Under the pieces are notes generated by a model. That model made no database searches. It saw only the letters and a program-made list of their open reading frames with translations, and was not told where the DNA came from. From positions 102,800 to 166,799 of the forward strand of contig JAGNKX010000011.1 of assembly GCA_017999915.1 (NCBI GenBank): 64,000 nt of DNA. Reading direction: 5' to 3'. Numbering within the stretch: position 1 is the stretch's first letter; each line of letters starts with the position of its first letter. This document shows positions 1 to 64,000 of the stretch, in pieces. The position numbers were made by a program, and so were the translations under genes. The DNA comes from Spirochaetota bacterium (GTDB lineage Bacteria > Spirochaetota > UBA4802 > UBA5550).

Positions 1-29
1 GGATAGTCGAGGGTCTACACTTTGAGGAT

Positions 30-59
30 GGGGGTGGGGGGGGGGGGGTGGGCGGGGGG
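30..59 (+). repeat. Guanine-rich tract
   Basis: G runs of 5, 13, 3 and 6 are separated by single T, T and C residues on the + strand. Four G runs of three or more with short loops meet the simple G-quadruplex pattern. The exact length of the 13-G run is prone to sequencing error. Confidence 0.7.
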
Positions 60-131
60 TAATCCCCTTCCAATAACTCGGTACATAAATCATTGTCGGT
101 AATCTCGAAAAAATTTTTTTATTGTTTATAA

Positions 132-159
132 TTGATATCAATGCTATAGTTGATATAAT
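132..159 (+). promoter_or_regulatory. Sigma70-like promoter of the P-type ATPase gene
   Basis: TTGATA (132-137) and a perfect TATAAT (154-159) are 16 bp apart. The predicted start lies near 166, about 100 bases ahead of the ATPase start codon. A perfect palindrome covers the -35 box. Confidence 0.6.
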
Positions 160-269
160 TCATAGTACGCCTTCTAATCAAATCAGCAAGATAGTGACAT
201 CCATGAAATCAATCTCGCATTTTTCAGGGATAATTATACTATATTGAAAACCACTACAAGGAAAAGCGG

Positions 270-2993
270 ATGGAATCAATCATAGGCAAGCACTGGCACC
301 ATATTGACATTTCGGAGGTCTCCAGCCTCCTGGGAACGGACACCTCCCACGGTCTGGATATTCACGAACACAGGCGCCGGCTGGATCATTTCGGCCCCAA
401 CACCATCACCCAGAAAAAGGGGAAGGGCCCGCTGGTCCGCTTTCTCCTGCAGTTCCATCAGCCCCTGGTTTACATCCTCATTGCCTCGGGCATGGTCACC
501 GGCGTCCTCGGTGAGTGGGTCGACTCAAGCGTCATCTTCGGCGTGGTACTGGTCAATGCACTTATCGGTTTTTTGCAGGAGGCGAAGGCGGTTTCAGCCA
601 TTGAAGCGCTGGCGGGAACGGTCCGGACCGAGGCGACGGTCATGCGGGCCGGAAAGCGCGAGCGCGTGGACGCGTCGGAGGTCGTTCCCGGCGACATCAT
701 TTTCCTGCAGTCGGGAGACAAGGTGCCCGCGGACATGCGCCTCTTTTCCGTGAAGCAATTCCGGACCGACGAGTCCGCCCTGACCGGCGAGTCGCTCCCG
801 GCCGAAAAAACAGCGGAGCCCCTGGCGGAGGACACAACTCTCGCGGACCGCCGCAACATGGCCTACGCGTCTTCCCTGGTCACCTACGGCCAGGGGGAAG
901 GAATCGTCGTGGCCACCGGCGACGGCACCGAGCTGGGAGCCATTTCCGGGCTCATAGCCGCCGCCCCGGACCTGCAGACGCCGCTGACGAAAAAAATGGC
1001 CCGCTTCAGCAGGCTTCTCCTGTACCTGATCCTGGTCCTGGCCGGCGCGACCTTTGGCGTCGGCGTGTGGCGCGGGGAGCCGGCGATGGAGATGTTCATG
1101 TCCGCCGTGGCCCTCGCCGTTGGAGCCATTCCCGAGGGCCTCCCCGCGGCCCTCACCATAACGCTGGCCATCGGCGTTTCCCGCATGGCCCGGCGCAATG
1201 CCGTGATACGGCGCCTCCCCGCCGTCGAGACACTGGGAAGTACGACCGTCATCTGCTCGGACAAGACCGGAACTCTCACGCAGAACCAGATGACGGTGCA
1301 GGCCGTATATGCCGGCGGATCCCTGTACGAGGTAACCGGCACGGGATACAGGCCCGATGGCTCGATACTCCGCGGCGGCACCGCCGCCGATATCGCCGCT
1401 GACTCGGCTCTCCGTGAATGCCTCGTTGCGGGACTGCTCTGCAACGACAGTGACCTGAGAAGGTCGGACGGCGGCGAGTGGACCGTCCACGGCGATCCGA
1501 CAGAAATAGCCCTCATCACCGCGGCTGTCAAAGGAGGCTTGGATTTCGCTTCACTCAAGGCGGCGATGCCGCGAAGGGATGTCATCCCCTTTGAGTCGCA
1601 GAACCAGTTCATGGCGACGCTCCATGAAGCCGGCGGCGAATCCCGTATCTATGTCAAGGGAGCCATCGAGGTGGTCCTCGGCTTCTGCAAAAACGCCGCG
1701 GACGGCGGCGGCTCCATGGCGCCCCTGGACGCCGGAGCAGTGACGAGGAAGGCGGAATCGATGGCGGGGCGGGGCCTCAGGGTCATAGCCTTCGCCAAAA
1801 AGAACACCGGCGGCGAAGGCCTGTCGCAGGAAACCCTTTCCGGCATGACGCTCCTCGGGCTCCAGGGGATGATCGACCCGCCGCGGCCCGAGGCCCTGGG
1901 GGCCGTACAGGCCTCCCAGGAAGCCGGCATTGCGGTCAAGATGATTACCGGCGACCACCTGGCCACGGCGCGCTCCATTGCCGCCCGCCTGGGGATACTG
2001 GCGGGGGAAACCAATCCAGCGGCGCCGTCGGGGGCCATGGCCGGCGCGGAGATCGAGAGTCTGAGCGACGAAGCCCTGTCCGTCCGCATTGAGGGCACGG
2101 CCGTGTTCGCCCGCGTCACCCCGGAGCAGAAGCTGCGCCTGGTGGACGCCCTCCAGGACAGGGGGCACGTGGTCGCCATGACCGGCGACGGCGTGAACGA
2201 CGCGCCGGCCCTGAAAACGGCCGATATCGGCATCGCCATGGGCATCGCCGGCACCGAGGTGGCGCGCGAAGCGGCGGACATGCTTCTCACCGACGACAAT
2301 TTCGCCACTATCGAGGCGGCGGTCGAGGAGGGTCGGGGCGTCTTCGACAATCTCACCAAATTCATGGTCTGGACCATCCCCACGAACCTCGGCGAGGGCC
2401 TGGTGATCCTCGCGGCGGTCTTCGCCGGCGTCGCCATGCCGATCCTGCCGGTGCAGATCCTCTGGATCAACATGACCACCGCCGTCCTGCTCGGGCTCAT
2501 GCTCGCCTTCGAGCCGAAGGAGCCGGGGCTGATGACGCGCCCGCCCCGGGACCCGGCGGCGCCGATCATAACCGGCGCCCTGATATTCCGGATCGTGCTG
2601 GTGGGTGCGCTCCTGCTGGCGGGCGCCTTCGGCCTTTTCGAGCTTGAAATGGCCGCGTCGGGAAACCTGGCGGTCGCCCGGACAGTGGCGGTGAACGTCT
2701 TTGTCATGGGGGAACTGCTCTACCTTTTCAACTGCCGGTCCCTCACCGAATCAATATTCAGGGTCGGTTTTTTCACCAATCCCCTCCTCTTCGCCGGTGT
2801 CGCCGCCATGATTCTTCTGCAGCTCGGGTTCACGTATATACCCGCCATGAACTCACTTTTTCACAGCGCCCCGATAGGGCCCGCGCACTGGGGATACATC
2901 GTGGCCTGCGCCGTGGCGATTTACGCCATGGTGGGGATGGAGAAAATGATCAGCGGGCGGCTGCGCCGCCGGAGGAATAAAAAAGCCGGGTGA
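270..2993 (+). CDS. Cation-transporting P-type ATPase (P2 family, HAD superfamily)
   Basis: An inner-membrane pump that uses ATP to move cations through a phosphorylated aspartate. The 907 residues match a full-length P2-type ATPase. In order: N-terminal cation-ATPase domain, TGES of the actuator domain (about 172-175), PEGL in transmembrane helix 4 (about 288-291), phosphorylation site DKTGT with Asp331, hinge TGDGVNDAP (638-646), and a C-terminal bundle of membrane helices. In helix 6 the segment NMTTAVLLG aligns with the SERCA calcium-site segment, but the Asp that binds calcium there is Ala, so a calcium assignment is unsafe. The start ATG follows AAGGAAAAG. It stands alone, with its own promoter and a hairpin at its stop. 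The ion (calcium, magnesium, sodium or potassium) is unresolved. Confidence 0.93.
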   Translation: MESIIGKHWHHIDISEVSSLLGTDTSHGLDIHEHRRRLDHFGPNTITQKKGKGPLVRFLLQFHQPLVYILIASGMVTGVLGEWVDSSVIFGVVLVNALIGFLQEAKAVSAIEALAGTVRTEATVMRAGKRERVDASEVVPGDIIFLQSGDKVPADMRLFSVKQFRTDESALTGESLPAEKTAEPLAEDTTLADRRNMAYASSLVTYGQGEGIVVATGDGTELGAISGLIAAAPDLQTPLTKKMARFSRLLLYLILVLAGATFGVGVWRGEPAMEMFMSAVALAVGAIPEGLPAALTITLAIGVSRMARRNAVIRRLPAVETLGSTTVICSDKTGTLTQNQMTVQAVYAGGSLYEVTGTGYRPDGSILRGGTAADIAADSALRECLVAGLLCNDSDLRRSDGGEWTVHGDPTEIALITAAVKGGLDFASLKAAMPRRDVIPFESQNQFMATLHEAGGESRIYVKGAIEVVLGFCKNAADGGGSMAPLDAGAVTRKAESMAGRGLRVIAFAKKNTGGEGLSQETLSGMTLLGLQGMIDPPRPEALGAVQASQEAGIAVKMITGDHLATARSIAARLGILAGETNPAAPSGAMAGAEIESLSDEALSVRIEGTAVFARVTPEQKLRLVDALQDRGHVVAMTGDGVNDAPALKTADIGIAMGIAGTEVAREAADMLLTDDNFATIEAAVEEGRGVFDNLTKFMVWTIPTNLGEGLVILAAVFAGVAMPILPVQILWINMTTAVLLGLMLAFEPKEPGLMTRPPRDPAAPIITGALIFRIVLVGALLLAGAFGLFELEMAASGNLAVARTVAVNVFVMGELLYLFNCRSLTESIFRVGFFTNPLLFAGVAAMILLQLGFTYIPAMNSLFHSAPIGPAHWGYIVACAVAIYAMVGMEKMISGRLRRRRNKKAG

Positions 2994-3013
2994 TGATTGT
3001 ATCGTCCGGCTTT
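2982..3013. terminator. Hairpin terminator between convergent genes
   Basis: AAAGCCGG (2982-2989) pairs perfectly with CCGGCTTT (3006-3013) around a 16-nt loop. It starts inside the last codons of the ATPase gene. A T-rich run follows on the + strand and an A run on the other, so it may act in both directions. Confidence 0.6.
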
Positions 3014-3038
3014 GTTGGTTTCTGTTTTCCCTGATGCC

Positions 3039-3233
3039 TCAGGGCACGCGTTTGACGGTTTTGTCGGATATCATGTCCTTCAGCTCGTTGAGAAGTATCT
3101 TTTCATGCTTGTCGATAACACCGTCCTCATGGGCCAGGTGAATTATCTCCTCGTACTCCGCGTTGGTGATAACATGGTCTTCGATGGCCTTTTTGATGAC
3201 TTCCTCCAATGTTTTTCCGCTTTTTGTCAGCAT
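3039..3233 (-). CDS. Small TerB-like acidic protein
   Basis: A 64-residue, highly charged, mainly helical protein with no signal peptide. The middle part, AHEDGVIDKHE followed by an LNEL helix, resembles the acidic D-G-x-x-D repeat of TerB/DjlA-type helical domains that bind metals or proteins. It is about half the length of TerB, so it may be one repeat or a stand-alone mini version. It is convergent with the ATPase gene and has its own intergenic region upstream. No function can be assigned; the coding call rests on its clean composition and its own start and stop. Confidence 0.6.
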   Translation of the reverse strand: MLTKSGKTLEEVIKKAIEDHVITNAEYEEIIHLAHEDGVIDKHEKILLNELKDMISDKTVKRVP

Positions 3234-3382
3234 AGAATCACCTCATTCTTCATTATTTTGTATTGCTCGTTTTATTTCATCAATTGTGTATTTCATTTCA
3301 AAAAAATGTTACGAATGATAAACTGTCAATTAAAAATATTATTTATTGGCGACGCAGTTCCTGAATTCAGGGCCTTTGCCAT

Positions 3383-3648
3383 ATGGACGGACTCCACCTT
3401 GCCAGGGCCGCCATCGACCGCGTCAACAGGTATGACGCGGACCTGCGCGCCTGTTATATCGCCGGCAGGCACGCCGATGTCTTCATCGCGGTCAACATGG
3501 AAGCGTACAAGTACTTCGGCGACTACCGGGTACTGATAAATCTCTGGCCGGTCCTGCCCGTCATCACGCCATGACCTTCGAACTGGTGAGCGGATCACCC
3601 CGGGAGTTCTTCAAGAATTACACGACAAAATTCGACCAGCTCGGCGGC
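3383..3648 (+). pseudogene. Internally deleted partial copy of the outer-membrane barrel gene at 7291-8166
   Basis: 3383-3565 matches about 7611-7794 nearly base for base and encodes the same run from DGLHLAR to NLWPVLPV. 3566-3648 then matches about 8053-8136, encoding the MTF..SPREFF..YTTKFDQLGG end. About 255 bp in the middle, the whole 5' third and the last strand are missing. The two parts are in different frames, so no intact protein is made. The high identity points to a recent duplication or recombination followed by deletion. Confidence 0.85.
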
Positions 3649-3660
3649 CTACTCAGCGTA

Positions 3661-3713
3661 CTCTGCGTTAAAAGCTTTTCTCTTGTTATTACCTTAAAAT
3701 ATTCAACGCAGAG
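3661..3713. repeat. Inverted-repeat hairpin after the barrel-gene remnant
   Basis: CTCTGCGTT (3661-3669) is the exact reverse complement of AACGCAGAG (3705-3713), with 35 nt between. A second partial copy, CGCAGAGG, follows at once. The segment starts where similarity to the barrel gene ends, so it may mark the recombination joint. The rest of the gap to 3875 shows no gene. Confidence 0.5.
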
Positions 3714-3884
3714 GTCGCAGAGGTTTTTTGGGTTTGGCTTTTTTCAAGTAATATAGTGAATCATCAACTTTTTGCTTGCCCTCAGCCACCGTATATACCA
3801 CTATCATTTCGGATAAGGCTCTTGTGACTCATGAACGTGGTGTAAACCCCATGTTTCATTTTTAATAAGGGGAGATTGACAATA

Positions 3885-4988
3885 ATGAGAAAATATTACC
3901 TGGATAATCTGCGCTGGCTCATGATTGTGGTCCTGTTCCCCTACCATGTCCTATTAATATACAGCAGCATAGGGTCCTACTATTTCCACGCCGCCAACTC
4001 GGCCATTGCCAATGCCTTCATACTCAGTTTCGCTCCCTGGTTCATGCAACTGCTCTTCACCATTGCCGGAATCGCCGCATATCATTCCCTCAAAAAGAGG
4101 GCGGCGGCGGAATATCTGAAAGAAAGAGTGTCGAAGCTCCTCCTCCCCGCGTTGACAGGCGTTATTCTGGTGATACCGGTAAGCACCTATTATGGCTCCC
4201 TCTACAATGGCAATACCGGCGGATTCCCGGGCTTCTGGCTCGACATGTTTTCCCACCCTCTGCACTACCTCGGGATTGGCCTACTCGTAGGCCCCCTCTG
4301 GTTCCTGTTATACCTTTTCATAGTGTCCCTTGCCGCGTTCCCCCTCATTATGAAATATGAAAAAGGAAAATGGAGGATTCCGATAGAGAAGATATCCATG
4401 CCCCTATTGCTGTCGCTGATTATCCCCCTGGCAATTGGAAGCTTTTTCCTGGACCTCTATCCTGAAAAAAGCCTTGTGCAATTCTTCCTGCTCTTCATGT
4501 TCGGCTACTTCCTCTTATCAGACGACGGCATCCAGCAAAAACTGGAGGACAAGAGATGGCCGCTTTTCATTTTGTTCCTGGCTTTGACCGCCATCTATCT
4601 TGCGATAACCGTACCCGGCTTTGGCACCACGAGAAGCGCCCCCGGCACCTCCACATTCTCATTGTCCGCCCTGCCATCGATGTTTGGAATAAAAATATAT
4701 GAGAACTCCCTCCTGTGGCTGGGAGTCCTGAGCGTAATGGGCATGGGCAAGCATTACCTGGAATTCAAAAATCGGATGACAATCTATATGTCAGCTGCGT
4801 CCTTCGCCATATATATCTTCCACATAGCCTGGGTCAACCTGTTCGCTTACTACATTATTGCCTGGATGCCAGACATGATGGTCCTGCAGGTGATTCTCAC
4901 CCTGGCCCTGAGCTTTATATTCACCCTGGCCACCTTTGAAGCGGTAAAAAGGATCAAGGGGATCAGGTTTCTTTTCGGGATCAAGTGA
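3885..4988 (+). CDS. Acyltransferase family 3 membrane protein
   Basis: A polytopic inner-membrane protein of the acyltransferase-3 (OafA-like) family, which moves acyl groups onto surface sugars or other acceptors. It opens with RKYYLDNLRWLMI, the family's typical D-x-L-R start, followed by about ten hydrophobic segments over 367 residues, the normal length for a stand-alone domain. ATG 3885 is chosen over the upstream TTG at 3876 because AAGGGGAG at 3867-3874 gives a 10-base spacing. The substrate is unknown and no sugar genes lie nearby. Base composition is more AT-rich than the genes around it. Confidence 0.8.
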   Translation: MRKYYLDNLRWLMIVVLFPYHVLLIYSSIGSYYFHAANSAIANAFILSFAPWFMQLLFTIAGIAAYHSLKKRAAAEYLKERVSKLLLPALTGVILVIPVSTYYGSLYNGNTGGFPGFWLDMFSHPLHYLGIGLLVGPLWFLLYLFIVSLAAFPLIMKYEKGKWRIPIEKISMPLLLSLIIPLAIGSFFLDLYPEKSLVQFFLLFMFGYFLLSDDGIQQKLEDKRWPLFILFLALTAIYLAITVPGFGTTRSAPGTSTFSLSALPSMFGIKIYENSLLWLGVLSVMGMGKHYLEFKNRMTIYMSAASFAIYIFHIAWVNLFAYYIIAWMPDMMVLQVILTLALSFIFTLATFEAVKRIKGIRFLFGIK

Positions 4989-5088
4989 CGGCGTTGCGCA
5001 TTTTCCTTGATATATTACCCTGATGAATTAGATTTGCCATAAGAATTCAACCGGAATTCAGCAATGCCATAAACAACAGGGTGTTTTC

Positions 5089-5532
5089 ATGTCGCGCGTT
5101 CACATAACCATGCCGGATACATTCATTTTCTCGACCGAGCTCCAGGTGCGCCTCGCCGACGTTGTGGGCGGATTTCACCTGGGCAACCATGTCCTCGTCT
5201 CATACTTCAACGAGGCGCTCATGCTCTGCCTGCGCGAGTACGGCTTCCCGACGCCGGAAATAGACGGAGCCGTGCTCATCAACGCGGACCTCGCGGTCAT
5301 CTATAAAAGCGAGTCGTTTCACGGGGATTTTTTAAAGATCGATGTCGCGGCCGGCAATTTCACCAGGGCGGGATTCGATTTCCATTTCAGGATCACAAAC
5401 CGGAGAACTGGCAGGGAGACCGCTTCCGCCAAAATGGGAATGCTTTTTTTAAACCATGACACGAGAAAATCCGCTGACATGCCCCGGCGCTTCAGGGATG
5501 TCTTTGAAAAAATTGGCTCCGGCGGCAGATAA
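5089..5532 (+). CDS. Hotdog-fold acyl-CoA thioesterase
   Basis: A 147-residue soluble protein that resembles the 4-hydroxybenzoyl-CoA thioesterase/FadM group, which hydrolyses acyl-CoA in the cytoplasm. The N-terminal part reads VRLADVVGGFHLGNHVLVSYFNEAL, matching the family pattern of a short strand, a loop, a conserved H-x-x-N and a long helix. The usual catalytic Asp in the Y-x-D-x-D-x-x-G-H loop is only partly conserved (RLADVVGGFHLGN). A second half of beta strands (VAAGNFTRAGFDFHFRI) follows. It stands alone between an acyltransferase and a lipoprotein gene. Confidence 0.7.
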   Translation: MSRVHITMPDTFIFSTELQVRLADVVGGFHLGNHVLVSYFNEALMLCLREYGFPTPEIDGAVLINADLAVIYKSESFHGDFLKIDVAAGNFTRAGFDFHFRITNRRTGRETASAKMGMLFLNHDTRKSADMPRRFRDVFEKIGSGGR

Positions 5533-5734
5533 AACCGGCATTCTCAAGCCTTATTTTTTCGCAACGAATCTCAAATTATAAGGCTCCTTAATCCATTTAC
5601 CATGTTTTTAATCTTACAAGACTCAAATTCCCTATTAATGAAACAAATAATACCAATTGCTTTTTTATTGCAAAATTTATCCGCCTGATAATTCATGAAC
5701 CATTAAAATCAAAATTCCCTGGGGTGGGGATCAT

Positions 5735-6940
5735 ATGAAATATACACTATTCTTTTGCTGCATGGCTGCAACATTGCTGACAGCCGGATGCAGTTATTCT
5801 GCCATCGAAGAGCGAGATAACAGGATAATAAAGAAACTCGCGACCCTTTATAACACAAAACCGACTATCAGAACCCATGAGGTTGCTTATAATGGCAATG
5901 GCAATTCGGCCGGTTCTGTGCCGGTTGATACCAATTCCTACGGGGAGGGCCAGACAGTAACCATACTCGGCAATACCGGCAATCTCATGAAAGATGGATA
6001 CACCTTCATTGGCTGGGCCTTCAATGGTGATGGCAGCGGTACAACCTATCAGGAAGGCCAGACCTTCTCCATGGGAACGTCAAATACAACATTATACGCA
6101 CTCTGGACGTCAAGACCTACATATTCGATAACATATATGAGTAATGGAAGCACCAGCGGTGCTGTCCCAGCCGGTACGACTAACTATCTACAGGGTACAA
6201 CAGTCGCCATCCTGGGCAATTCAAGAAGCCTGAAAAAGAACAACTTTACATTTGCAGGATGGAACACACTGACTGATGGAACCGGGACAAATTACTCGCC
6301 CGGACAGACCCTCATCATGGGCACATCTAATATTGTATTGTACGCGAAATGGATTACCTTTTCCTTTGTTTTTGATTTCGGCACGTATTCCGGTTCGTAT
6401 AAAAATGTTTATACCATATGGGCCGAAAATAGCGATGAAGGATTCTATTATCCAATTTATATCTGCAACCGCCTCCAGGGAATCGGGGGAGCATTGACAG
6501 GCACGGCCCTTCCATATTGGAAAATCAACAAGTATCCACATATGAAAGACGCCGAGATTGATGCTGTTACAGGGGCTACACAGCAAAATACCAACTTCAC
6601 CGTGTCATTCAATCTACCGGTGGACGCCCCCCGCCAATTCACGGTATATTTTGAAACAGACGTGTCATATAATCCCAACGATTGGTTTACAGATCAACCT
6701 GCTATTTTGTATTCATCAGTGGTTGATATGGACAACCTACAGGACAACTATTCTCTTTCTTTCAAGGGATGGACTGCCAATGAAAAAACAGCAGGGGTAA
6801 TCCCTGGCGCCGATATTGGAATGCTTCAAGCCGAACTCAGGTATATTACAAATCTAAAAGACGGTTCCGGCTTTGGCGCAGCGGACAGCCGGTCTGAAAC
6901 CGACCTTGTGGATTCTGCGAATGTTGCCGTGAGTCATTAA
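5735..6940 (+). CDS. Lipoprotein with InlB B-repeats
   Basis: A 401-residue surface or periplasmic lipoprotein. The signal peptide ends in LLTAGC with Cys19 as the lipid site. Two tandem Listeria-Bacteroides (InlB B, Flg_new) repeats span about residues 49-125 and 130-205. Each has the pattern Y-N-G-N-G-S..G-Q-T..L-G-N..L-x-K-x-G-Y-T-F-x-G-W and ends in TLYALW or VLYAKW. The C-terminal half (about 210-401) is a beta-rich domain I do not recognise. The start ATG follows GGGTGGGGA. The gene stands alone and is AT-richer than its neighbours. These repeats usually serve as surface spacer or adhesion modules. Confidence 0.85.
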   Translation: MKYTLFFCCMAATLLTAGCSYSAIEERDNRIIKKLATLYNTKPTIRTHEVAYNGNGNSAGSVPVDTNSYGEGQTVTILGNTGNLMKDGYTFIGWAFNGDGSGTTYQEGQTFSMGTSNTTLYALWTSRPTYSITYMSNGSTSGAVPAGTTNYLQGTTVAILGNSRSLKKNNFTFAGWNTLTDGTGTNYSPGQTLIMGTSNIVLYAKWITFSFVFDFGTYSGSYKNVYTIWAENSDEGFYYPIYICNRLQGIGGALTGTALPYWKINKYPHMKDAEIDAVTGATQQNTNFTVSFNLPVDAPRQFTVYFETDVSYNPNDWFTDQPAILYSSVVDMDNLQDNYSLSFKGWTANEKTAGVIPGADIGMLQAELRYITNLKDGSGFGAADSRSETDLVDSANVAVSH

Positions 6941-7290
6941 GGTAGTCGCACGGGGAAGTCGTGGCAGGTCTGCGTGGAAGTCCCATGGAAGCGGGAGAGC
7001 TACTGTATCACGATGGATGATCGATAGATGTATCGGCAGATGTACTGCTTTCTTTGGTTGCAGAAGGTGCAGAACCGATAATTGCAGGTAAAGGTAACAA
7101 ATTAAAGGACCCTGTTCATAGTATTTCCTTTTATCATGAAAAAATATAATACGGATAATACCGATTGTGTCGCCTTAACCGGACCCGATGTAGGAGCACA
7201 ATCTCGGATATTCACCGTAGAATAACACTTGCCTTATCCATCTATTCATGATATAAAGATGCAATCCAATCACATCGAGGGGGCATGGTC
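6941..7290. other. Intergenic region with no recognised feature
   Basis: About 350 bases without a convincing gene, RNA or strong hairpin. Only the last 15 bases matter: GAGGGGG at 7277-7283 serves the next gene. Confidence 0.5.
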
Positions 7291-8166
7291 ATGAACAGAA
7301 CAACGCGTCTCGTTCTCATTCTCCTTGTTTCCATGTCGATTGTAGCCGGAGGAGCCACGGCACGGGCCGGCGATTTCAGCGCCGGCGCTGTAGTCATGTA
7401 CGGGTGGTGGAAGCCCTTCGCGGCCAACTACCTGAGACAGCTTGACCGAAAGTGGCCGGTACGGACCACCTTTCACATGGAAAACTCCAGCGCCCTCTAT
7501 GGCCCGGCGCTGGGATACCGAGTTTCCGGCTCCTGGAACCTCTCCTTCACCCTCCTCATGGCCGTCCACGGCCAGATCTCCGCCGCGTCGACCAACCTGA
7601 CCATGGCGACGGACGGCCTCCACCTTGCCCGGACCGCCATCGACCGCGTCAACAGGTACGACGCGGACCTGCGCGCCTGTTACAATGCCGGCAGGTACGC
7701 CGATATCTTCATCGCGGTCAACATGGAAGCGGACAAGTACTTTGGCGACTACCGGGTGCTGATAAATCTCTGGCCGGTCCTGCCCGTTACCCTGCCCCTG
7801 GCGGGGTCCCTCCGCTCCTTCCAGTACGACCGCGGCCCCGGCTTTGGCGTGAACCTGAGGCTCGAGCTGGCGAAAAACCTCACGGCGCAGCTGCGGCTCT
7901 CCCTCTATGTCATGGGGGGCACGCTGCAGAGATACATCCAGTTCGAGAAGAGGAGGGTCAACACCCACCTCGCCTTCAAGAGCATCGAGGAGGTATTGCT
8001 GTCGTATCATATCGAGGCCGCACGGACCACCATCACCCTGGGCGGCAGGTACCACGCCATGACCTTCGCCCTGATGAGCGCGTCCCCCCGGGAGTTCTTC
8101 AGGAATTACACGACAAAATTCGACCAGCTCGGCGGGGTGACATGTTCAGCGGCGTACGCCTTTTGA
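7291..8166 (+). CDS. Predicted outer-membrane beta-barrel protein
   Basis: A 291-residue exported protein of unknown family. It starts with a cleavable signal peptide (hydrophobic stretch, then ATARAGDF), continues with alternating polar and aromatic strands, and ends in CSAAYAF. An aromatic C-terminal residue is what the barrel assembly machinery expects. The start at 7291 is preferred to ATG 7285 because GAGGGGG then lies at a normal 7-base spacing. Its 3' end overlaps the convergent AsmA-like gene by 21 bases. A deleted copy lies at 3383-3648. No substrate or partner is evident. Confidence 0.65.
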   Translation: MNRTTRLVLILLVSMSIVAGGATARAGDFSAGAVVMYGWWKPFAANYLRQLDRKWPVRTTFHMENSSALYGPALGYRVSGSWNLSFTLLMAVHGQISAASTNLTMATDGLHLARTAIDRVNRYDADLRACYNAGRYADIFIAVNMEADKYFGDYRVLINLWPVLPVTLPLAGSLRSFQYDRGPGFGVNLRLELAKNLTAQLRLSLYVMGGTLQRYIQFEKRRVNTHLAFKSIEEVLLSYHIEAARTTITLGGRYHAMTFALMSASPREFFRNYTTKFDQLGGVTCSAAYAF

Positions 8167-9834
8167 CGGCGGTCCTTTGACCTCGGGGGCCAGGTGGGAG
8201 GGCATGTTGTCAGGCCTGCCCGCCAGCCCCGGTATCAGCTTCTGGGGCTTCGTGAAGATGGTATAGGGCAGCATGATGGTGCGGATCAGGGTGTTGCTGA
8301 TGCCGCGCGCGATCGTTATCATCGGCGCGGGCACGACCTTGAGATCGTCGAAGGTCCCGGTCATTCGACAGTAGATGACGATCATTCCCTCGTTCGCTCC
8401 CACCAGTAGCCAGCCGATGACCGGTATCAGGCCCACGGCACGGTCGATGGTCTCCAGGGGCCTGACGCCCAGGAGCGCGTCGATCCTGTCGTCTTTCATC
8501 ATGTATTTGCCGGTGGCCGACATCTGGATGGAGTTGCTGTCGAGGTATAGGTTGTCGAAGGATATGACGCTCTCCTTGATGGTGAGGCGCGACAGCACCG
8601 AATTGTAGTGGAACCCCTTTTGCACGAAGTCCGGGTTGCGGTTCAGCACCAGCTTGTAGAAATTGAAGGCGCCGAACATCTTCGACAATGAGTCGAACTT
8701 AAGGAGCCTGCCGTTGAACGACGAAAAGAGCAGGTCCCCGTAGATGGAGCCGCTGTTCCCCCAGACCCTGCCCTCCAGGTTCATGGCCCCCTCGACCCAC
8801 GGCTGCTTCCCGGGGAACACCGTGTCCAGGACCCGTCTTATCTCGAAATTCCTCAGCACGAAGGCGACATCAAAGGCGGTGTTCCGCCCCGGCGTCACGA
8901 TCACGGTGCCGCCGCCGTTCATGAAGGAGCCCCGGGCCTGCAGCTCCTCCAGGATGAGGGAGCCCTCCCTCGCCACCGCCCGTGATGTGACGCTCTCTAT
9001 GGGAACGCCGAAGAGGGTCATGCCCTCGATGCCGAAATCGGCGCCGCCGTTGAGCTGCTCGAGGATCACATCTAGGATGGGGCTCCCGCCGCCGCGGCCC
9101 CCGCCGACCTCCAGGTTCCTGATACGGACCTTTCCGTGGAAGGTCCTCCGGTCTTCCCGGGTGTAGGTCCCGGAGGCGGACACCACGAGAGGTTCCGATA
9201 TGAAGTCGAGGCCGGGCGAGCATATGTCCCGGTTACGGATCATGACGGAGCCGCGCAGCCTGATGATATCGTCGCTGAACCGGAACCGCGTATTGTCGAA
9301 ATGGATCTGACCGGTGATGGAGATTTTGCCGTTCGACCTGACCCGGGCGTACCCGGTCATGGGGCCGTCGATGGAGATGATCTTCGCGCCGAGATGGAGG
9401 GTGATGTCAGGGTCGCGAACCTCGATCTCCGGCAGGGAAAACTCGGGCAGCTTCGGGCTGTCGGCGGGGAAATCGGCCGTTATCTCGAGGCGGAGGCGGT
9501 CCAGGCGTATGCGCTTCAGCCAGTCGCCCTCGGTAAAGCGCTGGAGCGGCGAGAAGATAAGGGTCACTTCGCCGGCCGACACGTGGTATCCGTCGGGGGG
9601 CCCTATCATGACCCGTGTGAAGCTGATGCCCGGCTCCTGGAACATCGCCACATGGAGCCGGCTGACGTTGACCGGCGCGTTGAATTTCCTCTGGAGGTAC
9701 CGCACCAGGATGCTTTTTACCGGCGCATGGTTGAGGGCATAGTTGATGTCGTCAACGGACCTGAGGGCCGTATAGGCCGCGGCGATGATGAAGAAGAGAA
9801 TATATATGAAAATTTTTTTTACGTGCTGTGTCAT
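8146..9834 (-). CDS. AsmA-like (DUF748-type) envelope protein
   Basis: A 562-residue protein with one N-terminal membrane anchor (HVKKIFIYILFFIIAAAYTAL) and a long periplasmic beta-rich region. It resembles the AsmA/YhdP/TamB-like repeats of proteins thought to carry phospholipid between the membranes. Typical signs are alternating short strands, an internal GVPIESVTSRAVAREG segment, and a C-terminal DALLGVRPLETIDRAVGLIPVIGWLLVG block that is conserved in AsmA-like C-terminal domains. ATG 9834 is used; a GTG at 9852 in the same frame has no better ribosome site. The 3' end overlaps the convergent barrel gene. marC lies 58 bases upstream on the same strand. Confidence 0.75.
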   Translation of the reverse strand: MTQHVKKIFIYILFFIIAAAYTALRSVDDINYALNHAPVKSILVRYLQRKFNAPVNVSRLHVAMFQEPGISFTRVMIGPPDGYHVSAGEVTLIFSPLQRFTEGDWLKRIRLDRLRLEITADFPADSPKLPEFSLPEIEVRDPDITLHLGAKIISIDGPMTGYARVRSNGKISITGQIHFDNTRFRFSDDIIRLRGSVMIRNRDICSPGLDFISEPLVVSASGTYTREDRRTFHGKVRIRNLEVGGGRGGGSPILDVILEQLNGGADFGIEGMTLFGVPIESVTSRAVAREGSLILEELQARGSFMNGGGTVIVTPGRNTAFDVAFVLRNFEIRRVLDTVFPGKQPWVEGAMNLEGRVWGNSGSIYGDLLFSSFNGRLLKFDSLSKMFGAFNFYKLVLNRNPDFVQKGFHYNSVLSRLTIKESVISFDNLYLDSNSIQMSATGKYMMKDDRIDALLGVRPLETIDRAVGLIPVIGWLLVGANEGMIVIYCRMTGTFDDLKVVPAPMITIARGISNTLIRTIMLPYTIFTKPQKLIPGLAGRPDNMPSHLAPEVKGPPSKGVRR

Positions 9835-9891
9835 AGCTACCCGCGGCGTCACCGGAGGGAGCCCGGCGGCGCTGCCGCGGATCCCGGTATG

Positions 9892-10524
9892 TCACCTGAT
9901 AATACCCAGTTCGAAAAGCCCGTTCCTTATAAACTGCACGGACATGGCCGACAGGATAAGGCCCATCAGCTTCTGCGTTATGGAAATCCCCGTGGCGCCG
10001 AGGGCGTCGCTGATATGGTCCGAAAAGAACATCACCACCAACGCCATCAGGAACACCATGACTGAGACACCCACGATGATGCCGAGCTTAATAATATCTC
10101 CCTGGGCCTCGGTGCTGAACATGACCAGGGCTGCGATGTTGCCGGGGCCGCAGAGCATCGGGATCGCCAGTGGAAACACCGACACGTCGCGCTCCTCCTC
10201 CGGCTGGTCATGGTCGCCGATATCGCGCATCTTGATCCGCGACGCCTGGCCCAGCAGCATTTCCATGGAGATAATAAAAAGCAGGATCCCCCCTGCTACC
10301 AGGAAGGATCCTGTCGAAATCCCCAGAAACCCGAGGAGATATCTTCCAAACAGGATAAAGAATACGGAAACCGCTATGGAAATTCCAATAGACCGTATGA
10401 TTATCCTTTTTCTTTTATGGTCACGATACCCCGCCAGATAGACCAGGAAAACCGGGATCAAACCCAGCGGATCCACCACAAAAAAAAGAGTAAAGAAAAC
10501 CGTGGGGATGAACTGTACATCCAT
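9892..10524 (-). CDS. MarC/UPF0056 family integral membrane protein
   Basis: A 210-residue inner-membrane protein with about six hydrophobic helices. It opens with FFTLFFVVDPLGLIPVFLVYLAG, the MarC family hallmark (F-x-V-x-D-P-x-G-x-x-P). A second family block, AIPMLCGPGNIAALVMF, matches the conserved P-x-x-x-G-P-G-x-I segment. Length is normal. Despite the name, MarC is not a proven multidrug pump and its role is unknown. It is the likely first gene of a two-gene unit with the AsmA-like gene. Confidence 0.88.
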   Translation of the reverse strand: MDVQFIPTVFFTLFFVVDPLGLIPVFLVYLAGYRDHKRKRIIIRSIGISIAVSVFFILFGRYLLGFLGISTGSFLVAGGILLFIISMEMLLGQASRIKMRDIGDHDQPEEERDVSVFPLAIPMLCGPGNIAALVMFSTEAQGDIIKLGIIVGVSVMVFLMALVVMFFSDHISDALGATGISITQKLMGLILSAMSVQFIRNGLFELGIIR

Positions 10525-10877
10525 TTTTGACCTCGGGTTTTATACCTGGGTTACTTAACATGATATGACGACATGAAAAAAAGTCAATTAAAAAGGGCGG
10601 GGGTTTTTTGAAAACTCTCAGTAGACATAATCTTAATTAGACATAATATATTTTTATGTCATTTTATTCTTTTTTATTAAACATCTATAATTAATGTTCA
10701 TATAAAAAGTAGACACTATTTGTATAATGTAACACAGGGGGATATGTAGGGGCATGGCATGCCGTGCCCCTACATATCCCCCTGTGCCCCTACATACCCC
10801 CCCGTGCTGTATAAAATATGAATTGATAAAATCCTCCCCCCCTATATCCTTGAAATGTTTTTCCCGGAGGACGTTAC
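10525..10877. other. Divergent region between marC and nadE
   Basis: This AT-rich gap holds promoters for both directions by necessity, though none is clear enough to place. It also holds the long palindrome at 10734-10785 with an extra half copy. GGAGG at about 10866-10870 serves nadE. No gene is seen. Confidence 0.55.
10734..10785. repeat. Near-perfect 52-bp palindrome with an extra half copy
   Basis: Two 25-base arms (10734-10758 and 10761-10785) are reverse complements with one G-T mismatch and only two bases between them. The centre is GGCATGCC. A second copy of the right arm, GCCCCTACATACCCCC, follows directly at 10786-10802. It looks like a repeat-family element rather than a terminator, since no T run follows. 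Confidence 0.8.
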
Positions 10878-12548
10878 ATGAAGATCGCCATGGCGCAGAT
10901 AAACCCGACTATCGCCGACATAACGGGCAACAGGGATAAGATCATATCCTTCATTAATAGAGCGGCGGGCCAGGGCGCCGACCTGGTTATATTCCCGGAA
11001 ATGGCCACCATCGGCTATCCCCCCATGGACCTCCTGGAGAACCGGAAGCTCATCAGCGACAACCTGGCTTCGATCGGGGAAATAGCGCGCCACTGCACGG
11101 AGACAGCGGTCATCTGCGGCTACGTGGACACGGACCCGGAGAACCACCCCCTCCTCTTCAACGCCGCCGCCTTCATGGCCGGCGGCTCCGTCGTGTCGCG
11201 GCACTTCAAGACGCTCCTTCCCACCTATGATGTTTTCGACGAGCTCCGCTACTTTTCCCGGGCACGGGAGGAGGCCGTCGTCGAATTCATGGGCCGCCGC
11301 ATCGGCATCACCATCTGCGAGGACATCTGGAACGACCTTGACTTCTACTCCCAGGGACGCGCCCCCGCGGGCTCGCTGGAGAAATTCGACTACCGCCGCC
11401 GCTATGACACGGACCCGATCCAGAAGCTGGCGGACCAGAAGGCGGACCTGATGGTGAACATCTCCGCCTCGCCCTTCACCCGCGGGAAGAACGCCTTCAA
11501 GCGCGCCATGATCGCCGACATCGCCCGGCACCACGCCCTTCCGGTGGTCTACGTCAACCAGGTGGGGGGCAACGACAGCCTGGTCTTCGACGGGAACAGC
11601 ATCGCCTTCGGCAGGGATGGCGCGGTCATCGGCCGGGCGAAATCCTTCGAGGAGGACCTGGCCCTCGTCGACATCGACGCGTCAGCGGCGATCGAGATCG
11701 CCGACAGCGACATCGAGGAGATACGCCAGGCCCTGGTCCTGGGGATACGCGACTACGTGCGCAAGTGCGGTTTTAAAAGCGTGGTGATAGGCCTTTCCGG
11801 CGGCATCGACTCCGCCCTCACCGCCGCCCTGGCGGCGCAGGCCCTGGGGCCGGAGAACGTCACCGGCATCACCATGCCGTCAGTCTACTCCTCGGAGGGG
11901 AGCGTCGACGACTCGCGGATCCTTGCGGAGAACCTGGGTATCCGCTTCGAGACCGTGCCGATCCGCTCCCTCTTCGACGAGTACCGCGCGAGCCTGGCCG
12001 GGCTCTTCCGCGGCAAGGCCGAGGATGTGACCGAAGAAAACATCCAGGCGCGGATCAGGGGCAACATACTCATGGCGGTCAGCAACAAGGAAAGGAGCCT
12101 GGTGCTGTCCACGGGCAACAAGTCTGAGCTGGCCATGGGATACTGCACCCTCTACGGCGACATGTCCGGCGGCCTCGCGGTCATATCGGACCTTCCCAAG
12201 ACCCTGGTCTACGACCTGTCGCGCCACATCAACCGCGACAGCGAGATCATACCGGACTCATCCATCACCAAGCCGCCCTCGGCCGAGCTCCGTCCCAACC
12301 AGAAGGACCAGGACTCCCTCCCTCCCTACGAGGTGCTGGACCGGATCCTGGAGCTCTACATCGAGGACCGCCTGTCGGCCGACGAGATCATCGCGCAGGG
12401 CTTCCCCGAGAGCACGGTGCGACCGGTGCTCCATACCGTGAACATAAACGAGTACAAGCGGCGCCAGGCCGCGCCCGGCATCAAAGTGACCGCAAAGGCC
12501 TTCGGCGTGGGCCGCCGCATCCCCCTGGCCCAGCGCTTCAGGCCCTGA
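10878..12548 (+). CDS. nadE: Glutamine-dependent NAD+ synthetase
   Basis: This enzyme catalyses the last step of NAD+ synthesis, converting nicotinate adenine dinucleotide with ATP and ammonia taken from glutamine. The N-terminal nitrilase-type glutaminase domain (about 1-265) shows the full triad Glu41 (FPEMAT), Lys111 (FKTLLP) and Cys147 (ICEDIW). The C-terminal synthetase domain begins near 285 and has the ATP loop SGGIDS at 307-312, and later STGNKSE. The 556 residues match the two-domain form. ATG follows GGAGG. The downstream kinase gene starts 11 bases after its stop, so the two are probably co-transcribed. Confidence 0.96.
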   Translation: MKIAMAQINPTIADITGNRDKIISFINRAAGQGADLVIFPEMATIGYPPMDLLENRKLISDNLASIGEIARHCTETAVICGYVDTDPENHPLLFNAAAFMAGGSVVSRHFKTLLPTYDVFDELRYFSRAREEAVVEFMGRRIGITICEDIWNDLDFYSQGRAPAGSLEKFDYRRRYDTDPIQKLADQKADLMVNISASPFTRGKNAFKRAMIADIARHHALPVVYVNQVGGNDSLVFDGNSIAFGRDGAVIGRAKSFEEDLALVDIDASAAIEIADSDIEEIRQALVLGIRDYVRKCGFKSVVIGLSGGIDSALTAALAAQALGPENVTGITMPSVYSSEGSVDDSRILAENLGIRFETVPIRSLFDEYRASLAGLFRGKAEDVTEENIQARIRGNILMAVSNKERSLVLSTGNKSELAMGYCTLYGDMSGGLAVISDLPKTLVYDLSRHINRDSEIIPDSSITKPPSAELRPNQKDQDSLPPYEVLDRILELYIEDRLSADEIIAQGFPESTVRPVLHTVNINEYKRRQAAPGIKVTAKAFGVGRRIPLAQRFRP

Positions 12549-12559
12549 GAGGAGGCCCG

Positions 12560-15295
12560 GTGCAGAACACGAAGATACTGATCATCGAGGACGACCGCCT
12601 TACCGCGCTGGACCTCCGCAACACCCTCCGCCGCATCGGCTACAGCGTGAGCGACCCCGTGGCCACCGGGGCCGAGGCCGTCGCCAAGGTGAAGGAGATC
12701 AAGCCCGACCTGATCATCACCGACATCTCCCTCGAGGGAGACCTTGACGGCATCGACACCATCCACGTGATCCAGAAGGACCTGGACGTCCCCGTGATCT
12801 ATTTTACCGCCTACAGCTCGCCGGAGATGTTCAAGCGGGCCCTGGAGACTAACCCCTACGGCTACCTGGTCAAGCCGGTCAGCATGGACGACCTGTACAC
12901 GACCATCGAGACCGCGCTGAAGCGGAGCGACCTGGAGCGGAAGCTGCGGATCAGCGAGATCAGGTTCCGCCTGGCCTTCGAAAACGCCATGGACGCCATG
13001 ATCTGGGCCGACGCGGTGACCGGCATGGTGATCGACTGCAACCGCTCCGCCGAATGGCTCTTCGAGATGAAGCGGGATGAAATGGTCCGTCTCCACTTCA
13101 CCGCGCTCCATCCCAGGACCTACGGAGAAGCGATCAAGAGCGTTTTCGAGGAAAAGACCAAGGGAAGCGCGGAGCCGGTGGAGGTTCCCATCGTCACGAA
13201 GAGAGGCGCGATCAAGATAGTAACCATCAACACCTCGGTCACCCGCATGGAGGAGCGCGTCGTGATCCAGGGGATCTTCCGCGACATCACCCAGCAGAAA
13301 GAGGCCGAAGCGGCCCTGCAGCTGAACCAGACGCGCCTCCAGGCCCTCATCAGCCTGGGCCAGAAATCCGCCCACCTCCACGAGCGGGAGATCATCGACC
13401 TGGGCATAGAGGAGGCGGTCCGCCTGACCCGGAGCAGGATCGGCTACCTGCACTTCATAGAATCCGACAAAAACATGGTGCAGTATTACGCCTGGTCCCG
13501 GGAGGCCATGAGCACCTGCACCGCGACCGCCGGCACCCATCACCCCCTGGGCCAGGCAGGCATATGGGCGGACTGCGCCCGGACCGGGAGGCCCGTGATG
13601 CACAACGACTACGGGTCCGCGCCGGGGAGAAAGGGGCTCCCGCCGGGGCACACCGCCGTGTACCGGCACATGTCCGTGCCGGTAATGGAGCAGGACCGCG
13701 TCGCCATGATCATCGGCGTGGGCAACAAGGATACCGATTACGACGAAAGCGACGCGAACATGCTGGAGCTCCTGGCCGAGGACATATGGAAGATCATCGA
13801 ACGGAAGCGGGCCGACAACGCCCTCAGGGAAAGCGAGGAGCGGTACCGCGCCCTCTTCGAGGAGTCGCCGGAGCCGATCGTTCTCTTCGACATCGACGGG
13901 TTCATCCTCAACGTCAACCCGGCGTACATGTCCCACACCGGCTATTCCCGCGAGGATGCGGTGGGGCTCAACCTGACGGAGCTTCCCATCCTCGACAGGG
14001 AAACCATACCGGACTACATCGCCCTCTACCGTGAGATCATACGGTCCCGCCAGCTTCACCGGCTGGAGTTGCCCATCTATCACCGGGACGGGACGAAGAT
14101 GTTCGTCGAGATCTTCGTCTCTCCCATCATGAAAAACGACCGGATCACCGGCTTCCAGGTGGTCGCCCGCGACATATCGGCGCGCAAAAAACTCGAGGAA
14201 AACCTCCAGGAGGCGAAGGAGATGCTGGAGCTGCGGGTCCGGGAGCGCACCAAGAAGCTCGTTAACGAGATCGAGGAGCGCGTGAGGACCGAGATCAAGC
14301 TCCGCGAGGGCGAGGAGGTGGCGCGGGCCCTCATCAACTCCCCCAGCGAGCCGGTCATCCTCGTCACGGTGGACGGCACCATCCTGGACGCCAACGCCGA
14401 GTACGAAAAGCGGCTTCACCGCCCCAAGGCCGAGATCCTGGGGAAATCGCTGTTCGACTTCATCGATGACGTGAGTTCCGCGCGCTACCGCGAGAAGATA
14501 AGCGCGGTCTTCGGAACGGGGAAGGCTGTGCGCTTCGAGCACCACCTCGGCGGAGGATGGTACGACACGATCATCTACCCGGTGCCGGACCACCGGGGGA
14601 CCGTGACCAAGCTCGCCGTCTTCGCCCATGACATCACCGAGACGCGGCGCCTGCAGAAGGACATCATGGCGATCAGCGAGCTGGAGCGCCAGCGGATCGG
14701 CCAGGAGCTTCACGACGGCCTGGGCCAGAAGCTGACCGGCATCGCCTTCCTGGCCGAGGCGCTGAAGGGCTCCATGAAGGAAAAGGGATACCCGGAGGTG
14801 GAGGACATCGAGGAGATTTCATCCAACATAGCTGAATCGATCGACCACGCCCGGAAGATATCCAGCGGCCTCTGGACCACGCGCCTGGAGTCGTACGACG
14901 CGGAGGGGGCCCTGCGGGAGCTGGCGGACGACACGGAAATACTCTTCGGCATAACCTGCCATCTCGAGAACAGGGTAACGGAGCCGATCGTCAACTCATC
15001 CGTGGTGATAAACCTCTACTTCATCTGCCGCGAGTCGATCAACAACGCCATCAAGCACGGCCGCGCCGGCCGAATCGATATAGTCCTTTCCGACGATCCG
15101 GAGTGTATCCACCTGGAGATCCTCGACAACGGCTCGGGCGCTCCGGATTCGTTCCGCAATAAGACCGGCATCGGCCTGCGCATCATGCAGTACCGGGCCG
15201 GCATCATCGGCGGCACCTGCGCCTTTGAGAGCACCCCCGGTGGATTTATTGTGCGGACGGCCATACGGAAGGAATTCATAGAGACATATCTCTAA
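12560..15295 (+). CDS. Multi-sensor histidine kinase with N-terminal receiver domain (NarX-type core)
   Basis: A soluble 911-residue sensor kinase. Order of parts: receiver domain (about 1-125, phosphorylated Asp55 in ITDIS), PAS (about 135-250), a GAF-2-type domain (about 260-420, with THHPLGQAGIWADC), PAS (about 425-545), a coiled coil, PAS (about 585-700), HisKA_3 with phospho-acceptor His718 in QELHDGLGQ, and an HATPase domain (INLYFICRESINNAIKHG, then DNGSG). It starts with GTG, 5 bases after AGAGGAGG. No membrane helix is present, so it senses a cytoplasmic signal. Its HisKA_3 core fits the NarL-type regulator gene 245 bases downstream. The N-terminal receiver implies that another kinase feeds into it. 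Confidence 0.9.
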   Translation: MQNTKILIIEDDRLTALDLRNTLRRIGYSVSDPVATGAEAVAKVKEIKPDLIITDISLEGDLDGIDTIHVIQKDLDVPVIYFTAYSSPEMFKRALETNPYGYLVKPVSMDDLYTTIETALKRSDLERKLRISEIRFRLAFENAMDAMIWADAVTGMVIDCNRSAEWLFEMKRDEMVRLHFTALHPRTYGEAIKSVFEEKTKGSAEPVEVPIVTKRGAIKIVTINTSVTRMEERVVIQGIFRDITQQKEAEAALQLNQTRLQALISLGQKSAHLHEREIIDLGIEEAVRLTRSRIGYLHFIESDKNMVQYYAWSREAMSTCTATAGTHHPLGQAGIWADCARTGRPVMHNDYGSAPGRKGLPPGHTAVYRHMSVPVMEQDRVAMIIGVGNKDTDYDESDANMLELLAEDIWKIIERKRADNALRESEERYRALFEESPEPIVLFDIDGFILNVNPAYMSHTGYSREDAVGLNLTELPILDRETIPDYIALYREIIRSRQLHRLELPIYHRDGTKMFVEIFVSPIMKNDRITGFQVVARDISARKKLEENLQEAKEMLELRVRERTKKLVNEIEERVRTEIKLREGEEVARALINSPSEPVILVTVDGTILDANAEYEKRLHRPKAEILGKSLFDFIDDVSSARYREKISAVFGTGKAVRFEHHLGGGWYDTIIYPVPDHRGTVTKLAVFAHDITETRRLQKDIMAISELERQRIGQELHDGLGQKLTGIAFLAEALKGSMKEKGYPEVEDIEEISSNIAESIDHARKISSGLWTTRLESYDAEGALRELADDTEILFGITCHLENRVTEPIVNSSVVINLYFICRESINNAIKHGRAGRIDIVLSDDPECIHLEILDNGSGAPDSFRNKTGIGLRIMQYRAGIIGGTCAFESTPGGFIVRTAIRKEFIETYL

Positions 15296-15343
15296 AACTA
15301 TTTATAGCGGAATCTGTTATTCCTTAAATCCCCTGAATCATTA

Positions 15344-15373
15344 TTGACAGGTCACCGGTATGTGTACTATACT
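15344..15373 (+). promoter_or_regulatory. Candidate promoter ahead of the NarL-type regulator
   Basis: TTGACA (15344-15349) and TATACT (15368-15373) are 18 bp apart. It lies between the kinase and regulator genes, so the regulator may also be made independently of nadE and the kinase. Confidence 0.5.
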
Positions 15374-15397
15374 ATAAAATGTTAAGACAGTTAGATT

Positions 15398-15477
15398 CCT
15401 CCCCCTTGATGGGGGAGGCCAGGCGGGGGAAACTAATCACTGACACCCTCCCCTATCCCCTCCCATCAAGGGAGGGG
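15398..15477. repeat. Paired C/G-rich hairpins (dispersed repeat family)
   Basis: CCTCCCCC and GGGGGAGG (15398-15418) form an 8-bp stem with a 5-nt loop. CCCCTCCC and GGGAGGGG (15457-15477) form a second such stem. A similar arrangement is found at 50205-50305. Confidence 0.65.
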
Positions 15478-15539
15478 GAGATCATTACGAAGTATGCAAA
15501 AATAACGTCTCCAACAGCCCATGGATGGTTAAATGCGCT

Positions 15540-16205
15540 ATGGCCGATAAAAACAACATCAAGATCATAATCGTCGACGATCATCCCCTGGTGCGCCAGG
15601 GCATGAAAAAGGTCATAGAGCGGGAGCAGGACCTCACGGTCATCAGCGAGGCCGGCAGCGCCGAGGAAGCCATCCGCTGCATCAACCACGAGGAGCCGGA
15701 CCTGGCCATCGTCGATATTTCCCTGGAAAGCGAGGTCAGCGGCATCGACCTGATCAAGGCCCTGCGGGACCGCTACGGCAGGATCAAGACCCTGGTCCTG
15801 TCCATGCACGACGAGAACGTGTACGCCGAGCGGGCCCTCAAGGCCGGGGCCCGGGGCTACGTGGCAAAGAAAGAGGCCCCGGCGGTGATCATCGAGGCGA
15901 TCCGGGTCGTCATGAAGGGAGAGCTCTACCTGAGCAGCAGGATATCCATGAAGATCATCGACCGCCTGTTCCAGGGAAAGGAGGGAGGCGCGGAATCGAT
16001 GCCGGAGACCCTATCCGACCGGGAGCTGGAGATTTTCCGCATGATCGGCTCAGGCCTGAGCACCGGCGATATAGCCAAAAAGCTCAACATCAGCGTGAAC
16101 ACCATCGAGAGCCACCGGAAGAAGATAAAAGACAAGCTGGGAATTCAAAAAGGCTCGGAGCTGGTCAAGGCGGCCGTCCAGTGGGTCTCGTCCCAGCAAA
16201 GCTGA
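15540..16205 (+). CDS. NarL/LuxR-family response regulator
   Basis: A 221-residue DNA-binding regulator. The receiver domain begins at once (IKIIIVDDHPLVRQG) with phospho-acceptor Asp59 in AIVDIS. The LuxR-type helix-turn-helix lies at about 150-215 with LSDRELEIFRMIGSGLSTGDIAKKL and the recognition helix NTIESHRKKIK. The start at 15540 is preferred because the receiver fold begins just after it; ATG 15525 is in frame but would add five unrelated residues. It follows the HisKA_3 kinase and is its probable partner. Confidence 0.93.
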   Translation: MADKNNIKIIIVDDHPLVRQGMKKVIEREQDLTVISEAGSAEEAIRCINHEEPDLAIVDISLESEVSGIDLIKALRDRYGRIKTLVLSMHDENVYAERALKAGARGYVAKKEAPAVIIEAIRVVMKGELYLSSRISMKIIDRLFQGKEGGAESMPETLSDRELEIFRMIGSGLSTGDIAKKLNISVNTIESHRKKIKDKLGIQKGSELVKAAVQWVSSQQS

Positions 16206-16216
16206 CATGCCCATAA

Positions 16217-16247
16217 CAGAATCCACCACCGTTTATAACAGATTCTG
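16217..16247. terminator. Weak inverted repeat after the response regulator
   Basis: CAGAATC (16217-16223) pairs exactly with GATTCTG (16241-16247) around 17 nt. There is no clear T run, so termination is only possible, not shown. Confidence 0.3.
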
Positions 16248-16331
16248 AAGCTCAAAACCCCATCATATGCTATTGTCCCCCGGTGCACCTGCCGGTATAT
16301 TATAGCCATCACGAGGCAAAGGCGGGGCATT

Positions 16332-17888
16332 GTGAACACAATAATCAACAGATCCAGCGTTTCAATGGATACGATCCTCAAGAGCAAGGAGATCTATCAC
16401 ACCGCTTTTGACATGTCGAGCTCGCCCCAGGCCATCGTGAGCCTTGACCGGCGCATCATGCGCACCAACCGTGCCTTTTCCCGGGTGACCGGTTACTCCG
16501 AGATCGACCTCATGAGCCTTACCCTGCAGGACATCCTGATAGCGAACGCCCCTGAGAACGCCGATACCCGCGCGCAGGACCTGGAGCTGGGCGCCGGCTG
16601 CCAGATAGAGGCCGATTACATACGCAAGAACGGCAGCATACGCCGCGGCCGGTTCTGGTTTCATCTCATGAAAGACCGCGACACAGGACCGGTCTGCTGG
16701 GTGCTTATTATGGAAGACCTTACCGCCTCCCGGGCCGCCGATGATGCCATCAGGGACTACAACCAGCTGTTCAATCATTTCATCGGCAGCAGCGGCGACT
16801 CCATCATTTTCCTGGACGATGAGGGAAAAATCCTCTACATGAACAAAACCGCCCTGCGGCAGATGGGCGTCAGCGGCATGGATGACGCCATCCATGGGAG
16901 CTTCGCCGACTTCTGGAAAGGCGTCGAAAAGGCGGCGGTCGATATGGCCATCAAGCTGGCCGTCATGGGCATGGGCGGCTCCTTCCAGGGATCCCTTGCC
17001 GGGTCCGAGGGCATGGACCCCACGTGGTGGGACGTCACCATCACTCCCATGGCGGGCGACTCGGAAAAGGTGGAGCGGCTCATGGTCGTTTCCCGCGACA
17101 TCACCGACCAAAAAAGAATGGAACAGGTGATGGACGAGATGCGCAAGAGCCTGGAGCAGCTGGACCGCAGCGCGGCCAGTGAGCTCGACGAGGCGGAAGA
17201 GCGCCATGCCGCGGAAAAAGAGATGCTGACAAAAGCCCTGGTGAAGGCGGAAGCCCTGGTCCGCGAAAAAGAAACACTCCTCACGGAGATACATCACCGC
17301 GTAAAGAACAACATGCAGGCCATCGCCTGCCTGATAAACCTCCAGTCGTCCAGGATCGGCGACGGGGAGACGGCAGGTATGCTCCGCAGCTGCAGCGAGC
17401 GCATCTGCTCGATGTCGAAGGTCCATGAGAAGCTGTCCACATCGGACAACCCGGGCCATATCGATATCCGCGAATACATCGGGGAACTGGCGGCGGAGCT
17501 GCTCCATTCCAGCGGGAAGAAGGGCCAGGTATCCATCGTGACCGCCGATGTGGACCGGATTTTCATGGGCATCAAGGAAGCCGTTCCATGCGGCCTCATG
17601 ATCACCGAGATAGTGGGGAACGCGATGAAATATGCATTCCCGGAGGGACGGGACGGCGTCATCACCATAAGCCTGAAACGGAGCCGCCGCGGCGTCAACA
17701 CCCTGATGATAGGCGACAACGGCATCGGCCTCCCCGGCGGGGTCAACTTCGAAACGGCGACGACCCTGGGCATGGAGCTTGTCAGCGAGCTCACCAAGCA
17801 GATCAAGGGGAGCGTATCGGTCGTTTCGGACGGCGGCACAGCCTATACGATACGCTTTAAGGGCGATACCCTGTCGGAATCCGTCTGA
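16332..17888 (+). CDS. PAS-PAS sensor kinase of the HisKA_2 type
   Basis: A 518-residue cytoplasmic sensor kinase. Two PAS domains (about 18-135 and 145-265) are followed by a coiled coil (about 268-315) rich in Glu and Arg, then a HisKA_2 dimerisation region with EIHHRVKNNMQAI (His321/His322) and an HATPase domain (GLMITEIVGNAMKYAF, DNGIGLP). It begins with GTG shortly after GGCGGGG; an ATG at 16365 is the alternative. It has no receiver of its own. Kinases of this class often signal to anti-anti-sigma type or stand-alone receiver proteins, but no such gene is adjacent. Confidence 0.88.
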   Translation: MNTIINRSSVSMDTILKSKEIYHTAFDMSSSPQAIVSLDRRIMRTNRAFSRVTGYSEIDLMSLTLQDILIANAPENADTRAQDLELGAGCQIEADYIRKNGSIRRGRFWFHLMKDRDTGPVCWVLIMEDLTASRAADDAIRDYNQLFNHFIGSSGDSIIFLDDEGKILYMNKTALRQMGVSGMDDAIHGSFADFWKGVEKAAVDMAIKLAVMGMGGSFQGSLAGSEGMDPTWWDVTITPMAGDSEKVERLMVVSRDITDQKRMEQVMDEMRKSLEQLDRSAASELDEAEERHAAEKEMLTKALVKAEALVREKETLLTEIHHRVKNNMQAIACLINLQSSRIGDGETAGMLRSCSERICSMSKVHEKLSTSDNPGHIDIREYIGELAAELLHSSGKKGQVSIVTADVDRIFMGIKEAVPCGLMITEIVGNAMKYAFPEGRDGVITISLKRSRRGVNTLMIGDNGIGLPGGVNFETATTLGMELVSELTKQIKGSVSVVSDGGTAYTIRFKGDTLSESV

Positions 17889-17956
17889 CACGCTATCAGG
17901 GATTCCCTGACGAACCCATAACGTAAGCCGTCTCCGATAAACCACGGACACGTCTA

Positions 17957-17985
17957 TTGACGAAGGGAGCGTTAAGGAGTATACT
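17957..17985 (+). promoter_or_regulatory. Sigma70-like promoter of hisD
   Basis: TTGACG (17957-17962) and TATACT (17980-17985) are separated by exactly 17 bp. Transcription would start near 17992 and give a leader of about 200 nt that includes the hairpin. Confidence 0.65.
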
Positions 17986-18036
17986 TAAGACAGTTATAGT
18001 AGATCTTCATAAACAACCTCATAACCCCCCGGCGTT

Positions 18037-18071
18037 CAATGGGAGGAGGAAGATGAAAACTCCTCCCATTG
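18037..18071 (+). promoter_or_regulatory. Long perfect hairpin in the hisD leader
   Basis: CAATGGGAGGAG (18037-18048) pairs perfectly with CTCCTCCCATTG (18060-18071) across an 11-nt loop. GGCG and CGCC just outside may extend the stem after a small bulge. The left arm carries a GGAGG-like sequence that the stem would bury. No T run follows. Confidence 0.6.
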
Positions 18072-18102
18072 CGCCACCCTTCTCAACGATCCCTTATTAG
18101 TA

Positions 18103-18133
18103 TTGACATGAACCCTACGGCCCATGGTATAGT
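18103..18133 (+). promoter_or_regulatory. Second candidate hisD promoter
   Basis: TTGACA (18103-18108) and TATAGT (18128-18133) are 19 bp apart, a little long. It lies downstream of the hairpin and would bypass it. Confidence 0.4.
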
Positions 18134-18191
18134 GCCCTGACACATTACTGGTCATGGCCGGGAAAAGCATGATTACCACAGGAGAAGAAGG

Positions 18192-19496
18192 ATGATCCCC
18201 ATCAGAACGCTGAGCGATCTCACCACGGCCGAGCTCGACCGCCTCTTCAACCGCTTCGGAGAGGACTTCACCTCGGTCATGATCGACACGGTCATACCCA
18301 TCGTCAACGACGTGCGGAAGTCCGGCGACAGGGCCGTGGCGGCCTATACTGAAAAATTCGACGGCGTGAAGCTCGATTCCATTATCGCCACCCATGAGGA
18401 GCTCGAGGCGGGGCGGAGAAACACGCCCCAGGGCCTTTACAGCGCCTTCCTGGAAGCCAAGCAAAATATAGAAGAGTTCCACCGGCTCCAGGTCAGGGAA
18501 AACATCGCCCGCGACCGGGGCGACGGCTCGGTCCTGGGGGTCAAGTACGAAGCCATCGAAAGCGCCGCGGTCTACGTCCCCGGCGGCAAGGCGTCCTATC
18601 CCTCCTCCGTGCTCATGGGAGTCATCCCGGCCCAGATCGCCGGCGTGGAGAAGATCACCCTCATCACGCCCCCGGCCAAAAACGGCAATCTCCCGGACAT
18701 CATAGGAGCCATCTGCTCCATGCTGAACATATCCTCGGTGGTCAAGTCAGGCGGCGCCCAGGGGATAGCCGCCGCGGGCCTCGGCACCGAGAGCGTGCCC
18801 AAGGCCGATATTATCGTGGGGCCGGGAAACATCTACGTGACCGCGGCCAAGACCTACCTCTTCAGCCTCGGCGCGGTCCAGATCGACTCACTGGCAGGCC
18901 CCAGCGAGGTCCTCATCATCGCCGACGGCCGCGCGAACCCGAAATGGGTCGCCTGGGACCTCCTCTCACAGGCCGAGCACGACGAGATGGCCATCGCCAT
19001 CCTCCTCACCACGTCCCGGGACCTGGCGGAGCGGGTGCGCGACGAAATCGAGAAAGACATCGCCTCCGGCGGCGGCCGCCACGACATCAAGAAAAAGTCG
19101 ATCGAAAAGAGCGGGCTGATCCTCCTGGTCGAAGACGTAGCCGAGGCGGTGGAATTCTCCAACCGCTACGGCCCGGAGCACATGGAGGTCATGGTGGAGA
19201 ACCCGATGGAGTGGCTGGGCCGCATCAGGAACGTCGGCTCCCTCTTCCTGGGAGACTACGCCCCGGTGGCGGTGGGCGACTACTATTCCGGCACGAACCA
19301 CATTCTGCCCACGGGGGGCGCGGCGCGCTTCTCCTCCGGAACGTCCGTGGACACCTTCATGAGGCGCACCACCTACCAGCTCATGTCCCGCCAGGCCCTG
19401 GCCCGGGCCCGGGGCCCGGTGAGCGCCATGTCGGAGGTGGAAGGCTTCCAGGACAAGCACGGGGGGTCCGTGAACGTGCGTTTTGAGGAATCGTAG
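18192..19496 (+). CDS. hisD: Histidinol dehydrogenase
   Basis: This enzyme oxidises L-histidinol to L-histidine in two NAD+-dependent steps, the end of histidine synthesis. The 434 residues match the family. The four expected zinc ligands can be placed: Gln260 and His263 (SQAEHDE), Asp363 (VGDYYSG) and His423 (DKHGGSV). The YGPEHMEVM block that carries the catalytic Glu-His pair is also present, as is NHILPTGGAARF. ATG follows AGGAGAAGAAGG. No other his genes are in the window, so the histidine genes are scattered in this genome. It converges on trkH with 13 bases between the stops. Confidence 0.97.
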   Translation: MIPIRTLSDLTTAELDRLFNRFGEDFTSVMIDTVIPIVNDVRKSGDRAVAAYTEKFDGVKLDSIIATHEELEAGRRNTPQGLYSAFLEAKQNIEEFHRLQVRENIARDRGDGSVLGVKYEAIESAAVYVPGGKASYPSSVLMGVIPAQIAGVEKITLITPPAKNGNLPDIIGAICSMLNISSVVKSGGAQGIAAAGLGTESVPKADIIVGPGNIYVTAAKTYLFSLGAVQIDSLAGPSEVLIIADGRANPKWVAWDLLSQAEHDEMAIAILLTTSRDLAERVRDEIEKDIASGGGRHDIKKKSIEKSGLILLVEDVAEAVEFSNRYGPEHMEVMVENPMEWLGRIRNVGSLFLGDYAPVAVGDYYSGTNHILPTGGAARFSSGTSVDTFMRRTTYQLMSRQALARARGPVSAMSEVEGFQDKHGGSVNVRFEES

Positions 19497-19509
19497 GACA
19501 GGGAAAGGG

Positions 19510-20961
19510 TCACCGGCGCCAGAAGCGGGGCAGGAAGATAACAAGGACCGTGTAGAGCTCAAGGCGGCCCGCCAGCATGGAGAATGAGAGGACCCACTTG
19601 ATGTAGTCCTCGAAAAACGAATAATTCTCCATCGGGCCGATCTTCCCGAAGGCCGGCCCGATATTGCCCAGGGTCGTGAGGGCCGCGGTGAAGGACGTGG
19701 TAATGTCATGATCGGCGGACGCCACGATGAAGGTGACAGCCAGCAGCATCGCCACGTAGAGGAAGAAGAATCCCAGCACTCCATAGACGATGTCTTTTTT
19801 AACCATGGTCCCGCTCAGCTTCAGGGTAAAAACGCCGCGCGGGTGGATCAGGAGCTTCATCTCATTGAGCGCCTGCTTGAAGAGCACCACCAGCCGCATC
19901 ACCTTGATCCCGCCGCCGGTGGAACCGGTACACCCCCCCACGAACATGAGAATAAAAAGGATGATCTGGCTGATAATGGGCCATTGTTCATAATCCACTG
20001 TGGCGAACCCGGTGGTTGTCATGATGCTGGCCACATTGAAGGAAGCGTATCGCAGGCATTGCCCGGCCGTTTGTTGCGATGTCCCGTAAAGCGTAAAAGC
20101 CAGAACGGCCGTAGAGGAGGTAAAAATCAGGAGGTACGCCTTCAATTCACTGTCCCGCCACAGGACTTTGAACCTGCCGGTCAGAAACCGGAAATGAAGG
20201 GTAAAGTTAATGCCGGCAAGGAGCATGAACACCGTGATGATCCCATCAATATAGGCCGATTGGTAATGGCCCACGCTGGCGTTTTTCACCGAAAATCCCC
20301 CGGTCGCGAGGGTGCCGAAGGTATGGGTCAGGGCGTCGAAGAGGTCCATCCCCCCCAGCATAAGGAGAATGGTCTCGGCCACGGTGAATCCGATGTAGAT
20401 GAACCAGAGGAGCTTCGCCGTGCCGGCGATGCGGGGCGTGAGCCTGTCCACCGTGGGGCCCGGCGCTTCCGCCTGGATGAGCTGCAGCCCCCCGATGCCC
20501 ATGAGGGGCAGGACGGCCACGGTGAGAACGACGATCCCCATCCCTCCCAGCCAGTGGGTCAGGGAGCGCCAGAAAAGCATGGACCGGGGCAGCGATTCCA
20601 CATTGGCGAGAATGGACGCGCCGGTGGTGGTGAAGCCCGATATGGTCTCGAAGAAGGCGTCCGTAAACGAGGGGATGCTCCCTGAAAGGTAAAAGGGCAT
20701 GGCGCCGATGAGCGACGCCAGCACCCAGCTCAGGGTGACCATGAGGAACCCGTCCCGGGTCGACAGGGCCACGGCCCTCTTCCTTCTCAGCATGAAAAAA
20801 ACCGCCCCCGAACATGCCGCGGTGACGGCGATGGTCCCGGCGAAGGCGCCAAAGGAGCGGCTTTCACCGGAGTAGAAGGCGATTCCAGCCGGGATCGTCA
20901 TGAATCCGGATATGATGATGAGGAGTATCGAAATTATTTTGGCGAGGATAAGGGGATTCAT
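19510..20961 (-). CDS. trkH: TrkH-type potassium uptake membrane subunit
   Basis: A 483-residue inner-membrane K+ channel subunit that works with the nucleotide-binding TrkA. It has the four pore repeats of the Trk/Ktr/HKT fold, with selectivity-filter segments TTTGASI, LATGGFS, TTTGFAT and LGNIGPAFG, each with the central Gly. ATG 20961 (NPLILAKIISIL) is chosen: GGAG lies just upstream, while the longer frame to 21042 would overlap trkA. It is 13 bases after the trkA stop, so trkA-trkH form one operon. Confidence 0.94.
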   Translation of the reverse strand: MNPLILAKIISILLIIISGFMTIPAGIAFYSGESRSFGAFAGTIAVTAACSGAVFFMLRRKRAVALSTRDGFLMVTLSWVLASLIGAMPFYLSGSIPSFTDAFFETISGFTTTGASILANVESLPRSMLFWRSLTHWLGGMGIVVLTVAVLPLMGIGGLQLIQAEAPGPTVDRLTPRIAGTAKLLWFIYIGFTVAETILLMLGGMDLFDALTHTFGTLATGGFSVKNASVGHYQSAYIDGIITVFMLLAGINFTLHFRFLTGRFKVLWRDSELKAYLLIFTSSTAVLAFTLYGTSQQTAGQCLRYASFNVASIMTTTGFATVDYEQWPIISQIILFILMFVGGCTGSTGGGIKVMRLVVLFKQALNEMKLLIHPRGVFTLKLSGTMVKKDIVYGVLGFFFLYVAMLLAVTFIVASADHDITTSFTAALTTLGNIGPAFGKIGPMENYSFFEDYIKWVLSFSMLAGRLELYTVLVIFLPRFWRR

Positions 20962-20974
20962 GGCGCTCCGCCCG

Positions 20975-22318
20975 TCAGTCCTGGATGAACCGCTCGATCT
21001 CGGGGATCGATTCCTTCGCCGCCACCATGAGGACCAGGTCACCCGGCTCGATAATCATGTTACCGTGGGGAAGGATATTCTTCTCGCCGCGGACCACCGA
21101 AAGAATGAGGGACTGCTTCGGGAACTCAAGGTCTTTGAGGTGCTTGCCCGCGATGCCGCTTTTTTCGTTGGCGAGGAACTCGATAACCTCCGCCTTCCCG
21201 CCGAAGAGGCTGTGAAGGCTTTTGATGTTGCCCCGCCTGATGTACTTCATGATGGCGTCTACGGTGCTGTTCTTCGGGCTGATGGCCACGTCGATGTCGA
21301 GGCGCGACGCGATGGAGAGGTAGCCCGCGTTGGTCACCAGGGCGACGGTGCGCTTGATGCCCATGATCTTGGCGTAGAGGCTCGCCAGCATGTTGAGCTC
21401 CTGGTTGTCCGTGACGGCCACCATGAGGTCGCGGTTGTTCAGGTCCTCCTCCTCGAAAATGGTTTCATCCGATATGTCGGCGTTCAGCACCAGGGCGTCG
21501 GGGAACCGGTCCGAGAGGACCTTGCAGCGGTCGTAATTCGTCTCGATGATGGTGATATTCCTCCCGGTCCTGATCAGGTACTGGCAGGCCAGCTCGCCGA
21601 TACGGCCGCCCCCCACGATGACGATGCGGTCTATCGTTTCCTGCCGCTTCCCCGCCTGGATGAATATCTTCGTGAAGTCCTTCTGGGTGGCCAGGAGATA
21701 GATATTGTCATGCTCCCTGATGACGGTGTCCCCCGTCGGTATGATGAATTCATTCTCGCGCACGATGCCCGCCATGAGGAAGGGCTCCTTTATGGCGTGG
21801 CGGATGTCCTTGACGGCCTTGTTGGCGAAATAGGACGCCATGCTGACAACGACGTTCCTCATCTGGAGGTCGGTGTTCTCGAAGAGCATCACGTCGCTGT
21901 CGGCCCCCAGGGCTATGGTATTGGCGATCTGCCGCGCCGTCTCGACCTCGGAATTGACGATGTAGTCGATGCCGAGGAAGGACTTCTCCATGATCTTCGC
22001 CCGGGAATAGTCGAGGTTCCTCACCCGGGCTATTTTCACCGGCGCGTTGAATTCGCTCGCCACCAGGCCGCAGGCGATCATGTTGACCTCGTCGGAATTG
22101 GTGACGCTGATGAAGATTGAGGCGTCTTCCAGGCCTGCGTGTTTCAGCGCCGAGATCCCGGTACCTTCCTCGTTCACCACGATGCAATCGAGCCTGCCCG
22201 AAACGTATTTGGCCCGTTCCGGGTCCTTCTCGATTATCACCACGTCCTTGCCTTCGGAAATAAGCTGGGCGGCGATCTGTACTCCCACGACGCCCGCGCC
22301 GAGTATCACTGCACGCAT
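20975..22318 (-). CDS. trkA: TrkA, cytosolic regulator of potassium uptake
   Basis: A 447-residue peripheral protein that binds NAD(H)/ATP and gates the TrkH channel. It contains two RCK halves. The first begins at the N terminus with the Rossmann loop GAGVVGVQIA. The second begins near residue 222 with VGGGRIGELACQYL. Each is followed by a TrkA-C domain (ENEFIIPTGDTVI and EPGDLVLMVAA). ATG 22318 is used because the Rossmann strand starts there; the frame stays open to 22372 without homology. It is the first gene of the trkA-trkH operon. Confidence 0.94.
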   Translation of the reverse strand: MRAVILGAGVVGVQIAAQLISEGKDVVIIEKDPERAKYVSGRLDCIVVNEEGTGISALKHAGLEDASIFISVTNSDEVNMIACGLVASEFNAPVKIARVRNLDYSRAKIMEKSFLGIDYIVNSEVETARQIANTIALGADSDVMLFENTDLQMRNVVVSMASYFANKAVKDIRHAIKEPFLMAGIVRENEFIIPTGDTVIREHDNIYLLATQKDFTKIFIQAGKRQETIDRIVIVGGGRIGELACQYLIRTGRNITIIETNYDRCKVLSDRFPDALVLNADISDETIFEEEDLNNRDLMVAVTDNQELNMLASLYAKIMGIKRTVALVTNAGYLSIASRLDIDVAISPKNSTVDAIMKYIRRGNIKSLHSLFGGKAEVIEFLANEKSGIAGKHLKDLEFPKQSLILSVVRGEKNILPHGNMIIEPGDLVLMVAAKESIPEIERFIQD

Positions 22319-22614
22319 AGTTCTCACACCCATTGTGTCTGCCGGTATGCGGATAAAGTAACTCCGATTCACATATATAGATCCCTTGAAATCTTGTCAA
22401 GAACTAGGAAGAAGGAGGTGCTGGAAAGCGCGGCTGTCCTTACCGGCGCTATTGTTTTTTTCCAATTCGTTAATCCATGTCTGTTCCTAAAAAACGGCGC
22501 CCCCTTAAATCCTCATTGACAAGGGCCTGCATTGGGGCTTCTGTCAGTCAGCGTCCCGATCGGGGAATATCATCTATTCAGGCTACAGATTAGAAATTTT
22601 CGAGGTTTGACAGC

Positions 22615-23370
22615 ATGAAACGAACAGCAATGGCCGGGTTTATCTTTTTTTCATCCCTTCTCATCGCGGCAACCACTACCATGCCGGCTCCGGACCATAA
22701 CCTTTTATCGAAAACCGATTTTTATTTCAGCTGCTGCGGCATCGGCGGGTCGGAGCTCAAATTCCTGAAAAACAACTCCTTTTCCATGCATTACATGATC
22801 GACGGCGGTTTCCTATGGTACAACGAAGGGACCTATGAGATAGCCGGCAACGACATCGTGCTGCGGCCGGTGAAATGCCGGCAGGAACAGAGCGGCCCGG
22901 TCCTGGACTGTAAAAAAGCCACCGGCGACATAGTGTGCAATGTGGTAAGGAACGACGATTCCGTGTTCTACTCCCTCTATCTTCATTGCAGGCCGAAAAA
23001 TTACAGTTATCCCCAGGCTGCCGATTTCAAGAACCAGAAGTTCGAGTACCCGGTGAAAGACTCCGCGGTCAGGGCAGGGGAGAAAAAGCGCGTGGACGGA
23101 ATCGCGGTGATCGCCATCGGGGCAAAGCAGGCAGTCACGACCTCCAACGTGAAGCTACGGGCAAAGCCCTCCGTCAGCGCAAAGGAGATAGAGTTCCGTC
23201 TCTATCCGGACTACCGTTCCCTTTCAGTGCCGGCAAAGACCGAGATAACCGTCTACGCCAGGACCGAGAAAAAGGAAAAGGTCCAGAACTGGGAAAACTA
23301 CTGGTTTTACGTGAAGGCCGGCATGGCCGACCCGGCGTGGATGTTCGGCGAGTTCGTCAAGATCAAGTAG
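22615..23370 (+). CDS. Exported protein with a C-terminal SH3-like region
   Basis: A 251-residue secreted protein of unknown role. It has an N-terminal signal peptide (about 1-22), a beta-rich domain (about 25-125) with a Cys pair (SCCGIG) and more Cys near KCRQ, DCKK and LHCRP, then a C-terminal bacterial-SH3-like segment from about 165 (TTSNVKLRAKPSVSAKEIEF to YFVKAGMADPAWMFGEFV). Such SH3 modules often bind cell wall or peptides. The N-terminal domain resembles lipocalin-like YNEGTYEI repeats also seen in the protein at 27984-28667. It has a hairpin terminator shared with the convergent zinc-ribbon gene. Confidence 0.65.
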   Translation: MKRTAMAGFIFFSSLLIAATTTMPAPDHNLLSKTDFYFSCCGIGGSELKFLKNNSFSMHYMIDGGFLWYNEGTYEIAGNDIVLRPVKCRQEQSGPVLDCKKATGDIVCNVVRNDDSVFYSLYLHCRPKNYSYPQAADFKNQKFEYPVKDSAVRAGEKKRVDGIAVIAIGAKQAVTTSNVKLRAKPSVSAKEIEFRLYPDYRSLSVPAKTEITVYARTEKKEKVQNWENYWFYVKAGMADPAWMFGEFVKIK

Positions 23371-23389
23371 TGTGACGGCGGCGTGGAAT

Positions 23390-23419
23390 AACGGATCGGG
23401 AAACGCCTCCCGGTCCGTT
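23390..23419. terminator. Bidirectional hairpin terminator
   Basis: AACGGATCGGG (23390-23400) pairs with CCCGGTCCGTT (23409-23419) with one wobble position and an 8-nt loop. It lies between two convergent genes and touches the stop of the minus-strand gene. Confidence 0.6.
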
Positions 23420-23600
23420 AATAATCGGCGCCGCGCTTCGGCTTCAGGTCGCTGACCAGGCTGTCGACGATTCCGATGTCGAAGGAGGCGCCGCACTCGG
23501 GGCAGATGAAGACAATGCGGATCCCCTCCGGGTCCTTCCTGAAGGCCGCGTGGAAGCCGCGGGTATACTCGCACGACGGGCACATCCTGAATTCATCCAT
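23418..23600 (-). CDS. Small zinc-ribbon protein
   Basis: A 60-residue protein with two Cys pairs, MCPSCEY near the start and ICPECGAS in the middle, spaced about 27 residues apart as in zinc ribbons. The stretch between them is charged and strand-like. The protein is acidic with no signal peptide. Its function is unknown; zinc ribbons of this size often bind nucleic acid or act as chaperone adaptors. The clear Cys pattern makes it a real gene despite its size. Confidence 0.7.
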   Translation of the reverse strand: MDEFRMCPSCEYTRGFHAAFRKDPEGIRIVFICPECGASFDIGIVDSLVSDLKPKRGADY

Positions 23601-23668
23601 AGGGCCACCTCGGGCTAATGATACAACGCGCTGTTATACATTGCAATCCTTTTTCATGCTGCAATCAA

Positions 23669-24322
23669 TCAATCCACGCACAGGCCGTCCTGGTCCGGGT
23701 CTTCATAGTACTTCACGGTTTCGATTTTTATCAGGTCGCCGTTCCTGCCCACACGATAGATGTTCATGGTGTAGGGATGGGGACCGCAGCCGCACTCGCG
23801 GTAATCAAAAAGATTCACTTCATAGCCGTTGCCTTTCTCAATGGAATAGGTGCTGTTGATTTTCCAGACAAAGGTCCTGGGTTTTTTTCCCAGGTCAAAT
23901 TTATATTCCGGCTTCAGCCCCGTTGAGATAAAGGCGTAACTGAGGGCCTCTTCCCTCGTTTCTATGGGGGCGAAGAATTTCTTCAGGTCATCCTGGTTCC
24001 GGGCTATCCTGTATCCATCCCCGGTCTTGATTATAAGGGTAAACCCTTCCGGAGCCGTGCAGCCCCTATAAAAGAGGCAGTCCGTTCGCTTTATGCGCTC
24101 CTTTCCCATGGCCATCGGATATGCCGGCGTCAGGGAGCCTGCCAGGTCATTGACCGGCATGACCTGATACAGATTAAAGGTATTCCGTATCGCGCCGTAC
24201 TCGGCCTGATCGATTTGAAGCGGCTTGGCGGTTACATGGACTTCATTGTCGTGACTTATCCGCATGCCGCAGCAGGACAGCGACAGGACGACGCATGCTG
24301 TAATCAATAACATTTTGTTCAT
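23669..24322 (-). CDS. Putative lipoprotein of unknown function
   Basis: A 217-residue exported protein. ATG 24322 gives a short signal peptide (NKMLLITACVVLSLSC) with a likely lipid site at Cys17; the frame is open for 15 more residues upstream without signal features. The mature part has no domain I recognise. It carries a CTAPEGFTLIIKTGDGYRIARN segment and a Cys-rich patch, YRECGCGPHPYTMNIYRVG. The end, EDPDQDGLCVD, is acidic and resembles a calcium-binding D-x-D-x-D-G loop. It is transcribed away from the acetyltransferase gene. Confidence 0.6.
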   Translation of the reverse strand: MNKMLLITACVVLSLSCCGMRISHDNEVHVTAKPLQIDQAEYGAIRNTFNLYQVMPVNDLAGSLTPAYPMAMGKERIKRTDCLFYRGCTAPEGFTLIIKTGDGYRIARNQDDLKKFFAPIETREEALSYAFISTGLKPEYKFDLGKKPRTFVWKINSTYSIEKGNGYEVNLFDYRECGCGPHPYTMNIYRVGRNGDLIKIETVKYYEDPDQDGLCVD

Positions 24323-24484
24323 CTTATCACCTGTAATGAGAATATTCAATGGACCTTCAGGCGCCATGCACTGTGATTACAATCGTAAACTAAAAGCCAT
24401 CTCATGTCATTAATTTTATTGTTGCGCTAATTTTCCGCATACTATATTCATCAACAGTAATACTGCACATATTTTGACTACACC

Positions 24485-24964
24485 ATGATTAAAGAATTAA
24501 CCATAGATAGCGAACTTGAGCAAAGCGTGGATGTCATACGAAATTCGTTTCAATCGGTGGCCGACCGGTTCAACCTGACCCGCGAAAACTGCCCCACCCA
24601 TCCATCATTTGTTACCCATGACAGGATGCTCGAATTAAAAAAGAAGGGCTCCCGGTTTTTCGGTCTCTTTGACGGCGACACGCAGGTCGGCTTTGTCGCC
24701 ATAGAAAAATCAACAGAGGACCTTTACTTCCTTGAAAAACTGGCGGTGGCGCCCGCCTATCGCCATCGATTGTTCGGAATGCAGCTTGTGCGGTTTGCCC
24801 TTGATCATATCAAAAAGAGCGGCGGTACGGTCGTTTCCATCGGCATTATTGACGAGCACACCGAGTTGAAGCAATGGTATGAAAAACTCGGATTCAGGGA
24901 GGTGAACAGGAAAAAATTCGATCACCTCCCCTTCACCGTATGCTTCATGGAGATGAAGCTGTAA
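24485..24964 (+). CDS. GNAT-family N-acetyltransferase
   Basis: A 159-residue protein of the GNAT fold, which moves an acetyl group from acetyl-CoA to an amine. The central strand and loop read LYFLEKLAVAPAYRHRLFGMQLVRFAL, matching the family motif A (V-x-P-x-x-R-x-x-G-x-G), although the second Gly position is altered (RHRLFG). The C-terminal YEKLGFREVNRKKF is the usual motif B. The acceptor is unknown. It stands alone. Confidence 0.85.
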   Translation: MIKELTIDSELEQSVDVIRNSFQSVADRFNLTRENCPTHPSFVTHDRMLELKKKGSRFFGLFDGDTQVGFVAIEKSTEDLYFLEKLAVAPAYRHRLFGMQLVRFALDHIKKSGGTVVSIGIIDEHTELKQWYEKLGFREVNRKKFDHLPFTVCFMEMKL

Positions 24965-25005
24965 CGCGGAATTCCCGGGGCCCGGGCTGAATCGTATACT
25001 ACGGC

Positions 25006-25422
25006 CTAAAAGAAAACGCCGTAGACAACAAGACCGATGCCGGCCAACAAAACAACAACATATTGAAATTCATTGCGGATCACGCTGATGTCGTTCTTGA
25101 AGCGCGACTTCCCGGGGTTTTTCGGATCATAGAGTATGGCGATTTCCTTTCCGAGAAATTCGTCCTTCGATCCGCTGACGAAGCGGGAGCTTGCGTGATA
25201 GGTCACGCCACCGGCCATGAATTCAGCGTAAAACCGGTACTGGCCGGAATTGACGTTTTCTATTTCCGGGTAGGTGGCAGCGTCCGTTATGATTCCGGTT
25301 GCCTCAGCCCCGGTGCGGACCAATTTTTTGTCACAGTGCCACTCGTACAGGATGATGACAAGGTTCACCGAGGCTATGACGAACAATATCAATCCCATGA
25401 TAATGGCGAATTCTCTTGGCAT
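25006..25422 (-). CDS. DUF3592 membrane protein
   Basis: A small protein with two transmembrane helices, one near the N terminus (FAIIMGLILFVIASVNLVIILY) and one at the C terminus (YVVVLLAGIGLVVYGVFF). They flank an extracytoplasmic beta-rich domain with YRFYAEFMAGGVTYHASSRF and IAILYDPKNPGKSRF, the DUF3592 hallmark (Y-D-P-x-N-P). ATG 25422 follows AGGGTG at normal spacing; the frame is open to ATG 25482, which would add 20 polar residues. The role is unknown. A paralogue is at 27233-27790. Confidence 0.7.
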   Translation of the reverse strand: MPREFAIIMGLILFVIASVNLVIILYEWHCDKKLVRTGAEATGIITDAATYPEIENVNSGQYRFYAEFMAGGVTYHASSRFVSGSKDEFLGKEIAILYDPKNPGKSRFKNDISVIRNEFQYVVVLLAGIGLVVYGVFF

Positions 25423-25530
25423 GACAGCACCCTGGTATGATCCGGATTCGATATAAATATTGTTTGACAGATCATTGTTCATGATTATTCAACATGTCAA
25501 TCACTTAACACCCTGTCAAAGGAGCCATCC

Positions 25531-25986
25531 ATGAAAACAATCGGCCGGGCCGGCATTGCCATGTTATTAATCGCCCTTGCGGTCGTGTCAACGCACTGCG
25601 CCAAGGACAAACCGGGCCGGGCGCCGGCCGACGTTTCAAAGATCGAGAACAACGCCGTGGTGGTCTCGACCCTGTGGCTCCAGCTGGTCGACGAAAAAGA
25701 GTATGGCCGGAGCTGGGACGAGACGGCGGACTTCTTCAAGAGATCGGTGCCGCGGGAGCGGTGGATCGGCCTCATGTCTTCGTCGCGGAAGCCCTTCGGC
25801 GCTGTGCTGATCAGGGCCCTCGATTCCAGGAAATACGTCACGTCCCTGCCGGGGGCCCCCGACGGGGAGTACGTGGTCATCACCTACAGGACCAAATTCA
25901 AAAACAAAAAGGATTCAGTTGAAACGGTCACCCCGATGAAGGACAGGGACGGGAAATGGAGGGTGTCGGGATATTACGTCAAATAG
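25531..25986 (+). CDS. DUF4019 exported protein
   Basis: A 151-residue protein with an N-terminal hydrophobic signal (about 1-22) ending at THCAK, which could be a weak lipobox with Cys23. The mature domain matches DUF4019: LVDEKEYGRSWDETADFFK, then ERWIGLMSSSRKPFGAV, and the strand pair YVVITYRTKF and VTPMKDRDGKWRVSGYYV. These proteins are periplasmic and of unknown function. The gene is divergent from the DUF3592 gene. Confidence 0.75.
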   Translation: MKTIGRAGIAMLLIALAVVSTHCAKDKPGRAPADVSKIENNAVVVSTLWLQLVDEKEYGRSWDETADFFKRSVPRERWIGLMSSSRKPFGAVLIRALDSRKYVTSLPGAPDGEYVVITYRTKFKNKKDSVETVTPMKDRDGKWRVSGYYVK

Positions 25987-26126
25987 CGCCATAAAGGTCT
26001 TTACCCTGGTCTTCACCGCCGCCATGGTCATGTTTATTTTTTTAAATAATAGTAATTAATTATAGATATCGCAGGAACCCTGTACTATAATATCTCCCGA
26101 AACATAGTTCAATAGAGGGAACATTC

Positions 26127-26888
26127 ATGAAGCAATGGTATGAAGCGCTATTTGAAAATTACGGAAGGAAATACGACGAAGAATGCTTTGTCCAGGGAAC
26201 GGTGGGTGAATGCGACTTCATCGAGAAGGAGATCGGCCACGACAAGAAAACCGGCATCCTCGATATCGGCTGCGGCACCGGCAGGCACGCCATCGAGCTC
26301 TCAAAGCGTGGCTACAGGATCACCGGCGTGGACCTGTCCGAGTCCCAGCTGGCCAGGGCCCGGGAGAAGGCGGCGAAGGAAAACCTGGCCATAGACTTCC
26401 GGCGTCACGACGCCAGGGACCTTCCCTTTAAAGAGGAGTTCGACCTGGCCATCATGCTCTGCGAAGGGGGATTTCCCCTCATGGAAACCGACGAGATGAA
26501 CTACCAAATATTGCAGAGCGCCGCCCGGAGCCTGAAACCGAAGGGGAAGCTCATCTTCACCACCCTGAACGGCCTGTTCCCCCTGTTCCATTCCGTAAAG
26601 GACTTCATGGAGAAAGTCACAAAAGAAGGCAACGCCACTTACGAGAACAACACCTTTGACCTGATGACCTTCCGCGACCACAACACGACGGTCTTCGAAG
26701 ACGATTCCGGGAACAAAAAGGAGCTGCAGAGCAACGAGCGGTATTACGTGCCCTCGGAAATCACCTGGCTCCTCAAATCCCTCGGCTTCACAACGATCGA
26801 TATCTTCGGCGCCAAGCTGGGCGCCTTCAGCAGGAATGACAGGCTCACCACGGAGGATTTCGAGATGCTGGTCATTGCCGAAAAGTAA
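26127..26888 (+). CDS. Class I SAM-dependent methyltransferase
   Basis: A 253-residue cytoplasmic methyltransferase. The SAM-binding motif I reads ILDIGCGTGRHAIELSKRG (about 46-64), followed by the acidic end of strand 2 (ITGVDLS) and the motif around DARDLPFKEEFDLAIML. The C-terminal half is a substrate lid typical of the Methyltransf_11/25 group. The substrate is unknown. It lies 15 bases ahead of the TIGR04076-like gene, and the two plus the DUF3592 gene probably form an operon. Confidence 0.88.
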   Translation: MKQWYEALFENYGRKYDEECFVQGTVGECDFIEKEIGHDKKTGILDIGCGTGRHAIELSKRGYRITGVDLSESQLARAREKAAKENLAIDFRRHDARDLPFKEEFDLAIMLCEGGFPLMETDEMNYQILQSAARSLKPKGKLIFTTLNGLFPLFHSVKDFMEKVTKEGNATYENNTFDLMTFRDHNTTVFEDDSGNKKELQSNERYYVPSEITWLLKSLGFTTIDIFGAKLGAFSRNDRLTTEDFEMLVIAEK

Positions 26889-26903
26889 AAAAAGGGGGAT
26901 ATC

Positions 26904-27236
26904 ATGAGCGACATGGATAAACTGGACCTCCATGTGGACATGGAGAAGATCCGCAACCATGCGGAATACAGGGAGTTCTGGAACAGGGTCGGCGCGATCG
27001 AAATACGGTGCATTGAAAAAAACGAGGAGTGCCCGCACAACGTTGGCGATGTGTTCATATTCAAGAATCCTTATCAGGAACCGCAGGGTGTGTGCGAAGC
27101 CCTGATGCATGTATTGAAACTTTACACCTGGCGGGTTACCCTCGGGTTCCCCTCATGGAACGGCGAGAACCGGAAGATATACAAGCTCCACTGCCCTGAC
27201 CCGAAGGGGACCGTGTGGGAGATGAAAAAGATATGA
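26904..27236 (+). CDS. TIGR04076-like small protein
   Basis: A 110-residue soluble protein. IEIRCIEKNEECPHNVGDVFIF, GVCEALMHVL and LHCPDPKGTVWEMKKI follow the order of the TIGR04076 family: an early strand with Cys, a G-D-x-F turn, a helix starting at G-x-C, and a C-terminal C-P-D-P strand. The role of that family is unknown. GGGGG precedes the ATG, and its stop overlaps the next start (ATGA), showing translational coupling. Confidence 0.7.
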   Translation: MSDMDKLDLHVDMEKIRNHAEYREFWNRVGAIEIRCIEKNEECPHNVGDVFIFKNPYQEPQGVCEALMHVLKLYTWRVTLGFPSWNGENRKIYKLHCPDPKGTVWEMKKI

Positions 27237-27790
27237 AAAAAAGAATCATCGTGTTCAGGCCGTGGAACATACTGGTTATCATTGCCTTTCTCGGCATCGC
27301 CATCGGCATCACGAAAAACAGGATCGCCATCCCGGAGCTCCCCGGCAGCTATTTTCACGCCGGAGGTATCATCGTCGCCCTCTGCGGAGCGGCCTATTTT
27401 TTAAAAATCCTGATACGCTACCTCCGATCATACGGCTGGAGCACCGCCCGGGCCATTATCACCGATTCCCGGGTAAGCGAAATCGACGATTCAGAGGGAG
27501 TGCAATACCGGCCCAATATTTCCTACACGTATAATGTGGGCGCAGCGGAATATTCCTCCAGCACCATACATCCTTCCGGCAGCTGGAGCTCCTCCTTCCC
27601 GTCAATGGCCGCAAAAGTAGCCGGCAGGTTCCCCGAGGGAAAGACCGTCCAGGTCTATTACAATCCGTCGCGGCCGGAGGAGTCCTTCCTGGAGAGAAAG
27701 GGCCTCCTTCCGATCCTGGCGGGCCTGGTCACGTTCGTCATAACGGCTGTCCTTTTCTCCCTTGCACTGGCCGGAATAATACAGGTGTAG
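27233..27790 (+). CDS. DUF3592 membrane protein
   Basis: A 185-residue membrane protein with hydrophobic segments near the N terminus (ILVIIAFLGIAIGI and IIVALCGAAYFLKIL) and at the C terminus (FVITAVLFSLALAGII). Between them is the DUF3592 domain, with WSTARAIITDSRVSE, YRPNISYTYNVGAAEY and VQVYYNPSRPEESFL. The start at 27233 overlaps the upstream stop as ATGA. It is a paralogue of the protein at 25006-25422. Unknown function. Confidence 0.75.
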   Translation: MKKRIIVFRPWNILVIIAFLGIAIGITKNRIAIPELPGSYFHAGGIIVALCGAAYFLKILIRYLRSYGWSTARAIITDSRVSEIDDSEGVQYRPNISYTYNVGAAEYSSSTIHPSGSWSSSFPSMAAKVAGRFPEGKTVQVYYNPSRPEESFLERKGLLPILAGLVTFVITAVLFSLALAGIIQV

Positions 27791-27983
27791 CGGCCCGCGC
27801 CATGGAACCGCAGACCTGCCGGGCCCGGTTGAGCGGGAAAGCCGTTTTTTATCTGGAGAAAGCCGCGGGGATTCTATACTGCATTCCTGGAGCGCTGATA
27901 TTCAGATGGAACCTGGTGATGAAAATCTTGACAGATCATGGAGGCCATGGCTTCCATAGATAAATCCCAATCGAGGTGATTCC

Positions 27984-28667
27984 ATGAACCGTATATATCT
28001 CCTTTCCATATGTGCCATACTTATCGCCATGACCCTTCTGTCCGGAAACATTGAAACCGCCCGTGCCGAAACCTATTGCCGCGTCGACGCGCCGCGGGGT
28101 CTCCGCCTCAGGGAAAGCCCGGATCTCAACGCGGCAGTTTTGGTGACAATCCCGAACGGGGCAAAGGTGATGTCACTGGAAGAACAGGACCGGGAGATCA
28201 CCATTGACGGCAAAAAGGGAAAGTGGACCAGAATCTCCTATGGCGAACAATGGCTCGGCTGGGTATTCGGCGGATTCCTCGTCGAGATAGAGGAGGAGTT
28301 GACCCTGAACGACATCATCGGAGGGTCCTTTTCCTTTTCCATTGAGGAGGTCGAGGGAGCAGATTCGACAGGATTCGAGATCCTCCCCGACGGGCAGTTC
28401 AAGGGAGACTGCCTCCTCCACGGGAGCGGCGACATGAAGTTCGAGGGGACCTACCGCGCCGTGGTGAAAAAAGGCGTTATTCAATTGATAATCAAGGGCA
28501 CCGGCAAAGGCCACCATGTGGCCGAAACCGAGACGCACTGGACGAAGAATTTCAGCAACGGCCAGGTTATCATCACCAGGAAAAAAGGCGTCTACCGGGG
28601 AACCTTCAGGATGCCCGGCTGCCTTGACATTGTCGACAAGAAGCTGGACGCCACAGTCGGAAAATGA
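27984..28667 (+). CDS. Exported SH3-domain protein
   Basis: A 227-residue secreted protein. A signal peptide (about 1-28, ending ARAE) is followed by a bacterial SH3 domain (about 30-100) with RGLRLRESPDLNAAVLVTIPNGAKV and WTRISYGEQWLGWVFGGFL. The C-terminal part (about 105-227) is beta-rich, lipocalin-like, with IIGGSFSFSIEEVEG and FEGTYRAVVKKGVIQL. SH3 domains of this class commonly bind peptidoglycan or metal-linked partners. It stands alone upstream of carA. Confidence 0.75.
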   Translation: MNRIYLLSICAILIAMTLLSGNIETARAETYCRVDAPRGLRLRESPDLNAAVLVTIPNGAKVMSLEEQDREITIDGKKGKWTRISYGEQWLGWVFGGFLVEIEEELTLNDIIGGSFSFSIEEVEGADSTGFEILPDGQFKGDCLLHGSGDMKFEGTYRAVVKKGVIQLIIKGTGKGHHVAETETHWTKNFSNGQVIITRKKGVYRGTFRMPGCLDIVDKKLDATVGK

Positions 28668-28815
28668 TCATCACCATAACAAGCGGGAATCATTGAAAGG
28701 CGGATCCTGTCTATTACATTAATGTAAATTTTTATACAAAGGCCCATTAATGCTATTGACAATAACAAGCCCCCGAATTAACCACGGGTAACTTTAGAAG
28801 GAGCAGCACTGCCCC

Positions 28816-29901
28816 ATGCCAGCCAAAGCCTACCTTATCCTGGAAGACGGCTCCGAGTTCGAAGGCGTCATGTTCGGATACGAGGGTGAGACCATCGGCG
28901 AGGTCGTGTTCAACACTTCCATGAGCGGCTACCAGGAAGTGCTCACCGATCCCTCCTACAACGGCCAGATCGTCACCATGACCTATCCGATGATCGGCAA
29001 TTACGGCGTAAACAAAGAGGACGTCGAATCCGACCGCGTCCAGGCGGCGGGCTTCGTGGTGAAGGAGTACAGCAAGAGCTACTCGAACTTCCGCGCCACC
29101 GGGTCCCTGGGGCAGTACCTCATCGACGCCAGGGTCCCGGCCATCGAGGGAATCGACACACGGAAGCTCACCCTCCACATCCGCGACAAGGGGGCGCTGC
29201 GCGGCGGCATCTTCCTCGACCGGAAGAACGCGGTGCAGCGGCTCCTGGCCCATCCCCTGATGGAAGGGCTCGACCTGGCGTCGGGCGTCTCCTGTAAAAA
29301 GCCCTATGACTTCGGAACGATCGACCCGTCAAAGCCCCTCGTGGGCGTGTACGATTTCGGCGTCAAGACGAACATTCTCCGCCTCCTCGCGGAAGCGGGC
29401 TTTTCCGTGAGGGTGTATCCATCCACGACGCCGCTGGAAAAGGTCCTGGCCGACGGCGTGAAGGGGATATTCCTCTCCAACGGCCCCGGAGACCCGGCCG
29501 CCGTCGCCTGCGGCAAAGGCCTGGTCCAGGGCATTGTGGAAAAGCGGGTCCCCACCTTCGGCATCTGCCTGGGTCACCAGATCCTGGGCCTGGGCCTGGG
29601 GGGACGCACCTACAAGCTGAAATTCGGCCACCGCGGCGCGAACCAGCCGGTGAAGAACATGGAATCCGGGAACGTGGAGATATCGTCGCAGAACCACGGC
29701 TTCGCCGTCGACTATGAATCCCTGAAGCACGACGCCAATATCGAGATCACCCACGTGAACCTGAACGATAAGACCGTGGAAGGGCTCCGTCATAAATCGC
29801 TGCCCATCTTTTCCGTGCAGTACCACCCGGAAGCGAGCCCCGGCCCGCAGGATTCGCACTATCTCTTCGAGCAGTTCCACCGCCTGGTCTGCGGCGATTG
29901 A
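28816..29901 (+). CDS. carA: Carbamoyl-phosphate synthase small (glutaminase) subunit
   Basis: It hydrolyses glutamine and channels ammonia to CarB to make carbamoyl phosphate for arginine and pyrimidines. The 361 residues match CarA. The N-terminal CPSase domain has FNTSMSGYQEVLTDPSY. The class I glutaminase domain has the nucleophile Cys251 in GICLGHQ and the His337/Glu339 pair in YHPEASPG. ATG follows AAGGAG. A TTGACA at 28756-28761 could be its -35 box. carB is not adjacent in this window, which is less usual. Confidence 0.96.
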   Translation: MPAKAYLILEDGSEFEGVMFGYEGETIGEVVFNTSMSGYQEVLTDPSYNGQIVTMTYPMIGNYGVNKEDVESDRVQAAGFVVKEYSKSYSNFRATGSLGQYLIDARVPAIEGIDTRKLTLHIRDKGALRGGIFLDRKNAVQRLLAHPLMEGLDLASGVSCKKPYDFGTIDPSKPLVGVYDFGVKTNILRLLAEAGFSVRVYPSTTPLEKVLADGVKGIFLSNGPGDPAAVACGKGLVQGIVEKRVPTFGICLGHQILGLGLGGRTYKLKFGHRGANQPVKNMESGNVEISSQNHGFAVDYESLKHDANIEITHVNLNDKTVEGLRHKSLPIFSVQYHPEASPGPQDSHYLFEQFHRLVCGD

Positions 29902-29917
29902 TCCGGACGCTTTCGCG

Positions 29918-30766
29918 TCATCCCCTGTTCAATTCATTCAGCACCTGGATAAGCATGTCGATCTTCTTCACGGCATGGGCCCTCTGGTCAGCCGTGACCA
30001 GCTCCCGGTCGAACCTGAGAAAGCCCTCGACGATGGTCCTGTCGCGGCGCTCGGCCCGCTCCCGGTAGTAGCCCGGATAGGACCGCTCCGGGTTGATGAT
30101 CAGGCGCGCGAGGTACCCCTTCAGGGCGGCCCGGTCCGGCTTTCCCCTGATAAGGGCCAGGAACTCGGCCTGCCGTTCCCTGTGCAGGCGGATCCGCTCT
30201 GCGTCGAGGTTGTCGACCCAGCGCACGCCCCGGCCTATCTCCGCCTTCTGCTTTTCCGAGAGGGGGCCGTAAAGAAATTCCATCATCCGCGTCACGGAAC
30301 GCTCCGACTCTCGGAAGCGCTTATCATCGCTCACCGAAGACTCCTTCTCCATTTTAGCGATATTCTCGTTCATCTTCCGCTCCATGCGGTCCACCTGGTC
30401 CGGCCCGAGGGAGAGGAGCAGCGCGACCACATCGTCCGACACCGCGTTGAAGAGGTCGGCTCCGTGGGCCTCGACGCGCCGCTTCATCCAGAGCATGTCA
30501 GCCTCCCTGAGTCCTGCGGCCACGCGGCCCCGGAGCTGCCGCAGCGTGGCCGCGTACTTCGGCAGCTCCTCGCGACGGTGCCACCCCATGAAGACGTCGA
30601 TCTTTCCCCGGAGCATCCGCTCCTGCTCCGGGTTCGGGTCCACGTAGCCGGTTATCCCGTGATAAATAAAGGAATCGAGGGAATTATACAGGACCTTGTA
30701 GAGCGAGCTTTCACAGCCCGTGACGGTGACAAGGATGATAAGGATGGGTATTATGTATTTTTTCAT
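29918..30766 (-). CDS. DUF6279-type lipoprotein
   Basis: A 282-residue outer-envelope lipoprotein with lipobox TVTGC (Cys18). The helical mature part has FIYHGITGYVDPNPEQERML, the FMGWHRREELPKYAATLRQL block and an RESERSVTRMMEFLYGPLSEKQKAEI segment, all typical of DUF6279 proteins. Their function is unknown. ATG 30766 is preferred over 30772 because GGGAG then sits 7 bases upstream. It is convergent with carA, 16 bases apart. Confidence 0.75.
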   Translation of the reverse strand: MKKYIIPILIILVTVTGCESSLYKVLYNSLDSFIYHGITGYVDPNPEQERMLRGKIDVFMGWHRREELPKYAATLRQLRGRVAAGLREADMLWMKRRVEAHGADLFNAVSDDVVALLLSLGPDQVDRMERKMNENIAKMEKESSVSDDKRFRESERSVTRMMEFLYGPLSEKQKAEIGRGVRWVDNLDAERIRLHRERQAEFLALIRGKPDRAALKGYLARLIINPERSYPGYYRERAERRDRTIVEGFLRFDRELVTADQRAHAVKKIDMLIQVLNELNRG

Positions 30767-31024
30767 GAACATGCTCCCTGTTTAAGGGCACAGACCTTGC
30801 ATGGCCCTGCCCGGCAATCTTATATGTTAGACATCTCCAAGAGGGACTTTGTTTCACCCGGCTCCGTGCCGATGCAGGACCGGGCAATTTTTTTCACCAA
30901 TCCATAAAATTTTTTTCCGTATTGCCCGTCTCCTTCGTTACCTCCACAGAGGGCCCGCGGACGCGTCAGGCCGCGGCGTCCCCGCCGGCCGCGGGCCGGC
31001 GAACATCACACAAACGGAGGTACC

Positions 31025-32350
31025 ATGAAAAATAATCGAATATTGCTTGCCGCCCTCCTGGCCGGGACAATGCTTTTCTCCTGCCAGTACCAGGATGACA
31101 ACACGAAGAGCCAGGAGGTTTCAGCCCTTCTCAACCTGGCGAAGGACACGACCGCCACCACGGAGGAGGCCATTCCGCGCTTTAGCAGCGCGGCGCGGGG
31201 GATGCCCCTGCCCCAGCAGAAGAAGAAGTGGACGGTCCTTGTATACATGGACGGCGACAACAACCTGTCGCGCTATTCATCGAAGGACATCAGGGAAATG
31301 ATGGGTGCCGGCTCCGGCGACGCCATGAACATCGTCGTACTCTGGGACAACGACCCGGACCAGGACGTTCAGGGAGCGGCGAATCGCCACGGCTATTACT
31401 ACGTGGAGCGGGACGGCGTGACCCTGATGAAGGACACGGGCGAGGTCAACATGGGGAGCCCCAAAACCGCGAAGGACTTCATCGCCTACGCCGTAAAGAA
31501 CTTTCCCGCCGACCGCTACCTGTGGATCTGGTGGAACCACGGCGGCGCCGTGGACCGCGCCTTCTCCATGAAAGGCGTGTGCTGGGACGACACCAATAGC
31601 GGCGACCATCTCTCGGAAACGGAGCAGAAGGAGGTCATGACCTATTTCAAGGAGCAGGCCGGGAAAAAGATCGACATCGTCGGCTTCGACGCCTGCCTCA
31701 TGGCGACCGCGGAGATCGCCTACCAGTACAGGGACGTGGCGTCGTACCTCGTAGCCTCGGAGCAGTCTGAGCCGGGCGACGGCTGGGACTACTCCTTTCT
31801 CTCGAAGATCAGTTCAACCCCCGCCGTCACCGCCCAGACCCTGGCCAAGCATATCGCCACGTGCTATAAAAAGTACTATCAGAAGGTGGAAGAGGAAGAC
31901 GTGACCATATCGGTTCTTAACCTTGCCAAGGCAGCGGCCTTCGCCAGGTCCCTGGACGATTTCGCCGCGTCGGCCATGGCTGGCGGCGCCTCCGGCGCCG
32001 CCTACCGCACCCTGTCAAAGGGCCTCCCCATGTTCGGATTTTACAGCGACGGCGAGCGCAACTGCTACTTCACCAAGGACCTCTACGGGTACCTGCGCGC
32101 GGTCCGGGGATCTTCAAAGGTCCCGGCCGCGGTAAGGACAAAGGCGGAGGCTTCCATGAAGCTGCTCACGGACAAAAAGCTCATCGTATCGGAATGGCAC
32201 GGGTCCGCCTGGGAGGACGGGGCCTTCGGCCTGGCCGTTACGCTCAAGTTCGCCACCGCGGCGTACCGGAAGCTTGACCTGTGCGCCGACACGCGCTGGG
32301 ACGAGTTCCTCAACTGGGCGAAATTTGCGGATAATGACTACGCCTATTGA
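31025..32350 (+). CDS. Clostripain-like (C11) cysteine peptidase lipoprotein
   Basis: A 441-residue secreted protease of the clostripain family (C11), which cleaves after Arg or Lys. The signal peptide ends at TMLFSC with lipid Cys20. The catalytic pair is His172 in WNHGGA and Cys224 in GFDACLMA, in the expected order and spacing. The core strand YMDGDNNLSRYSS is the family's conserved start, and SEQSEPGDGWDYSF follows the Cys. ATG lies 8 bases after CGGAGG. It would act in the periplasm or on the surface. A perfect 6-bp GGCCCG stem with an AAAG loop follows the stop. Confidence 0.88.
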   Translation: MKNNRILLAALLAGTMLFSCQYQDDNTKSQEVSALLNLAKDTTATTEEAIPRFSSAARGMPLPQQKKKWTVLVYMDGDNNLSRYSSKDIREMMGAGSGDAMNIVVLWDNDPDQDVQGAANRHGYYYVERDGVTLMKDTGEVNMGSPKTAKDFIAYAVKNFPADRYLWIWWNHGGAVDRAFSMKGVCWDDTNSGDHLSETEQKEVMTYFKEQAGKKIDIVGFDACLMATAEIAYQYRDVASYLVASEQSEPGDGWDYSFLSKISSTPAVTAQTLAKHIATCYKKYYQKVEEEDVTISVLNLAKAAAFARSLDDFAASAMAGGASGAAYRTLSKGLPMFGFYSDGERNCYFTKDLYGYLRAVRGSSKVPAAVRTKAEASMKLLTDKKLIVSEWHGSAWEDGAFGLAVTLKFATAAYRKLDLCADTRWDEFLNWAKFADNDYAY

Positions 32351-32354
32351 TCAT

Positions 32355-32370
32355 GGCCCGAAAGCGGGCC
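32355..32370 (+). terminator. Short GC hairpin after the clostripain-like gene
   Basis: GGCCCG (32355-32360) pairs perfectly with CGGGCC (32365-32370) across an AAAG loop, five bases after the stop codon. It lacks a T run, so it may block RNA decay rather than end transcription. Confidence 0.4.
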
Positions 32371-32554
32371 GGGCATGGGATAGGGGAGCCATTTCACGAT
32401 GGCCCCCCTATCAACCCCCCGCGTGGTCGCTCAATCGCCGCGACCGGCTTAAGGTTGATGCTATTGAAAATTTCAATGCTTATCTGTTTTTCAAAGCTGG
32501 TTGTTTTATTCAGCTTTTTTAAGAATGTAAAAAGGGACTGACGGCTTTCGCTCC

Positions 32555-32602
32555 GGAAGCCACATCCTGTGGCATCCTCGCACTACCGCGCTTCCTGCGC
32601 GG
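32555..32602. repeat. Tandem hairpins of a short repeat
   Basis: GCCACA and TGTGGC (32559-32573) form a stem with a 3-nt loop, extended by GGA and TCC. CCGCGC and GCGCGG (32586-32602) form a second stem with a 5-nt loop. They lie in a non-coding gap; the rest of 32371-32619 shows no gene. Confidence 0.5.
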
Positions 32603-32619
32603 CAACTTGTTATCTATTT

Positions 32620-32877
32620 TCACCTGGGATCCTTCGGCGATGGATAGTCGCTGCAGTTTCTGATACAGCGAAAATACTCTCTGTCACAGAGCGAAAGCTC
32701 CGTGCCTTCTTTTTTCGCGTTTGCAGACGGGTCCTTCTTGCACTCCCTGTGTCTTCGCCTGCAATCGTCTTCGCATTTCTTTTCTATCTCTTCCATTTCA
32801 TTTTTCGCGCACCGGACGTTCGAAACGCAAAGCAGCATTGTCCCTGCGAGGAATAGCATGATGAACGATTGTTTCAT
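32620..32877 (-). CDS. Small Cys-rich exported protein
   Basis: An 85-residue protein with a signal peptide (KQSFIMLFLAGTMLLCVSNVRC) and a short mature part with four further Cys in a CxxxC...CxxxC array (CEDDCRRRHREC, CDREYFRCIRNC), as in helical-hairpin proteins joined by disulfides. ATG 32877 begins the signal peptide; the frame is open for six more residues. Basic and acidic residues alternate. It may be a lipoprotein if the Cys at NVRC is modified. Its function is unknown. Confidence 0.6.
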   Translation of the reverse strand: MKQSFIMLFLAGTMLLCVSNVRCAKNEMEEIEKKCEDDCRRRHRECKKDPSANAKKEGTELSLCDREYFRCIRNCSDYPSPKDPR

Positions 32878-32969
32878 GGATATGCCTCTCGACACCTGTC
32901 ATTTATTCGCAATAGCGAAGGCGAGGATTCCCATCCCCGCCTTGGACGGACCTCCCGGGTCACGGCCGC

Positions 32970-33539
32970 TCAGGCGCCAGCCGCCTTCTGCCCCAGGTCA
33001 AAGGCGCTCTTCCGGGCCTTCTCATCCTTAAGAATGTCTCCCTTGTCGCTTGCGGAGGCCATGACCGTCCCGAGCCAGTTCATGCCCGTAAACTCGGCTG
33101 TCGACTTGAAGCTGTGCACGATCGGGTCCGCGGTGCGGACATTGGAATCCCCGCACACCGTGATCAGGGCGATTTTCTTGCCCTTCATCCGGGGATAATA
33201 CTGCTTGTGCCATTTCCATTCAGCGTCGAAGAGGGCGCACCACCTGTCCAGGTACGCCTTCGTCTGCGCGGTCATGGACCAGAAGTAGACCGGCACGCTG
33301 TGAATTATGGCGTCCGCTTCCACTATTTTTTTGTGTATCTCCGGCATGTCGTCCCTGAGAATGCAGAGGCCGGTTTCGTTGCATTTCTTGCAGTCCCTGC
33401 ACCCGGAGATTTTCAATTTATCCAGAATGATTTTTTCCACCGCCGCGCCCGCCTGTTCCGCCCCGGACAGGGCGTCGTCAAGGAGAACATCGCTGTTGCC
33501 GCCGGCCCGCGGGCTTCCCATGATGCCGAGTACCTTCAT
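32970..33539 (-). CDS. NADPH-dependent FMN reductase / flavodoxin-like protein
   Basis: A 189-residue flavoprotein that binds FMN and transfers electrons. The flavin-phosphate loop is GSPRAGGNSD (about 8-17), and the middle carries VPVYFWSMTAQTKAYLDRW, the family's second flavin contact. A Cys cluster (GCRDCKKCNETGLC, about 50-64) resembles iron-sulfur flavoproteins and could hold a 4Fe-4S group. ATG 33539 follows AGGAGG with a 6-base gap; the longer frame to 33647 lacks homology. Its electron partner is unknown. Confidence 0.85.
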   Translation of the reverse strand: MKVLGIMGSPRAGGNSDVLLDDALSGAEQAGAAVEKIILDKLKISGCRDCKKCNETGLCILRDDMPEIHKKIVEADAIIHSVPVYFWSMTAQTKAYLDRWCALFDAEWKWHKQYYPRMKGKKIALITVCGDSNVRTADPIVHSFKSTAEFTGMNWLGTVMASASDKGDILKDEKARKSAFDLGQKAAGA

Positions 33540-33675
33540 GATGGACCTCCTGCTTGAATCATCATACATCATGCAATGACACAGAGTTGAGGCCCTGTCC
33601 ACTATTTTTCCTTCGTGATGACCCTGTATACGCCTGTGGAGGGCCAATGTCCCGGCGCCGGCCCGTCAATCCCGG

Positions 33676-33843
33676 CTATCTACTATCCGGTATTGTTATG
33701 GAAAAGCAGGTCCCGCCATTGCAGCTTATCGAGATATCGGCATCCAGCTGCCTGGCCAAAGCCTGGATCAGCTGCATCCCCAGGGTCTTGCCCGCGTCGG
33801 TAAGCACAATATCGTTCCATGCGCCGATGCACTGCTGATAGTT
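33676..33843 (-). pseudogene. Remnant of a histidine-kinase ATPase domain
   Basis: The minus strand encodes about 55 residues ending in TLGMQLIQALARQLDADISI and then NGGTCFSITIPDSR before TAG (33676-33678). TLGM-x-L-I, a short helix, and a G-G-T-x-F-x-I-x-I strand pair are the C-terminal end of an HATPase domain of the HisKA_2 kinase type; compare TTLGMELVSELTKQIKGSV in the kinase at 16332-17888. All upstream domains are missing. It follows the chemoreceptor stop codon directly and in the same frame, which marks a deletion joint. Confidence 0.75.
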
Positions 33844-35862
33844 CTAGAATTCCTCGAATCCTTCTTTTTTCAGAACATCCTTTATATATTCCCCGTTTTT
33901 CCTTTCCGAAGCCTTGCCCGCTGCCGCGCCCGAGGCGGTTTTCTCCCGGCCGTCCATTATTCCCGCGCCATTGAGGGATTTCAGGCGCACTCCCCGGCGC
34001 TGTCCCTGGGCGATGTCCGCTTTCATGGACCCGCTGATCTTGAATTGGCCCACCATGTCAAGAAGCTCCTGCGCCTGGTTTGCCATCTCCTCGCTGGCCG
34101 ACGCCGTCTCCTCCACCAGGGAGGCGTTCTGCTGGGTCATGGTGTCCATTTCCGCAACGGCGTTGTTGATCTGGTTGATCCCCTGTCTCTGCTCGACGCC
34201 GGCTGTGGCTATCTCGTTGATGATCTGCGCCGACATCCTGGCCGACTCCGCGATCTCCGCGAGGGAAACGCCGGTCCTGTTCACCAGGTCGGTGCTTTTC
34301 TCCACCTTGTTCACGGTGTCCTTGATGAGGTCCTCGATCTCCTTGGCCGCGTTGCCGGCCCGCTGGGCAAGGTTCCGCACCTCCCCGGCGACGACCGCGA
34401 AACCCCGCCCCTGTTCGCCGGCCCGGGCCGCCTCGACCGCCGCGTTGAGCGCCAGCAGGTTGGTCTGGAAGGCGATATCGTTGATCACCGCTATGATGTC
34501 GGCGACCTTCTTGCTCGATTCGTTCATCTCGGTGATGGAGGTTACCGCCTCTGTCGCCACCCTGTTGCCCTCCACCGATTTGCCGGCCCCCAGCTCCGTG
34601 AGGTCGCGGGCGCGGGCGGCGTTATCGGCGTTCTGGTTGATGGCGGCCGTGGCCTCCTCGATGGTGGACGCGATCTCCTCGAGGGACGACGCCTGCTCGC
34701 TGGTGCGCTGGGATAGGTTCTGGTTCCCGCCGGCGATCTGCTCGACCGCCTGGGCGACATTCTGCGCCGAGAAGATGATGCCGGAGATGGTCTTTTCAAA
34801 CTGCTCGATGGCGCTGTTGAGGGCCTTCACCATGTCCCCGATCTCATCGTCGTTATACGTTCCGGCATAGCGGACCGTCAGGTCGCCCCCGGCCATGTTC
34901 TGCACCATGTTCTTGCACTCTTCCAGGGGGCTGAGCCGCTTGGTGATGATGAAATAGATCCCGGCCCCGGCCCCGGCGACCGCCACCAGTGCCAGCACGA
35001 TCATTATGATCGCCAGGGTTCGCGCCTCTTCCGCGATATCCTGCGTTCCTATGGTGACCCCCGATATGAAGCGGTATTTTTCATTCCTCGCCGGCACCAT
35101 TATCTTATCGGACCCCTGGAAGGAATACCGTATAACGTCGCCGCTCGACGCCTTTAGGATCTTCCTACCCCAGTCGTATTTTTTCACGTCGAGTTTCAGG
35201 ATCAGCTCCTTTTTCGGGTGCGCGAAGGCGATACCGTCAAGGGTACAGATGTATGGAAAGCCGGTTTTGCCCACCTTGATCTGGTTGACCACCTGGCTGG
35301 AATACTCGCCGATGTTGACCAGCAGGCCCATGATGCCGATTACGGTGTCGCCCCTCTTTATGGGAGCGGAGAACAGGCACGACGGCATGTGCGTCACCGG
35401 CGACATGCGGGGCTCGCTGGAATAGGCCTCGCCGTTCAGGTTATGTGTTATGCAATCATCATAGCCCGTATTGCCGACCCTGGCCCCGACCCCTGAAAGG
35501 GCAGCCAGGATCCGGGGATTGCTCTCCGGCGACAGTATGAGTATGTTCGCGTACAGCTTGTGCTTCTGCTGGAACGATGCGAACAGGGCGGTGACCCTCT
35601 CGTAATTTCCCGACTCGACCGCTTCGATGACCGCCCTGTTGTTCGCGAAGAATTCCGCGTTGGCCATCTGCTGGTCGTAAAAACGGGCGACCTGCCCGTC
35701 GATGTCCCTGCTGAAATTATGCAGCTGGTTCAGATAGGCTTTGTCGACCGCATTATAGGCCACGTTATAGGACACGACGACCAGCACGATGGTCATGGCC
35801 GTGATGATCCCGACGACGATGATGGAAAGAAAGATTTTCAGGCTTTTGAGTTGTAATTGCAT
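33844..35862 (-). CDS. Methyl-accepting chemotaxis protein
   Basis: A 672-residue transmembrane chemoreceptor. Helix 1 (about 8-29), a periplasmic dCache-type sensor (about 35-275), helix 2 (about 280-305), HAMP (about 305-360), and a long cytoplasmic coiled coil with the kinase-control tip [20 protein letters not shown] (the E-A-A-R-A-G-E hairpin). The C terminus ends in GFEEF, which fits the aromatic-x-x-aromatic tether that recruits CheR/CheB, suggesting an adaptation-competent receptor. The ligand is unknown. The gene stands alone. Confidence 0.93.
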
Positions 35863-36281
35863 AGCACACTTCCTGGCTGATCTATGTACAGTATATGAAG
35901 AAGGCCTTGACCTTCATCGCTTCCAGAAAGTAGAATTGCGCCGCAAGGGGTTATCGCGAAGCAAGGCGCCACAAAATAATCAGGTTCGGTATGAATCAGA
36001 AGTCATCATATGCCATTCTTATTATATAAAATATCAAATGCCAGATAATTTTCATGTTGTAAATGACTAAAAAAGCTTAACATGATCCATTAATCATTGC
36101 CACAGATTACGCTATTCCTATCCAGGGATTGTGCCGGATGTGAGATTTTAAACGGGTATTTATAAACAATCCAGTGAAGTTGAGCATAATAAAAAATTCT
36201 AATCTCAGTTGCCTCATTTATAATTGACATTAACCTGCAAGCCGGTTTCATGATCTTCACGCTGTTGCTGCAGGGCTCATC
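35863..36281. other. Divergent intergenic region
   Basis: About 420 bases between the chemoreceptor (minus) and lysE-type (plus) genes. It becomes AT-rich after 36000. No gene, RNA or strong repeat was recognised. Confidence 0.5.
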
Positions 36282-36932
36282 ATGATCAATTATTTCATAT
36301 CGGCCTTTGTCCTGGGCGTTATCGTGGCCATCCCGCCGGGTTCGGTCACGGTCATCGCCTGCCAGAGGGCCATCCAGTACGGGTTCAGGAACAGCCTGAT
36401 CTTCACCATCGGCTCCAGCCTGGCGGATATCTTGTACATCTGCCTGGTCTATTTCGGGCTGACGAATTTCATCCACGATGACGCGAACAGGCTCGCCCTC
36501 ATAGTCCTGTGCGGCATTCTCCTCATCCTGATCGGCGGGATCACCGTGGCCTCCGCCAGGGCGGGAAGCGGCGGTGAAGCAAGGGAGGCGTCAAAGCTTC
36601 AATCAAGGCCCCTGGTGACCTTCGCGTCGGGCATCGCGGTCACGCTGACCAATCCCATGACGATCATCGGCTGGATCGCCATAGCCGGCAACTTCTTCAT
36701 CCTCTGGAGGGACCGGGTCCCCGGTTCGGCGGGATTCGCCGTTGTCACCGTCGTGATGATCATGGCGGGCGTTCTGGCCTGGTTCATTCCCCTTATCTAC
36801 GGGGCGAGCAGGCTCCACAGGATCATCAATCCTTCGGTGCAACGATACTTAATTGCAATCTCCGGCTTCTGCCTCATTATCTTCGGCCTCATATCACTGG
36901 TGTCAGCCTATCAGGGGAGCGGCGCAGGCTGA
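36282..36932 (+). CDS. LysE/RhtB-family exporter
   Basis: A 216-residue inner-membrane protein with about six helices. The N terminus reads VLGVIVAIPPGSVTVIACQRAIQYGFRNSL, matching the LysE/RhtB family pattern (P-G-P-x-x, then G-x-R-x-x-L), and a central VTLTNPMTIIGWIA block matches the second hallmark (N-P-K-x). These carriers export amino acids or small metabolites. A hydrophilic insertion of about 15 residues lies in the middle loop. The substrate is not identifiable. Confidence 0.85.
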   Translation: MINYFISAFVLGVIVAIPPGSVTVIACQRAIQYGFRNSLIFTIGSSLADILYICLVYFGLTNFIHDDANRLALIVLCGILLILIGGITVASARAGSGGEAREASKLQSRPLVTFASGIAVTLTNPMTIIGWIAIAGNFFILWRDRVPGSAGFAVVTVVMIMAGVLAWFIPLIYGASRLHRIINPSVQRYLIAISGFCLIIFGLISLVSAYQGSGAG

Positions 36933-36998
36933 TTTTTCCCCGCTGAGGATGGCTCAATAATCGGGGGGCGGCAACGGCAGGAAACGCCATCGCAATGA

Positions 36999-39917
36999 TC
37001 AAGCGTTATCGCGCGCCCTTGACATGGCCGCATCGATCAATTCGGTCGCGTGCTCGAAATCATATCCGCTCAGCGCCCTGTGGATAGGGCCCATGTCCGC
37101 CATCATCGCGGCGGGGGTTCTCTCCATGATCCGCTCGCAGGTTTCGAGCGAAACGGTTTCTTCGCCGGAGGCCAGCTCGCGCAACTGTTCGAGGTCGCGC
37201 ATCCAGCCATTGAGGTCCGCGGTATGGCCTTCCTGTTCCGGCCGCCCCGGATGGCCGCTCATCCACTCCCCGAGGCCGTTCACGACTGTTTCGAATTGCC
37301 CTGTGACATCGCGCAGAAGCGCCGGGGTCTCGGTCCCGCTTTTCAGGGCCGCCTCGAGGGCCGCAGCGGCGAGATGGAGGTCATGGGCGCCGAGATTCCC
37401 TGAAACCGATTTCAAGGAATGGGCGGCGCGAACCGCGGAGGCGCGGTCGCCCCCATCGAGGGACGAGAACAGGTCGTCCTGCGTTTGCCGGCCGCCCGCG
37501 AACTGCTTCAGCAGCCTGATGTAGGCCGGGACATTCCCGGCCAGGTGCGCAAGGCCCTCTTCGATATCGATCCCCGGCAGCACGGGAGGGAGCATCAAAC
37601 GATCGGCCTGCGAGCCCGTTGTCGAAGAACCGCCGTCCTCCGCTTTCACGTCGAAAGGCTTCGAAGGGTCAGGCCTGATTTGTTCGACAAGAGTATGGTA
37701 GAGCTTATAGGGGTCGATCGGCTTCGCCACATGGGAGACCATCCCGGCCTGCCGGGCCAGCTCAAGGTCCTGCTCCATGGCGTTCGCCGTCATGGCGATG
37801 ATCGGCACCCCGTCGAACTCGGGCCTCGACCGTATGGCGCGCGTGGCGTCGTAGCCGTCCATGACCGGCATCTGAACGTCCATCAGCACCGCGTGGAAGT
37901 CGGGGCGCATCTTCTCGACGGCGTCGCGGCCGTCGACGGCCAGCGTCACCGACAGCCCGACCCCCTCGAGGAGCTCAATGGCCACCTGCTGGTTCAGGTC
38001 GTTGTCCTCGGCGAGGAGGATCCTGGCGCCGCGGATCTCCCTGACCATCTCGGAGGGATTCTCTGCGGGCCGCGACTTTTCCCCGGCCGGTTCCGATCTC
38101 CTGTCCTTCATGTATATCGCCATGAGCGTGTCGATAACGGTCGACGGGTTGACCGGCTTCATGAGCAGGCCCGCAAGGCCGAGCTCCCCGGCACTCTTTA
38201 CGAGGTCATCCGAGGCATAGGCCGTCACCATGATTATCACCGGGGTCTTCGGGATCCTTGTATCCGCTATGATCCGCCGGCTCGCTTCCAGGCCGTCCAT
38301 TCCCGGCATTTTCCAGTCCATGAGAACCAGGTCATAGTCATCCCCCGCGGCCGAGCACCGTTCGAGCTCTTCAATGGCCTCCGCGCCCGAGGCCGAGGCG
38401 GCAGCCCTGAGGGCAAACCGCCCCATCATCTCCATGAGGATCAGCCGCGAGCTCTGGTTATCGTCGACGACAAGGACCCGCAGGTCGGCCAGCTCGGTGA
38501 TGCCATCCCCTTTCCGGACTTCCACGCCCTCCTGGACCGGGAAAATCGCGTCAAACCTGAAGGTGCTTCCTTTTCCAGGCTCGCTTTCCACAGAGATCGT
38601 CCCTCCCATCATCTCCACGAGACGCCGGGATATGGAGAGTCCCAGTCCCGTGCCGCCGTATTTCCTGGTGGTCGAGCTGTCGGCCTGCGAAAAGGAGGCA
38701 AAAAGCCTCCCGGCCTGTTCCGGCTCCAGGCCGATACCCGTGTCGGTGACGGCGAACTCGATCCGGGCCTTTCCATCGGACAGGCCCAGCAGGCGGGTCC
38801 TGACAATGATCTCGCCCTGTTCCGTGAACTTGACCGCGTTGCCGCACAAGTTGACCAGCACCTGGTTGAGCCGCAGCGGATCGCCCATGAGCCTGCCGGG
38901 AATGTCTGAATGGCAATCGAAGATCAATTCCAGGTTCTTTTCCTGGGCCTTGACGCCCACCACCGTGGAAAGGTTGGCCATCACCTCGTCGAGCAGGAAC
39001 GGGATGCGCTCCATGTCGAGCTTTCCCGCCTCGATCTTCGAAAAGTCAAGGATATCATTGATTATCTGCAGCAGGCTGTGACCCGCGCGATCGATCTTTA
39101 CCAGGTAATCGCGCTGGCGCGGATCGAGGTCGGTCTTGAGCGCGAGGTGCGACATGCCGATTATCGCGTTCATCGGCGTGCGGATCTCGTGGGACATGTT
39201 CGCCAGGAATTCACTCTTTGCCCGGGTCGCCGCCTCCGCTTCCTCCTTGGCCTTCACCAGGTCCACGAGTATCTCTTCCTTTGCCGCGATCTCTTCTTTT
39301 ATTACTTCTTCCTTCTCTTGCAGCAGTTTTTTTTGTTCTATTTCCGATTGCAGGGCATTCCTGTATATATTCATGAAAATTCTTAAAGAAATAATGATTG
39401 CGGAAGCAACCAATAAGAAGCCGACCAGGATGTCCAGCAGTCTGTCTTCATTTTTGGCATAATTTATAATGATATGCGGATACGCCTCCTCAACCAGCAA
39501 GAGAACAATCATTACGAGGATTAATAAAATGGAAAAAAATATATATGTTTTGTTGTTTGAGATAATGTTTATCAGAACGAGTGTAAGGATCAGGAAATAA
39601 GGCGTTGTTCCGGAGGAGCCCGCGTTGATGATCCAAAAAACCGGCTCAAAAACCAATATGATGTAGCAGAAAAAGAGGTAGTAAAACACTCTAAAATTTT
39701 TTGATTTTATTGAATATATGAGCAACGAAACATAGCCTATGCCGATCAGAAAAGATCCATAGACCGTTATGGCGGGCATCTTCGTTACATGGTTCAATAG
39801 GCATGACAGGAATGAAACGCCTATGCCGACTACGGTGAGGGCATTCAGCATTCTATGCTCCAGGACATATTCAGGAGTTATTCCCGTTATGTGCCTTAAT
39901 TGTGATCGTATTCCCAT
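36999..39917 (-). CDS. Membrane hybrid histidine kinase with two receivers and HPt
   Basis: A 972-residue signalling protein. Six or so N-terminal transmembrane helices (about 25-185) are followed by a coiled coil, HisKA with phospho-acceptor His243 in [15 protein letters not shown], an HATPase domain ([23 protein letters not shown]), receiver 1 ([13 protein letters not shown], with [10 protein letters not shown]), receiver 2 ([14 protein letters not shown], with [10 protein letters not shown]), and a C-terminal HPt with [14 protein letters not shown]. Residues are numbered from ATG 39917, chosen because GTGAGGGTG precedes it; an in-frame GTG lies at 39932. No output domain is present, so the phosphate goes to an unlinked regulator. 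Confidence 0.93.
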
Positions 39918-39987
39918 CGTAATCACCCTCACCTGCGCCGGCTGGTCCTGTTCCCTGATCAGTTTCGCTTCACCCGTGCGGTAATTT

Positions 39988-41082
39988 TCATCCCGCCGGT
40001 GTGCCCGTCTTTATGACATGGATCGCCGTGGCCTTGAAGGACGCGGTGATCTCCTTCCCAGCGGCGATGCCCATTTCTTCCATGGAGCGGTTCGTGACAT
40101 AGGCCACCAGGGTGAAGCCGCAGTCGACGTAGACCTTATTGAAGAGACCCAGGGGCACGATCCTCGCCACCCTGCCGCGGAAGGAGTTGCGCGCGCTTGT
40201 CTCCAGGGGAGCCGATGAAAGCACGATATTGTCCGGGTGCACGCAGAAGGTGACGGCGCTCCCCCGCTCCGCCGCGCCGGCGGCCTCGATGGTCCTGTCC
40301 CGGACCGACACGGTGAACAATCCCTCCCCGGACCCGGTAACCTCACCGGCAAGGATGGTCTCGGTGCCCATGAAGGAGGCAACGAACTCGCTCGCCGGGT
40401 ACAGGGTGATCTCACCGGGGCTCCCGGCCTGGACGACGCTCCCGCCTTTCATCACGATGATACGGTCGGCCAGGCGTATCGCCTCGGCCCGGTCATGGGT
40501 GGCGAAGACGGTGGTGATCCCCCGCTCGCGGATTACACGGTCCAGGTCCGTGATGAGGGACTCCCGCGTGGGCGCGTCCAGGGAGGAAAAGGGCTCGTCC
40601 ATGAGGAGAATTGCCGGGTCCACCGCCAGGGCCCGGGCGATGCTTACCCGCTGGGCCTCCCCGCCCGACAGGGCCCGGGCCTTGCGCTTCGCCAGGGCGC
40701 CTATCCCCAGCATCTCCAGGTTCCGCTCCACTGTTTTCCGGATATCGCCGCGCTTCACTCCCCGCATCTTCAGACCCGACGCCACGTTGTCATAGACCGT
40801 CGCGGTGAAGAGGAGCGGCTCCTGGAAAACCATGGCCATGGCGCGGCGATAGCGAAGGACCGACGTTCCGGCGGTGATCTCCTCGCCGCGGTACCGGATG
40901 GTCCCGCGGTCGGGCCGCACCAATCTCATGAGGGAAAGAAGGAGAGTCGACTTGCCGGCGCCGTTGGGCCCGATGAGGGAATAGACACGGCCCTCCTCGA
41001 AGGCCAGGCTGTCGACCGCCAGCGCCGCCATGCCGTTCCTCAGGACCAGGAGGTCCCGCACCTCGATGACGGGGCCCTTCAT
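39988..41082 (-). CDS. tupC: Tungstate/molybdate ABC transporter ATPase
   Basis: A 364-residue ATP-binding subunit. Walker [10 protein letters not shown], signature [15 protein letters not shown], Walker [13 protein letters not shown] and the switch His in FATHD are all present in the N-terminal 230 residues. The C-terminal 110 residues form a TOBE-type oxyanion-sensing domain (from [14 protein letters not shown]), typical of molybdate/tungstate/sulfate ATPases. ATG 41082 overlaps the permease stop as ATGA; the frame runs open upstream to 41520 only as a shadow of tupB. It is the third gene of the tupABC operon. Confidence 0.9.
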
Positions 41083-41774
41083 CGCCCCCTCCCCTGCTGT
41101 ATCGCGGTGAGAATATAATTCACCGTGAAGGCCAGGAGCAGCAAGATCACCCCCAGCGCTATGGCGAGCTCGAAATTCCCCTTTCCCGTTTCCATGACCG
41201 TGGCGGTCGTGAGGACCCGCGTGTACCCCCTGATGTTTCCCCCCACCATCATGGAGGCGCCTATCTCCGAAATGACGCCGCCGAAACCGGCCATCACGGC
41301 GGTCAGCAGGGGAAGGCGCGACTCCTTCATGAGGAGCCACACCATCTGGCGCCGCGTGGCCCCCAGGGCGAGGATCTGGAGGCGGAGCTTCCCCGGCAGG
41401 CGCTGCATGGCGGCCAGGGTCACCCCGGTTATGATGGGCGCGGCGATGACGATCTGCGCGATCACCATGGCCGCCGGCGTGTACAGGAGGCCCAGCTCCC
41501 CCAGGGGGCCGCTCCGCCATATGAAGAGGGTGACAAAGAGGCCCACCACCACCGGGGGGAGACCCATGCCGGTGTTGACCACGCTAATGACAAAGCCCTT
41601 GCCCGGAAAGCGGAGAAGCGCAATGGCGGTGCCGACGCCCACGCCGATGACGGTGCTCGCCAGGGTGGCGGCCCCGGAGATCTTCAGCGACAGCACCGTG
41701 ACCGCCACGACCTCCGGATCAAGGGACACGATGAGCCTGAAGGCCTGGATGACGCCGTTAATGATGAGGTCCAT
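41079..41774 (-). CDS. tupB: Tungstate ABC transporter permease
   Basis: A 231-residue inner-membrane permease with about five or six helices. The TupB/WtpB family loop is visible as ALGATRRQMVWLLMKESRLPLLTAVMAGFGGVISEIGAS (E-A-A-like motif coupling to the ATPase). The start has the LSLKISGAATLASTVIGVGVGTAIAL block common to this group. It lies 3 bases after the tupA stop and overlaps tupC. TupB is distinguished from ModB by its VNTGMGLPPVVVGL segment. Confidence 0.9.
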   Translation of the reverse strand: MDLIINGVIQAFRLIVSLDPEVVAVTVLSLKISGAATLASTVIGVGVGTAIALLRFPGKGFVISVVNTGMGLPPVVVGLFVTLFIWRSGPLGELGLLYTPAAMVIAQIVIAAPIITGVTLAAMQRLPGKLRLQILALGATRRQMVWLLMKESRLPLLTAVMAGFGGVISEIGASMMVGGNIRGYTRVLTTATVMETGKGNFELAIALGVILLLLAFTVNYILTAIQQGRGR

Positions 41775-41777
41775 GAA

Positions 41778-42599
41778 TCACTTGACAGCGTCAGGATGAA
41801 AGAGTATCGCTCCGTACTTCCTTATCCCGAATTCTTTAATCATCCTCTGCGTTTCCGGCGCCACCCAGAAATCGGCGAAGGCCTTTCCCCCCTCCGCGTT
41901 GACCTTCGGGAACTTTTTCGGGTTCACCTCGATGACATGGTAGATGTTCAGCAGCGCCCTGTCTCCTTCCACCAGGACGACAACGTCGATCTTTTTCTTC
42001 CGGGAGAGGTAGGTGGCCCGGTCGCAGAGGGTGTAGCCCTTCTTCTCCACGACCACCGCCAGGGTCTGGCCCATGCCGAGGCCCGTCTGCTGGTACCATT
42101 TTTCTCTTTCCGGCTCAAGGCCGGCGTTCTTCCAGAGCTTCTGCTCCATCACGTGGGTCCCTGATTTATCCCCCCGGGACACAAAGAGGGACTTCGACGC
42201 GGCGATCTTTTTGAACGCCACCGCCGCCGATCCGAGGCCCCTGATCTTCGCCGGATCGTCCTTCGGTCCCAGGATCACGAAATCATTGTGCATGACGATG
42301 CGGCGGTTCACGCCGAATCCCCGCTTCATGAACTTCTCCTCGGCGTCCTTTGAGTGCGCCAGAAGCAGGTCCGCCTCGCCCCGCTCGCCCATGGCCAGGG
42401 CCTGGCCCGAGCCCACGGCTATGGTCTTCACCCGGTAGCCGCTCTTCTTCTCGAACACCGGGATGAGCTCGTCCAGGAGGCCCGTGTCCTGGGTGCTGGT
42501 GGTGGTGGCGAAGATGATGTCCTTCTGCTTCGCCTCTGACAGGCCGAAGCCCGACAGGCACGCGGCCATGAGCAGCATGACAAAAACCGTCTTTCTCAT
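41778..42599 (-). CDS. tupA: Periplasmic tungstate-binding protein
   Basis: A 273-residue binding protein with a signal peptide (about 1-23, SGFGLSEA). The mature part begins IIFATTTSTQDTGLLDELIPVF; the T-T-T-S motif binds the oxyanion in TupA/WtpA proteins. A further family block is SRGDKSGTHVMEQKLW, with Arg and Asp contacts, and the C-terminal part ends NPKKFPKVNAEGGKAFADFW. TupA prefers tungstate over molybdate in characterised members, but the choice here is inferred. CGGAGGGAAT precedes the ATG. A 12-bp palindrome (42617-42628) just upstream may be an operator. Confidence 0.92.
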   Translation of the reverse strand: MRKTVFVMLLMAACLSGFGLSEAKQKDIIFATTTSTQDTGLLDELIPVFEKKSGYRVKTIAVGSGQALAMGERGEADLLLAHSKDAEEKFMKRGFGVNRRIVMHNDFVILGPKDDPAKIRGLGSAAVAFKKIAASKSLFVSRGDKSGTHVMEQKLWKNAGLEPEREKWYQQTGLGMGQTLAVVVEKKGYTLCDRATYLSRKKKIDVVVLVEGDRALLNIYHVIEVNPKKFPKVNAEGGKAFADFWVAPETQRMIKEFGIRKYGAILFHPDAVK

Positions 42600-42616
42600 A
42601 TTCCCTCCGGATTAAT

Positions 42617-42628
42617 CAATCATGATTG
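42617..42628. promoter_or_regulatory. Candidate operator next to tupA
   Basis: CAATCATGATTG is a perfect 12-bp palindrome 18 bases ahead of the tupA start. Such a site could bind a dimeric regulator; which one is unknown. Confidence 0.4.
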
Positions 42629-42809
42629 TCATATTGAATGGTCCTCTGTGATTTTCTTTCCACGGTTTCCCGATAAATGTCAATGATGATTTATATGTTG
42701 AAGCGGCCCGCAATAAAATACGGACAAATAACAACTTTGTTACAAAAAATGATAATTTATTACAAAAAATTACAATTCTCTTGACAAATAAAATCTCTGT
42801 ATAAAATAC

Positions 42810-42825
42810 ATGTTAATATTAACAT
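42810..42825. promoter_or_regulatory. Candidate operator of the first TonB receptor
   Basis: ATGTTAATATTAACAT is a perfect 16-bp palindrome, centred about 40 bases upstream of the TATAAT at 42855-42860, where an activator or repressor of the receptor gene could bind. Confidence 0.5.
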
Positions 42826-42910
42826 ATATTTTATATTGATCTATCTATTTTTTTTATAATAGATATCTTCATTTTCAATAATACGCGCAGACTAACTGAT
42901 TGGAGGATTT

Positions 42911-45475
42911 ATGCAAAAGATAAAGTTTGGACTACTATTATTGTCGCTGGCAGCTTTAATCGGTATTTCACCGGTCATGGCGCAGGAAAAGGCAGCGGAG
43001 AAACAGGATAAAAAAGTTGTACAGCAGGAGAAGAAGCCCGTTAAGCAGAATAAAAACGCCGACAAAAAGGAAGACAAGGAAATTGCCGGAAAAGAGGAAG
43101 GGCAGGCCCCTGAAGATAAAAAAGAAGTGGCCCCGAAAAGAACAAGCGGCTATTCAATAGGCGAGATCGTCATCAAGGAAAAGGCCCTCGCCAGCGTCGA
43201 GGACGCGGCCATCACCACCGTGCTTTCGGCTGAGGACCTGAAATCGCGCTCTGAAAAAACCCTGGACCAGGCGCTCCAGACCGTGCCCGGCATGATAGTG
43301 CGCCAGGGCCAGAAGGGGCAGATGAACTTTGACATGCGCGGATTCCAGCACAGTACCGTCGCCCTGCTCGTGGACGGCCTTCCTTTTGAGGAGGTCTATG
43401 ACGGCGGCGGCGGAGACATTTCCCGGATCAACGTCATGAACGCCTCGAAAATCGTCATCAACAGGGGAACGTCCTCCGCGCTGTACGGCTCCCGGGGCGC
43501 CTTCGGAGCCATCAATGTCATTTCCATAAAGCCTGAGCGCCTCTTCTTTAAAGGCTCCACCGAATTCGATCATTACGGAGGATTCACCGCCAACGCGGCG
43601 GGCGGCGGAACGTACAAGAATTTCTTCTTCACCCTTTCGGCGTCGGTGATGAAGAACAACAGTTATAACATATCCAGCCAACTGGGCCAGAACAAGCGCA
43701 TGCGCTGGCTCTATAACTTTGTCCCCTTCTATGTGTACGGGGCCACGTCCGCGGCCTATACGGCTGCGACAACCGCCCTGACGTCCATAGGCCTGGAATA
43801 TATCATGGATACCCAAAGATGGAACCATAATAACTCAATAAAGTATTACGCGTCGGGAAAGGCCGGGTATTCGATAACGGAAAACATCGAATTCGGCATA
43901 TCCACCGACTATTACGAGGGAAGCTCCAAATTCAACGGCTTTGAATTAAGCAGCTATTCAGCCTACAACCTGGACGGGACCTGGAGCGATCCCGCCGCCG
44001 GAAACATGGTCCAGAACCGCGCCTGGGAATGGACCAAGGACTACCGCCTCAATGTAGCCCCGTATCTCAAGCTTGATTTCGGCGATTTCGACATGAGGGC
44101 CATCTACTACTTCAACCAGCAGTCGAACGCCCTGACCGGATGGACCAACCAGGCCGAAACGGCGATGTTTGACGCCGGCAAGCTCTCCGAGCACAAGGAA
44201 ACAAGCCATGGCTTCTATGTATATCCTTCCTATAAGTTCGCGGAATGGAACAAGCTGAACGCCGTTGTGCATTACCGCCTCGATCTTTTTGAAAAATTCA
44301 AAAAGCGGATAGCGGCCTTTGCGCCCACCAGCGGCTTCATGAGCGTCCCCAATTACCCGACTCCCTGGTTTAAGACCGCCGAGGTGACCGCCAAATACGT
44401 TACCGTCGCCATCGAGGATGAATTCAAGTTCAATACCGACGGCGGAGACGTAAAATTCTCCCTCGGCATATCCTACGACGCGCAGATGCTGTCACGGAAC
44501 TTCGGCGGCAGGATGAACTATTTCACCGGTGTGCCGGCGGTGACGGGCTGGAAGGAGGACATCACCGGGATGCTCCGCCCGCGGCTGAAACCGCACCCCA
44601 CTTCCACGGTGTGGGGCACCGGGGACGGATTCAACCCGGTATTCTCGTTTGTGTACGAGCCGGTCAAGGAGATGCTGAAGCTGCGGGGAACCCTGTCGCA
44701 GAAGACGAAATTCCCCACCCTGCACCAGTACACGGACCTGGCCGACTACATAGACCGCTACGCGACCACGGCGGGGCAGGCCATATGGCTTCCGCTCATC
44801 TACAAGCTCAACGAGCTGAAGCCCGAGACATCCTACAACGGCAACGCCGGCTTCGAGCTGAACTTCTTTAAAAAAGCCCTGGAAATCAGGGGAGATTATT
44901 TCTACGCCTTTTACAGGAACAAGCTTGAATCCATACGGGACCCCAACTCCGCCGTCGGCAGGCAAAGCCGCTATGTCAACGTCAAGGGCCGGGAAGTCCA
45001 TGGCGCGGAAGGCTCCATCGGGACCACCCTCGGCACCGACAAGCTGAAGGTGGTGGAGCTGGGCGCCTCGGTGACCTACGTGTTCACCCATGCCCGGGAC
45101 TGGTTTGACAACCCCGTCGTCAAGGGAACGACCGTCGAAAGGACGCCCGCTCACCAGGTGATCATGCAGTTCAAGCTCGACTTCATCAGCGGAACCGGCA
45201 TCACCCTCTGGAGCAACAGCCTCTTCAACCAATCGCTCTATGTTCAGCAATTCCCGACTTCCATTCTGGGTGCAAGCTCCGTATACACGAACAAGGTGTA
45301 TACCACCAAGCTGCTCCATAATCCCACGATGCTGAACATCAGGGTATCCCAGCGTATCGTCGATCATTTCACCCTGTGGGTCATGTGCAAGAACGTCACC
45401 GACGACTACAACGCCGATCCCTTTAACCCCGGTCCGGGCAGGACCTGGTATTTCGGCGGCGACGCGGAGTTCTAA
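42911..45475 (+). CDS. TonB-dependent outer-membrane receptor (first copy)
   Basis: An 854-residue beta-barrel receptor that imports a ligand using TonB energy. Signal peptide 1-25, then an unusual Lys/Glu-rich linker (about 26-80), a TonB-box-like GEIVIKE (84-90), a plug domain (about 95-225) with SEKTLDQALQTVPGMIVRQG and SSALYGSRGAFGAINV, and a barrel ending in an aromatic residue (GGDAEF). GGAGG precedes the ATG. A strong terminator follows the stop at 45500-45530. It is divergent from tupABC and heads a group with CcsA, ResB and two unusual lipoproteins. A paralogue is at 54627-57140. The ligand is unknown; no TonB/ExbBD genes are in the window. Confidence 0.93.
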   Translation: MQKIKFGLLLLSLAALIGISPVMAQEKAAEKQDKKVVQQEKKPVKQNKNADKKEDKEIAGKEEGQAPEDKKEVAPKRTSGYSIGEIVIKEKALASVEDAAITTVLSAEDLKSRSEKTLDQALQTVPGMIVRQGQKGQMNFDMRGFQHSTVALLVDGLPFEEVYDGGGGDISRINVMNASKIVINRGTSSALYGSRGAFGAINVISIKPERLFFKGSTEFDHYGGFTANAAGGGTYKNFFFTLSASVMKNNSYNISSQLGQNKRMRWLYNFVPFYVYGATSAAYTAATTALTSIGLEYIMDTQRWNHNNSIKYYASGKAGYSITENIEFGISTDYYEGSSKFNGFELSSYSAYNLDGTWSDPAAGNMVQNRAWEWTKDYRLNVAPYLKLDFGDFDMRAIYYFNQQSNALTGWTNQAETAMFDAGKLSEHKETSHGFYVYPSYKFAEWNKLNAVVHYRLDLFEKFKKRIAAFAPTSGFMSVPNYPTPWFKTAEVTAKYVTVAIEDEFKFNTDGGDVKFSLGISYDAQMLSRNFGGRMNYFTGVPAVTGWKEDITGMLRPRLKPHPTSTVWGTGDGFNPVFSFVYEPVKEMLKLRGTLSQKTKFPTLHQYTDLADYIDRYATTAGQAIWLPLIYKLNELKPETSYNGNAGFELNFFKKALEIRGDYFYAFYRNKLESIRDPNSAVGRQSRYVNVKGREVHGAEGSIGTTLGTDKLKVVELGASVTYVFTHARDWFDNPVVKGTTVERTPAHQVIMQFKLDFISGTGITLWSNSLFNQSLYVQQFPTSILGASSVYTNKVYTTKLLHNPTMLNIRVSQRIVDHFTLWVMCKNVTDDYNADPFNPGPGRTWYFGGDAEF

Positions 45476-45499
45476 CAGGGAAATATTTGATTCACCCGT

Positions 45500-45530
45500 C
45501 CCCTGCGCGCCAGCGCAGGGGATTTTTATT
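45500..45530 (+). terminator. Rho-independent terminator after the first TonB receptor
   Basis: CCCCTGCGC (45500-45508) pairs perfectly with GCGCAGGGG (45513-45521) around GCCA, and ATTTTTATT follows at once. The next gene starts only 28 bases on, so it is probably expressed by read-through or a nearby promoter. Confidence 0.85.
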
Positions 45531-45557
45531 CTCAGATACCAAAGGCAGGCATACATC

Positions 45558-46619
45558 ATGAAACAGAACATTCTGGTTATCGCTTTATTGATCACGTGCT
45601 TCATCGTATCCGGCATCGGCTGCAGAAAAGACCTGTACCAGATCATGACCGTCACCGGCGCGACCCCCCTGGCACTGCAGGAATCGGCGCCATCGGGTCT
45701 CTCCCTTAAAATCTCCGGCCTGGTGAAAAAAGAATACGATCTGTCGTCATACACCCTGAACAAGTTCGCCACCACGCGGATCCGCACCAGGGAAATATCA
45801 TCAGCCGGTGAATTCGAGGGGACCTACGTGTATACCGGCATACCCCTGTACAACATCCTCGAAGGGGTCACCCCGCAGAAGCCGAAGAACGCCGCTTTCG
45901 ACCGGCCCCTGGACATCGCAGTGGTGTTCCACTCGAGCTCGGGGAAGAAGGCGCGCTTCAGCTACGGCGAGCTCATCATGACCGACGACCGCCATCCCTT
46001 CACCCTGGCCTTTCACCGCCGCCAGGTGCTCCCCAGCAAGGACCCGCAGAAATACACGAAGAACAAGTATAAGGAAAACATAAAAGGGCTGCGCCTCATC
46101 TGCCCCCGGGACCCGGACACGTCGCGGTACCTCGATGACGTGACCCAGATCAAGCTCGTTGTCCTGAGAACGCCCGACGACAAACTCCCGGTCATGAAGA
46201 AGGGCGCCAAATGCGAATCCACCGGCATCTCCTCCATTGACGGAGCCGCCGTGAAGGCCGTGACCTTCAACGGCGTCACGGAGCAGAAGACGGACCGGTG
46301 GGTGCGCGTGGGCCACGGCCAGGGATTCAAGGGCGTATCCTCCGCCGCCGGCTACGGCCTGCGGTCATTTCTCACAAAGAACTTCAGGGACTGCGGTCCC
46401 GACGATTTCTTTCTTTTCGTGGCCTGCGACGGCTACCGCGTGCTGATGTCGGGCCGGGAGATATTCCTTTCCGGCGACGGCGCCTCCTCCATGATCCTCA
46501 AGGAATTGGACGGCAAGAAGACCACCGGCACCTACATGCTGGCGCCGGTGGACGACTATTTCGTGGACCGCGACGTGTGGGGTCTCACCCACGTCGTCAT
46601 CATCAGGGACTTTAAGTAA
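45558..46619 (+). CDS. Lipoprotein with two sulfite-oxidase-fold domains
   Basis: A 353-residue periplasmic lipoprotein (SGIGC, Cys22). Residues about 47-200 resemble the molybdopterin-binding fold of sulfite oxidase (Oxidored_molyb): LKISGLVKKEYDLSSYTLNK, then GIPLYNILEGV and the final strand DDVTQIKLVVL. A second, more divergent copy (about 220-353) repeats the arrangement with VKAVTFNGVTEQKTDRWVRV and GLRSFL. The Cys that binds molybdenum in true sulfite oxidases is not found at the expected place, so it may be a binding module rather than an enzyme. It is 16 bases ahead of ccsA. The 169-residue protein at 52489 shares this fold. Confidence 0.65.
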   Translation: MKQNILVIALLITCFIVSGIGCRKDLYQIMTVTGATPLALQESAPSGLSLKISGLVKKEYDLSSYTLNKFATTRIRTREISSAGEFEGTYVYTGIPLYNILEGVTPQKPKNAAFDRPLDIAVVFHSSSGKKARFSYGELIMTDDRHPFTLAFHRRQVLPSKDPQKYTKNKYKENIKGLRLICPRDPDTSRYLDDVTQIKLVVLRTPDDKLPVMKKGAKCESTGISSIDGAAVKAVTFNGVTEQKTDRWVRVGHGQGFKGVSSAAGYGLRSFLTKNFRDCGPDDFFLFVACDGYRVLMSGREIFLSGDGASSMILKELDGKKTTGTYMLAPVDDYFVDRDVWGLTHVVIIRDFK

Positions 46620-46634
46620 ATAACGGAGGACGCA

Positions 46635-47381
46635 ATGTTCACCACCAACAACCATGTCTATCTGTACGCCGCCGGCGGCATCTTCGCCGCGGCCGCCCTG
46701 CTCTATCTCCTCAGGAAGAGAACGGCCAGCCTCATCGTCCTGTGCGCCGGCTTCCTCCTGTATACGCTGTACCTCTTCGGCCGGGGCTGGATAGCCGGCA
46801 CCTTCCTTCCCAACCCGCTGGTTGAAGGACCCTTCCTGCTGCCCTGGTACCTGGCCGTGATCCTGATCATCATGGGTCTGAAAAAAAGCGAACGATGGGG
46901 GCTCGTTCTCATACCCCTGCTCCTGTCCGTCTGTTTCGCCGCGTGGTACGCCAAGGGAATAATTCCCCCCACGCCGAACAAGCTCACCCTCTGGGCGATC
47001 GCGTTTTTCACCGTTGAGATTTTCGGCCACGCCTGTTTCTATTGCGCGGCCTTATTTGCGGCAGCCCTGCTGGCGGGGAAGGAAAACACTGACACCTTTC
47101 ACGATTTGGCCGTCTGGGGCTTTCTTCTTTACTCGATCGCGCAGGTTATCGGGGCCGTATGGTGCTTCCTGGGCTGGGGCAACACCTTCCAGTGGGGACC
47201 CCGGCACATGAGCTCCACCGCTATCTGGCTCATCTACGCCTCATATATCCACCTGCGGTACATATCCGGATGGAACGTGAAGCGGCGGGCCTGGTTCGTC
47301 ATCCTGGCGTCGCTCATCGTCCTGGCCGTCACCAGCAGCTCATACCTGAACGAGAACAGCTTTCCCCGGATTGGAGGATGA
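46635..47381 (+). CDS. ccsA: CcsA/CcmC-type cytochrome c assembly protein
   Basis: A 248-residue inner-membrane protein with about eight hydrophobic segments. It carries the tryptophan-rich heme-handling signature as WCFLGWGNTFQWGPRH (176-191), a variant of the usual W-x-W-G-x-x-W-x-W-D-x-K-E, plus His132 and His206 (YIHLRY) as probable axial heme ligands. It is the CcsA half of a system II heme lyase that exports heme and joins it to CxxCH motifs. In true CcsA the motif is W-D-P-K-E; here D, K and E are replaced (WGPRH), so it may handle another tetrapyrrole. TGACATGG overlap-spacing with the resB gene shows coupling. Confidence 0.82.
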   Translation: MFTTNNHVYLYAAGGIFAAAALLYLLRKRTASLIVLCAGFLLYTLYLFGRGWIAGTFLPNPLVEGPFLLPWYLAVILIIMGLKKSERWGLVLIPLLLSVCFAAWYAKGIIPPTPNKLTLWAIAFFTVEIFGHACFYCAALFAAALLAGKENTDTFHDLAVWGFLLYSIAQVIGAVWCFLGWGNTFQWGPRHMSSTAIWLIYASYIHLRYISGWNVKRRAWFVILASLIVLAVTSSSYLNENSFPRIGG

Positions 47382-47382
47382 C

Positions 47383-48240
47383 ATGGTACAAAAAATATTG
47401 AACGCCATCGGAAATATCAGGCTGTCATTCTGGCTCCTTATGGCGGCGGCGGCGCTTTTTATCACGGGGATGTTTTACACCTCGATGGACTTCGCCTATT
47501 TTAAGACAATGAACGAGCTGCGGATCCAGGACTGGCTGGCACGGGAGCTTTCTTCCCGACCGGCCGTAAACTGGTGGCTGCCGGCGCTGATTACCGTGCT
47601 GGCGCTCCTGGGGCTGAACACCGTTGCCTGCACCTTTAACCGTCTGAGGGAGCTTGCAGCGGGCTCATCGGCAAAAGATTACCGCTTTGTCATTTCTCTC
47701 CTGCCGTCGATCGTGCACATGCTATTCATAGCGGTCATGATCGGCCACGCAATGACCATTACCATGGGGTCCTGGACCAGGATTCCCCTCTCCGAAGGCG
47801 CTGAAATCGTTATCAATCCCTCGGTCCCTCCCTTGACCGTACAACGGATCGCGGACGCATATTTCCCCGAGGGATCCCGCCTCTCGAAAAGGATCATGCA
47901 GACCAGGGTTACCCTTACAGGCGGAGATGGCGGCGATATATCAATTTCCTATCTCGAATCGGTGAGATACAAGGGCTACCGTCTTCACCTCGACATGGTG
48001 AAGCAGAAGCAGGGAAAAGCCCGTCTCAATCAGCCTGCGCAGATCGTGGAAAACAAGGAAACCTGCAACAGGTCGGAAACATTCAGGTCAAAGGAAAGGA
48101 AGCGGGAGCCGAGCCAGACGGTCCAGCTGCTGGTGATATCGGATCCGGGACTGCCGATCATCATCGCCGGCTTCACCCTCATCCTGGTCATCATGACATG
48201 GTACTTCATAGAGATTTTGAGAAAACGCAACGAAGCGTGA
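47383..48240 (+). CDS. resB: ResB-like cytochrome c biogenesis protein
   Basis: A 285-residue protein with transmembrane helices at about 15-35, 65-85, 105-125 and 260-280 and a periplasmic domain between the third and fourth. IRLSFWLLMAAAALFITGMFY and LNTVACTFNRL are ResB family features. It is shorter than most ResB (about 450). ATG 47383 follows GGAGG and starts 2 bases after the ccsA stop. With CcsA it forms the system II pair. The periplasmic domain contains a basic stretch (RSKERKREPSQT). The context argues for a dedicated role with the adjacent lipoproteins. Confidence 0.8.
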   Translation: MVQKILNAIGNIRLSFWLLMAAAALFITGMFYTSMDFAYFKTMNELRIQDWLARELSSRPAVNWWLPALITVLALLGLNTVACTFNRLRELAAGSSAKDYRFVISLLPSIVHMLFIAVMIGHAMTITMGSWTRIPLSEGAEIVINPSVPPLTVQRIADAYFPEGSRLSKRIMQTRVTLTGGDGGDISISYLESVRYKGYRLHLDMVKQKQGKARLNQPAQIVENKETCNRSETFRSKERKREPSQTVQLLVISDPGLPIIIAGFTLILVIMTWYFIEILRKRNEA

Positions 48241-48281
48241 AACCGGGTATAACCATATTTAATTAACACCGAGGAGCTATC

Positions 48282-49193
48282 ATGAAGCCCAAAGCGATCG
48301 TCTGCCTGGCCCTGTTGTTCATGGCCTTTCTTTCCTGTAAAAAACCGGGGCCGGGAAAATTCTACATTGTCGGCATGGGAACCGCCCCTGATCTTATCAG
48401 CGTACGGGCCGTCAATGTCATCAAAGACGCGGACATTGTCCTTGTTGAAAGCGACCGCGACAGGGAGTCATGGAAGGAATATCTCGGGGGAAAAGAGGTG
48501 TGGTACCGCACCGTCGGCCTCCGCATCATGTACGGCGCCGACCCATCAAAAATACGGGACCCGAAGCGCCGGGCCAGGGCTGAGCTCGGCATCAGGGCCA
48601 GGAAATCGCTTGTCGATCGCGTAACGGCCGCCGTCCGCGGCGGCAAGACGGTGGCGGACCTGCAAAGCGGCGACCCCATGGTATACGGCCTGACGTTCAT
48701 GCTCGAGATGCTTCCCGGGGACATAGCGACCGAGATCGTCCCCGGCATAGGCGCTTTCCAGGCGGCCAGCGCCGCGGTCAAGATGAGTCCCACCTTCGGA
48801 TACGACACCAGCGCGGTCATTCTGACCATGGATGACTGGAACGGCAGGGTCGACATGAATGAAAAACTCATGGCAGCCGGAAGCAGCCTTGTCGTGTACA
48901 CCATGCTCCTTGATTATCCCCGGTTTTTTACGCGGCTCAAGCGGTATTATCCCGAAGACACCCCGGTCGCCGTCGTGCAAAACGCCGGAGACCCGGACAC
49001 GCAGAAAGTGATCAGCAGCAGTGTCGGCAGATTCCTGAATGAAGTGGACTATAGGAACCTGCCGGCGGCGAGACACATCCTTCTCGTCGGTAAATTCCTC
49101 AAGGTGGGACAGATCCGCAAGGACCATGTGCCTGAGATCACGCCGGGGCATCCTCCGGTGACCATGGAGATTACCGGGCGCCGCCAAGAATGA
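48282..49193 (+). CDS. Lipoprotein with a tetrapyrrole-methylase fold
   Basis: A 303-residue protein with a lipoprotein signal (AFLSCKK, Cys19) directly followed by a CbiL/CobI-like tetrapyrrole methylase domain. Recognisable blocks are FYIVGMGTAPDLISVRAV (27-44; the usual G-x-G-x-G-D loop is altered), SGDPMVYG (129-136), EIVPGIGAFQAA (151-162), SLVVYTML (202-209) and TPVAVVQNAGDP. Members of this fold normally work in the cytoplasm with SAM; export would put it where SAM is absent. It is the last gene of the receptor-CcsA-ResB group and may be a tetrapyrrole-binding protein. The call of the fold is firm, the role is open. Confidence 0.8.
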   Translation: MKPKAIVCLALLFMAFLSCKKPGPGKFYIVGMGTAPDLISVRAVNVIKDADIVLVESDRDRESWKEYLGGKEVWYRTVGLRIMYGADPSKIRDPKRRARAELGIRARKSLVDRVTAAVRGGKTVADLQSGDPMVYGLTFMLEMLPGDIATEIVPGIGAFQAASAAVKMSPTFGYDTSAVILTMDDWNGRVDMNEKLMAAGSSLVVYTMLLDYPRFFTRLKRYYPEDTPVAVVQNAGDPDTQKVISSSVGRFLNEVDYRNLPAARHILLVGKFLKVGQIRKDHVPEITPGHPPVTMEITGRRQE

Positions 49194-49461
49194 AAAGGCG
49201 GCGTCCCGGGGATCATTCCCGTGATCGGATCGTTGCGATAATTTGTAATATTTTATGATATTTTTTCTTTGGGAATAATTTCGCGGTCTCCCATATCAAA
49301 AAAACAAAATATTACGAAAAGACACCGTTTTTCATCAATTTCCTTGACTCCAAAGACCCGGTTAAATACATTTCACTTTACCAGGTTGTTCTTCCTTCCG
49401 ATTTCTCTTAACCGGTATGTCCTGGTCATGATCCGGATAAACCCATTGATCGCGGTGCGTG

Positions 49462-50148
49462 ATGATTTACATAGGCATTGATGACACTGACACCCTGAAC
49501 TCCCGCGGCACGGGCCGCCTCGCCCGGAACATCGCCGCCGTCCTATCAACCGATTTTTCCGTTGAGGGCGTGGTGCGCCACCAGCTCCTCCAAGATCCGC
49601 GCGTGCCCTTCACCAGCCATAACAGCAGCGCCACCATCATCCTTCGCGAAAAAAAGAGGGTTGATATAGTCGGGATCTTCGATATGGTAAAGGCCCTGAT
49701 GCTCTCCGATTTCCAGGTCGGCAGCGATCCCGGGCTCTGCGTGACCCGCGACATACCCGTCCAGGTGATTGAGCACGGCCGCAACGCGCAGACGCGGCTG
49801 GTCACCCAGGATGAAGCCCGGGACCTGGCCCGGTCCCACGGCATGGCCCTGGAGGGCCTGGGAGGAACCCAGGACGGCGTCATCGGCGCCCTGGCGTCCG
49901 TGGGGCTCACCGCAACGGGCGACGACGGCCGCTACCTCCTCTGCGGCAGGGTGCGCGACCTGGCGGGCCTGGTCCCGGCGGAAGCGGTCCTCGACGCGGG
50001 CGTGGCGGAGATACGCACCCTGGAAGAGGAAGCCGTCACCTCCGGCATGGTCCTTGCCGACAAGATCAGGCCCGCGCGCCGCGGCGGCAGGCCCATCGCC
50101 TATGTTGAATGGCGCGACGGCCGCTGGGAGCCCCTGAAGCTGAATTAA
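49462..50148 (+). CDS. TiaS-like protein of unknown function
   Basis: A 228-residue soluble protein. The start IYIGIDDTDTLNSRGTGRLAR matches the N-terminal kinase-like domain of archaeal TiaS, which uses ATP to modify tRNA-Ile2; the acidic I-D-D-T-D motif binds metal and phosphate there. The second half has AEVRT-like EIRTLEEEAVTSGMVLADKIRPARRGG and a WRDGRWEPL end. Archaeal TiaS is about 420 residues with a zinc ribbon and OB domain; both are missing here. ATG 49462 is used, with an in-frame GTG just ahead. A repeat separates it from the ECF transporter genes, which run the same way. Confidence 0.6.
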   Translation: MIYIGIDDTDTLNSRGTGRLARNIAAVLSTDFSVEGVVRHQLLQDPRVPFTSHNSSATIILREKKRVDIVGIFDMVKALMLSDFQVGSDPGLCVTRDIPVQVIEHGRNAQTRLVTQDEARDLARSHGMALEGLGGTQDGVIGALASVGLTATGDDGRYLLCGRVRDLAGLVPAEAVLDAGVAEIRTLEEEAVTSGMVLADKIRPARRGGRPIAYVEWRDGRWEPLKLN

Positions 50149-50204
50149 AACAATATACCCTCGCCCGCCCCTCCCCTCGATGGGGCTCGGGACAAGCCGG
50201 GGCA

Positions 50205-50305
50205 CCCTCTCCCATTAAGATCTGAAAAAAGGAGAGGGTTTCCCGCGTTAAAGGCTATTTCTCTTATCCCCCTCTCCTTACTTCAAAATTTCATGGGAGA
50301 GGGGG
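50205..50305. repeat. Paired C/G-rich hairpins (dispersed repeat family)
   Basis: CCCTCTCC (50205-50212) pairs with GGAGAGGG (50231-50238). CCCCCTCTCC (50268-50277) pairs with GGAGAGGGGG (50296-50305). A similar pair of stems is at 15398-15477. It sits between two genes of one orientation and may affect their joint expression. Confidence 0.7.
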
Positions 50306-50329
50306 CTGGGGGGTGAGGGTTAGAACTAT

Positions 50330-51754
50330 ATGATACAGATACACGAACTGACATACGCATATCCCCAGCACGGCAGGGGAATCGGGCCCTTTGATTTTTC
50401 AGTGAAGGAAGGGGAGATGCTCCACCTGACCGGCTCCTCCGGGTGCGGCAAGAGCACCCTGGCCCGCTGTATCACGGGCCTCATCCCCCACATCTATCAC
50501 GGCGCCATGAAGGGGAGCGTTTGCGTCGGCGGCCTCGACACGGCCGCCACGCCCCTCTGGAAGCTCGCCGGGACTGCCGGGTTCGTGTTCCAGAACCCCT
50601 CCATGCAGATGCTGGGCAATACCGTGGAGGAGGAGATCCTCATCGGCCTGGAAAACCTGGGCCTCGGACGCGCTGAGATCCGGGACCGCATGGAGGAAGC
50701 CCTGGGGCGCTTCGGCCTCGGGGGATTCCGCCGGAGAAACCCCCATACACTCTCCGGCGGGGAACAGCAGAAGCTGGCCCTGGCCGCCATCATGGCCCGC
50801 CGTCCGCCGGTGCTGGTGCTGGACGAGCCCCTTTCGATGCTCGATGTCACGGCCGCGACGGAGCTGGTCCGCCACCTCTCGGAGCTGACCCGCGCCGGCG
50901 TCACCATCGTCATCTTCGAGCACCGTTCGGATTACCTCGCCGCCATGCCGGGCTTGAGGGTGGCTGCATTGGACGAAATTACCGTCCCCGGCCGCGCCGC
51001 CGCGCCGGGGAAATGGCCCGGGGCCGCGCCGGCCCCGGGTACCCGCCATGGCTGGCCGCTGCAGGCAGCCGGCCTCGGCGTAAGAATAGGCGGGAAGGAT
51101 ATCCTCAGGGATCTTGACCTTGCGATCGAGCCCGGGGAGGTGACGGCCGTCGTCGGCAGGAACGGCTGCGGGAAGACCACCCTGGTGCGGGCCCTCGCCG
51201 GGCTCCAGAAGCACGACGGCGCGGTCTCCATCGGCGGCGGGCGCCCCGATCTCGGCCAGGTCTACCAGAACGCAGACCTCCAGCTCTTCAACGCCTCGGT
51301 CCGGGCCGAGATCCTCTACCGCGTCAAGGATCCTGACATGGCCTGGTATGCCTGGCTCATGGAGACCCTCCGCCTCGGGACGTACGAGGAAACGCCGCCG
51401 CTGATACTGAGCGAGGGAGAGAAAAAGCGCGTGGCCCTGGCAACGGTGCTGATGCGCAAGGCGGCCCACGGCATCCTCCTCGACGAGCCGTCCCTGGGAC
51501 AGGACACGGCCCACAAGATGATGCTGATCGACATCTGCCGCGGCCTCGCGGCCGGCGGCAGGATAGTCCTCTTCACCACCCACGAGCTGCACCTGGCGGC
51601 CATGGCGGACCGCCTGATCCTCCTCGGCCCGGAAGGGATCGCCGCCGACGGGCCGCCGAAAAAGGTTTTCCTCGACGCCGCCGCATGGGAGCGGGCCGGC
51701 ATGTTCGTGCCGGCCTGGGCGGCCGACACGGGCCGGGAGGGCATAACGGCATGA
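50330..51754 (+). CDS. ECF-transporter fused double ATPase
   Basis: A 474-residue protein with two ABC ATPase domains in one chain, equal to EcfA-EcfA'. Domain 1 has Walker A GSSGCGKST (35-43), FQNPSMQM, LSGGEQQKLALA and VLVLDEPLSMLD. Domain 2 has GRNGCGKTT, VYQNADLQLF, LSEGEKKRVALA and GILLDEPSLGQD with TTHE. It drives uptake of a vitamin or metal through the energy-coupling factor module. The next gene overlaps its stop (ATGA). The linker between the two is Ala/Pro/Gly-rich. Confidence 0.92.
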   Translation: MIQIHELTYAYPQHGRGIGPFDFSVKEGEMLHLTGSSGCGKSTLARCITGLIPHIYHGAMKGSVCVGGLDTAATPLWKLAGTAGFVFQNPSMQMLGNTVEEEILIGLENLGLGRAEIRDRMEEALGRFGLGGFRRRNPHTLSGGEQQKLALAAIMARRPPVLVLDEPLSMLDVTAATELVRHLSELTRAGVTIVIFEHRSDYLAAMPGLRVAALDEITVPGRAAAPGKWPGAAPAPGTRHGWPLQAAGLGVRIGGKDILRDLDLAIEPGEVTAVVGRNGCGKTTLVRALAGLQKHDGAVSIGGGRPDLGQVYQNADLQLFNASVRAEILYRVKDPDMAWYAWLMETLRLGTYEETPPLILSEGEKKRVALATVLMRKAAHGILLDEPSLGQDTAHKMMLIDICRGLAAGGRIVLFTTHELHLAAMADRLILLGPEGIAADGPPKKVFLDAAAWERAGMFVPAWAADTGREGITA

Positions 51755-52485
51755 TGAAGATACTGAAATATTTTTCCTATGGAACGGCCGTCGCCGCCCT
51801 GTCGGAACAATCGCCCCTGCGGAGCGTCGACCCGCGCACCAAGCTCGCCCTCTGCCTGTGCGCCTCCCTGGCGGTGATGCTCCCCCTCGAAAAGCTGCTG
51901 GTTTTCACTTCGGTATATGTACTGTTCCTGTTGTGGGCCCGGCTCCTCCCTGAAGCGGCCCGCCAGGCGTGGAAGCTCAAGTGGATACTGGGGGTACTCT
52001 TCCTGGTGGACTGGCTGGCGGTCTCCCTCGACCTCGCGGTCGTGGTGACACTCAGGCTCCTCCTGATGGCCGGGGTCTTCGCCATGTTCTTTTCCACCAC
52101 CACGCCGTCGGAGCTCTGCATGGCGCTGGTGTGGATGCGCGTGCCGTACCGGTACGCCTTCAGCGTAAGCCTCTCCTTCCAGGCCGTGGGCGGCATCGAC
52201 GCGGAATGGCGCGCCATCCTGGAGGCCCAGAGGGCCCGGGGCGCCTTTACCGCGCCGCGCGGGTGGCGTTACCTGTTCGAGCAGGTCCGCAACCTGGTCT
52301 GCCTCACCGTGCCGGCGGTGGTTCTCACGGCCCGGCGCGCCTGGTCCATGACCGAGGCCGCCTACGCCCGCGGCTTCGAATCGCCGGGCCGGAGCCCATA
52401 CCGGAGACTCTCCACCGGGCCGATGGACTGGGCCATCCTGGCCGGGGCCCTGGCCCTGGCAGCCATATTTATCCTCTGGAGGTGA
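51751..52485 (+). CDS. ECF-transporter transmembrane subunit EcfT (CbiQ-like)
   Basis: A 244-residue inner-membrane protein with about five helices. RSVDPRTKLALCLCASLAVM is the usual EcfT opening, and two Ala-x-x-A-R-G-like coupling helices are visible: EAQRARGAF and EAAYARGFE. These contact the two ATPase domains. ATG 51751 overlaps the ATPase stop; a second ATG follows at 51754. It is 3 bases ahead of the next gene. It belongs to the CbiQ/EcfT family. Confidence 0.9.
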   Translation: MMKILKYFSYGTAVAALSEQSPLRSVDPRTKLALCLCASLAVMLPLEKLLVFTSVYVLFLLWARLLPEAARQAWKLKWILGVLFLVDWLAVSLDLAVVVTLRLLLMAGVFAMFFSTTTPSELCMALVWMRVPYRYAFSVSLSFQAVGGIDAEWRAILEAQRARGAFTAPRGWRYLFEQVRNLVCLTVPAVVLTARRAWSMTEAAYARGFESPGRSPYRRLSTGPMDWAILAGALALAAIFILWR

Positions 52486-52488
52486 CAA

Positions 52489-52998
52489 ATGAGCACCACG
52501 CGCCGCATCATCATCGCCGTCGTCATTATAGCGGTTGTAACGGGGGCCATCCTGGCCATAGAGTCCACCCGCAGGGGGGGATTTCTCTACCGCTCCCGCG
52601 ACAAGGGCCAGAAGGAGTATTCGGAAGGGTGCGTTCCGGTCTCCTCCGGCGGGAAGGTCATAGGGAGCTTCTGCCGGAAAGAATCGGCGGGCCTCGGGAA
52701 AACAAGTTTCCGCGACGGCGCGGAGAACAAGCTCCAGGAGGGATGGCTCCTCGGGGATGTTCTGAAGTTGTATGTTAAAAAAGAAGAAATATCCATGGAT
52801 ACCATCGTGCGCGTCGAGAGCACGGCCCGGGGCAAGAAAGCCGAGGTGTCGTGGAGAGATATTTCGGACAGGCGGAACAACATCATCCTGGCCCTGTCGA
52901 AGCAGGGAAACCTGAAGCTGGTTTCCACGATGAAGGGCCTTGACACCAGGGAGCGATGGGTGCAGGACGTTGACAGGATAGAGGTGCTCCGGCGGTGA
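52489..52998 (+). CDS. Membrane-anchored sulfite-oxidase-fold protein of an ECF operon
   Basis: A 169-residue protein with one N-terminal helix (about 7-24) and a periplasmic domain. That domain resembles the first domain of the lipoprotein at 45558: GWLLGDVLKLYV matches GIPLYNILEGV, ARGKKAEVSWRDI matches SSGKKARFSYGEL, and VQDVDRIEVLR matches LDDVTQIKLVVLR. No molybdenum-binding Cys is seen. GGAGG precedes the ATG and the end overlaps the S-component start (GTGA). Being inside an ECF operon, it is likely to hand a ligand to the S component; this is inferred. Confidence 0.6.
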   Translation: MSTTRRIIIAVVIIAVVTGAILAIESTRRGGFLYRSRDKGQKEYSEGCVPVSSGGKVIGSFCRKESAGLGKTSFRDGAENKLQEGWLLGDVLKLYVKKEEISMDTIVRVESTARGKKAEVSWRDISDRRNNIILALSKQGNLKLVSTMKGLDTRERWVQDVDRIEVLRR

Positions 52999-53540
52999 CG
53001 GAACGCTATTTTTCCACCTTCCAGCTCTTTCTCCTGGCCCTCTTCGCGGCCCTCATCGTGGTGGCCAAAATCGCCCTGCACCTGCCGCTGCAGCTTTCGG
53101 GCCACTCGGGGATATTCTGGATGGCCATCATCATCGTCGCGGCCCGGGTGGTGCCGAAGCGGGGCGCAGCGAGCCTGGTGGGCCTCACGTCGGGGATCAT
53201 GGCCGCCTTCCTCGGGATGGGAGACCTGGGGGGGCTCAACACCCTCCTCTCCTACGCCATGGCCGGCGTCGGCGCCGACCTGGGGCTCCTCCTCCTGCGC
53301 GACCCGGAGAACTTCGCCTGCGCCACCCTGGCCGGCGTGTTCGGGCACCTGTGCAAGTTCATGGTCAAGTGGATCTTCGGCATGGTAGCAGGGGCGCCTG
53401 TTGGTTTTATAGCCCTGGGCCTGGCCAAGGCCCTGGTCGGCTACATCGTCTTCGGCGCATTGGGGGGCCTCCTCGGCGCCCTCACCCTCAGGGCCCTCCG
53501 GAAGGCCGGGTTCTTCACGTACCTGCTGGAAAAGAAGTAG
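52995..53540 (+). CDS. ECF-transporter substrate-binding (S) component
   Basis: A 181-residue integral membrane protein with about six helices, the normal size for an S component. Start GTG at 52995 overlaps the previous stop. The helices carry FLLALFAALIVVAKIAL, a Gly/Ala-rich third helix, and a C-terminal pair rich in Gly (GALGGLLGAL). S components bind the vitamin or metal ligand, but the family here is not identifiable by eye. Its last 50 bases are partly repeated at about 53809-53857 beyond the TonB remnant. Confidence 0.75.
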   Translation: MTERYFSTFQLFLLALFAALIVVAKIALHLPLQLSGHSGIFWMAIIIVAARVVPKRGAASLVGLTSGIMAAFLGMGDLGGLNTLLSYAMAGVGADLGLLLLRDPENFACATLAGVFGHLCKFMVKWIFGMVAGAPVGFIALGLAKALVGYIVFGALGGLLGALTLRALRKAGFFTYLLEKK

Positions 53541-53541
53541 C

Positions 53542-53808
53542 TTACAGCTTCGCCTCGAACCCTCCGTAGCAGAGGAACCCGGGCCCCGGATTGAAGGGGT
53601 CAGGGTTGTAGTCGTCGAGGATGTTCTTGAAAAGAACATAGAGGGTGAAACGCTTCCATATCTCCTGGGACACCTTCACGTTCAGGTTGAACTGGTTGTG
53701 GAGCTTCACCGTGTCGAAGAAATTACGCGAATAGAAGTAGGTGGTCCCCGAGGGCGGCGCATACCTCATGGCTTACGCGACCTGGTCGTTCAGCGCCGTG
53801 CCCCAGAG
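53542..53808 (-). pseudogene. C-terminal remnant of a third TonB-dependent receptor
   Basis: The minus strand encodes about 85 residues that match the end of the receptor at 54627: LWGTALNDQVA, a TAA stop, then AMRYAPPSG, FFDTVKLHNQFNLNVKVSQ, FKNILDDYNPDPFNPGPG and CYGGFEAKL. A stop codon inside the match and loss of the first 90 percent show it is dead. It lies on the opposite strand to the intact receptor and 2 bases past the S-component stop. Confidence 0.85.
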
Positions 53809-53857
53809 GCCCTCAGGAAGGCGGGGTTCTTCACGTACCAGTTGGAAAAGAAGTGAC
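53809..53857 (+). repeat. Partial duplicate of the S-component 3' end
   Basis: These bases encode LRKAGFFTYQLEKK, the same C-terminal residues as the S component at 53496-53540 with a few changes, and end in TGA. Together with the receptor remnant this shows a local rearrangement that copied the end of the transport operon. Confidence 0.75.
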
Positions 53858-53916
53858 CATTTCGAAAAAAATTTCCATGAAAGAAAAATATTCCCAAATA
53901 ATGACTATTTCTTACT

Positions 53917-53959
53917 TTTGTATAATTATTTGTATTTGACATAAATTATTTGTATAATT
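53917..53959 (+). promoter_or_regulatory. AT-rich promoter region with a direct repeat
   Basis: TTTGTATAATT occurs twice, at about 53917-53927 and 53949-53959, 32 bp apart (about three helix turns). TTGACA lies at 53936-53941 between them. A TATAAT sits inside the second copy but only 11 bp from TTGACA, so the true -10 is uncertain. AAGGAGG (53981-53987) serves the next gene. Confidence 0.5.
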
Positions 53960-53997
53960 GATTTGTAATACTTTGTTACTAAGGAGGATAAATAGTT

Positions 53998-54552
53998 ATG
54001 AAAAAGAAACTGTTGGTTTTTGTGATGCTGCTAATGATTACGCCTATCTTCAGCTGCGATGAGGAAAAAGCTAATAAAAATGAAACAAATCTTACGAACT
54101 TATTATTTTTACTAGGGAACAAGACGCTGACGGTTAATGTGACGTATACAGGTACTTATGTTGCAAGTACTGGCACACAATACATATATGCATATCTTTA
54201 CAATGTTTGACCCACATATACCAGATCTCCAGTTTGCGTATATTCAGGAAGAACATCTGGCCCTGTAACTGATGGTACGCAACAAACTATAACCATTACA
54301 GGCATATGGTCGGGTGATTATTACCTTATGGTGTTCTATGACTACAAGAGCGGGGATAATGCTGACAATAAAGGCGATTTCTATACATTATATGATACAA
54401 CTGCCGATGGCACTTATTGCATATCTCAAGCGACAACAGTGAGTATACCAACTGTTTCATCCGTTACAATAACATTCAACGACACCTATGATTTTCCTAC
54501 GGGCGCCGGCACCGGCGCAGGTGCTATGTTTGATTCTACCAGTTGCCCGTAA
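53998..54552 (+). pseudogene. Small lipoprotein gene interrupted by one in-frame TGA
   Basis: The frame runs from ATG 53998 to TAA 54552 (184 residues) with a single TGA at 54208-54210. The N terminus is a lipoprotein signal (TPIFSC, Cys20). Before the TGA: VTYTGTYVASTGTQYIYAYL. After it the same frame goes on with PTYTRSPVCVYSG, then GIWSGDYYLMVFYDYKSGD and DGTYCISQATT, a beta-sandwich-like protein with good composition. Both halves look selected, so a recent nonsense mutation is likeliest; UGA decoding as selenocysteine is a remote alternative. It has a strong ribosome site and lies just upstream of the second TonB receptor, perhaps as its surface lipoprotein partner. Confidence 0.7.
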
Positions 54553-54615
54553 AAATTTATGTAGTTTATGACCAGCTGACTTAGATATTATTAAACAAGA
54601 AGGGAGTATTCCAAT

Positions 54616-54630
54616 ATGCTGTTACAATGA
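54616..54630 (+). other. Four-codon upstream frame coupled to the TonB receptor start
   Basis: AGGGAG (54601-54606) sits 9 bases ahead of ATG 54616, which encodes MLLQ and stops at TGA 54628-54630. That stop overlaps the ATG of the receptor at 54627. This would place the best ribosome site on a mini-frame rather than on the receptor. Confidence 0.4.
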
Positions 54631-57140
54631 GGTATATTGAGAATACTTCCTGTCAAGTTATTTGGCAAGGAATAGATAAAAATGATATGATAATAATTTT
54701 ATTAAAGAAAAATTATCACGTTCTATCATTTATAACAATTACAATCGCATTAGTATTTTTTCCTCTTTTATCCCGCGGAATCGAAGCACAGGTACTGGGA
54801 AACAATAATAATATTACCGGCGGATTCGGCAAATCGAGCGCCACGAAGAAAGCAGGGGATCCATTTCAACGCAAGAAAAAGCATAGTGGTGTCTTTTCAG
54901 CCGGGGAAATCATAGTCTCCGGAAAAGCGATAGCCAATATCAATGCCGCGGCCATCACCACGACAATAAACCAGGAGGACATACGGGACCGGAGCGAAAA
55001 GACCCTTGACGATTCACTGGAGACCGTGCCCGGCGTGGCCATCGAACGCCATACCAAGGGACACGTGCGCGCGAAGATACGCGGATTCGACCAGGACAAG
55101 ATCGCGGTCCTGGTAGACGGCATCCCCGTGATCGACATCTATTCAACCGATGTGGACCTTTCAGATATACCGGTCATGAACGTGTCCCGCATCTACGTGA
55201 ACCGGGGCGTGTCCTCCGCCCTTTACGGCACCGGTGGCGCGGTCGGCTCCATCAACGTGGTGACCAGGAAGCCGACGCGTCTTTTCGCGGAGGCGAACGG
55301 CGAATATGGGCAATATAAAAACGGGTCAGCCAGCTTCGCCCATGGCGCTCCCTTCGGAAAGTTCTACTACTGGATTACCGGCTCTTTCCACAACTCCGGC
55401 GGATACAGACCTTCTGCGAAACTCGACCGCGCGAAAAAGATAAGCTGGTACACTAAATTCATCAAGCCTTACCTGTACAACTTCACCTACGACCAGGTAA
55501 CCATGCCCGCCCAGTACAGCTACCTGTTCGACGACGGAAAGTGGAACCATAACGAGTACCGCAAATACAACCTGGCGGCCAAGATCGGGTACGAGTTCAG
55601 CAATCACGTGGACGTCGGCGTTGCAGCCCTGTTCCGCTATGGATCGGCAAAAACCAACACCTACGAGAACAACTGCTTCAGCGACTACAAGCTCCAGAAC
55701 CTCTGGTGGAAGGACCCATTGTTCCAGGTTCCCACCCAGGGTGACGTCAAGAAAGCGGCCCTCAGGAACCGATCCTTCGTGTGGCCGAAGAAATACCGGT
55801 ACACCGTGTACCCCTACATCACCATTGACTATGACCGGCTCCTCATCAGGGCCAATGTGTTTGTCTCCTACGACTACGCGTCGCAGTTAGGATACGCTGA
55901 CAACTGGCATTTCTATGAAAAGGACGCCCCTGCCGCGAGGCCCAATGATGGACGATACTGCCCCGTTTATGATTACGAAACCTACATGTCCTATGGCGTG
56001 AATGTCTACCCCTCCTACCGTATCACGGAATGGAACCGCCTGAACATGGCCGTTACCTGGCGCGAGGACCGCTTCACCTCCCGGCAGAAGGCCAAGTCCC
56101 TGATCGAGTCATGGCCCGTCATTACCGCCGGATTCGGCCTCGACAAATACACGGTATCATATCTCAAGGCTTCGTTCCTCACCGTGGCCATCGAGGACGA
56201 GGTCAACATCAAGGATCGCCTGCGCCTCTCCGCAGGCATATCATACGACGCGCAAAATTTCACAAAATTCAAATCACGCAACAAAGATTACCCGGATTTT
56301 TACGGCCCGGCCTATATCGTGCGCGACAAATCCACCATCTGGGGAACACGCGACTCCTTCAATCCCGTGGCCGGCATCGTCATCACGGCCGTTCCAGACC
56401 TGCTCGACATAAAGATCGCCGGCTCCATGAAAACGCGTTTTCCCACACTCGGGGAGTATGACAAGGTCATCGCCTCGTTGTACGACCGCGGCCTGAAGCC
56501 GGAGCGATCGTACAACGGCAACGCCGGGTACCAGTTCTATTTCCTGGATAGAAGCCTGAGTTTCGGCGCGGACTACTTCATCAGCCTGGTGAGGAACCGC
56601 ATCGAGAAGATTGCGGGCTCCGATGAGCCGCCGGTTAACATAGAAAAAATCGTCTCCCAGGGCGCGGAAGCCTACGTTACCTTCGAGAAGAAAAACATAT
56701 CGATTTTCAAAAAGATAAACGCCTCATTCTATTATACGTATCTCAACTGCGTGAACATGGACGATTCATGGAACGCAAAAGTCAACAAGGGGCCCCATCT
56801 TGAACTGACTCCCGAGCATCAAATTGTCGCCGATCTGCGGCTACTGTTTAAAAGTGATACTATGCTGGCATTATGGGGAAACGCCAAATTCAACCAGATC
56901 ATGTATGCCATGCGTGTCCGCCCGGCGCCGGATGTACAATTCGCCGCATTTTCACGCAGCTTTTTCGAGCCGGTAAAGCTACATAATCCGTTCATGCTGA
57001 ATGTAAAAATTTCACAAAAAATATATAAATATATTACGGTATATATTCTCTGCAAAAACATTCTGGATGATTATTTCGCCGATCCCTTCAACCCAGGGCC
57101 GGGACGGATGTTCTATGGCGGTATAAATCTTAAATATTAA
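54627..57140 (+). CDS. TonB-dependent outer-membrane receptor (second copy)
   Basis: An 837-residue receptor, a paralogue of the one at 42911. After a signal segment (about 31-54) comes a Lys-rich linker, the TonB-box-like GEIIVSG (93-99), a plug with SEKTLDDSLETVPGVAIERH and SSALYGTGGAVGSINVV, and a barrel ending in INLKY. The start is uncertain: ATG 54627 is coupled to the stop of a 4-codon frame (ATG 54616), and ATG 54687 gives a more usual signal peptide. The N-terminal 150 bases are AT-rich, unlike the rest. The ligand is unknown. Confidence 0.9.
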   Translation: MRYIENTSCQVIWQGIDKNDMIIILLKKNYHVLSFITITIALVFFPLLSRGIEAQVLGNNNNITGGFGKSSATKKAGDPFQRKKKHSGVFSAGEIIVSGKAIANINAAAITTTINQEDIRDRSEKTLDDSLETVPGVAIERHTKGHVRAKIRGFDQDKIAVLVDGIPVIDIYSTDVDLSDIPVMNVSRIYVNRGVSSALYGTGGAVGSINVVTRKPTRLFAEANGEYGQYKNGSASFAHGAPFGKFYYWITGSFHNSGGYRPSAKLDRAKKISWYTKFIKPYLYNFTYDQVTMPAQYSYLFDDGKWNHNEYRKYNLAAKIGYEFSNHVDVGVAALFRYGSAKTNTYENNCFSDYKLQNLWWKDPLFQVPTQGDVKKAALRNRSFVWPKKYRYTVYPYITIDYDRLLIRANVFVSYDYASQLGYADNWHFYEKDAPAARPNDGRYCPVYDYETYMSYGVNVYPSYRITEWNRLNMAVTWREDRFTSRQKAKSLIESWPVITAGFGLDKYTVSYLKASFLTVAIEDEVNIKDRLRLSAGISYDAQNFTKFKSRNKDYPDFYGPAYIVRDKSTIWGTRDSFNPVAGIVITAVPDLLDIKIAGSMKTRFPTLGEYDKVIASLYDRGLKPERSYNGNAGYQFYFLDRSLSFGADYFISLVRNRIEKIAGSDEPPVNIEKIVSQGAEAYVTFEKKNISIFKKINASFYYTYLNCVNMDDSWNAKVNKGPHLELTPEHQIVADLRLLFKSDTMLALWGNAKFNQIMYAMRVRPAPDVQFAAFSRSFFEPVKLHNPFMLNVKISQKIYKYITVYILCKNILDDYFADPFNPGPGRMFYGGINLKY

Positions 57141-57191
57141 ACCATATGAACGATTAATATAACATTTTCGCGATGATATCCTACTTTTTTC

Positions 57192-57221
57192 ATTGACGAT
57201 ATATAAACATCAAGAGTATCA
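57192..57221 (+). promoter_or_regulatory. Candidate promoter of the HTH-PBP regulator
   Basis: A TTGACG followed about 18 bp later by TATCAT lies roughly 20-50 bases ahead of the regulator start. Positions are approximate to a few bases. Confidence 0.4.
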
Positions 57222-57239
57222 TATCTCCAAAGGACAACA

Positions 57240-58145
57240 ATGCCGGAAAAACTGATGAACACCAAAGAGGTAGCCGAATACCTCGGCATCAACGAGAAGC
57301 AGGTCTACGCCCTCATCAAGACCGGCTCCATCCCGTGCACCCGCGTCACCGGCAAGTGGATCTTCCCGAAGCACCTCATCGACGAGTGGATCGACACGTC
57401 GGCGCGCCACAGCCCCGATAAAAGGACCGCCAACGGCCACGGCAGCCGCATCCTGGCGGCCGGCAGCAACGACCCGGTCCTGGACCTCCTCATCAGCCAG
57501 AACAACTCCGAGCACTTCTCGATCTTCTCCTGCAACATCGGCAGCACCCAGGGCCTGGAGTTCCTCAAGGAATCGAAGTCCGACATAGCCTGGTGCCACC
57601 TTTTCGACCCGGAGAGCAAGACCTACAACATTCCGTACATATCCTCGCACCTGGCGGACAGGAAGATCGCCGTGGTCCACCTCTTCTACCGCGAGATCGG
57701 CATCATGGTGTCGCCCGAGGCGGCTAAAAAAGTGAAAAAAATCGAGGACCTGGCCTCGGGCGTCCGCTTCATCAACAGGCAGGAGGGCTCGGGGATTCGC
57801 CTCTTTATCGATCATAATTTAAAAAAGGCCGGCATCGACGCGGCCTCTATCGAGGGCTATCAGAACGTGGTGAACACCCATTTCGAGATAGGCCTTTCCA
57901 TCCTCTCCGGCAAGGCCGACGCGGGCATATCCTCCGTGGCCATATCCAAGCTCATGGACATACCCTTCATCCCCCTCGCGCGGGAAAGCTTCGACATGGT
58001 TATCGGCAAGGACACCTTCTTCGAAAAGGGGATACAGCTTTTCATCGAATCGCTGCAGTCGAAGAAGTTCAGGAAGACCGTGGAGCCCCTGGGGGACTAC
58101 AGCTTCGCCGACTCGGGCAAGATCCTCTATTCCACCGCCGGCTAG
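57240..58145 (+). CDS. Transcription regulator: excisionase-type HTH plus periplasmic-binding-protein-like domain
   Basis: A 301-residue cytoplasmic regulator. Residues about 5-58 form a MerR/excisionase-type DNA-binding domain (MNTKEVAEYLGINEKQVYALIKTG, then TGKWIFPKHLIDEWI). From about 75 onward is a PBP-like domain (PF12727 type), related to molybdate/tungstate-binding proteins, with EGSGIRLFIDHNLKKAGID as the anion-cleft helix and SILSGKADAGISSVA. Such regulators are often encoded near molybdate, tungstate or molybdenum-enzyme genes, so control of tupABC and the receptor loci is a reasonable guess. It converges on a chemoreceptor gene with 17 bases between the stops. Confidence 0.85.
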   Translation: MPEKLMNTKEVAEYLGINEKQVYALIKTGSIPCTRVTGKWIFPKHLIDEWIDTSARHSPDKRTANGHGSRILAAGSNDPVLDLLISQNNSEHFSIFSCNIGSTQGLEFLKESKSDIAWCHLFDPESKTYNIPYISSHLADRKIAVVHLFYREIGIMVSPEAAKKVKKIEDLASGVRFINRQEGSGIRLFIDHNLKKAGIDAASIEGYQNVVNTHFEIGLSILSGKADAGISSVAISKLMDIPFIPLARESFDMVIGKDTFFEKGIQLFIESLQSKKFRKTVEPLGDYSFADSGKILYSTAG

Positions 58146-58162
58146 GGGCCGCGGCGTCCCTT

Positions 58163-60481
58163 CTATTTATCCGAATCGTCCTGCTTGAAATAGCTTATGC
58201 TCCGGTTGAGGAGATCCGCCTCGTTGCGCATGTTTTCCGAGTTCGCCGCCAGCTCCTCCGCCCGGGCGGCGATGTGCTGGGTCGTCTCGTTGATGACGCT
58301 GACGGCCTTGACGATCTCGTCCGACGCCACCATCTGCTGGTGCGTCGCGTCCTCTATGGCGTCGGAACGCTCCTTGATGCTGTCCATCTCGTCCACGACG
58401 GTCGCCTTGGTGTTGAGCTCGATCTCCATGGTGTCGGAAATCTCCTTCATCATCCCGCTGATCAGGTTGAAGCCGTCGATGATGGCGGCGATGGTCTCCA
58501 CCGTGTCCTCCACGTTGTGCAGGCCCTTCCGTATCTCGCTGTTGTTCGCCTTGATGAGGCCGTCGATCTGCTTCAGGCTCGACGCGGTCTGGTCCGCGAG
58601 CTTGGAGACCTCGTCGGCCACCACGGCGAAGCCGCGGCCCGCCTCGCCGGCCCGCGCGGCCTCGATGGAGGCGTTCAGCGCCAGGAGGTTGATCTGCTCG
58701 GATATGCCGTCGATGATCTGTATGATGCTCATCACCTCGTTGGAGCTGGTGTTGATCTTCATCATCGACTGGTTCATGTCATTGAGGAGCCGCTCCCCGT
58801 GCCTGGCCTTGCCCATGAAATCATCGGTGTTGATCTGCGTGTTTTTGACCTTGTCTCCCATGGTGTCGATGATCCTGGTCAGCTCGTTGACCCGGTGGAC
58901 CATGGCCTTGAGGCTCAGGTTCTCTTCCTTGACCCGGTCGGATATGTTGGTGAAGCCGGCGGTGAGCTGCTCCACCGTGGCCATGATCTCCTCCGCCGAC
59001 GTCGCCTGGGTGTTGGCGTTATCGGAAAAGGCGCTTGTAGAGGAGGACATCTCGTCGGATGAGACAAAGAGCTCCTGGGACAGGGACATCGTGCTCCTGA
59101 CCACATCGTTGATCTTCGCGATGAAGAGATTGAACCACACGCCCAGGTTGTGCATCTGGTTTTCCGTGTTCACCCTGTAGACCCCGCACTGGACGCAGGA
59201 CTTGTATTTCTTCTCCAGAATATCCCTGCACAGCGCCTCCTTGCCCAGGCGGCGGGCGATGGACCCGATCTCGAAAAAGCAGAACCCGCGGCCCCGGTCG
59301 TAGGGGATGTACCCGTCGTCTTTCTTCTGGAACACCGTGACGGTCGACCGGTCCGACACGGGGTAGCGCACCGAGAGGTCGCCGAGGGCTCCCTTCCCAA
59401 AGGACTCCATGAAGGAGGTCATGGACCGGTTGATGTCCCGGGACAGGCGCAGGGCGATGACGACGGAAAAGCCGACAAAGAGGGCGCCGATGGCGAGATA
59501 GATCATGATGGTCCTCGTGATGGCCGCGAAGGCCTCGCTCTTCTCGATCTCGATCAGGAACATCCACTGGAAATAGCTGAGCCATTTCCAGATCCCTATC
59601 ACGTCCCTTCCCTCATGGTTGGTGTAGCTGTCATGGCCGGCGTGGCCGCTCTCCAGGCAGGCCGCCACGCTCTTGACCGGCTGCCGCGACTTCGGGTCCA
59701 CAAGCTGGAACCCGGTTCCGCGGCCCGCGTCCTGTGCGGCGATATAATAATCGTTCAGCACGCCGACGCCGTGTTTGAACTCGTAATCGCGGGACGAGCA
59801 CACGACCTGCCCCTTCGCGTCTATGATATAGGCGTTCCCGTTCTTCCCGAGATTGATGATGCTCAGGGAATCGTCCATGACCATCATGTTTATGGCGCAG
59901 ATGATATAGCCGCGCGCGGCGCCGTTCCCGCCGAAGACCGGAAAGCTGATCGGCTGGATGACGGTTTTTCCCTTTTTGAGCTTTTCGACGTATGAAGGAA
60001 AGATATGGATGTCATGGCGCTTCGGTATCCGCTCGAACATCTCCTCGTCCAGGAGGCCCCGCCTGCCGTCGGTTGAGGCGCCGATGTTCCCCTTCCTGTC
60101 GACGAGGAGGATCCAGGCATAGGAGCCCTGGTCGTACATCACGTCGTCGAGATACCTTTTCAGCGCGGCCGCGGTGTTCGGCGCGACCCTGCCCCCCTGG
60201 TCCATCTGCACGGCCGCTTCGACGACCAGGGGCGCCTTCGACAGCTTTTCGATATGCTCGGCGCGGCGCTCCATCCAGTACTCGATGAACTCGAACTGCT
60301 TGGTCGCGATCTCGCTGTAATTGGCGAGGATGAGGTCCTGGAGCCACGAGCCGGTCAGCAGGTAATTCACGGCGACAAAAATGAGGGATATGAACACGCA
60401 TACCGAGAGAAGGACGTATTTGACCCTATTGCGGATGCTGATGTTTTTGAAGATTGCGTATACGCGTCCAAACAGGTTCAT
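58163..60481 (-). CDS. Methyl-accepting chemotaxis protein with a CxxC insertion
   Basis: A 772-residue chemoreceptor. Helix 1 about 21-41, a periplasmic dCache-like sensor (about 45-315), helix 2 (about 320-345), then a HAMP-like start and an insertion (about 375-455) holding [22 protein letters not shown] and further Cys upstream ([14 protein letters not shown]). The insertion resembles Cys-containing redox or metal domains found between HAMP and the signalling region of other sensors. The kinase-control hairpin reads [22 protein letters not shown]. No CheR tether is evident. It starts about 30 bases after the cytochrome gene ends, so the two may be co-transcribed and sense redox state. Confidence 0.9.
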
Positions 60482-60511
60482 GACCCGCCTCCCCGCCTCT
60501 GGAGTGATCGT

Positions 60512-61459
60512 CTAGTCCCCGCCCCTGTGACAGCTGTGGCACCCCTGCGGCCCCGCCGTGCGCCGGTGGCATTCGTGGCACTGCTGGTGGAACGCCGCCT
60601 TGAGATTGATGACGGCCCCCTCGTCCTTTTTCCCGTGGCACGAGGAGCACTTCTTCATGGACCCCAGGTGGTGGCAGTCCACGCATTCGGTGTTGTATTC
60701 CTCCACGTGGGCCTTATGGTTGAAACGGATCTGCGGCAGCCGGTGCCCCGTTTTTTCCAGGGGTATGACGTCCCTGACCTTCTGGTAATCCGACTTGACG
60801 CCGGCATGGCATTCCTGGCACTTCACCGGGCCGCTCTGCTTCTTGTGGCAATCCTTGCAGAAATAGTGGAGGATGACCATCTTCGATCTGCCCACGTGGC
60901 AGGCGGAGCACTTCTTCTTGTTCTTTTCCTTGCCCGCGTCATGGTGGCAGACGTTGCATTCCACCGCCGCCTCTTCATGGGCCTTATGGCTCTTCTTGTC
61001 GAAGACGAAGGTCTTTCCGTACATCTTTTCAATGTCCTTGTAAGCGCTGGTCCCTTTCTTTTCGATATGGCATTCGTTGCAGGGGACCGGTCCCTTCTTC
61101 TTCTCCCGGTGGCACGTGACGCAGAAGTTATGGAACAGCTTCGCCCCCTCCAGGCCCTTGTGGCAGTAGGCGCATTTTTTTATCCGCTCATCGTTGGAGT
61201 GCTTGTGATGGCAGGCGACGCATCGCATGTCCGCCTTTTCGTGGGCGCCGTGGGACATGGTAACGCGGATGGTGGTCTCCAGGGTCTTCGGCCCTTTGGC
61301 CACGTCAGCCTCGGTATAATATGCATTGACCCCGGTAATCTTCACCCGGTCGGTGCCGCTCTGATTCCCGGAACATGCCAGTAACGGCAGAATGGCCGCG
61401 AACACGGCCATTGTAAGAATGTGAATATATGATAGAGTATACCGTATATATCTTAGCAT
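60512..61459 (-). CDS. Dodecaheme c-type cytochrome lipoprotein
   Basis: A 315-residue periplasmic electron carrier. The signal peptide ends at LPLLACSG (Cys29 possible lipid site). There are twelve CxxCH heme-binding motifs (CVACH, CAYCH, CVTCH, CNECH, CNVCH, CSACH, CKDCH, CQECH, CVDCH, CSSCH, CHECH, CHSCH). They fall into three blocks of four, each with an extra His that can be an axial ligand, resembling three fused tetraheme c3-like units. The predicted start is ATG 61459. It would carry electrons across the periplasm and needs the system II proteins encoded at 46.6-48.2 kb, or another set, for heme attachment. Confidence 0.93.
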   Translation of the reverse strand: MLRYIRYTLSYIHILTMAVFAAILPLLACSGNQSGTDRVKITGVNAYYTEADVAKGPKTLETTIRVTMSHGAHEKADMRCVACHHKHSNDERIKKCAYCHKGLEGAKLFHNFCVTCHREKKKGPVPCNECHIEKKGTSAYKDIEKMYGKTFVFDKKSHKAHEEAAVECNVCHHDAGKEKNKKKCSACHVGRSKMVILHYFCKDCHKKQSGPVKCQECHAGVKSDYQKVRDVIPLEKTGHRLPQIRFNHKAHVEEYNTECVDCHHLGSMKKCSSCHGKKDEGAVINLKAAFHQQCHECHRRTAGPQGCHSCHRGGD

Positions 61460-61751
61460 AACTATAATAAAAGTGAATGAATGCTAAATAGTATACACTT
61501 TGAGCAATGTGAGTCAATGACTTTTTCCCATCCAGGTTGTTCGGTGAGAATAATAATTATCAGCGGTCTATTTTCGCAATAAGACATAATAAATATTTCT
61601 TGACAATTTCCTTGAATAAGAATCCCCTCCTTACTATATTAAGCACGGGGACCTCAGGAAACTGCTTGTCTTTCAATAAAAGAGCAGTTTTTTTCTTTAA
61701 TATGTACCCTCTGGGGGCACGGGACCGGTCGATGCCGGCGGTTTCCTCAAA

Positions 61752-61859
61752 AGACTTGTTGTTTTTCTCATTTTATTTACGAGGCCGGGGGCGAAGCCTC
61801 CGAAAAAAGCCCCGCAGGGGCTCTCCTGTAATCGCAAAACGAAGTTTTGCAACAAGTCT
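61752..61859. mobile_element. Miniature element with terminal inverted repeats and three inner hairpins
   Basis: AGACTTGTTG (61752-61761) and CAACAAGTCT (61850-61859) are exact reverse complements. Between them are GAGGC..GCCTC (61781-61800), AGCCCC..GGGGCT (61808-61822, GCA loop) and GCAAAAC..GTTTTGC (61834-61850, GAA loop). No coding sequence. It fits a MITE or REP-like element, or a folded RNA. Confidence 0.6.
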
Positions 61860-61913
61860 AATAATCATTATTGATTCTTAACAATCAATTATCATACTTA
61901 TAAACAGGAGCAC

Positions 61914-61982
61914 CGCGCGATGGGGCTGTCCTGAAAGCCTCCCTCCGGGGGGGTTGGGGGGATTCTTAACAGGCATCGCGCG
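61914..61982. repeat. 9-bp inverted repeat flanking a G-rich stretch
   Basis: CGCGCGATG (61914-61922) and CATCGCGCG (61974-61982) pair perfectly with 51 bases between them, which include CCTCCCTCCGGGGGGG. It ends 43 bases before the nrdJ start codon. Confidence 0.5.
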
Positions 61983-62025
61983 CTGCCTTTCAACACGTTA
62001 TCATTTTCGTTACCGGGATAGAGAC

Positions 62026-64000
62026 ATGGAGTGGACCGATATCATCATTTCTTCCAAAAAAGAACCACAGCTTACGGAAAACGCCCGCATCGTGCTGGAG
62101 AAGCGGTACCTTGCCAAGGACGACAAGGGAGCAATCATTGAAACGCCGGAGGAGCTCTTCAAGCGCGTGGCCAGGTTCGTGGCCTCCGCGGACCTCCTCC
62201 ACGGATCGCCGGCGTCCGAGGTCAACAGGCGCGCCGATGAATTCTACGAGATGATGGCGGACCTCCGGTTCCTTCCCAACACGCCCACGCTCATGAACGC
62301 CGGCAGGCCCCTGGGCCAGCTCTCCGCCTGCTTCGTCCTTCCCGTGGAGGATTCCATGGACAGGATCTTCGACGCGGTCAAGAACATGGCCCTGATCCAC
62401 AAGAGCGGCGGCGGCACCGGCTTCTCCTTTTCCCGCCTCCGTCCCAAGGACGACATCGTCAAGTCCACGGCGGGCGTCTCCAGCGGCCCCGTATCATTCA
62501 TGAACATCTTCAACGCGGCCACGGAAACCATCAAGCAGGGCGGCACCCGGCGCGGCGCCAACATGGCGATCCTGTCGGTGAACCACCCGGACATCATCGA
62601 CTTCATCAGGGCGAAGGAGGACAGGAACGCCCTTACCAATTTCAACATATCCGTGGCCCTTACGGACGACTTCATGGACGCCCTCGAGCGGGACGGCGAG
62701 TACTCCCTTATCAATCCCAACACGAAGCAGGCCACGGCCGCGCTCAAGGCCCGGGAGGTGTTCAACCTCATCGTGCGCAAGGCCTGGGAGAGCGGCGAGC
62801 CGGGGATCGTCTTCATCGACCGCATCAACGCCGCCAATCCGCTCAAGAAGGTGGGCGTCATCGAAAGCACGAATCCATGTGGAGAGCAACCGCTCCTCCC
62901 CTTCGAGTCGTGCAACCTGGGCTCCATCAACCTGAACAAGGTCATCAAGAAGGAAAAAGGCTCTTACGTCATCGATTACGATGCGCTGCGGAAAATCACC
63001 GGGCTCTCGGTCCGCTTCCTGGACAACATCATCGACCTGAACCGGTATCCCCTGGAGCAGATAAAAGAGAACACCCTGGCCAACCGGAAGATCGGCCTCG
63101 GCATCATGGGGTTCGCCGATGTCCTCATCCGCATGGGCATTCCCTACAATTCAGAGGAGGCCGTTGAGACGGCCGAATCGATCATGGGGACCATCCAGGA
63201 GGAATCGAAGCGCGCCTCCCGGGAGCTGGCCAGGGAGCGCGGCGCCTTCCCCAATTTCGACAGATCCTCTTACGCCGACGAGGGCGCAGCGCCGCTGCGC
63301 AACGCCACCACCACCACCATCGCGCCCACCGGCACCATCAGCATCATCGCCGGGACCTCCAGCGGCATCGAGCCGATCTTCGCCCTGGCCTACCTGCGCA
63401 ACGTCATGGACAACAACATCCTGGTCGAGGCCAATCCCCTCTTCGAGGAAACGGCTCGGGAGCGCGGGTTCCTCACCGACGACATCATGACGCGGATCGC
63501 GGAGCACGGATCGGCCCTGGGCATCGACGGGATCCCGGAGGACGCGCAGCGCCTCTTCGTGAGCGCCCACGACATTTCGCCGGAATGGCACATCCGGATA
63601 CAGGCGGCCTTTCAGAAGCACGTGGACAACGCGGTGTCGAAGACCGTCAATTTCAGGAGCGACGCCACGGTGGAGGAGATCGAGCAGGTCTACCTGTCGG
63701 CCTACCATCTCGGGTGCAAGGGCGTGACCGTGTACCGCGACCAGTCCCGGGAGAACCAGGTCCTCGAGACCCGGCAGAAAGCGGACGGCAGATCCTTCAC
63801 GGAAAGCGCCGCCGCGGCGGTCCCGCAGGGCCCCATCACGCCGCGGCCGCGCAGCGAGATCACCTGGGGATCGACCCGGAAGATCGCCACGGGCTGCGGC
63901 TCCCTCTACGTCACCATCAACCAGGACGAGCAGGGCCTCTTCGAGGTCTTCGCGGCCATGGGCAAGGGGGGCGGGTGCGCCGCGAGCCAGACCGAGGCGG
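62026..64000 (+). CDS. nrdJ: Class II (adenosylcobalamin-dependent) ribonucleotide reductase, 3' end cut by the window
   Basis: It reduces ribonucleotides to deoxyribonucleotides using a radical from coenzyme B12. The frame is open from ATG 62026 to the window edge, giving 658 residues of a longer protein. Features in order: N-terminal ATP-cone-free start, [13 protein letters not shown] (first active-site Cys), [14 protein letters not shown], the active-site block [45 protein letters not shown], and [12 protein letters not shown] with KGVTVYRD. This matches the NrdJ (TIGR02504-type) group, which works with or without oxygen. A need for B12 may link to the tetrapyrrole-related genes at 42-53 kb. 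Confidence 0.93.

Follow-up and report, generated by a model that had tools for sequence, protein, structure and literature searches.

A lipoprotein of tetrapyrrole methylase fold at a putative tungsten acquisition locus of a Spirochaetota bacterium

Introduction

Proteins of the tetrapyrrole methylase family (Pfam TP_methylase, PF00590) include CobM/CbiF, the (cobalt-)precorrin-4 C11-methyltransferase, the fold of which is shared by CbiL/CobI, the precorrin-2 C20-methyltransferase. In CobM, the SAM contacts comprise the GAGPGD proline, the aspartate of GDP, and Ser112, which follows PG (PMC6478909), and the corresponding contacts in NirE are P27, D105, T133, and A134 (PMC4731766). Nickel uptake by NikKLMQO systems has been described without any exported TP_methylase (PMC545781, PMC2667541), and PruR is known as an exported protein that keeps the SUOX fold, binds pterins without a Mo-ligating cysteine, and acts in c-di-GMP signalling with DcpA (PMC13259868). 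Among the Tup and Wtp systems in the literature searched, none was found with a TonB receptor, SUOX-like lipoprotein, or TP_methylase. The reuse of a tetrapyrrole-pathway fold outside the membrane has a likeness in exported chelatase-fold proteins, namely the periplasmic CbiK of Desulfovibrio and IhtB of Porphyromonas, which act on haem or cobalt-sirohydrochlorin, although their fold differs from that considered here. The open-access literature searched held nothing relevant on exported or metal-linked TP_methylases.

In the present study, a 64,000-nucleotide stretch of a Spirochaetota contig (hereafter the window, to which all coordinates refer unless a locus is named) was analyzed around a gene that encodes an exported protein of TP_methylase fold (exTPM). 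The known tungstate transporters recur here, TupABC in the window and WtpABC in the exTPM operon of a related locus (L004), and a second clade of exported proteins shares with NikKLMQO systems the context of NikR, a NikL-like protein, DUF4198, and CbiM.

Results

The open reading frame at 48282-49193 (+), encoding 303 amino acids, was confirmed to carry a TP_methylase domain directly after the lipobox FLSC, as a preliminary description had it. The ribosome binding site GAGGAG (48271-48276, +) supports the ATG at 48282 as the start, and the N-terminus reads MKPKAIVCLALLFMAFLSC-KK, where MKPKAIVCLALLFMAFLSC is a signal peptide (48282-48338, +) ending in the lipobox-type FLSC with Cys19. The mean hydropathy of its h-region was 3.06, and a PS51257-like lipobox pattern matched the stretch LALLFMAFLSC up to Cys19, so that signal peptide, lipobox, and cysteine were all found. 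A start downstream of the signal had been named as the alternative; it fails, since the fold's first strand starts at residue 26, leaving no space for a start codon 3' of the signal. An n-h-c signal was recognized in all 25 relatives inspected from two phyla (best-11-residue mean hydropathy 2.2 to 3.4, basic n-region), in some as a plain signal peptide rather than the lipoprotein type, whereas cytoplasmic TP_methylases from the same genomes begin at the first strand, with a signal peptide in none of these controls. Moreover, purifying selection acts on exTPM (dN about 0.22, with third positions close to saturation), which, together with homologues 66-71% identical in two phyla, argues against a chance reading frame. 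On these sequence features, exTPM is an exported lipoprotein.

The Pfam domain PF00590 spans residues 26-248 of exTPM (E 7.1e-35; 121 bits, cut-off 27.8). The best NCBIfam match was CobM/CbiF (TIGR01465; E 4e-25), which scored 88.5 bits where the equivalog cut-off is 259.65, and CbiL (TIGR01467) gave 57.3 bits against 163.25, so that both scores fell far short of the curated cut-offs. An AlphaFold2 model built from 25 relatives (mean pLDDT 84.3) was aligned best by VIA-align to CobM (3ndc; Z 21.6, rmsd 2.4 A over 228 residues), followed by CbiF (1cbf; Z 21.1) and CbiL (2qbu; Z 19.1), and Foldseek agreed. The two-domain fold is thus shared with CobM/CbiF over some 228 residues, at Z 21-22, an rmsd of 2.4-2.8 A, and 22-25% identity, with the GDP loop kept. 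Of the CbiL/CobI-like domain proposed earlier, the TP_methylase assignment stands, but the closest enzyme is CbiF/CobM, which scores higher in both NCBIfam and structure, and CbiL, a weaker match of the same fold, was not upheld as the nearest relative. Unlike CobM/CbiF, exTPM is predicted to be exported, stands outside the cobalamin pathway, and has a changed SAM loop in the clade of the window; unlike CbiL/CobI, it combines export with an absence of pathway genes nearby.

Both conserved blocks reported earlier, SGDPMVYG (residues 129-136; 48666-48689, +) and EIVPGIGAFQAA, are present in exTPM, and the GDP of the former (G130 D131 P132) is invariant in 25/25 exported relatives. In alignment A2, GMGTAPD (residues 31-37; 48372-48392, +) replaces GxGPGD, so that the GxGxGD loop is changed and shorter by one residue, and in PGIG (residues 154-157; 48741-48752, +) Gly replaces the Ser/Thr of PG[IV][ST]. 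When the CobM and NirE contacts were placed on the family by our own reading of the alignment, the window's clade was seen to lack both the GAGPGD proline and the Ser/Thr that follows PG[I/V] (Gly instead) and to retain the GDP aspartate. The nickel and FmdE clades, however, retain GxGPGD and PG[IL]S, and the fusion proteins described below have GxG[C/S]GD. The altered loop noticed in the first reading therefore belongs to the window's subclade, where two contact side chains are gone, but two other exported clades keep the loop residues, and an argument from loss of SAM is not general. SAM-loop degeneration is, as far as these alignments go, specific to the window's clade rather than a defining trait of the exported family. 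We infer a binding role without methylation for exTPM of this clade, and catalysis is possible in the exported clades that retain the SAM-loop residues.

A genome scan revealed relatives about 70% identical to exTPM in two Spirochaetes genomes and in one genome labelled Acidobacteria. Relatives were then sought in three sets of genomes, mostly metagenome assemblies: 46 from the same order, 393 from the phylum, and 396 from the second phylum. Exported copies were found in 12 Spirochaetes genomes, all of the same order, and in seven of the second phylum, with up to four copies each, and they separated cleanly from cytoplasmic TP_methylases (E below 1e-56 versus 1e-31 or worse). In the maximum-likelihood tree, the exported proteins lie on one side of a branch and form two well supported groups. 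The branch itself is weakly supported (76/36), so a single origin of all exported TP_methylases was not upheld and two origins are possible. Plasmid relatives were only ordinary cytoplasmic Cob/Cbi enzymes (25-30% identity), a plasmid search with an exTPM fusion gave no match, and viral contigs gave no exTPM match.

The operon in the window begins with a TonB-dependent receptor gene (42911-45475, +; PF07715 Plug, E 2.7e-20), followed directly by the gene of a SUOX-fold lipoprotein (45558-46619, +), those of a CcsB-like membrane protein (46635-47381, +; PF01578, 8e-8; TIGR03144, 5.5e-16, below cut-off) and an overlapping ResB-like membrane protein (47371-48240, +; PF05140, 0.033 only), and exTPM. 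Divergent from the receptor gene are genes for the tungstate-binding protein TupA (41778-42599, -; NF041772, E 3.7e-72), the tungstate permease TupB (41079-41774, -; NF041773, E 5.8e-46), and a tungstate/molybdate ABC ATPase with a TOBE domain (39988-41520, -; NF040840, E 9.6e-90; PF03459); the listed frame of the ATPase overlaps TupB, its real start probably being downstream of the overlap. Further along lie a second receptor of this TonB type (54627-57140, +; 38% identical over 790 aa to that of L044) and an HTH_17-PBP_like regulator of molybdopterin type (57240-58145, +; PF12727, E 1.8e-55), whose NF011068 match (E 4.6e-59) is to the PBP part of molybdopterin biosynthesis proteins. With a TonB receptor, a tungsten/molybdenum (W/Mo) transporter, and a regulator found together, the window appears to be a tungsten locus that collects tungsten. 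An ECF-type transporter cassette (A-A', T, small secreted protein, S; 50330-53540, +) forms a separate unit after a 265 bp gap, and its membership in the exTPM system is uncertain; its S component is of PF09819 type, and the cassette may be an extra import route. The small secreted protein (52489-52998) had no family match, and a SUOX-like domain was rejected for it (hhalign probability 4.6%). Other features of this region are a gene 5' of the cassette (49459-50148) that resembles a TiaS domain and methanogenesis marker protein 11 (E 2e-12) in a bacterial host, an antisense fragment (53542-53808) corresponding to the C-terminus of a further TonB receptor of this type, and an apparently broken small lipoprotein gene (53998-54552) akin to a trio adjoining the TonB gene at 4706-7216 of locus L005.

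The lipoprotein at 45558-46619 is a homologue of the N-terminal half of exTPM fusions (25-29% identity in alignment A3) and contains two SUOX/PruR-like (Oxidored_molyb-like) domains. Foldseek matched its AlphaFold2 model (pLDDT 84.2) to sulfite dehydrogenase (5e-8), YedY (1e-6), and PruR (4e-5), identifying a SUOX fold. No cysteine is invariant across the family in A3, which may be a further likeness to PruR, but some are kept among the stand-alone lipoproteins. PruR and this protein share the fold and export, and differ in that the latter has a doubled domain, is lipidated, and is encoded in a tungsten-uptake operon. In nine exTPM relatives of about 580-640 aa, the signal peptide is separated from the TP_methylase domain by a double SUOX-like module, which was scored by Pfam as Oxidored_molyb in the three tested (E 1e-10 to 3e-4) and indicates a functional tie between module and exTPM. 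Many of these fusions also contain a CxxCH haem-c motif.

At three related loci (L043, L044, and L045), a Moco/Tuco riboswitch (RF01055) precedes the TonB gene at the exTPM locus, with scores of 59.4, 69.4, and 47.6 bits against a gathering threshold of 36. Stem P3 is missing in the elements of L044 and L043, the two alignments examined, and forms lacking P3 have been linked to tungsten-cofactor users (PMC2408646). Of the order's 29 RF01055 elements, six lie ahead of this TonB type; formate dehydrogenase, AOR-type, and hydrogenase-linked genes (names read by eye) follow the rest of those inspected. The TonB gene of the window has no upstream riboswitch even at a relaxed threshold, and its genus has no RF01055, so that control there must differ, perhaps via the HTH-PBP regulator. 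No B12 riboswitch was detected in any exTPM locus scanned, and the organism's genome has only two other TP_methylases, from which B12 is probably not made de novo; on both counts, cobalamin uptake or biosynthesis was rejected as the context.

Genes for W/Mo uptake or sensing (TupA, WtpABC, ModA, Mop, HTH-PBP, or RF01055) adjoin 17 of the 30 exported copies located, as judged from fetched neighbourhoods; the probability is below 1e-9 if such a marker adjoins a random gene in 5-10% of cases, and less extreme when kinship is considered. At least five arrangements were found: divergent Tup in the window; WtpABC-exTPM on one strand in an operon (L004; WtpA, E 3e-120); a ModA/WtpC-exTPM operon (L100); an exTPM fusion accompanied by genes for Mop/HTH-PBP/TupA (L041-L046 and L109; Mop TIGR00638, 6e-24); and TupA-FmdE-exTPM (L102 and L104-L108). 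In L106-L108, an FmdE domain and a TupA-like tungstate-binding protein are fused in one exported frame adjoining the exported TP_methylase. Three copies have a nickel/cobalt setting, TonB-exTPM-DUF4198, and two of these have a gene for NikR, CbiM, or a NikL-like protein close by. In two genomes, NikR-like operators lie about 40 bp upstream of the nickel-type operon (GTGTTAC-N13-GTAGCAC in L039), judged by the consensus of PMC545781. The TonB receptor of one nickel-type locus (L038, 10614-12863) matched the receptors that NCBIfam classes as FCYXU motif-type (E 1e-186, short of the cut-off). That family takes its name from a motif with selenocysteine, and no FCY motif was seen in this receptor. 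No metal marker was seen in the sequence fetched around the remaining 10 copies, of which five are on contigs under 7 kb.

Furthermore, a ResB-like gene was present in 10/10 genomes with tungsten-type (type A) exTPM versus 9/36 others (Fisher 2e-5, kinship ignored). The cluster at 5078-11774 of L148 (genome G023) has a riboswitch-controlled TonB gene, a SUOX-like lipoprotein, Mop, and TupA without CcsB/ResB or exTPM, and judging by its gene content it is likely the minimal core of the system. As such TonB-SUOX systems exist, exTPM is not essential to uptake, and in view of this core and of the ResB-like gene in 10/10 genomes, it is best seen as an accessory acting alongside the CcsB/ResB-like pair and the SUOX-like module on the cargo of the TonB receptor.

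Discussion

Taken together, sequence, predicted structure, and gene neighbourhood suggest that the TP_methylase fold has probably been put to new use in exTPM, as a lipoprotein outside the cytoplasm with an accessory role in TonB-dependent acquisition of tungsten, and probably also of molybdenum. The export signal, fold, operon, fusion, and tungsten or nickel context are shown at the level of sequence, and from the binding of an imported metal complex by exTPM onward the periplasmic steps are our reading of them. A W/Mo complex would be imported by the TonB receptor under W/Mo-cofactor control; the SUOX/PruR-like lipoprotein and exTPM would together bind or dismantle it in the periplasm, with exTPM employing the cleft where its cytoplasmic relatives accommodate SAM together with a metal tetrapyrrole. 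The CcsB/ResB-like membrane pair may assist, possibly by electron transfer, given the haem-c motif in many fusions. TupA would then capture the freed oxyanion for import by TupBC, and the related exTPM clade would do an equivalent job for nickel/cobalt.

Most likely, the ligand of exTPM is such a W/Mo complex; a tetrapyrrole is possible and is not favoured by the context. The preliminary description had suggested a periplasmic tetrapyrrole-binding protein, which might carry haem, sirohydrochlorin, or a corrinoid from the TonB receptor or the CcsB/ResB-like pair. Such a role would suit a fold and cleft like those of metal-tetrapyrrole enzymes, the CcsB/ResB-like neighbours (related to haem-handling factors and thus a possible pointer to haem), the haem-c motif, TonB receptors that score weakly to haem and B12 receptors, and a genome that probably makes no B12 de novo. 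However, CcsB/ResB-like proteins excepted, no neighbour has a part in corrin or porphyrin synthesis, export, or breakdown; the regulators and transporters at the locus and in relatives are mostly of W/Mo type, with nickel in three; every locus scanned is devoid of a B12 riboswitch; and we know of no biological tetrapyrrole of tungsten or molybdenum. The suggestion thus fares poorly against the gene context, and we consider it unlikely.

The system might instead salvage the finished W/Mo-pterin cofactor, which would enter through the TonB receptor under a cofactor-sensing riboswitch and be held by the PruR-like lipoprotein (pterin) and the exTPM cleft (nucleotide or metal part), with the nickel clade acting likewise on a nickel cofactor or chelate. 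To our knowledge, no bacterial uptake system for metal-pterin cofactors is known, and this version is put forward as a rather doubtful one.

It is also quite improbable that exported exTPM still binds SAM, SAH, or another nucleoside as a periplasmic enzyme or sensor. The GDP loop invariant throughout the relatives and the motifs retained in the nickel and FmdE clades speak for it, but the Pro and Ser/Thr contacts (PMC6478909, PMC4731766) are lost in the window's clade. Moreover, a supply of SAM to the periplasm is not known to us.

There is little to recommend a passenger gene, that is, a decaying paralogue without a role in metal loci: the patchy presence of exTPM and the uptake core of L148 would agree with it, but purifying selection, its recurrent and independent positioning next to W/Mo genes in five arrangements, and fusion with the SUOX module do not. 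Finally, that exTPM is a normal cytoplasmic tetrapyrrole methyltransferase whose start was misread, in favour of which the high-confidence fold match could be cited, is scarcely credible given the good ribosome binding site at the signal-including ATG with no start codon between signal and strand 1, the signal kept in all relatives, even in fusions with an N-terminal SUOX-like CxxCH module, and the equivalog cut-offs missed by far.

For annotation, databases will label exTPMs as precorrin methyltransferases, which would mislead predictions of the B12 pathway. The accessory role preferred here would bear on TonB-dependent, tungsten-cofactor-regulated uptake across the outer membrane, which is indicated by these loci and of which the open-access literature searched holds no report. 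Both the supply of tungsten and molybdenum to Gram-negative bacteria at trace levels and the salvage of environmental metal cofactors can now be tested with named proteins. In summary, the fold of a cofactor-biosynthesis enzyme appears to have been exported and recruited to trace-metal acquisition repeatedly in two phyla, with separate W/Mo and nickel clades.
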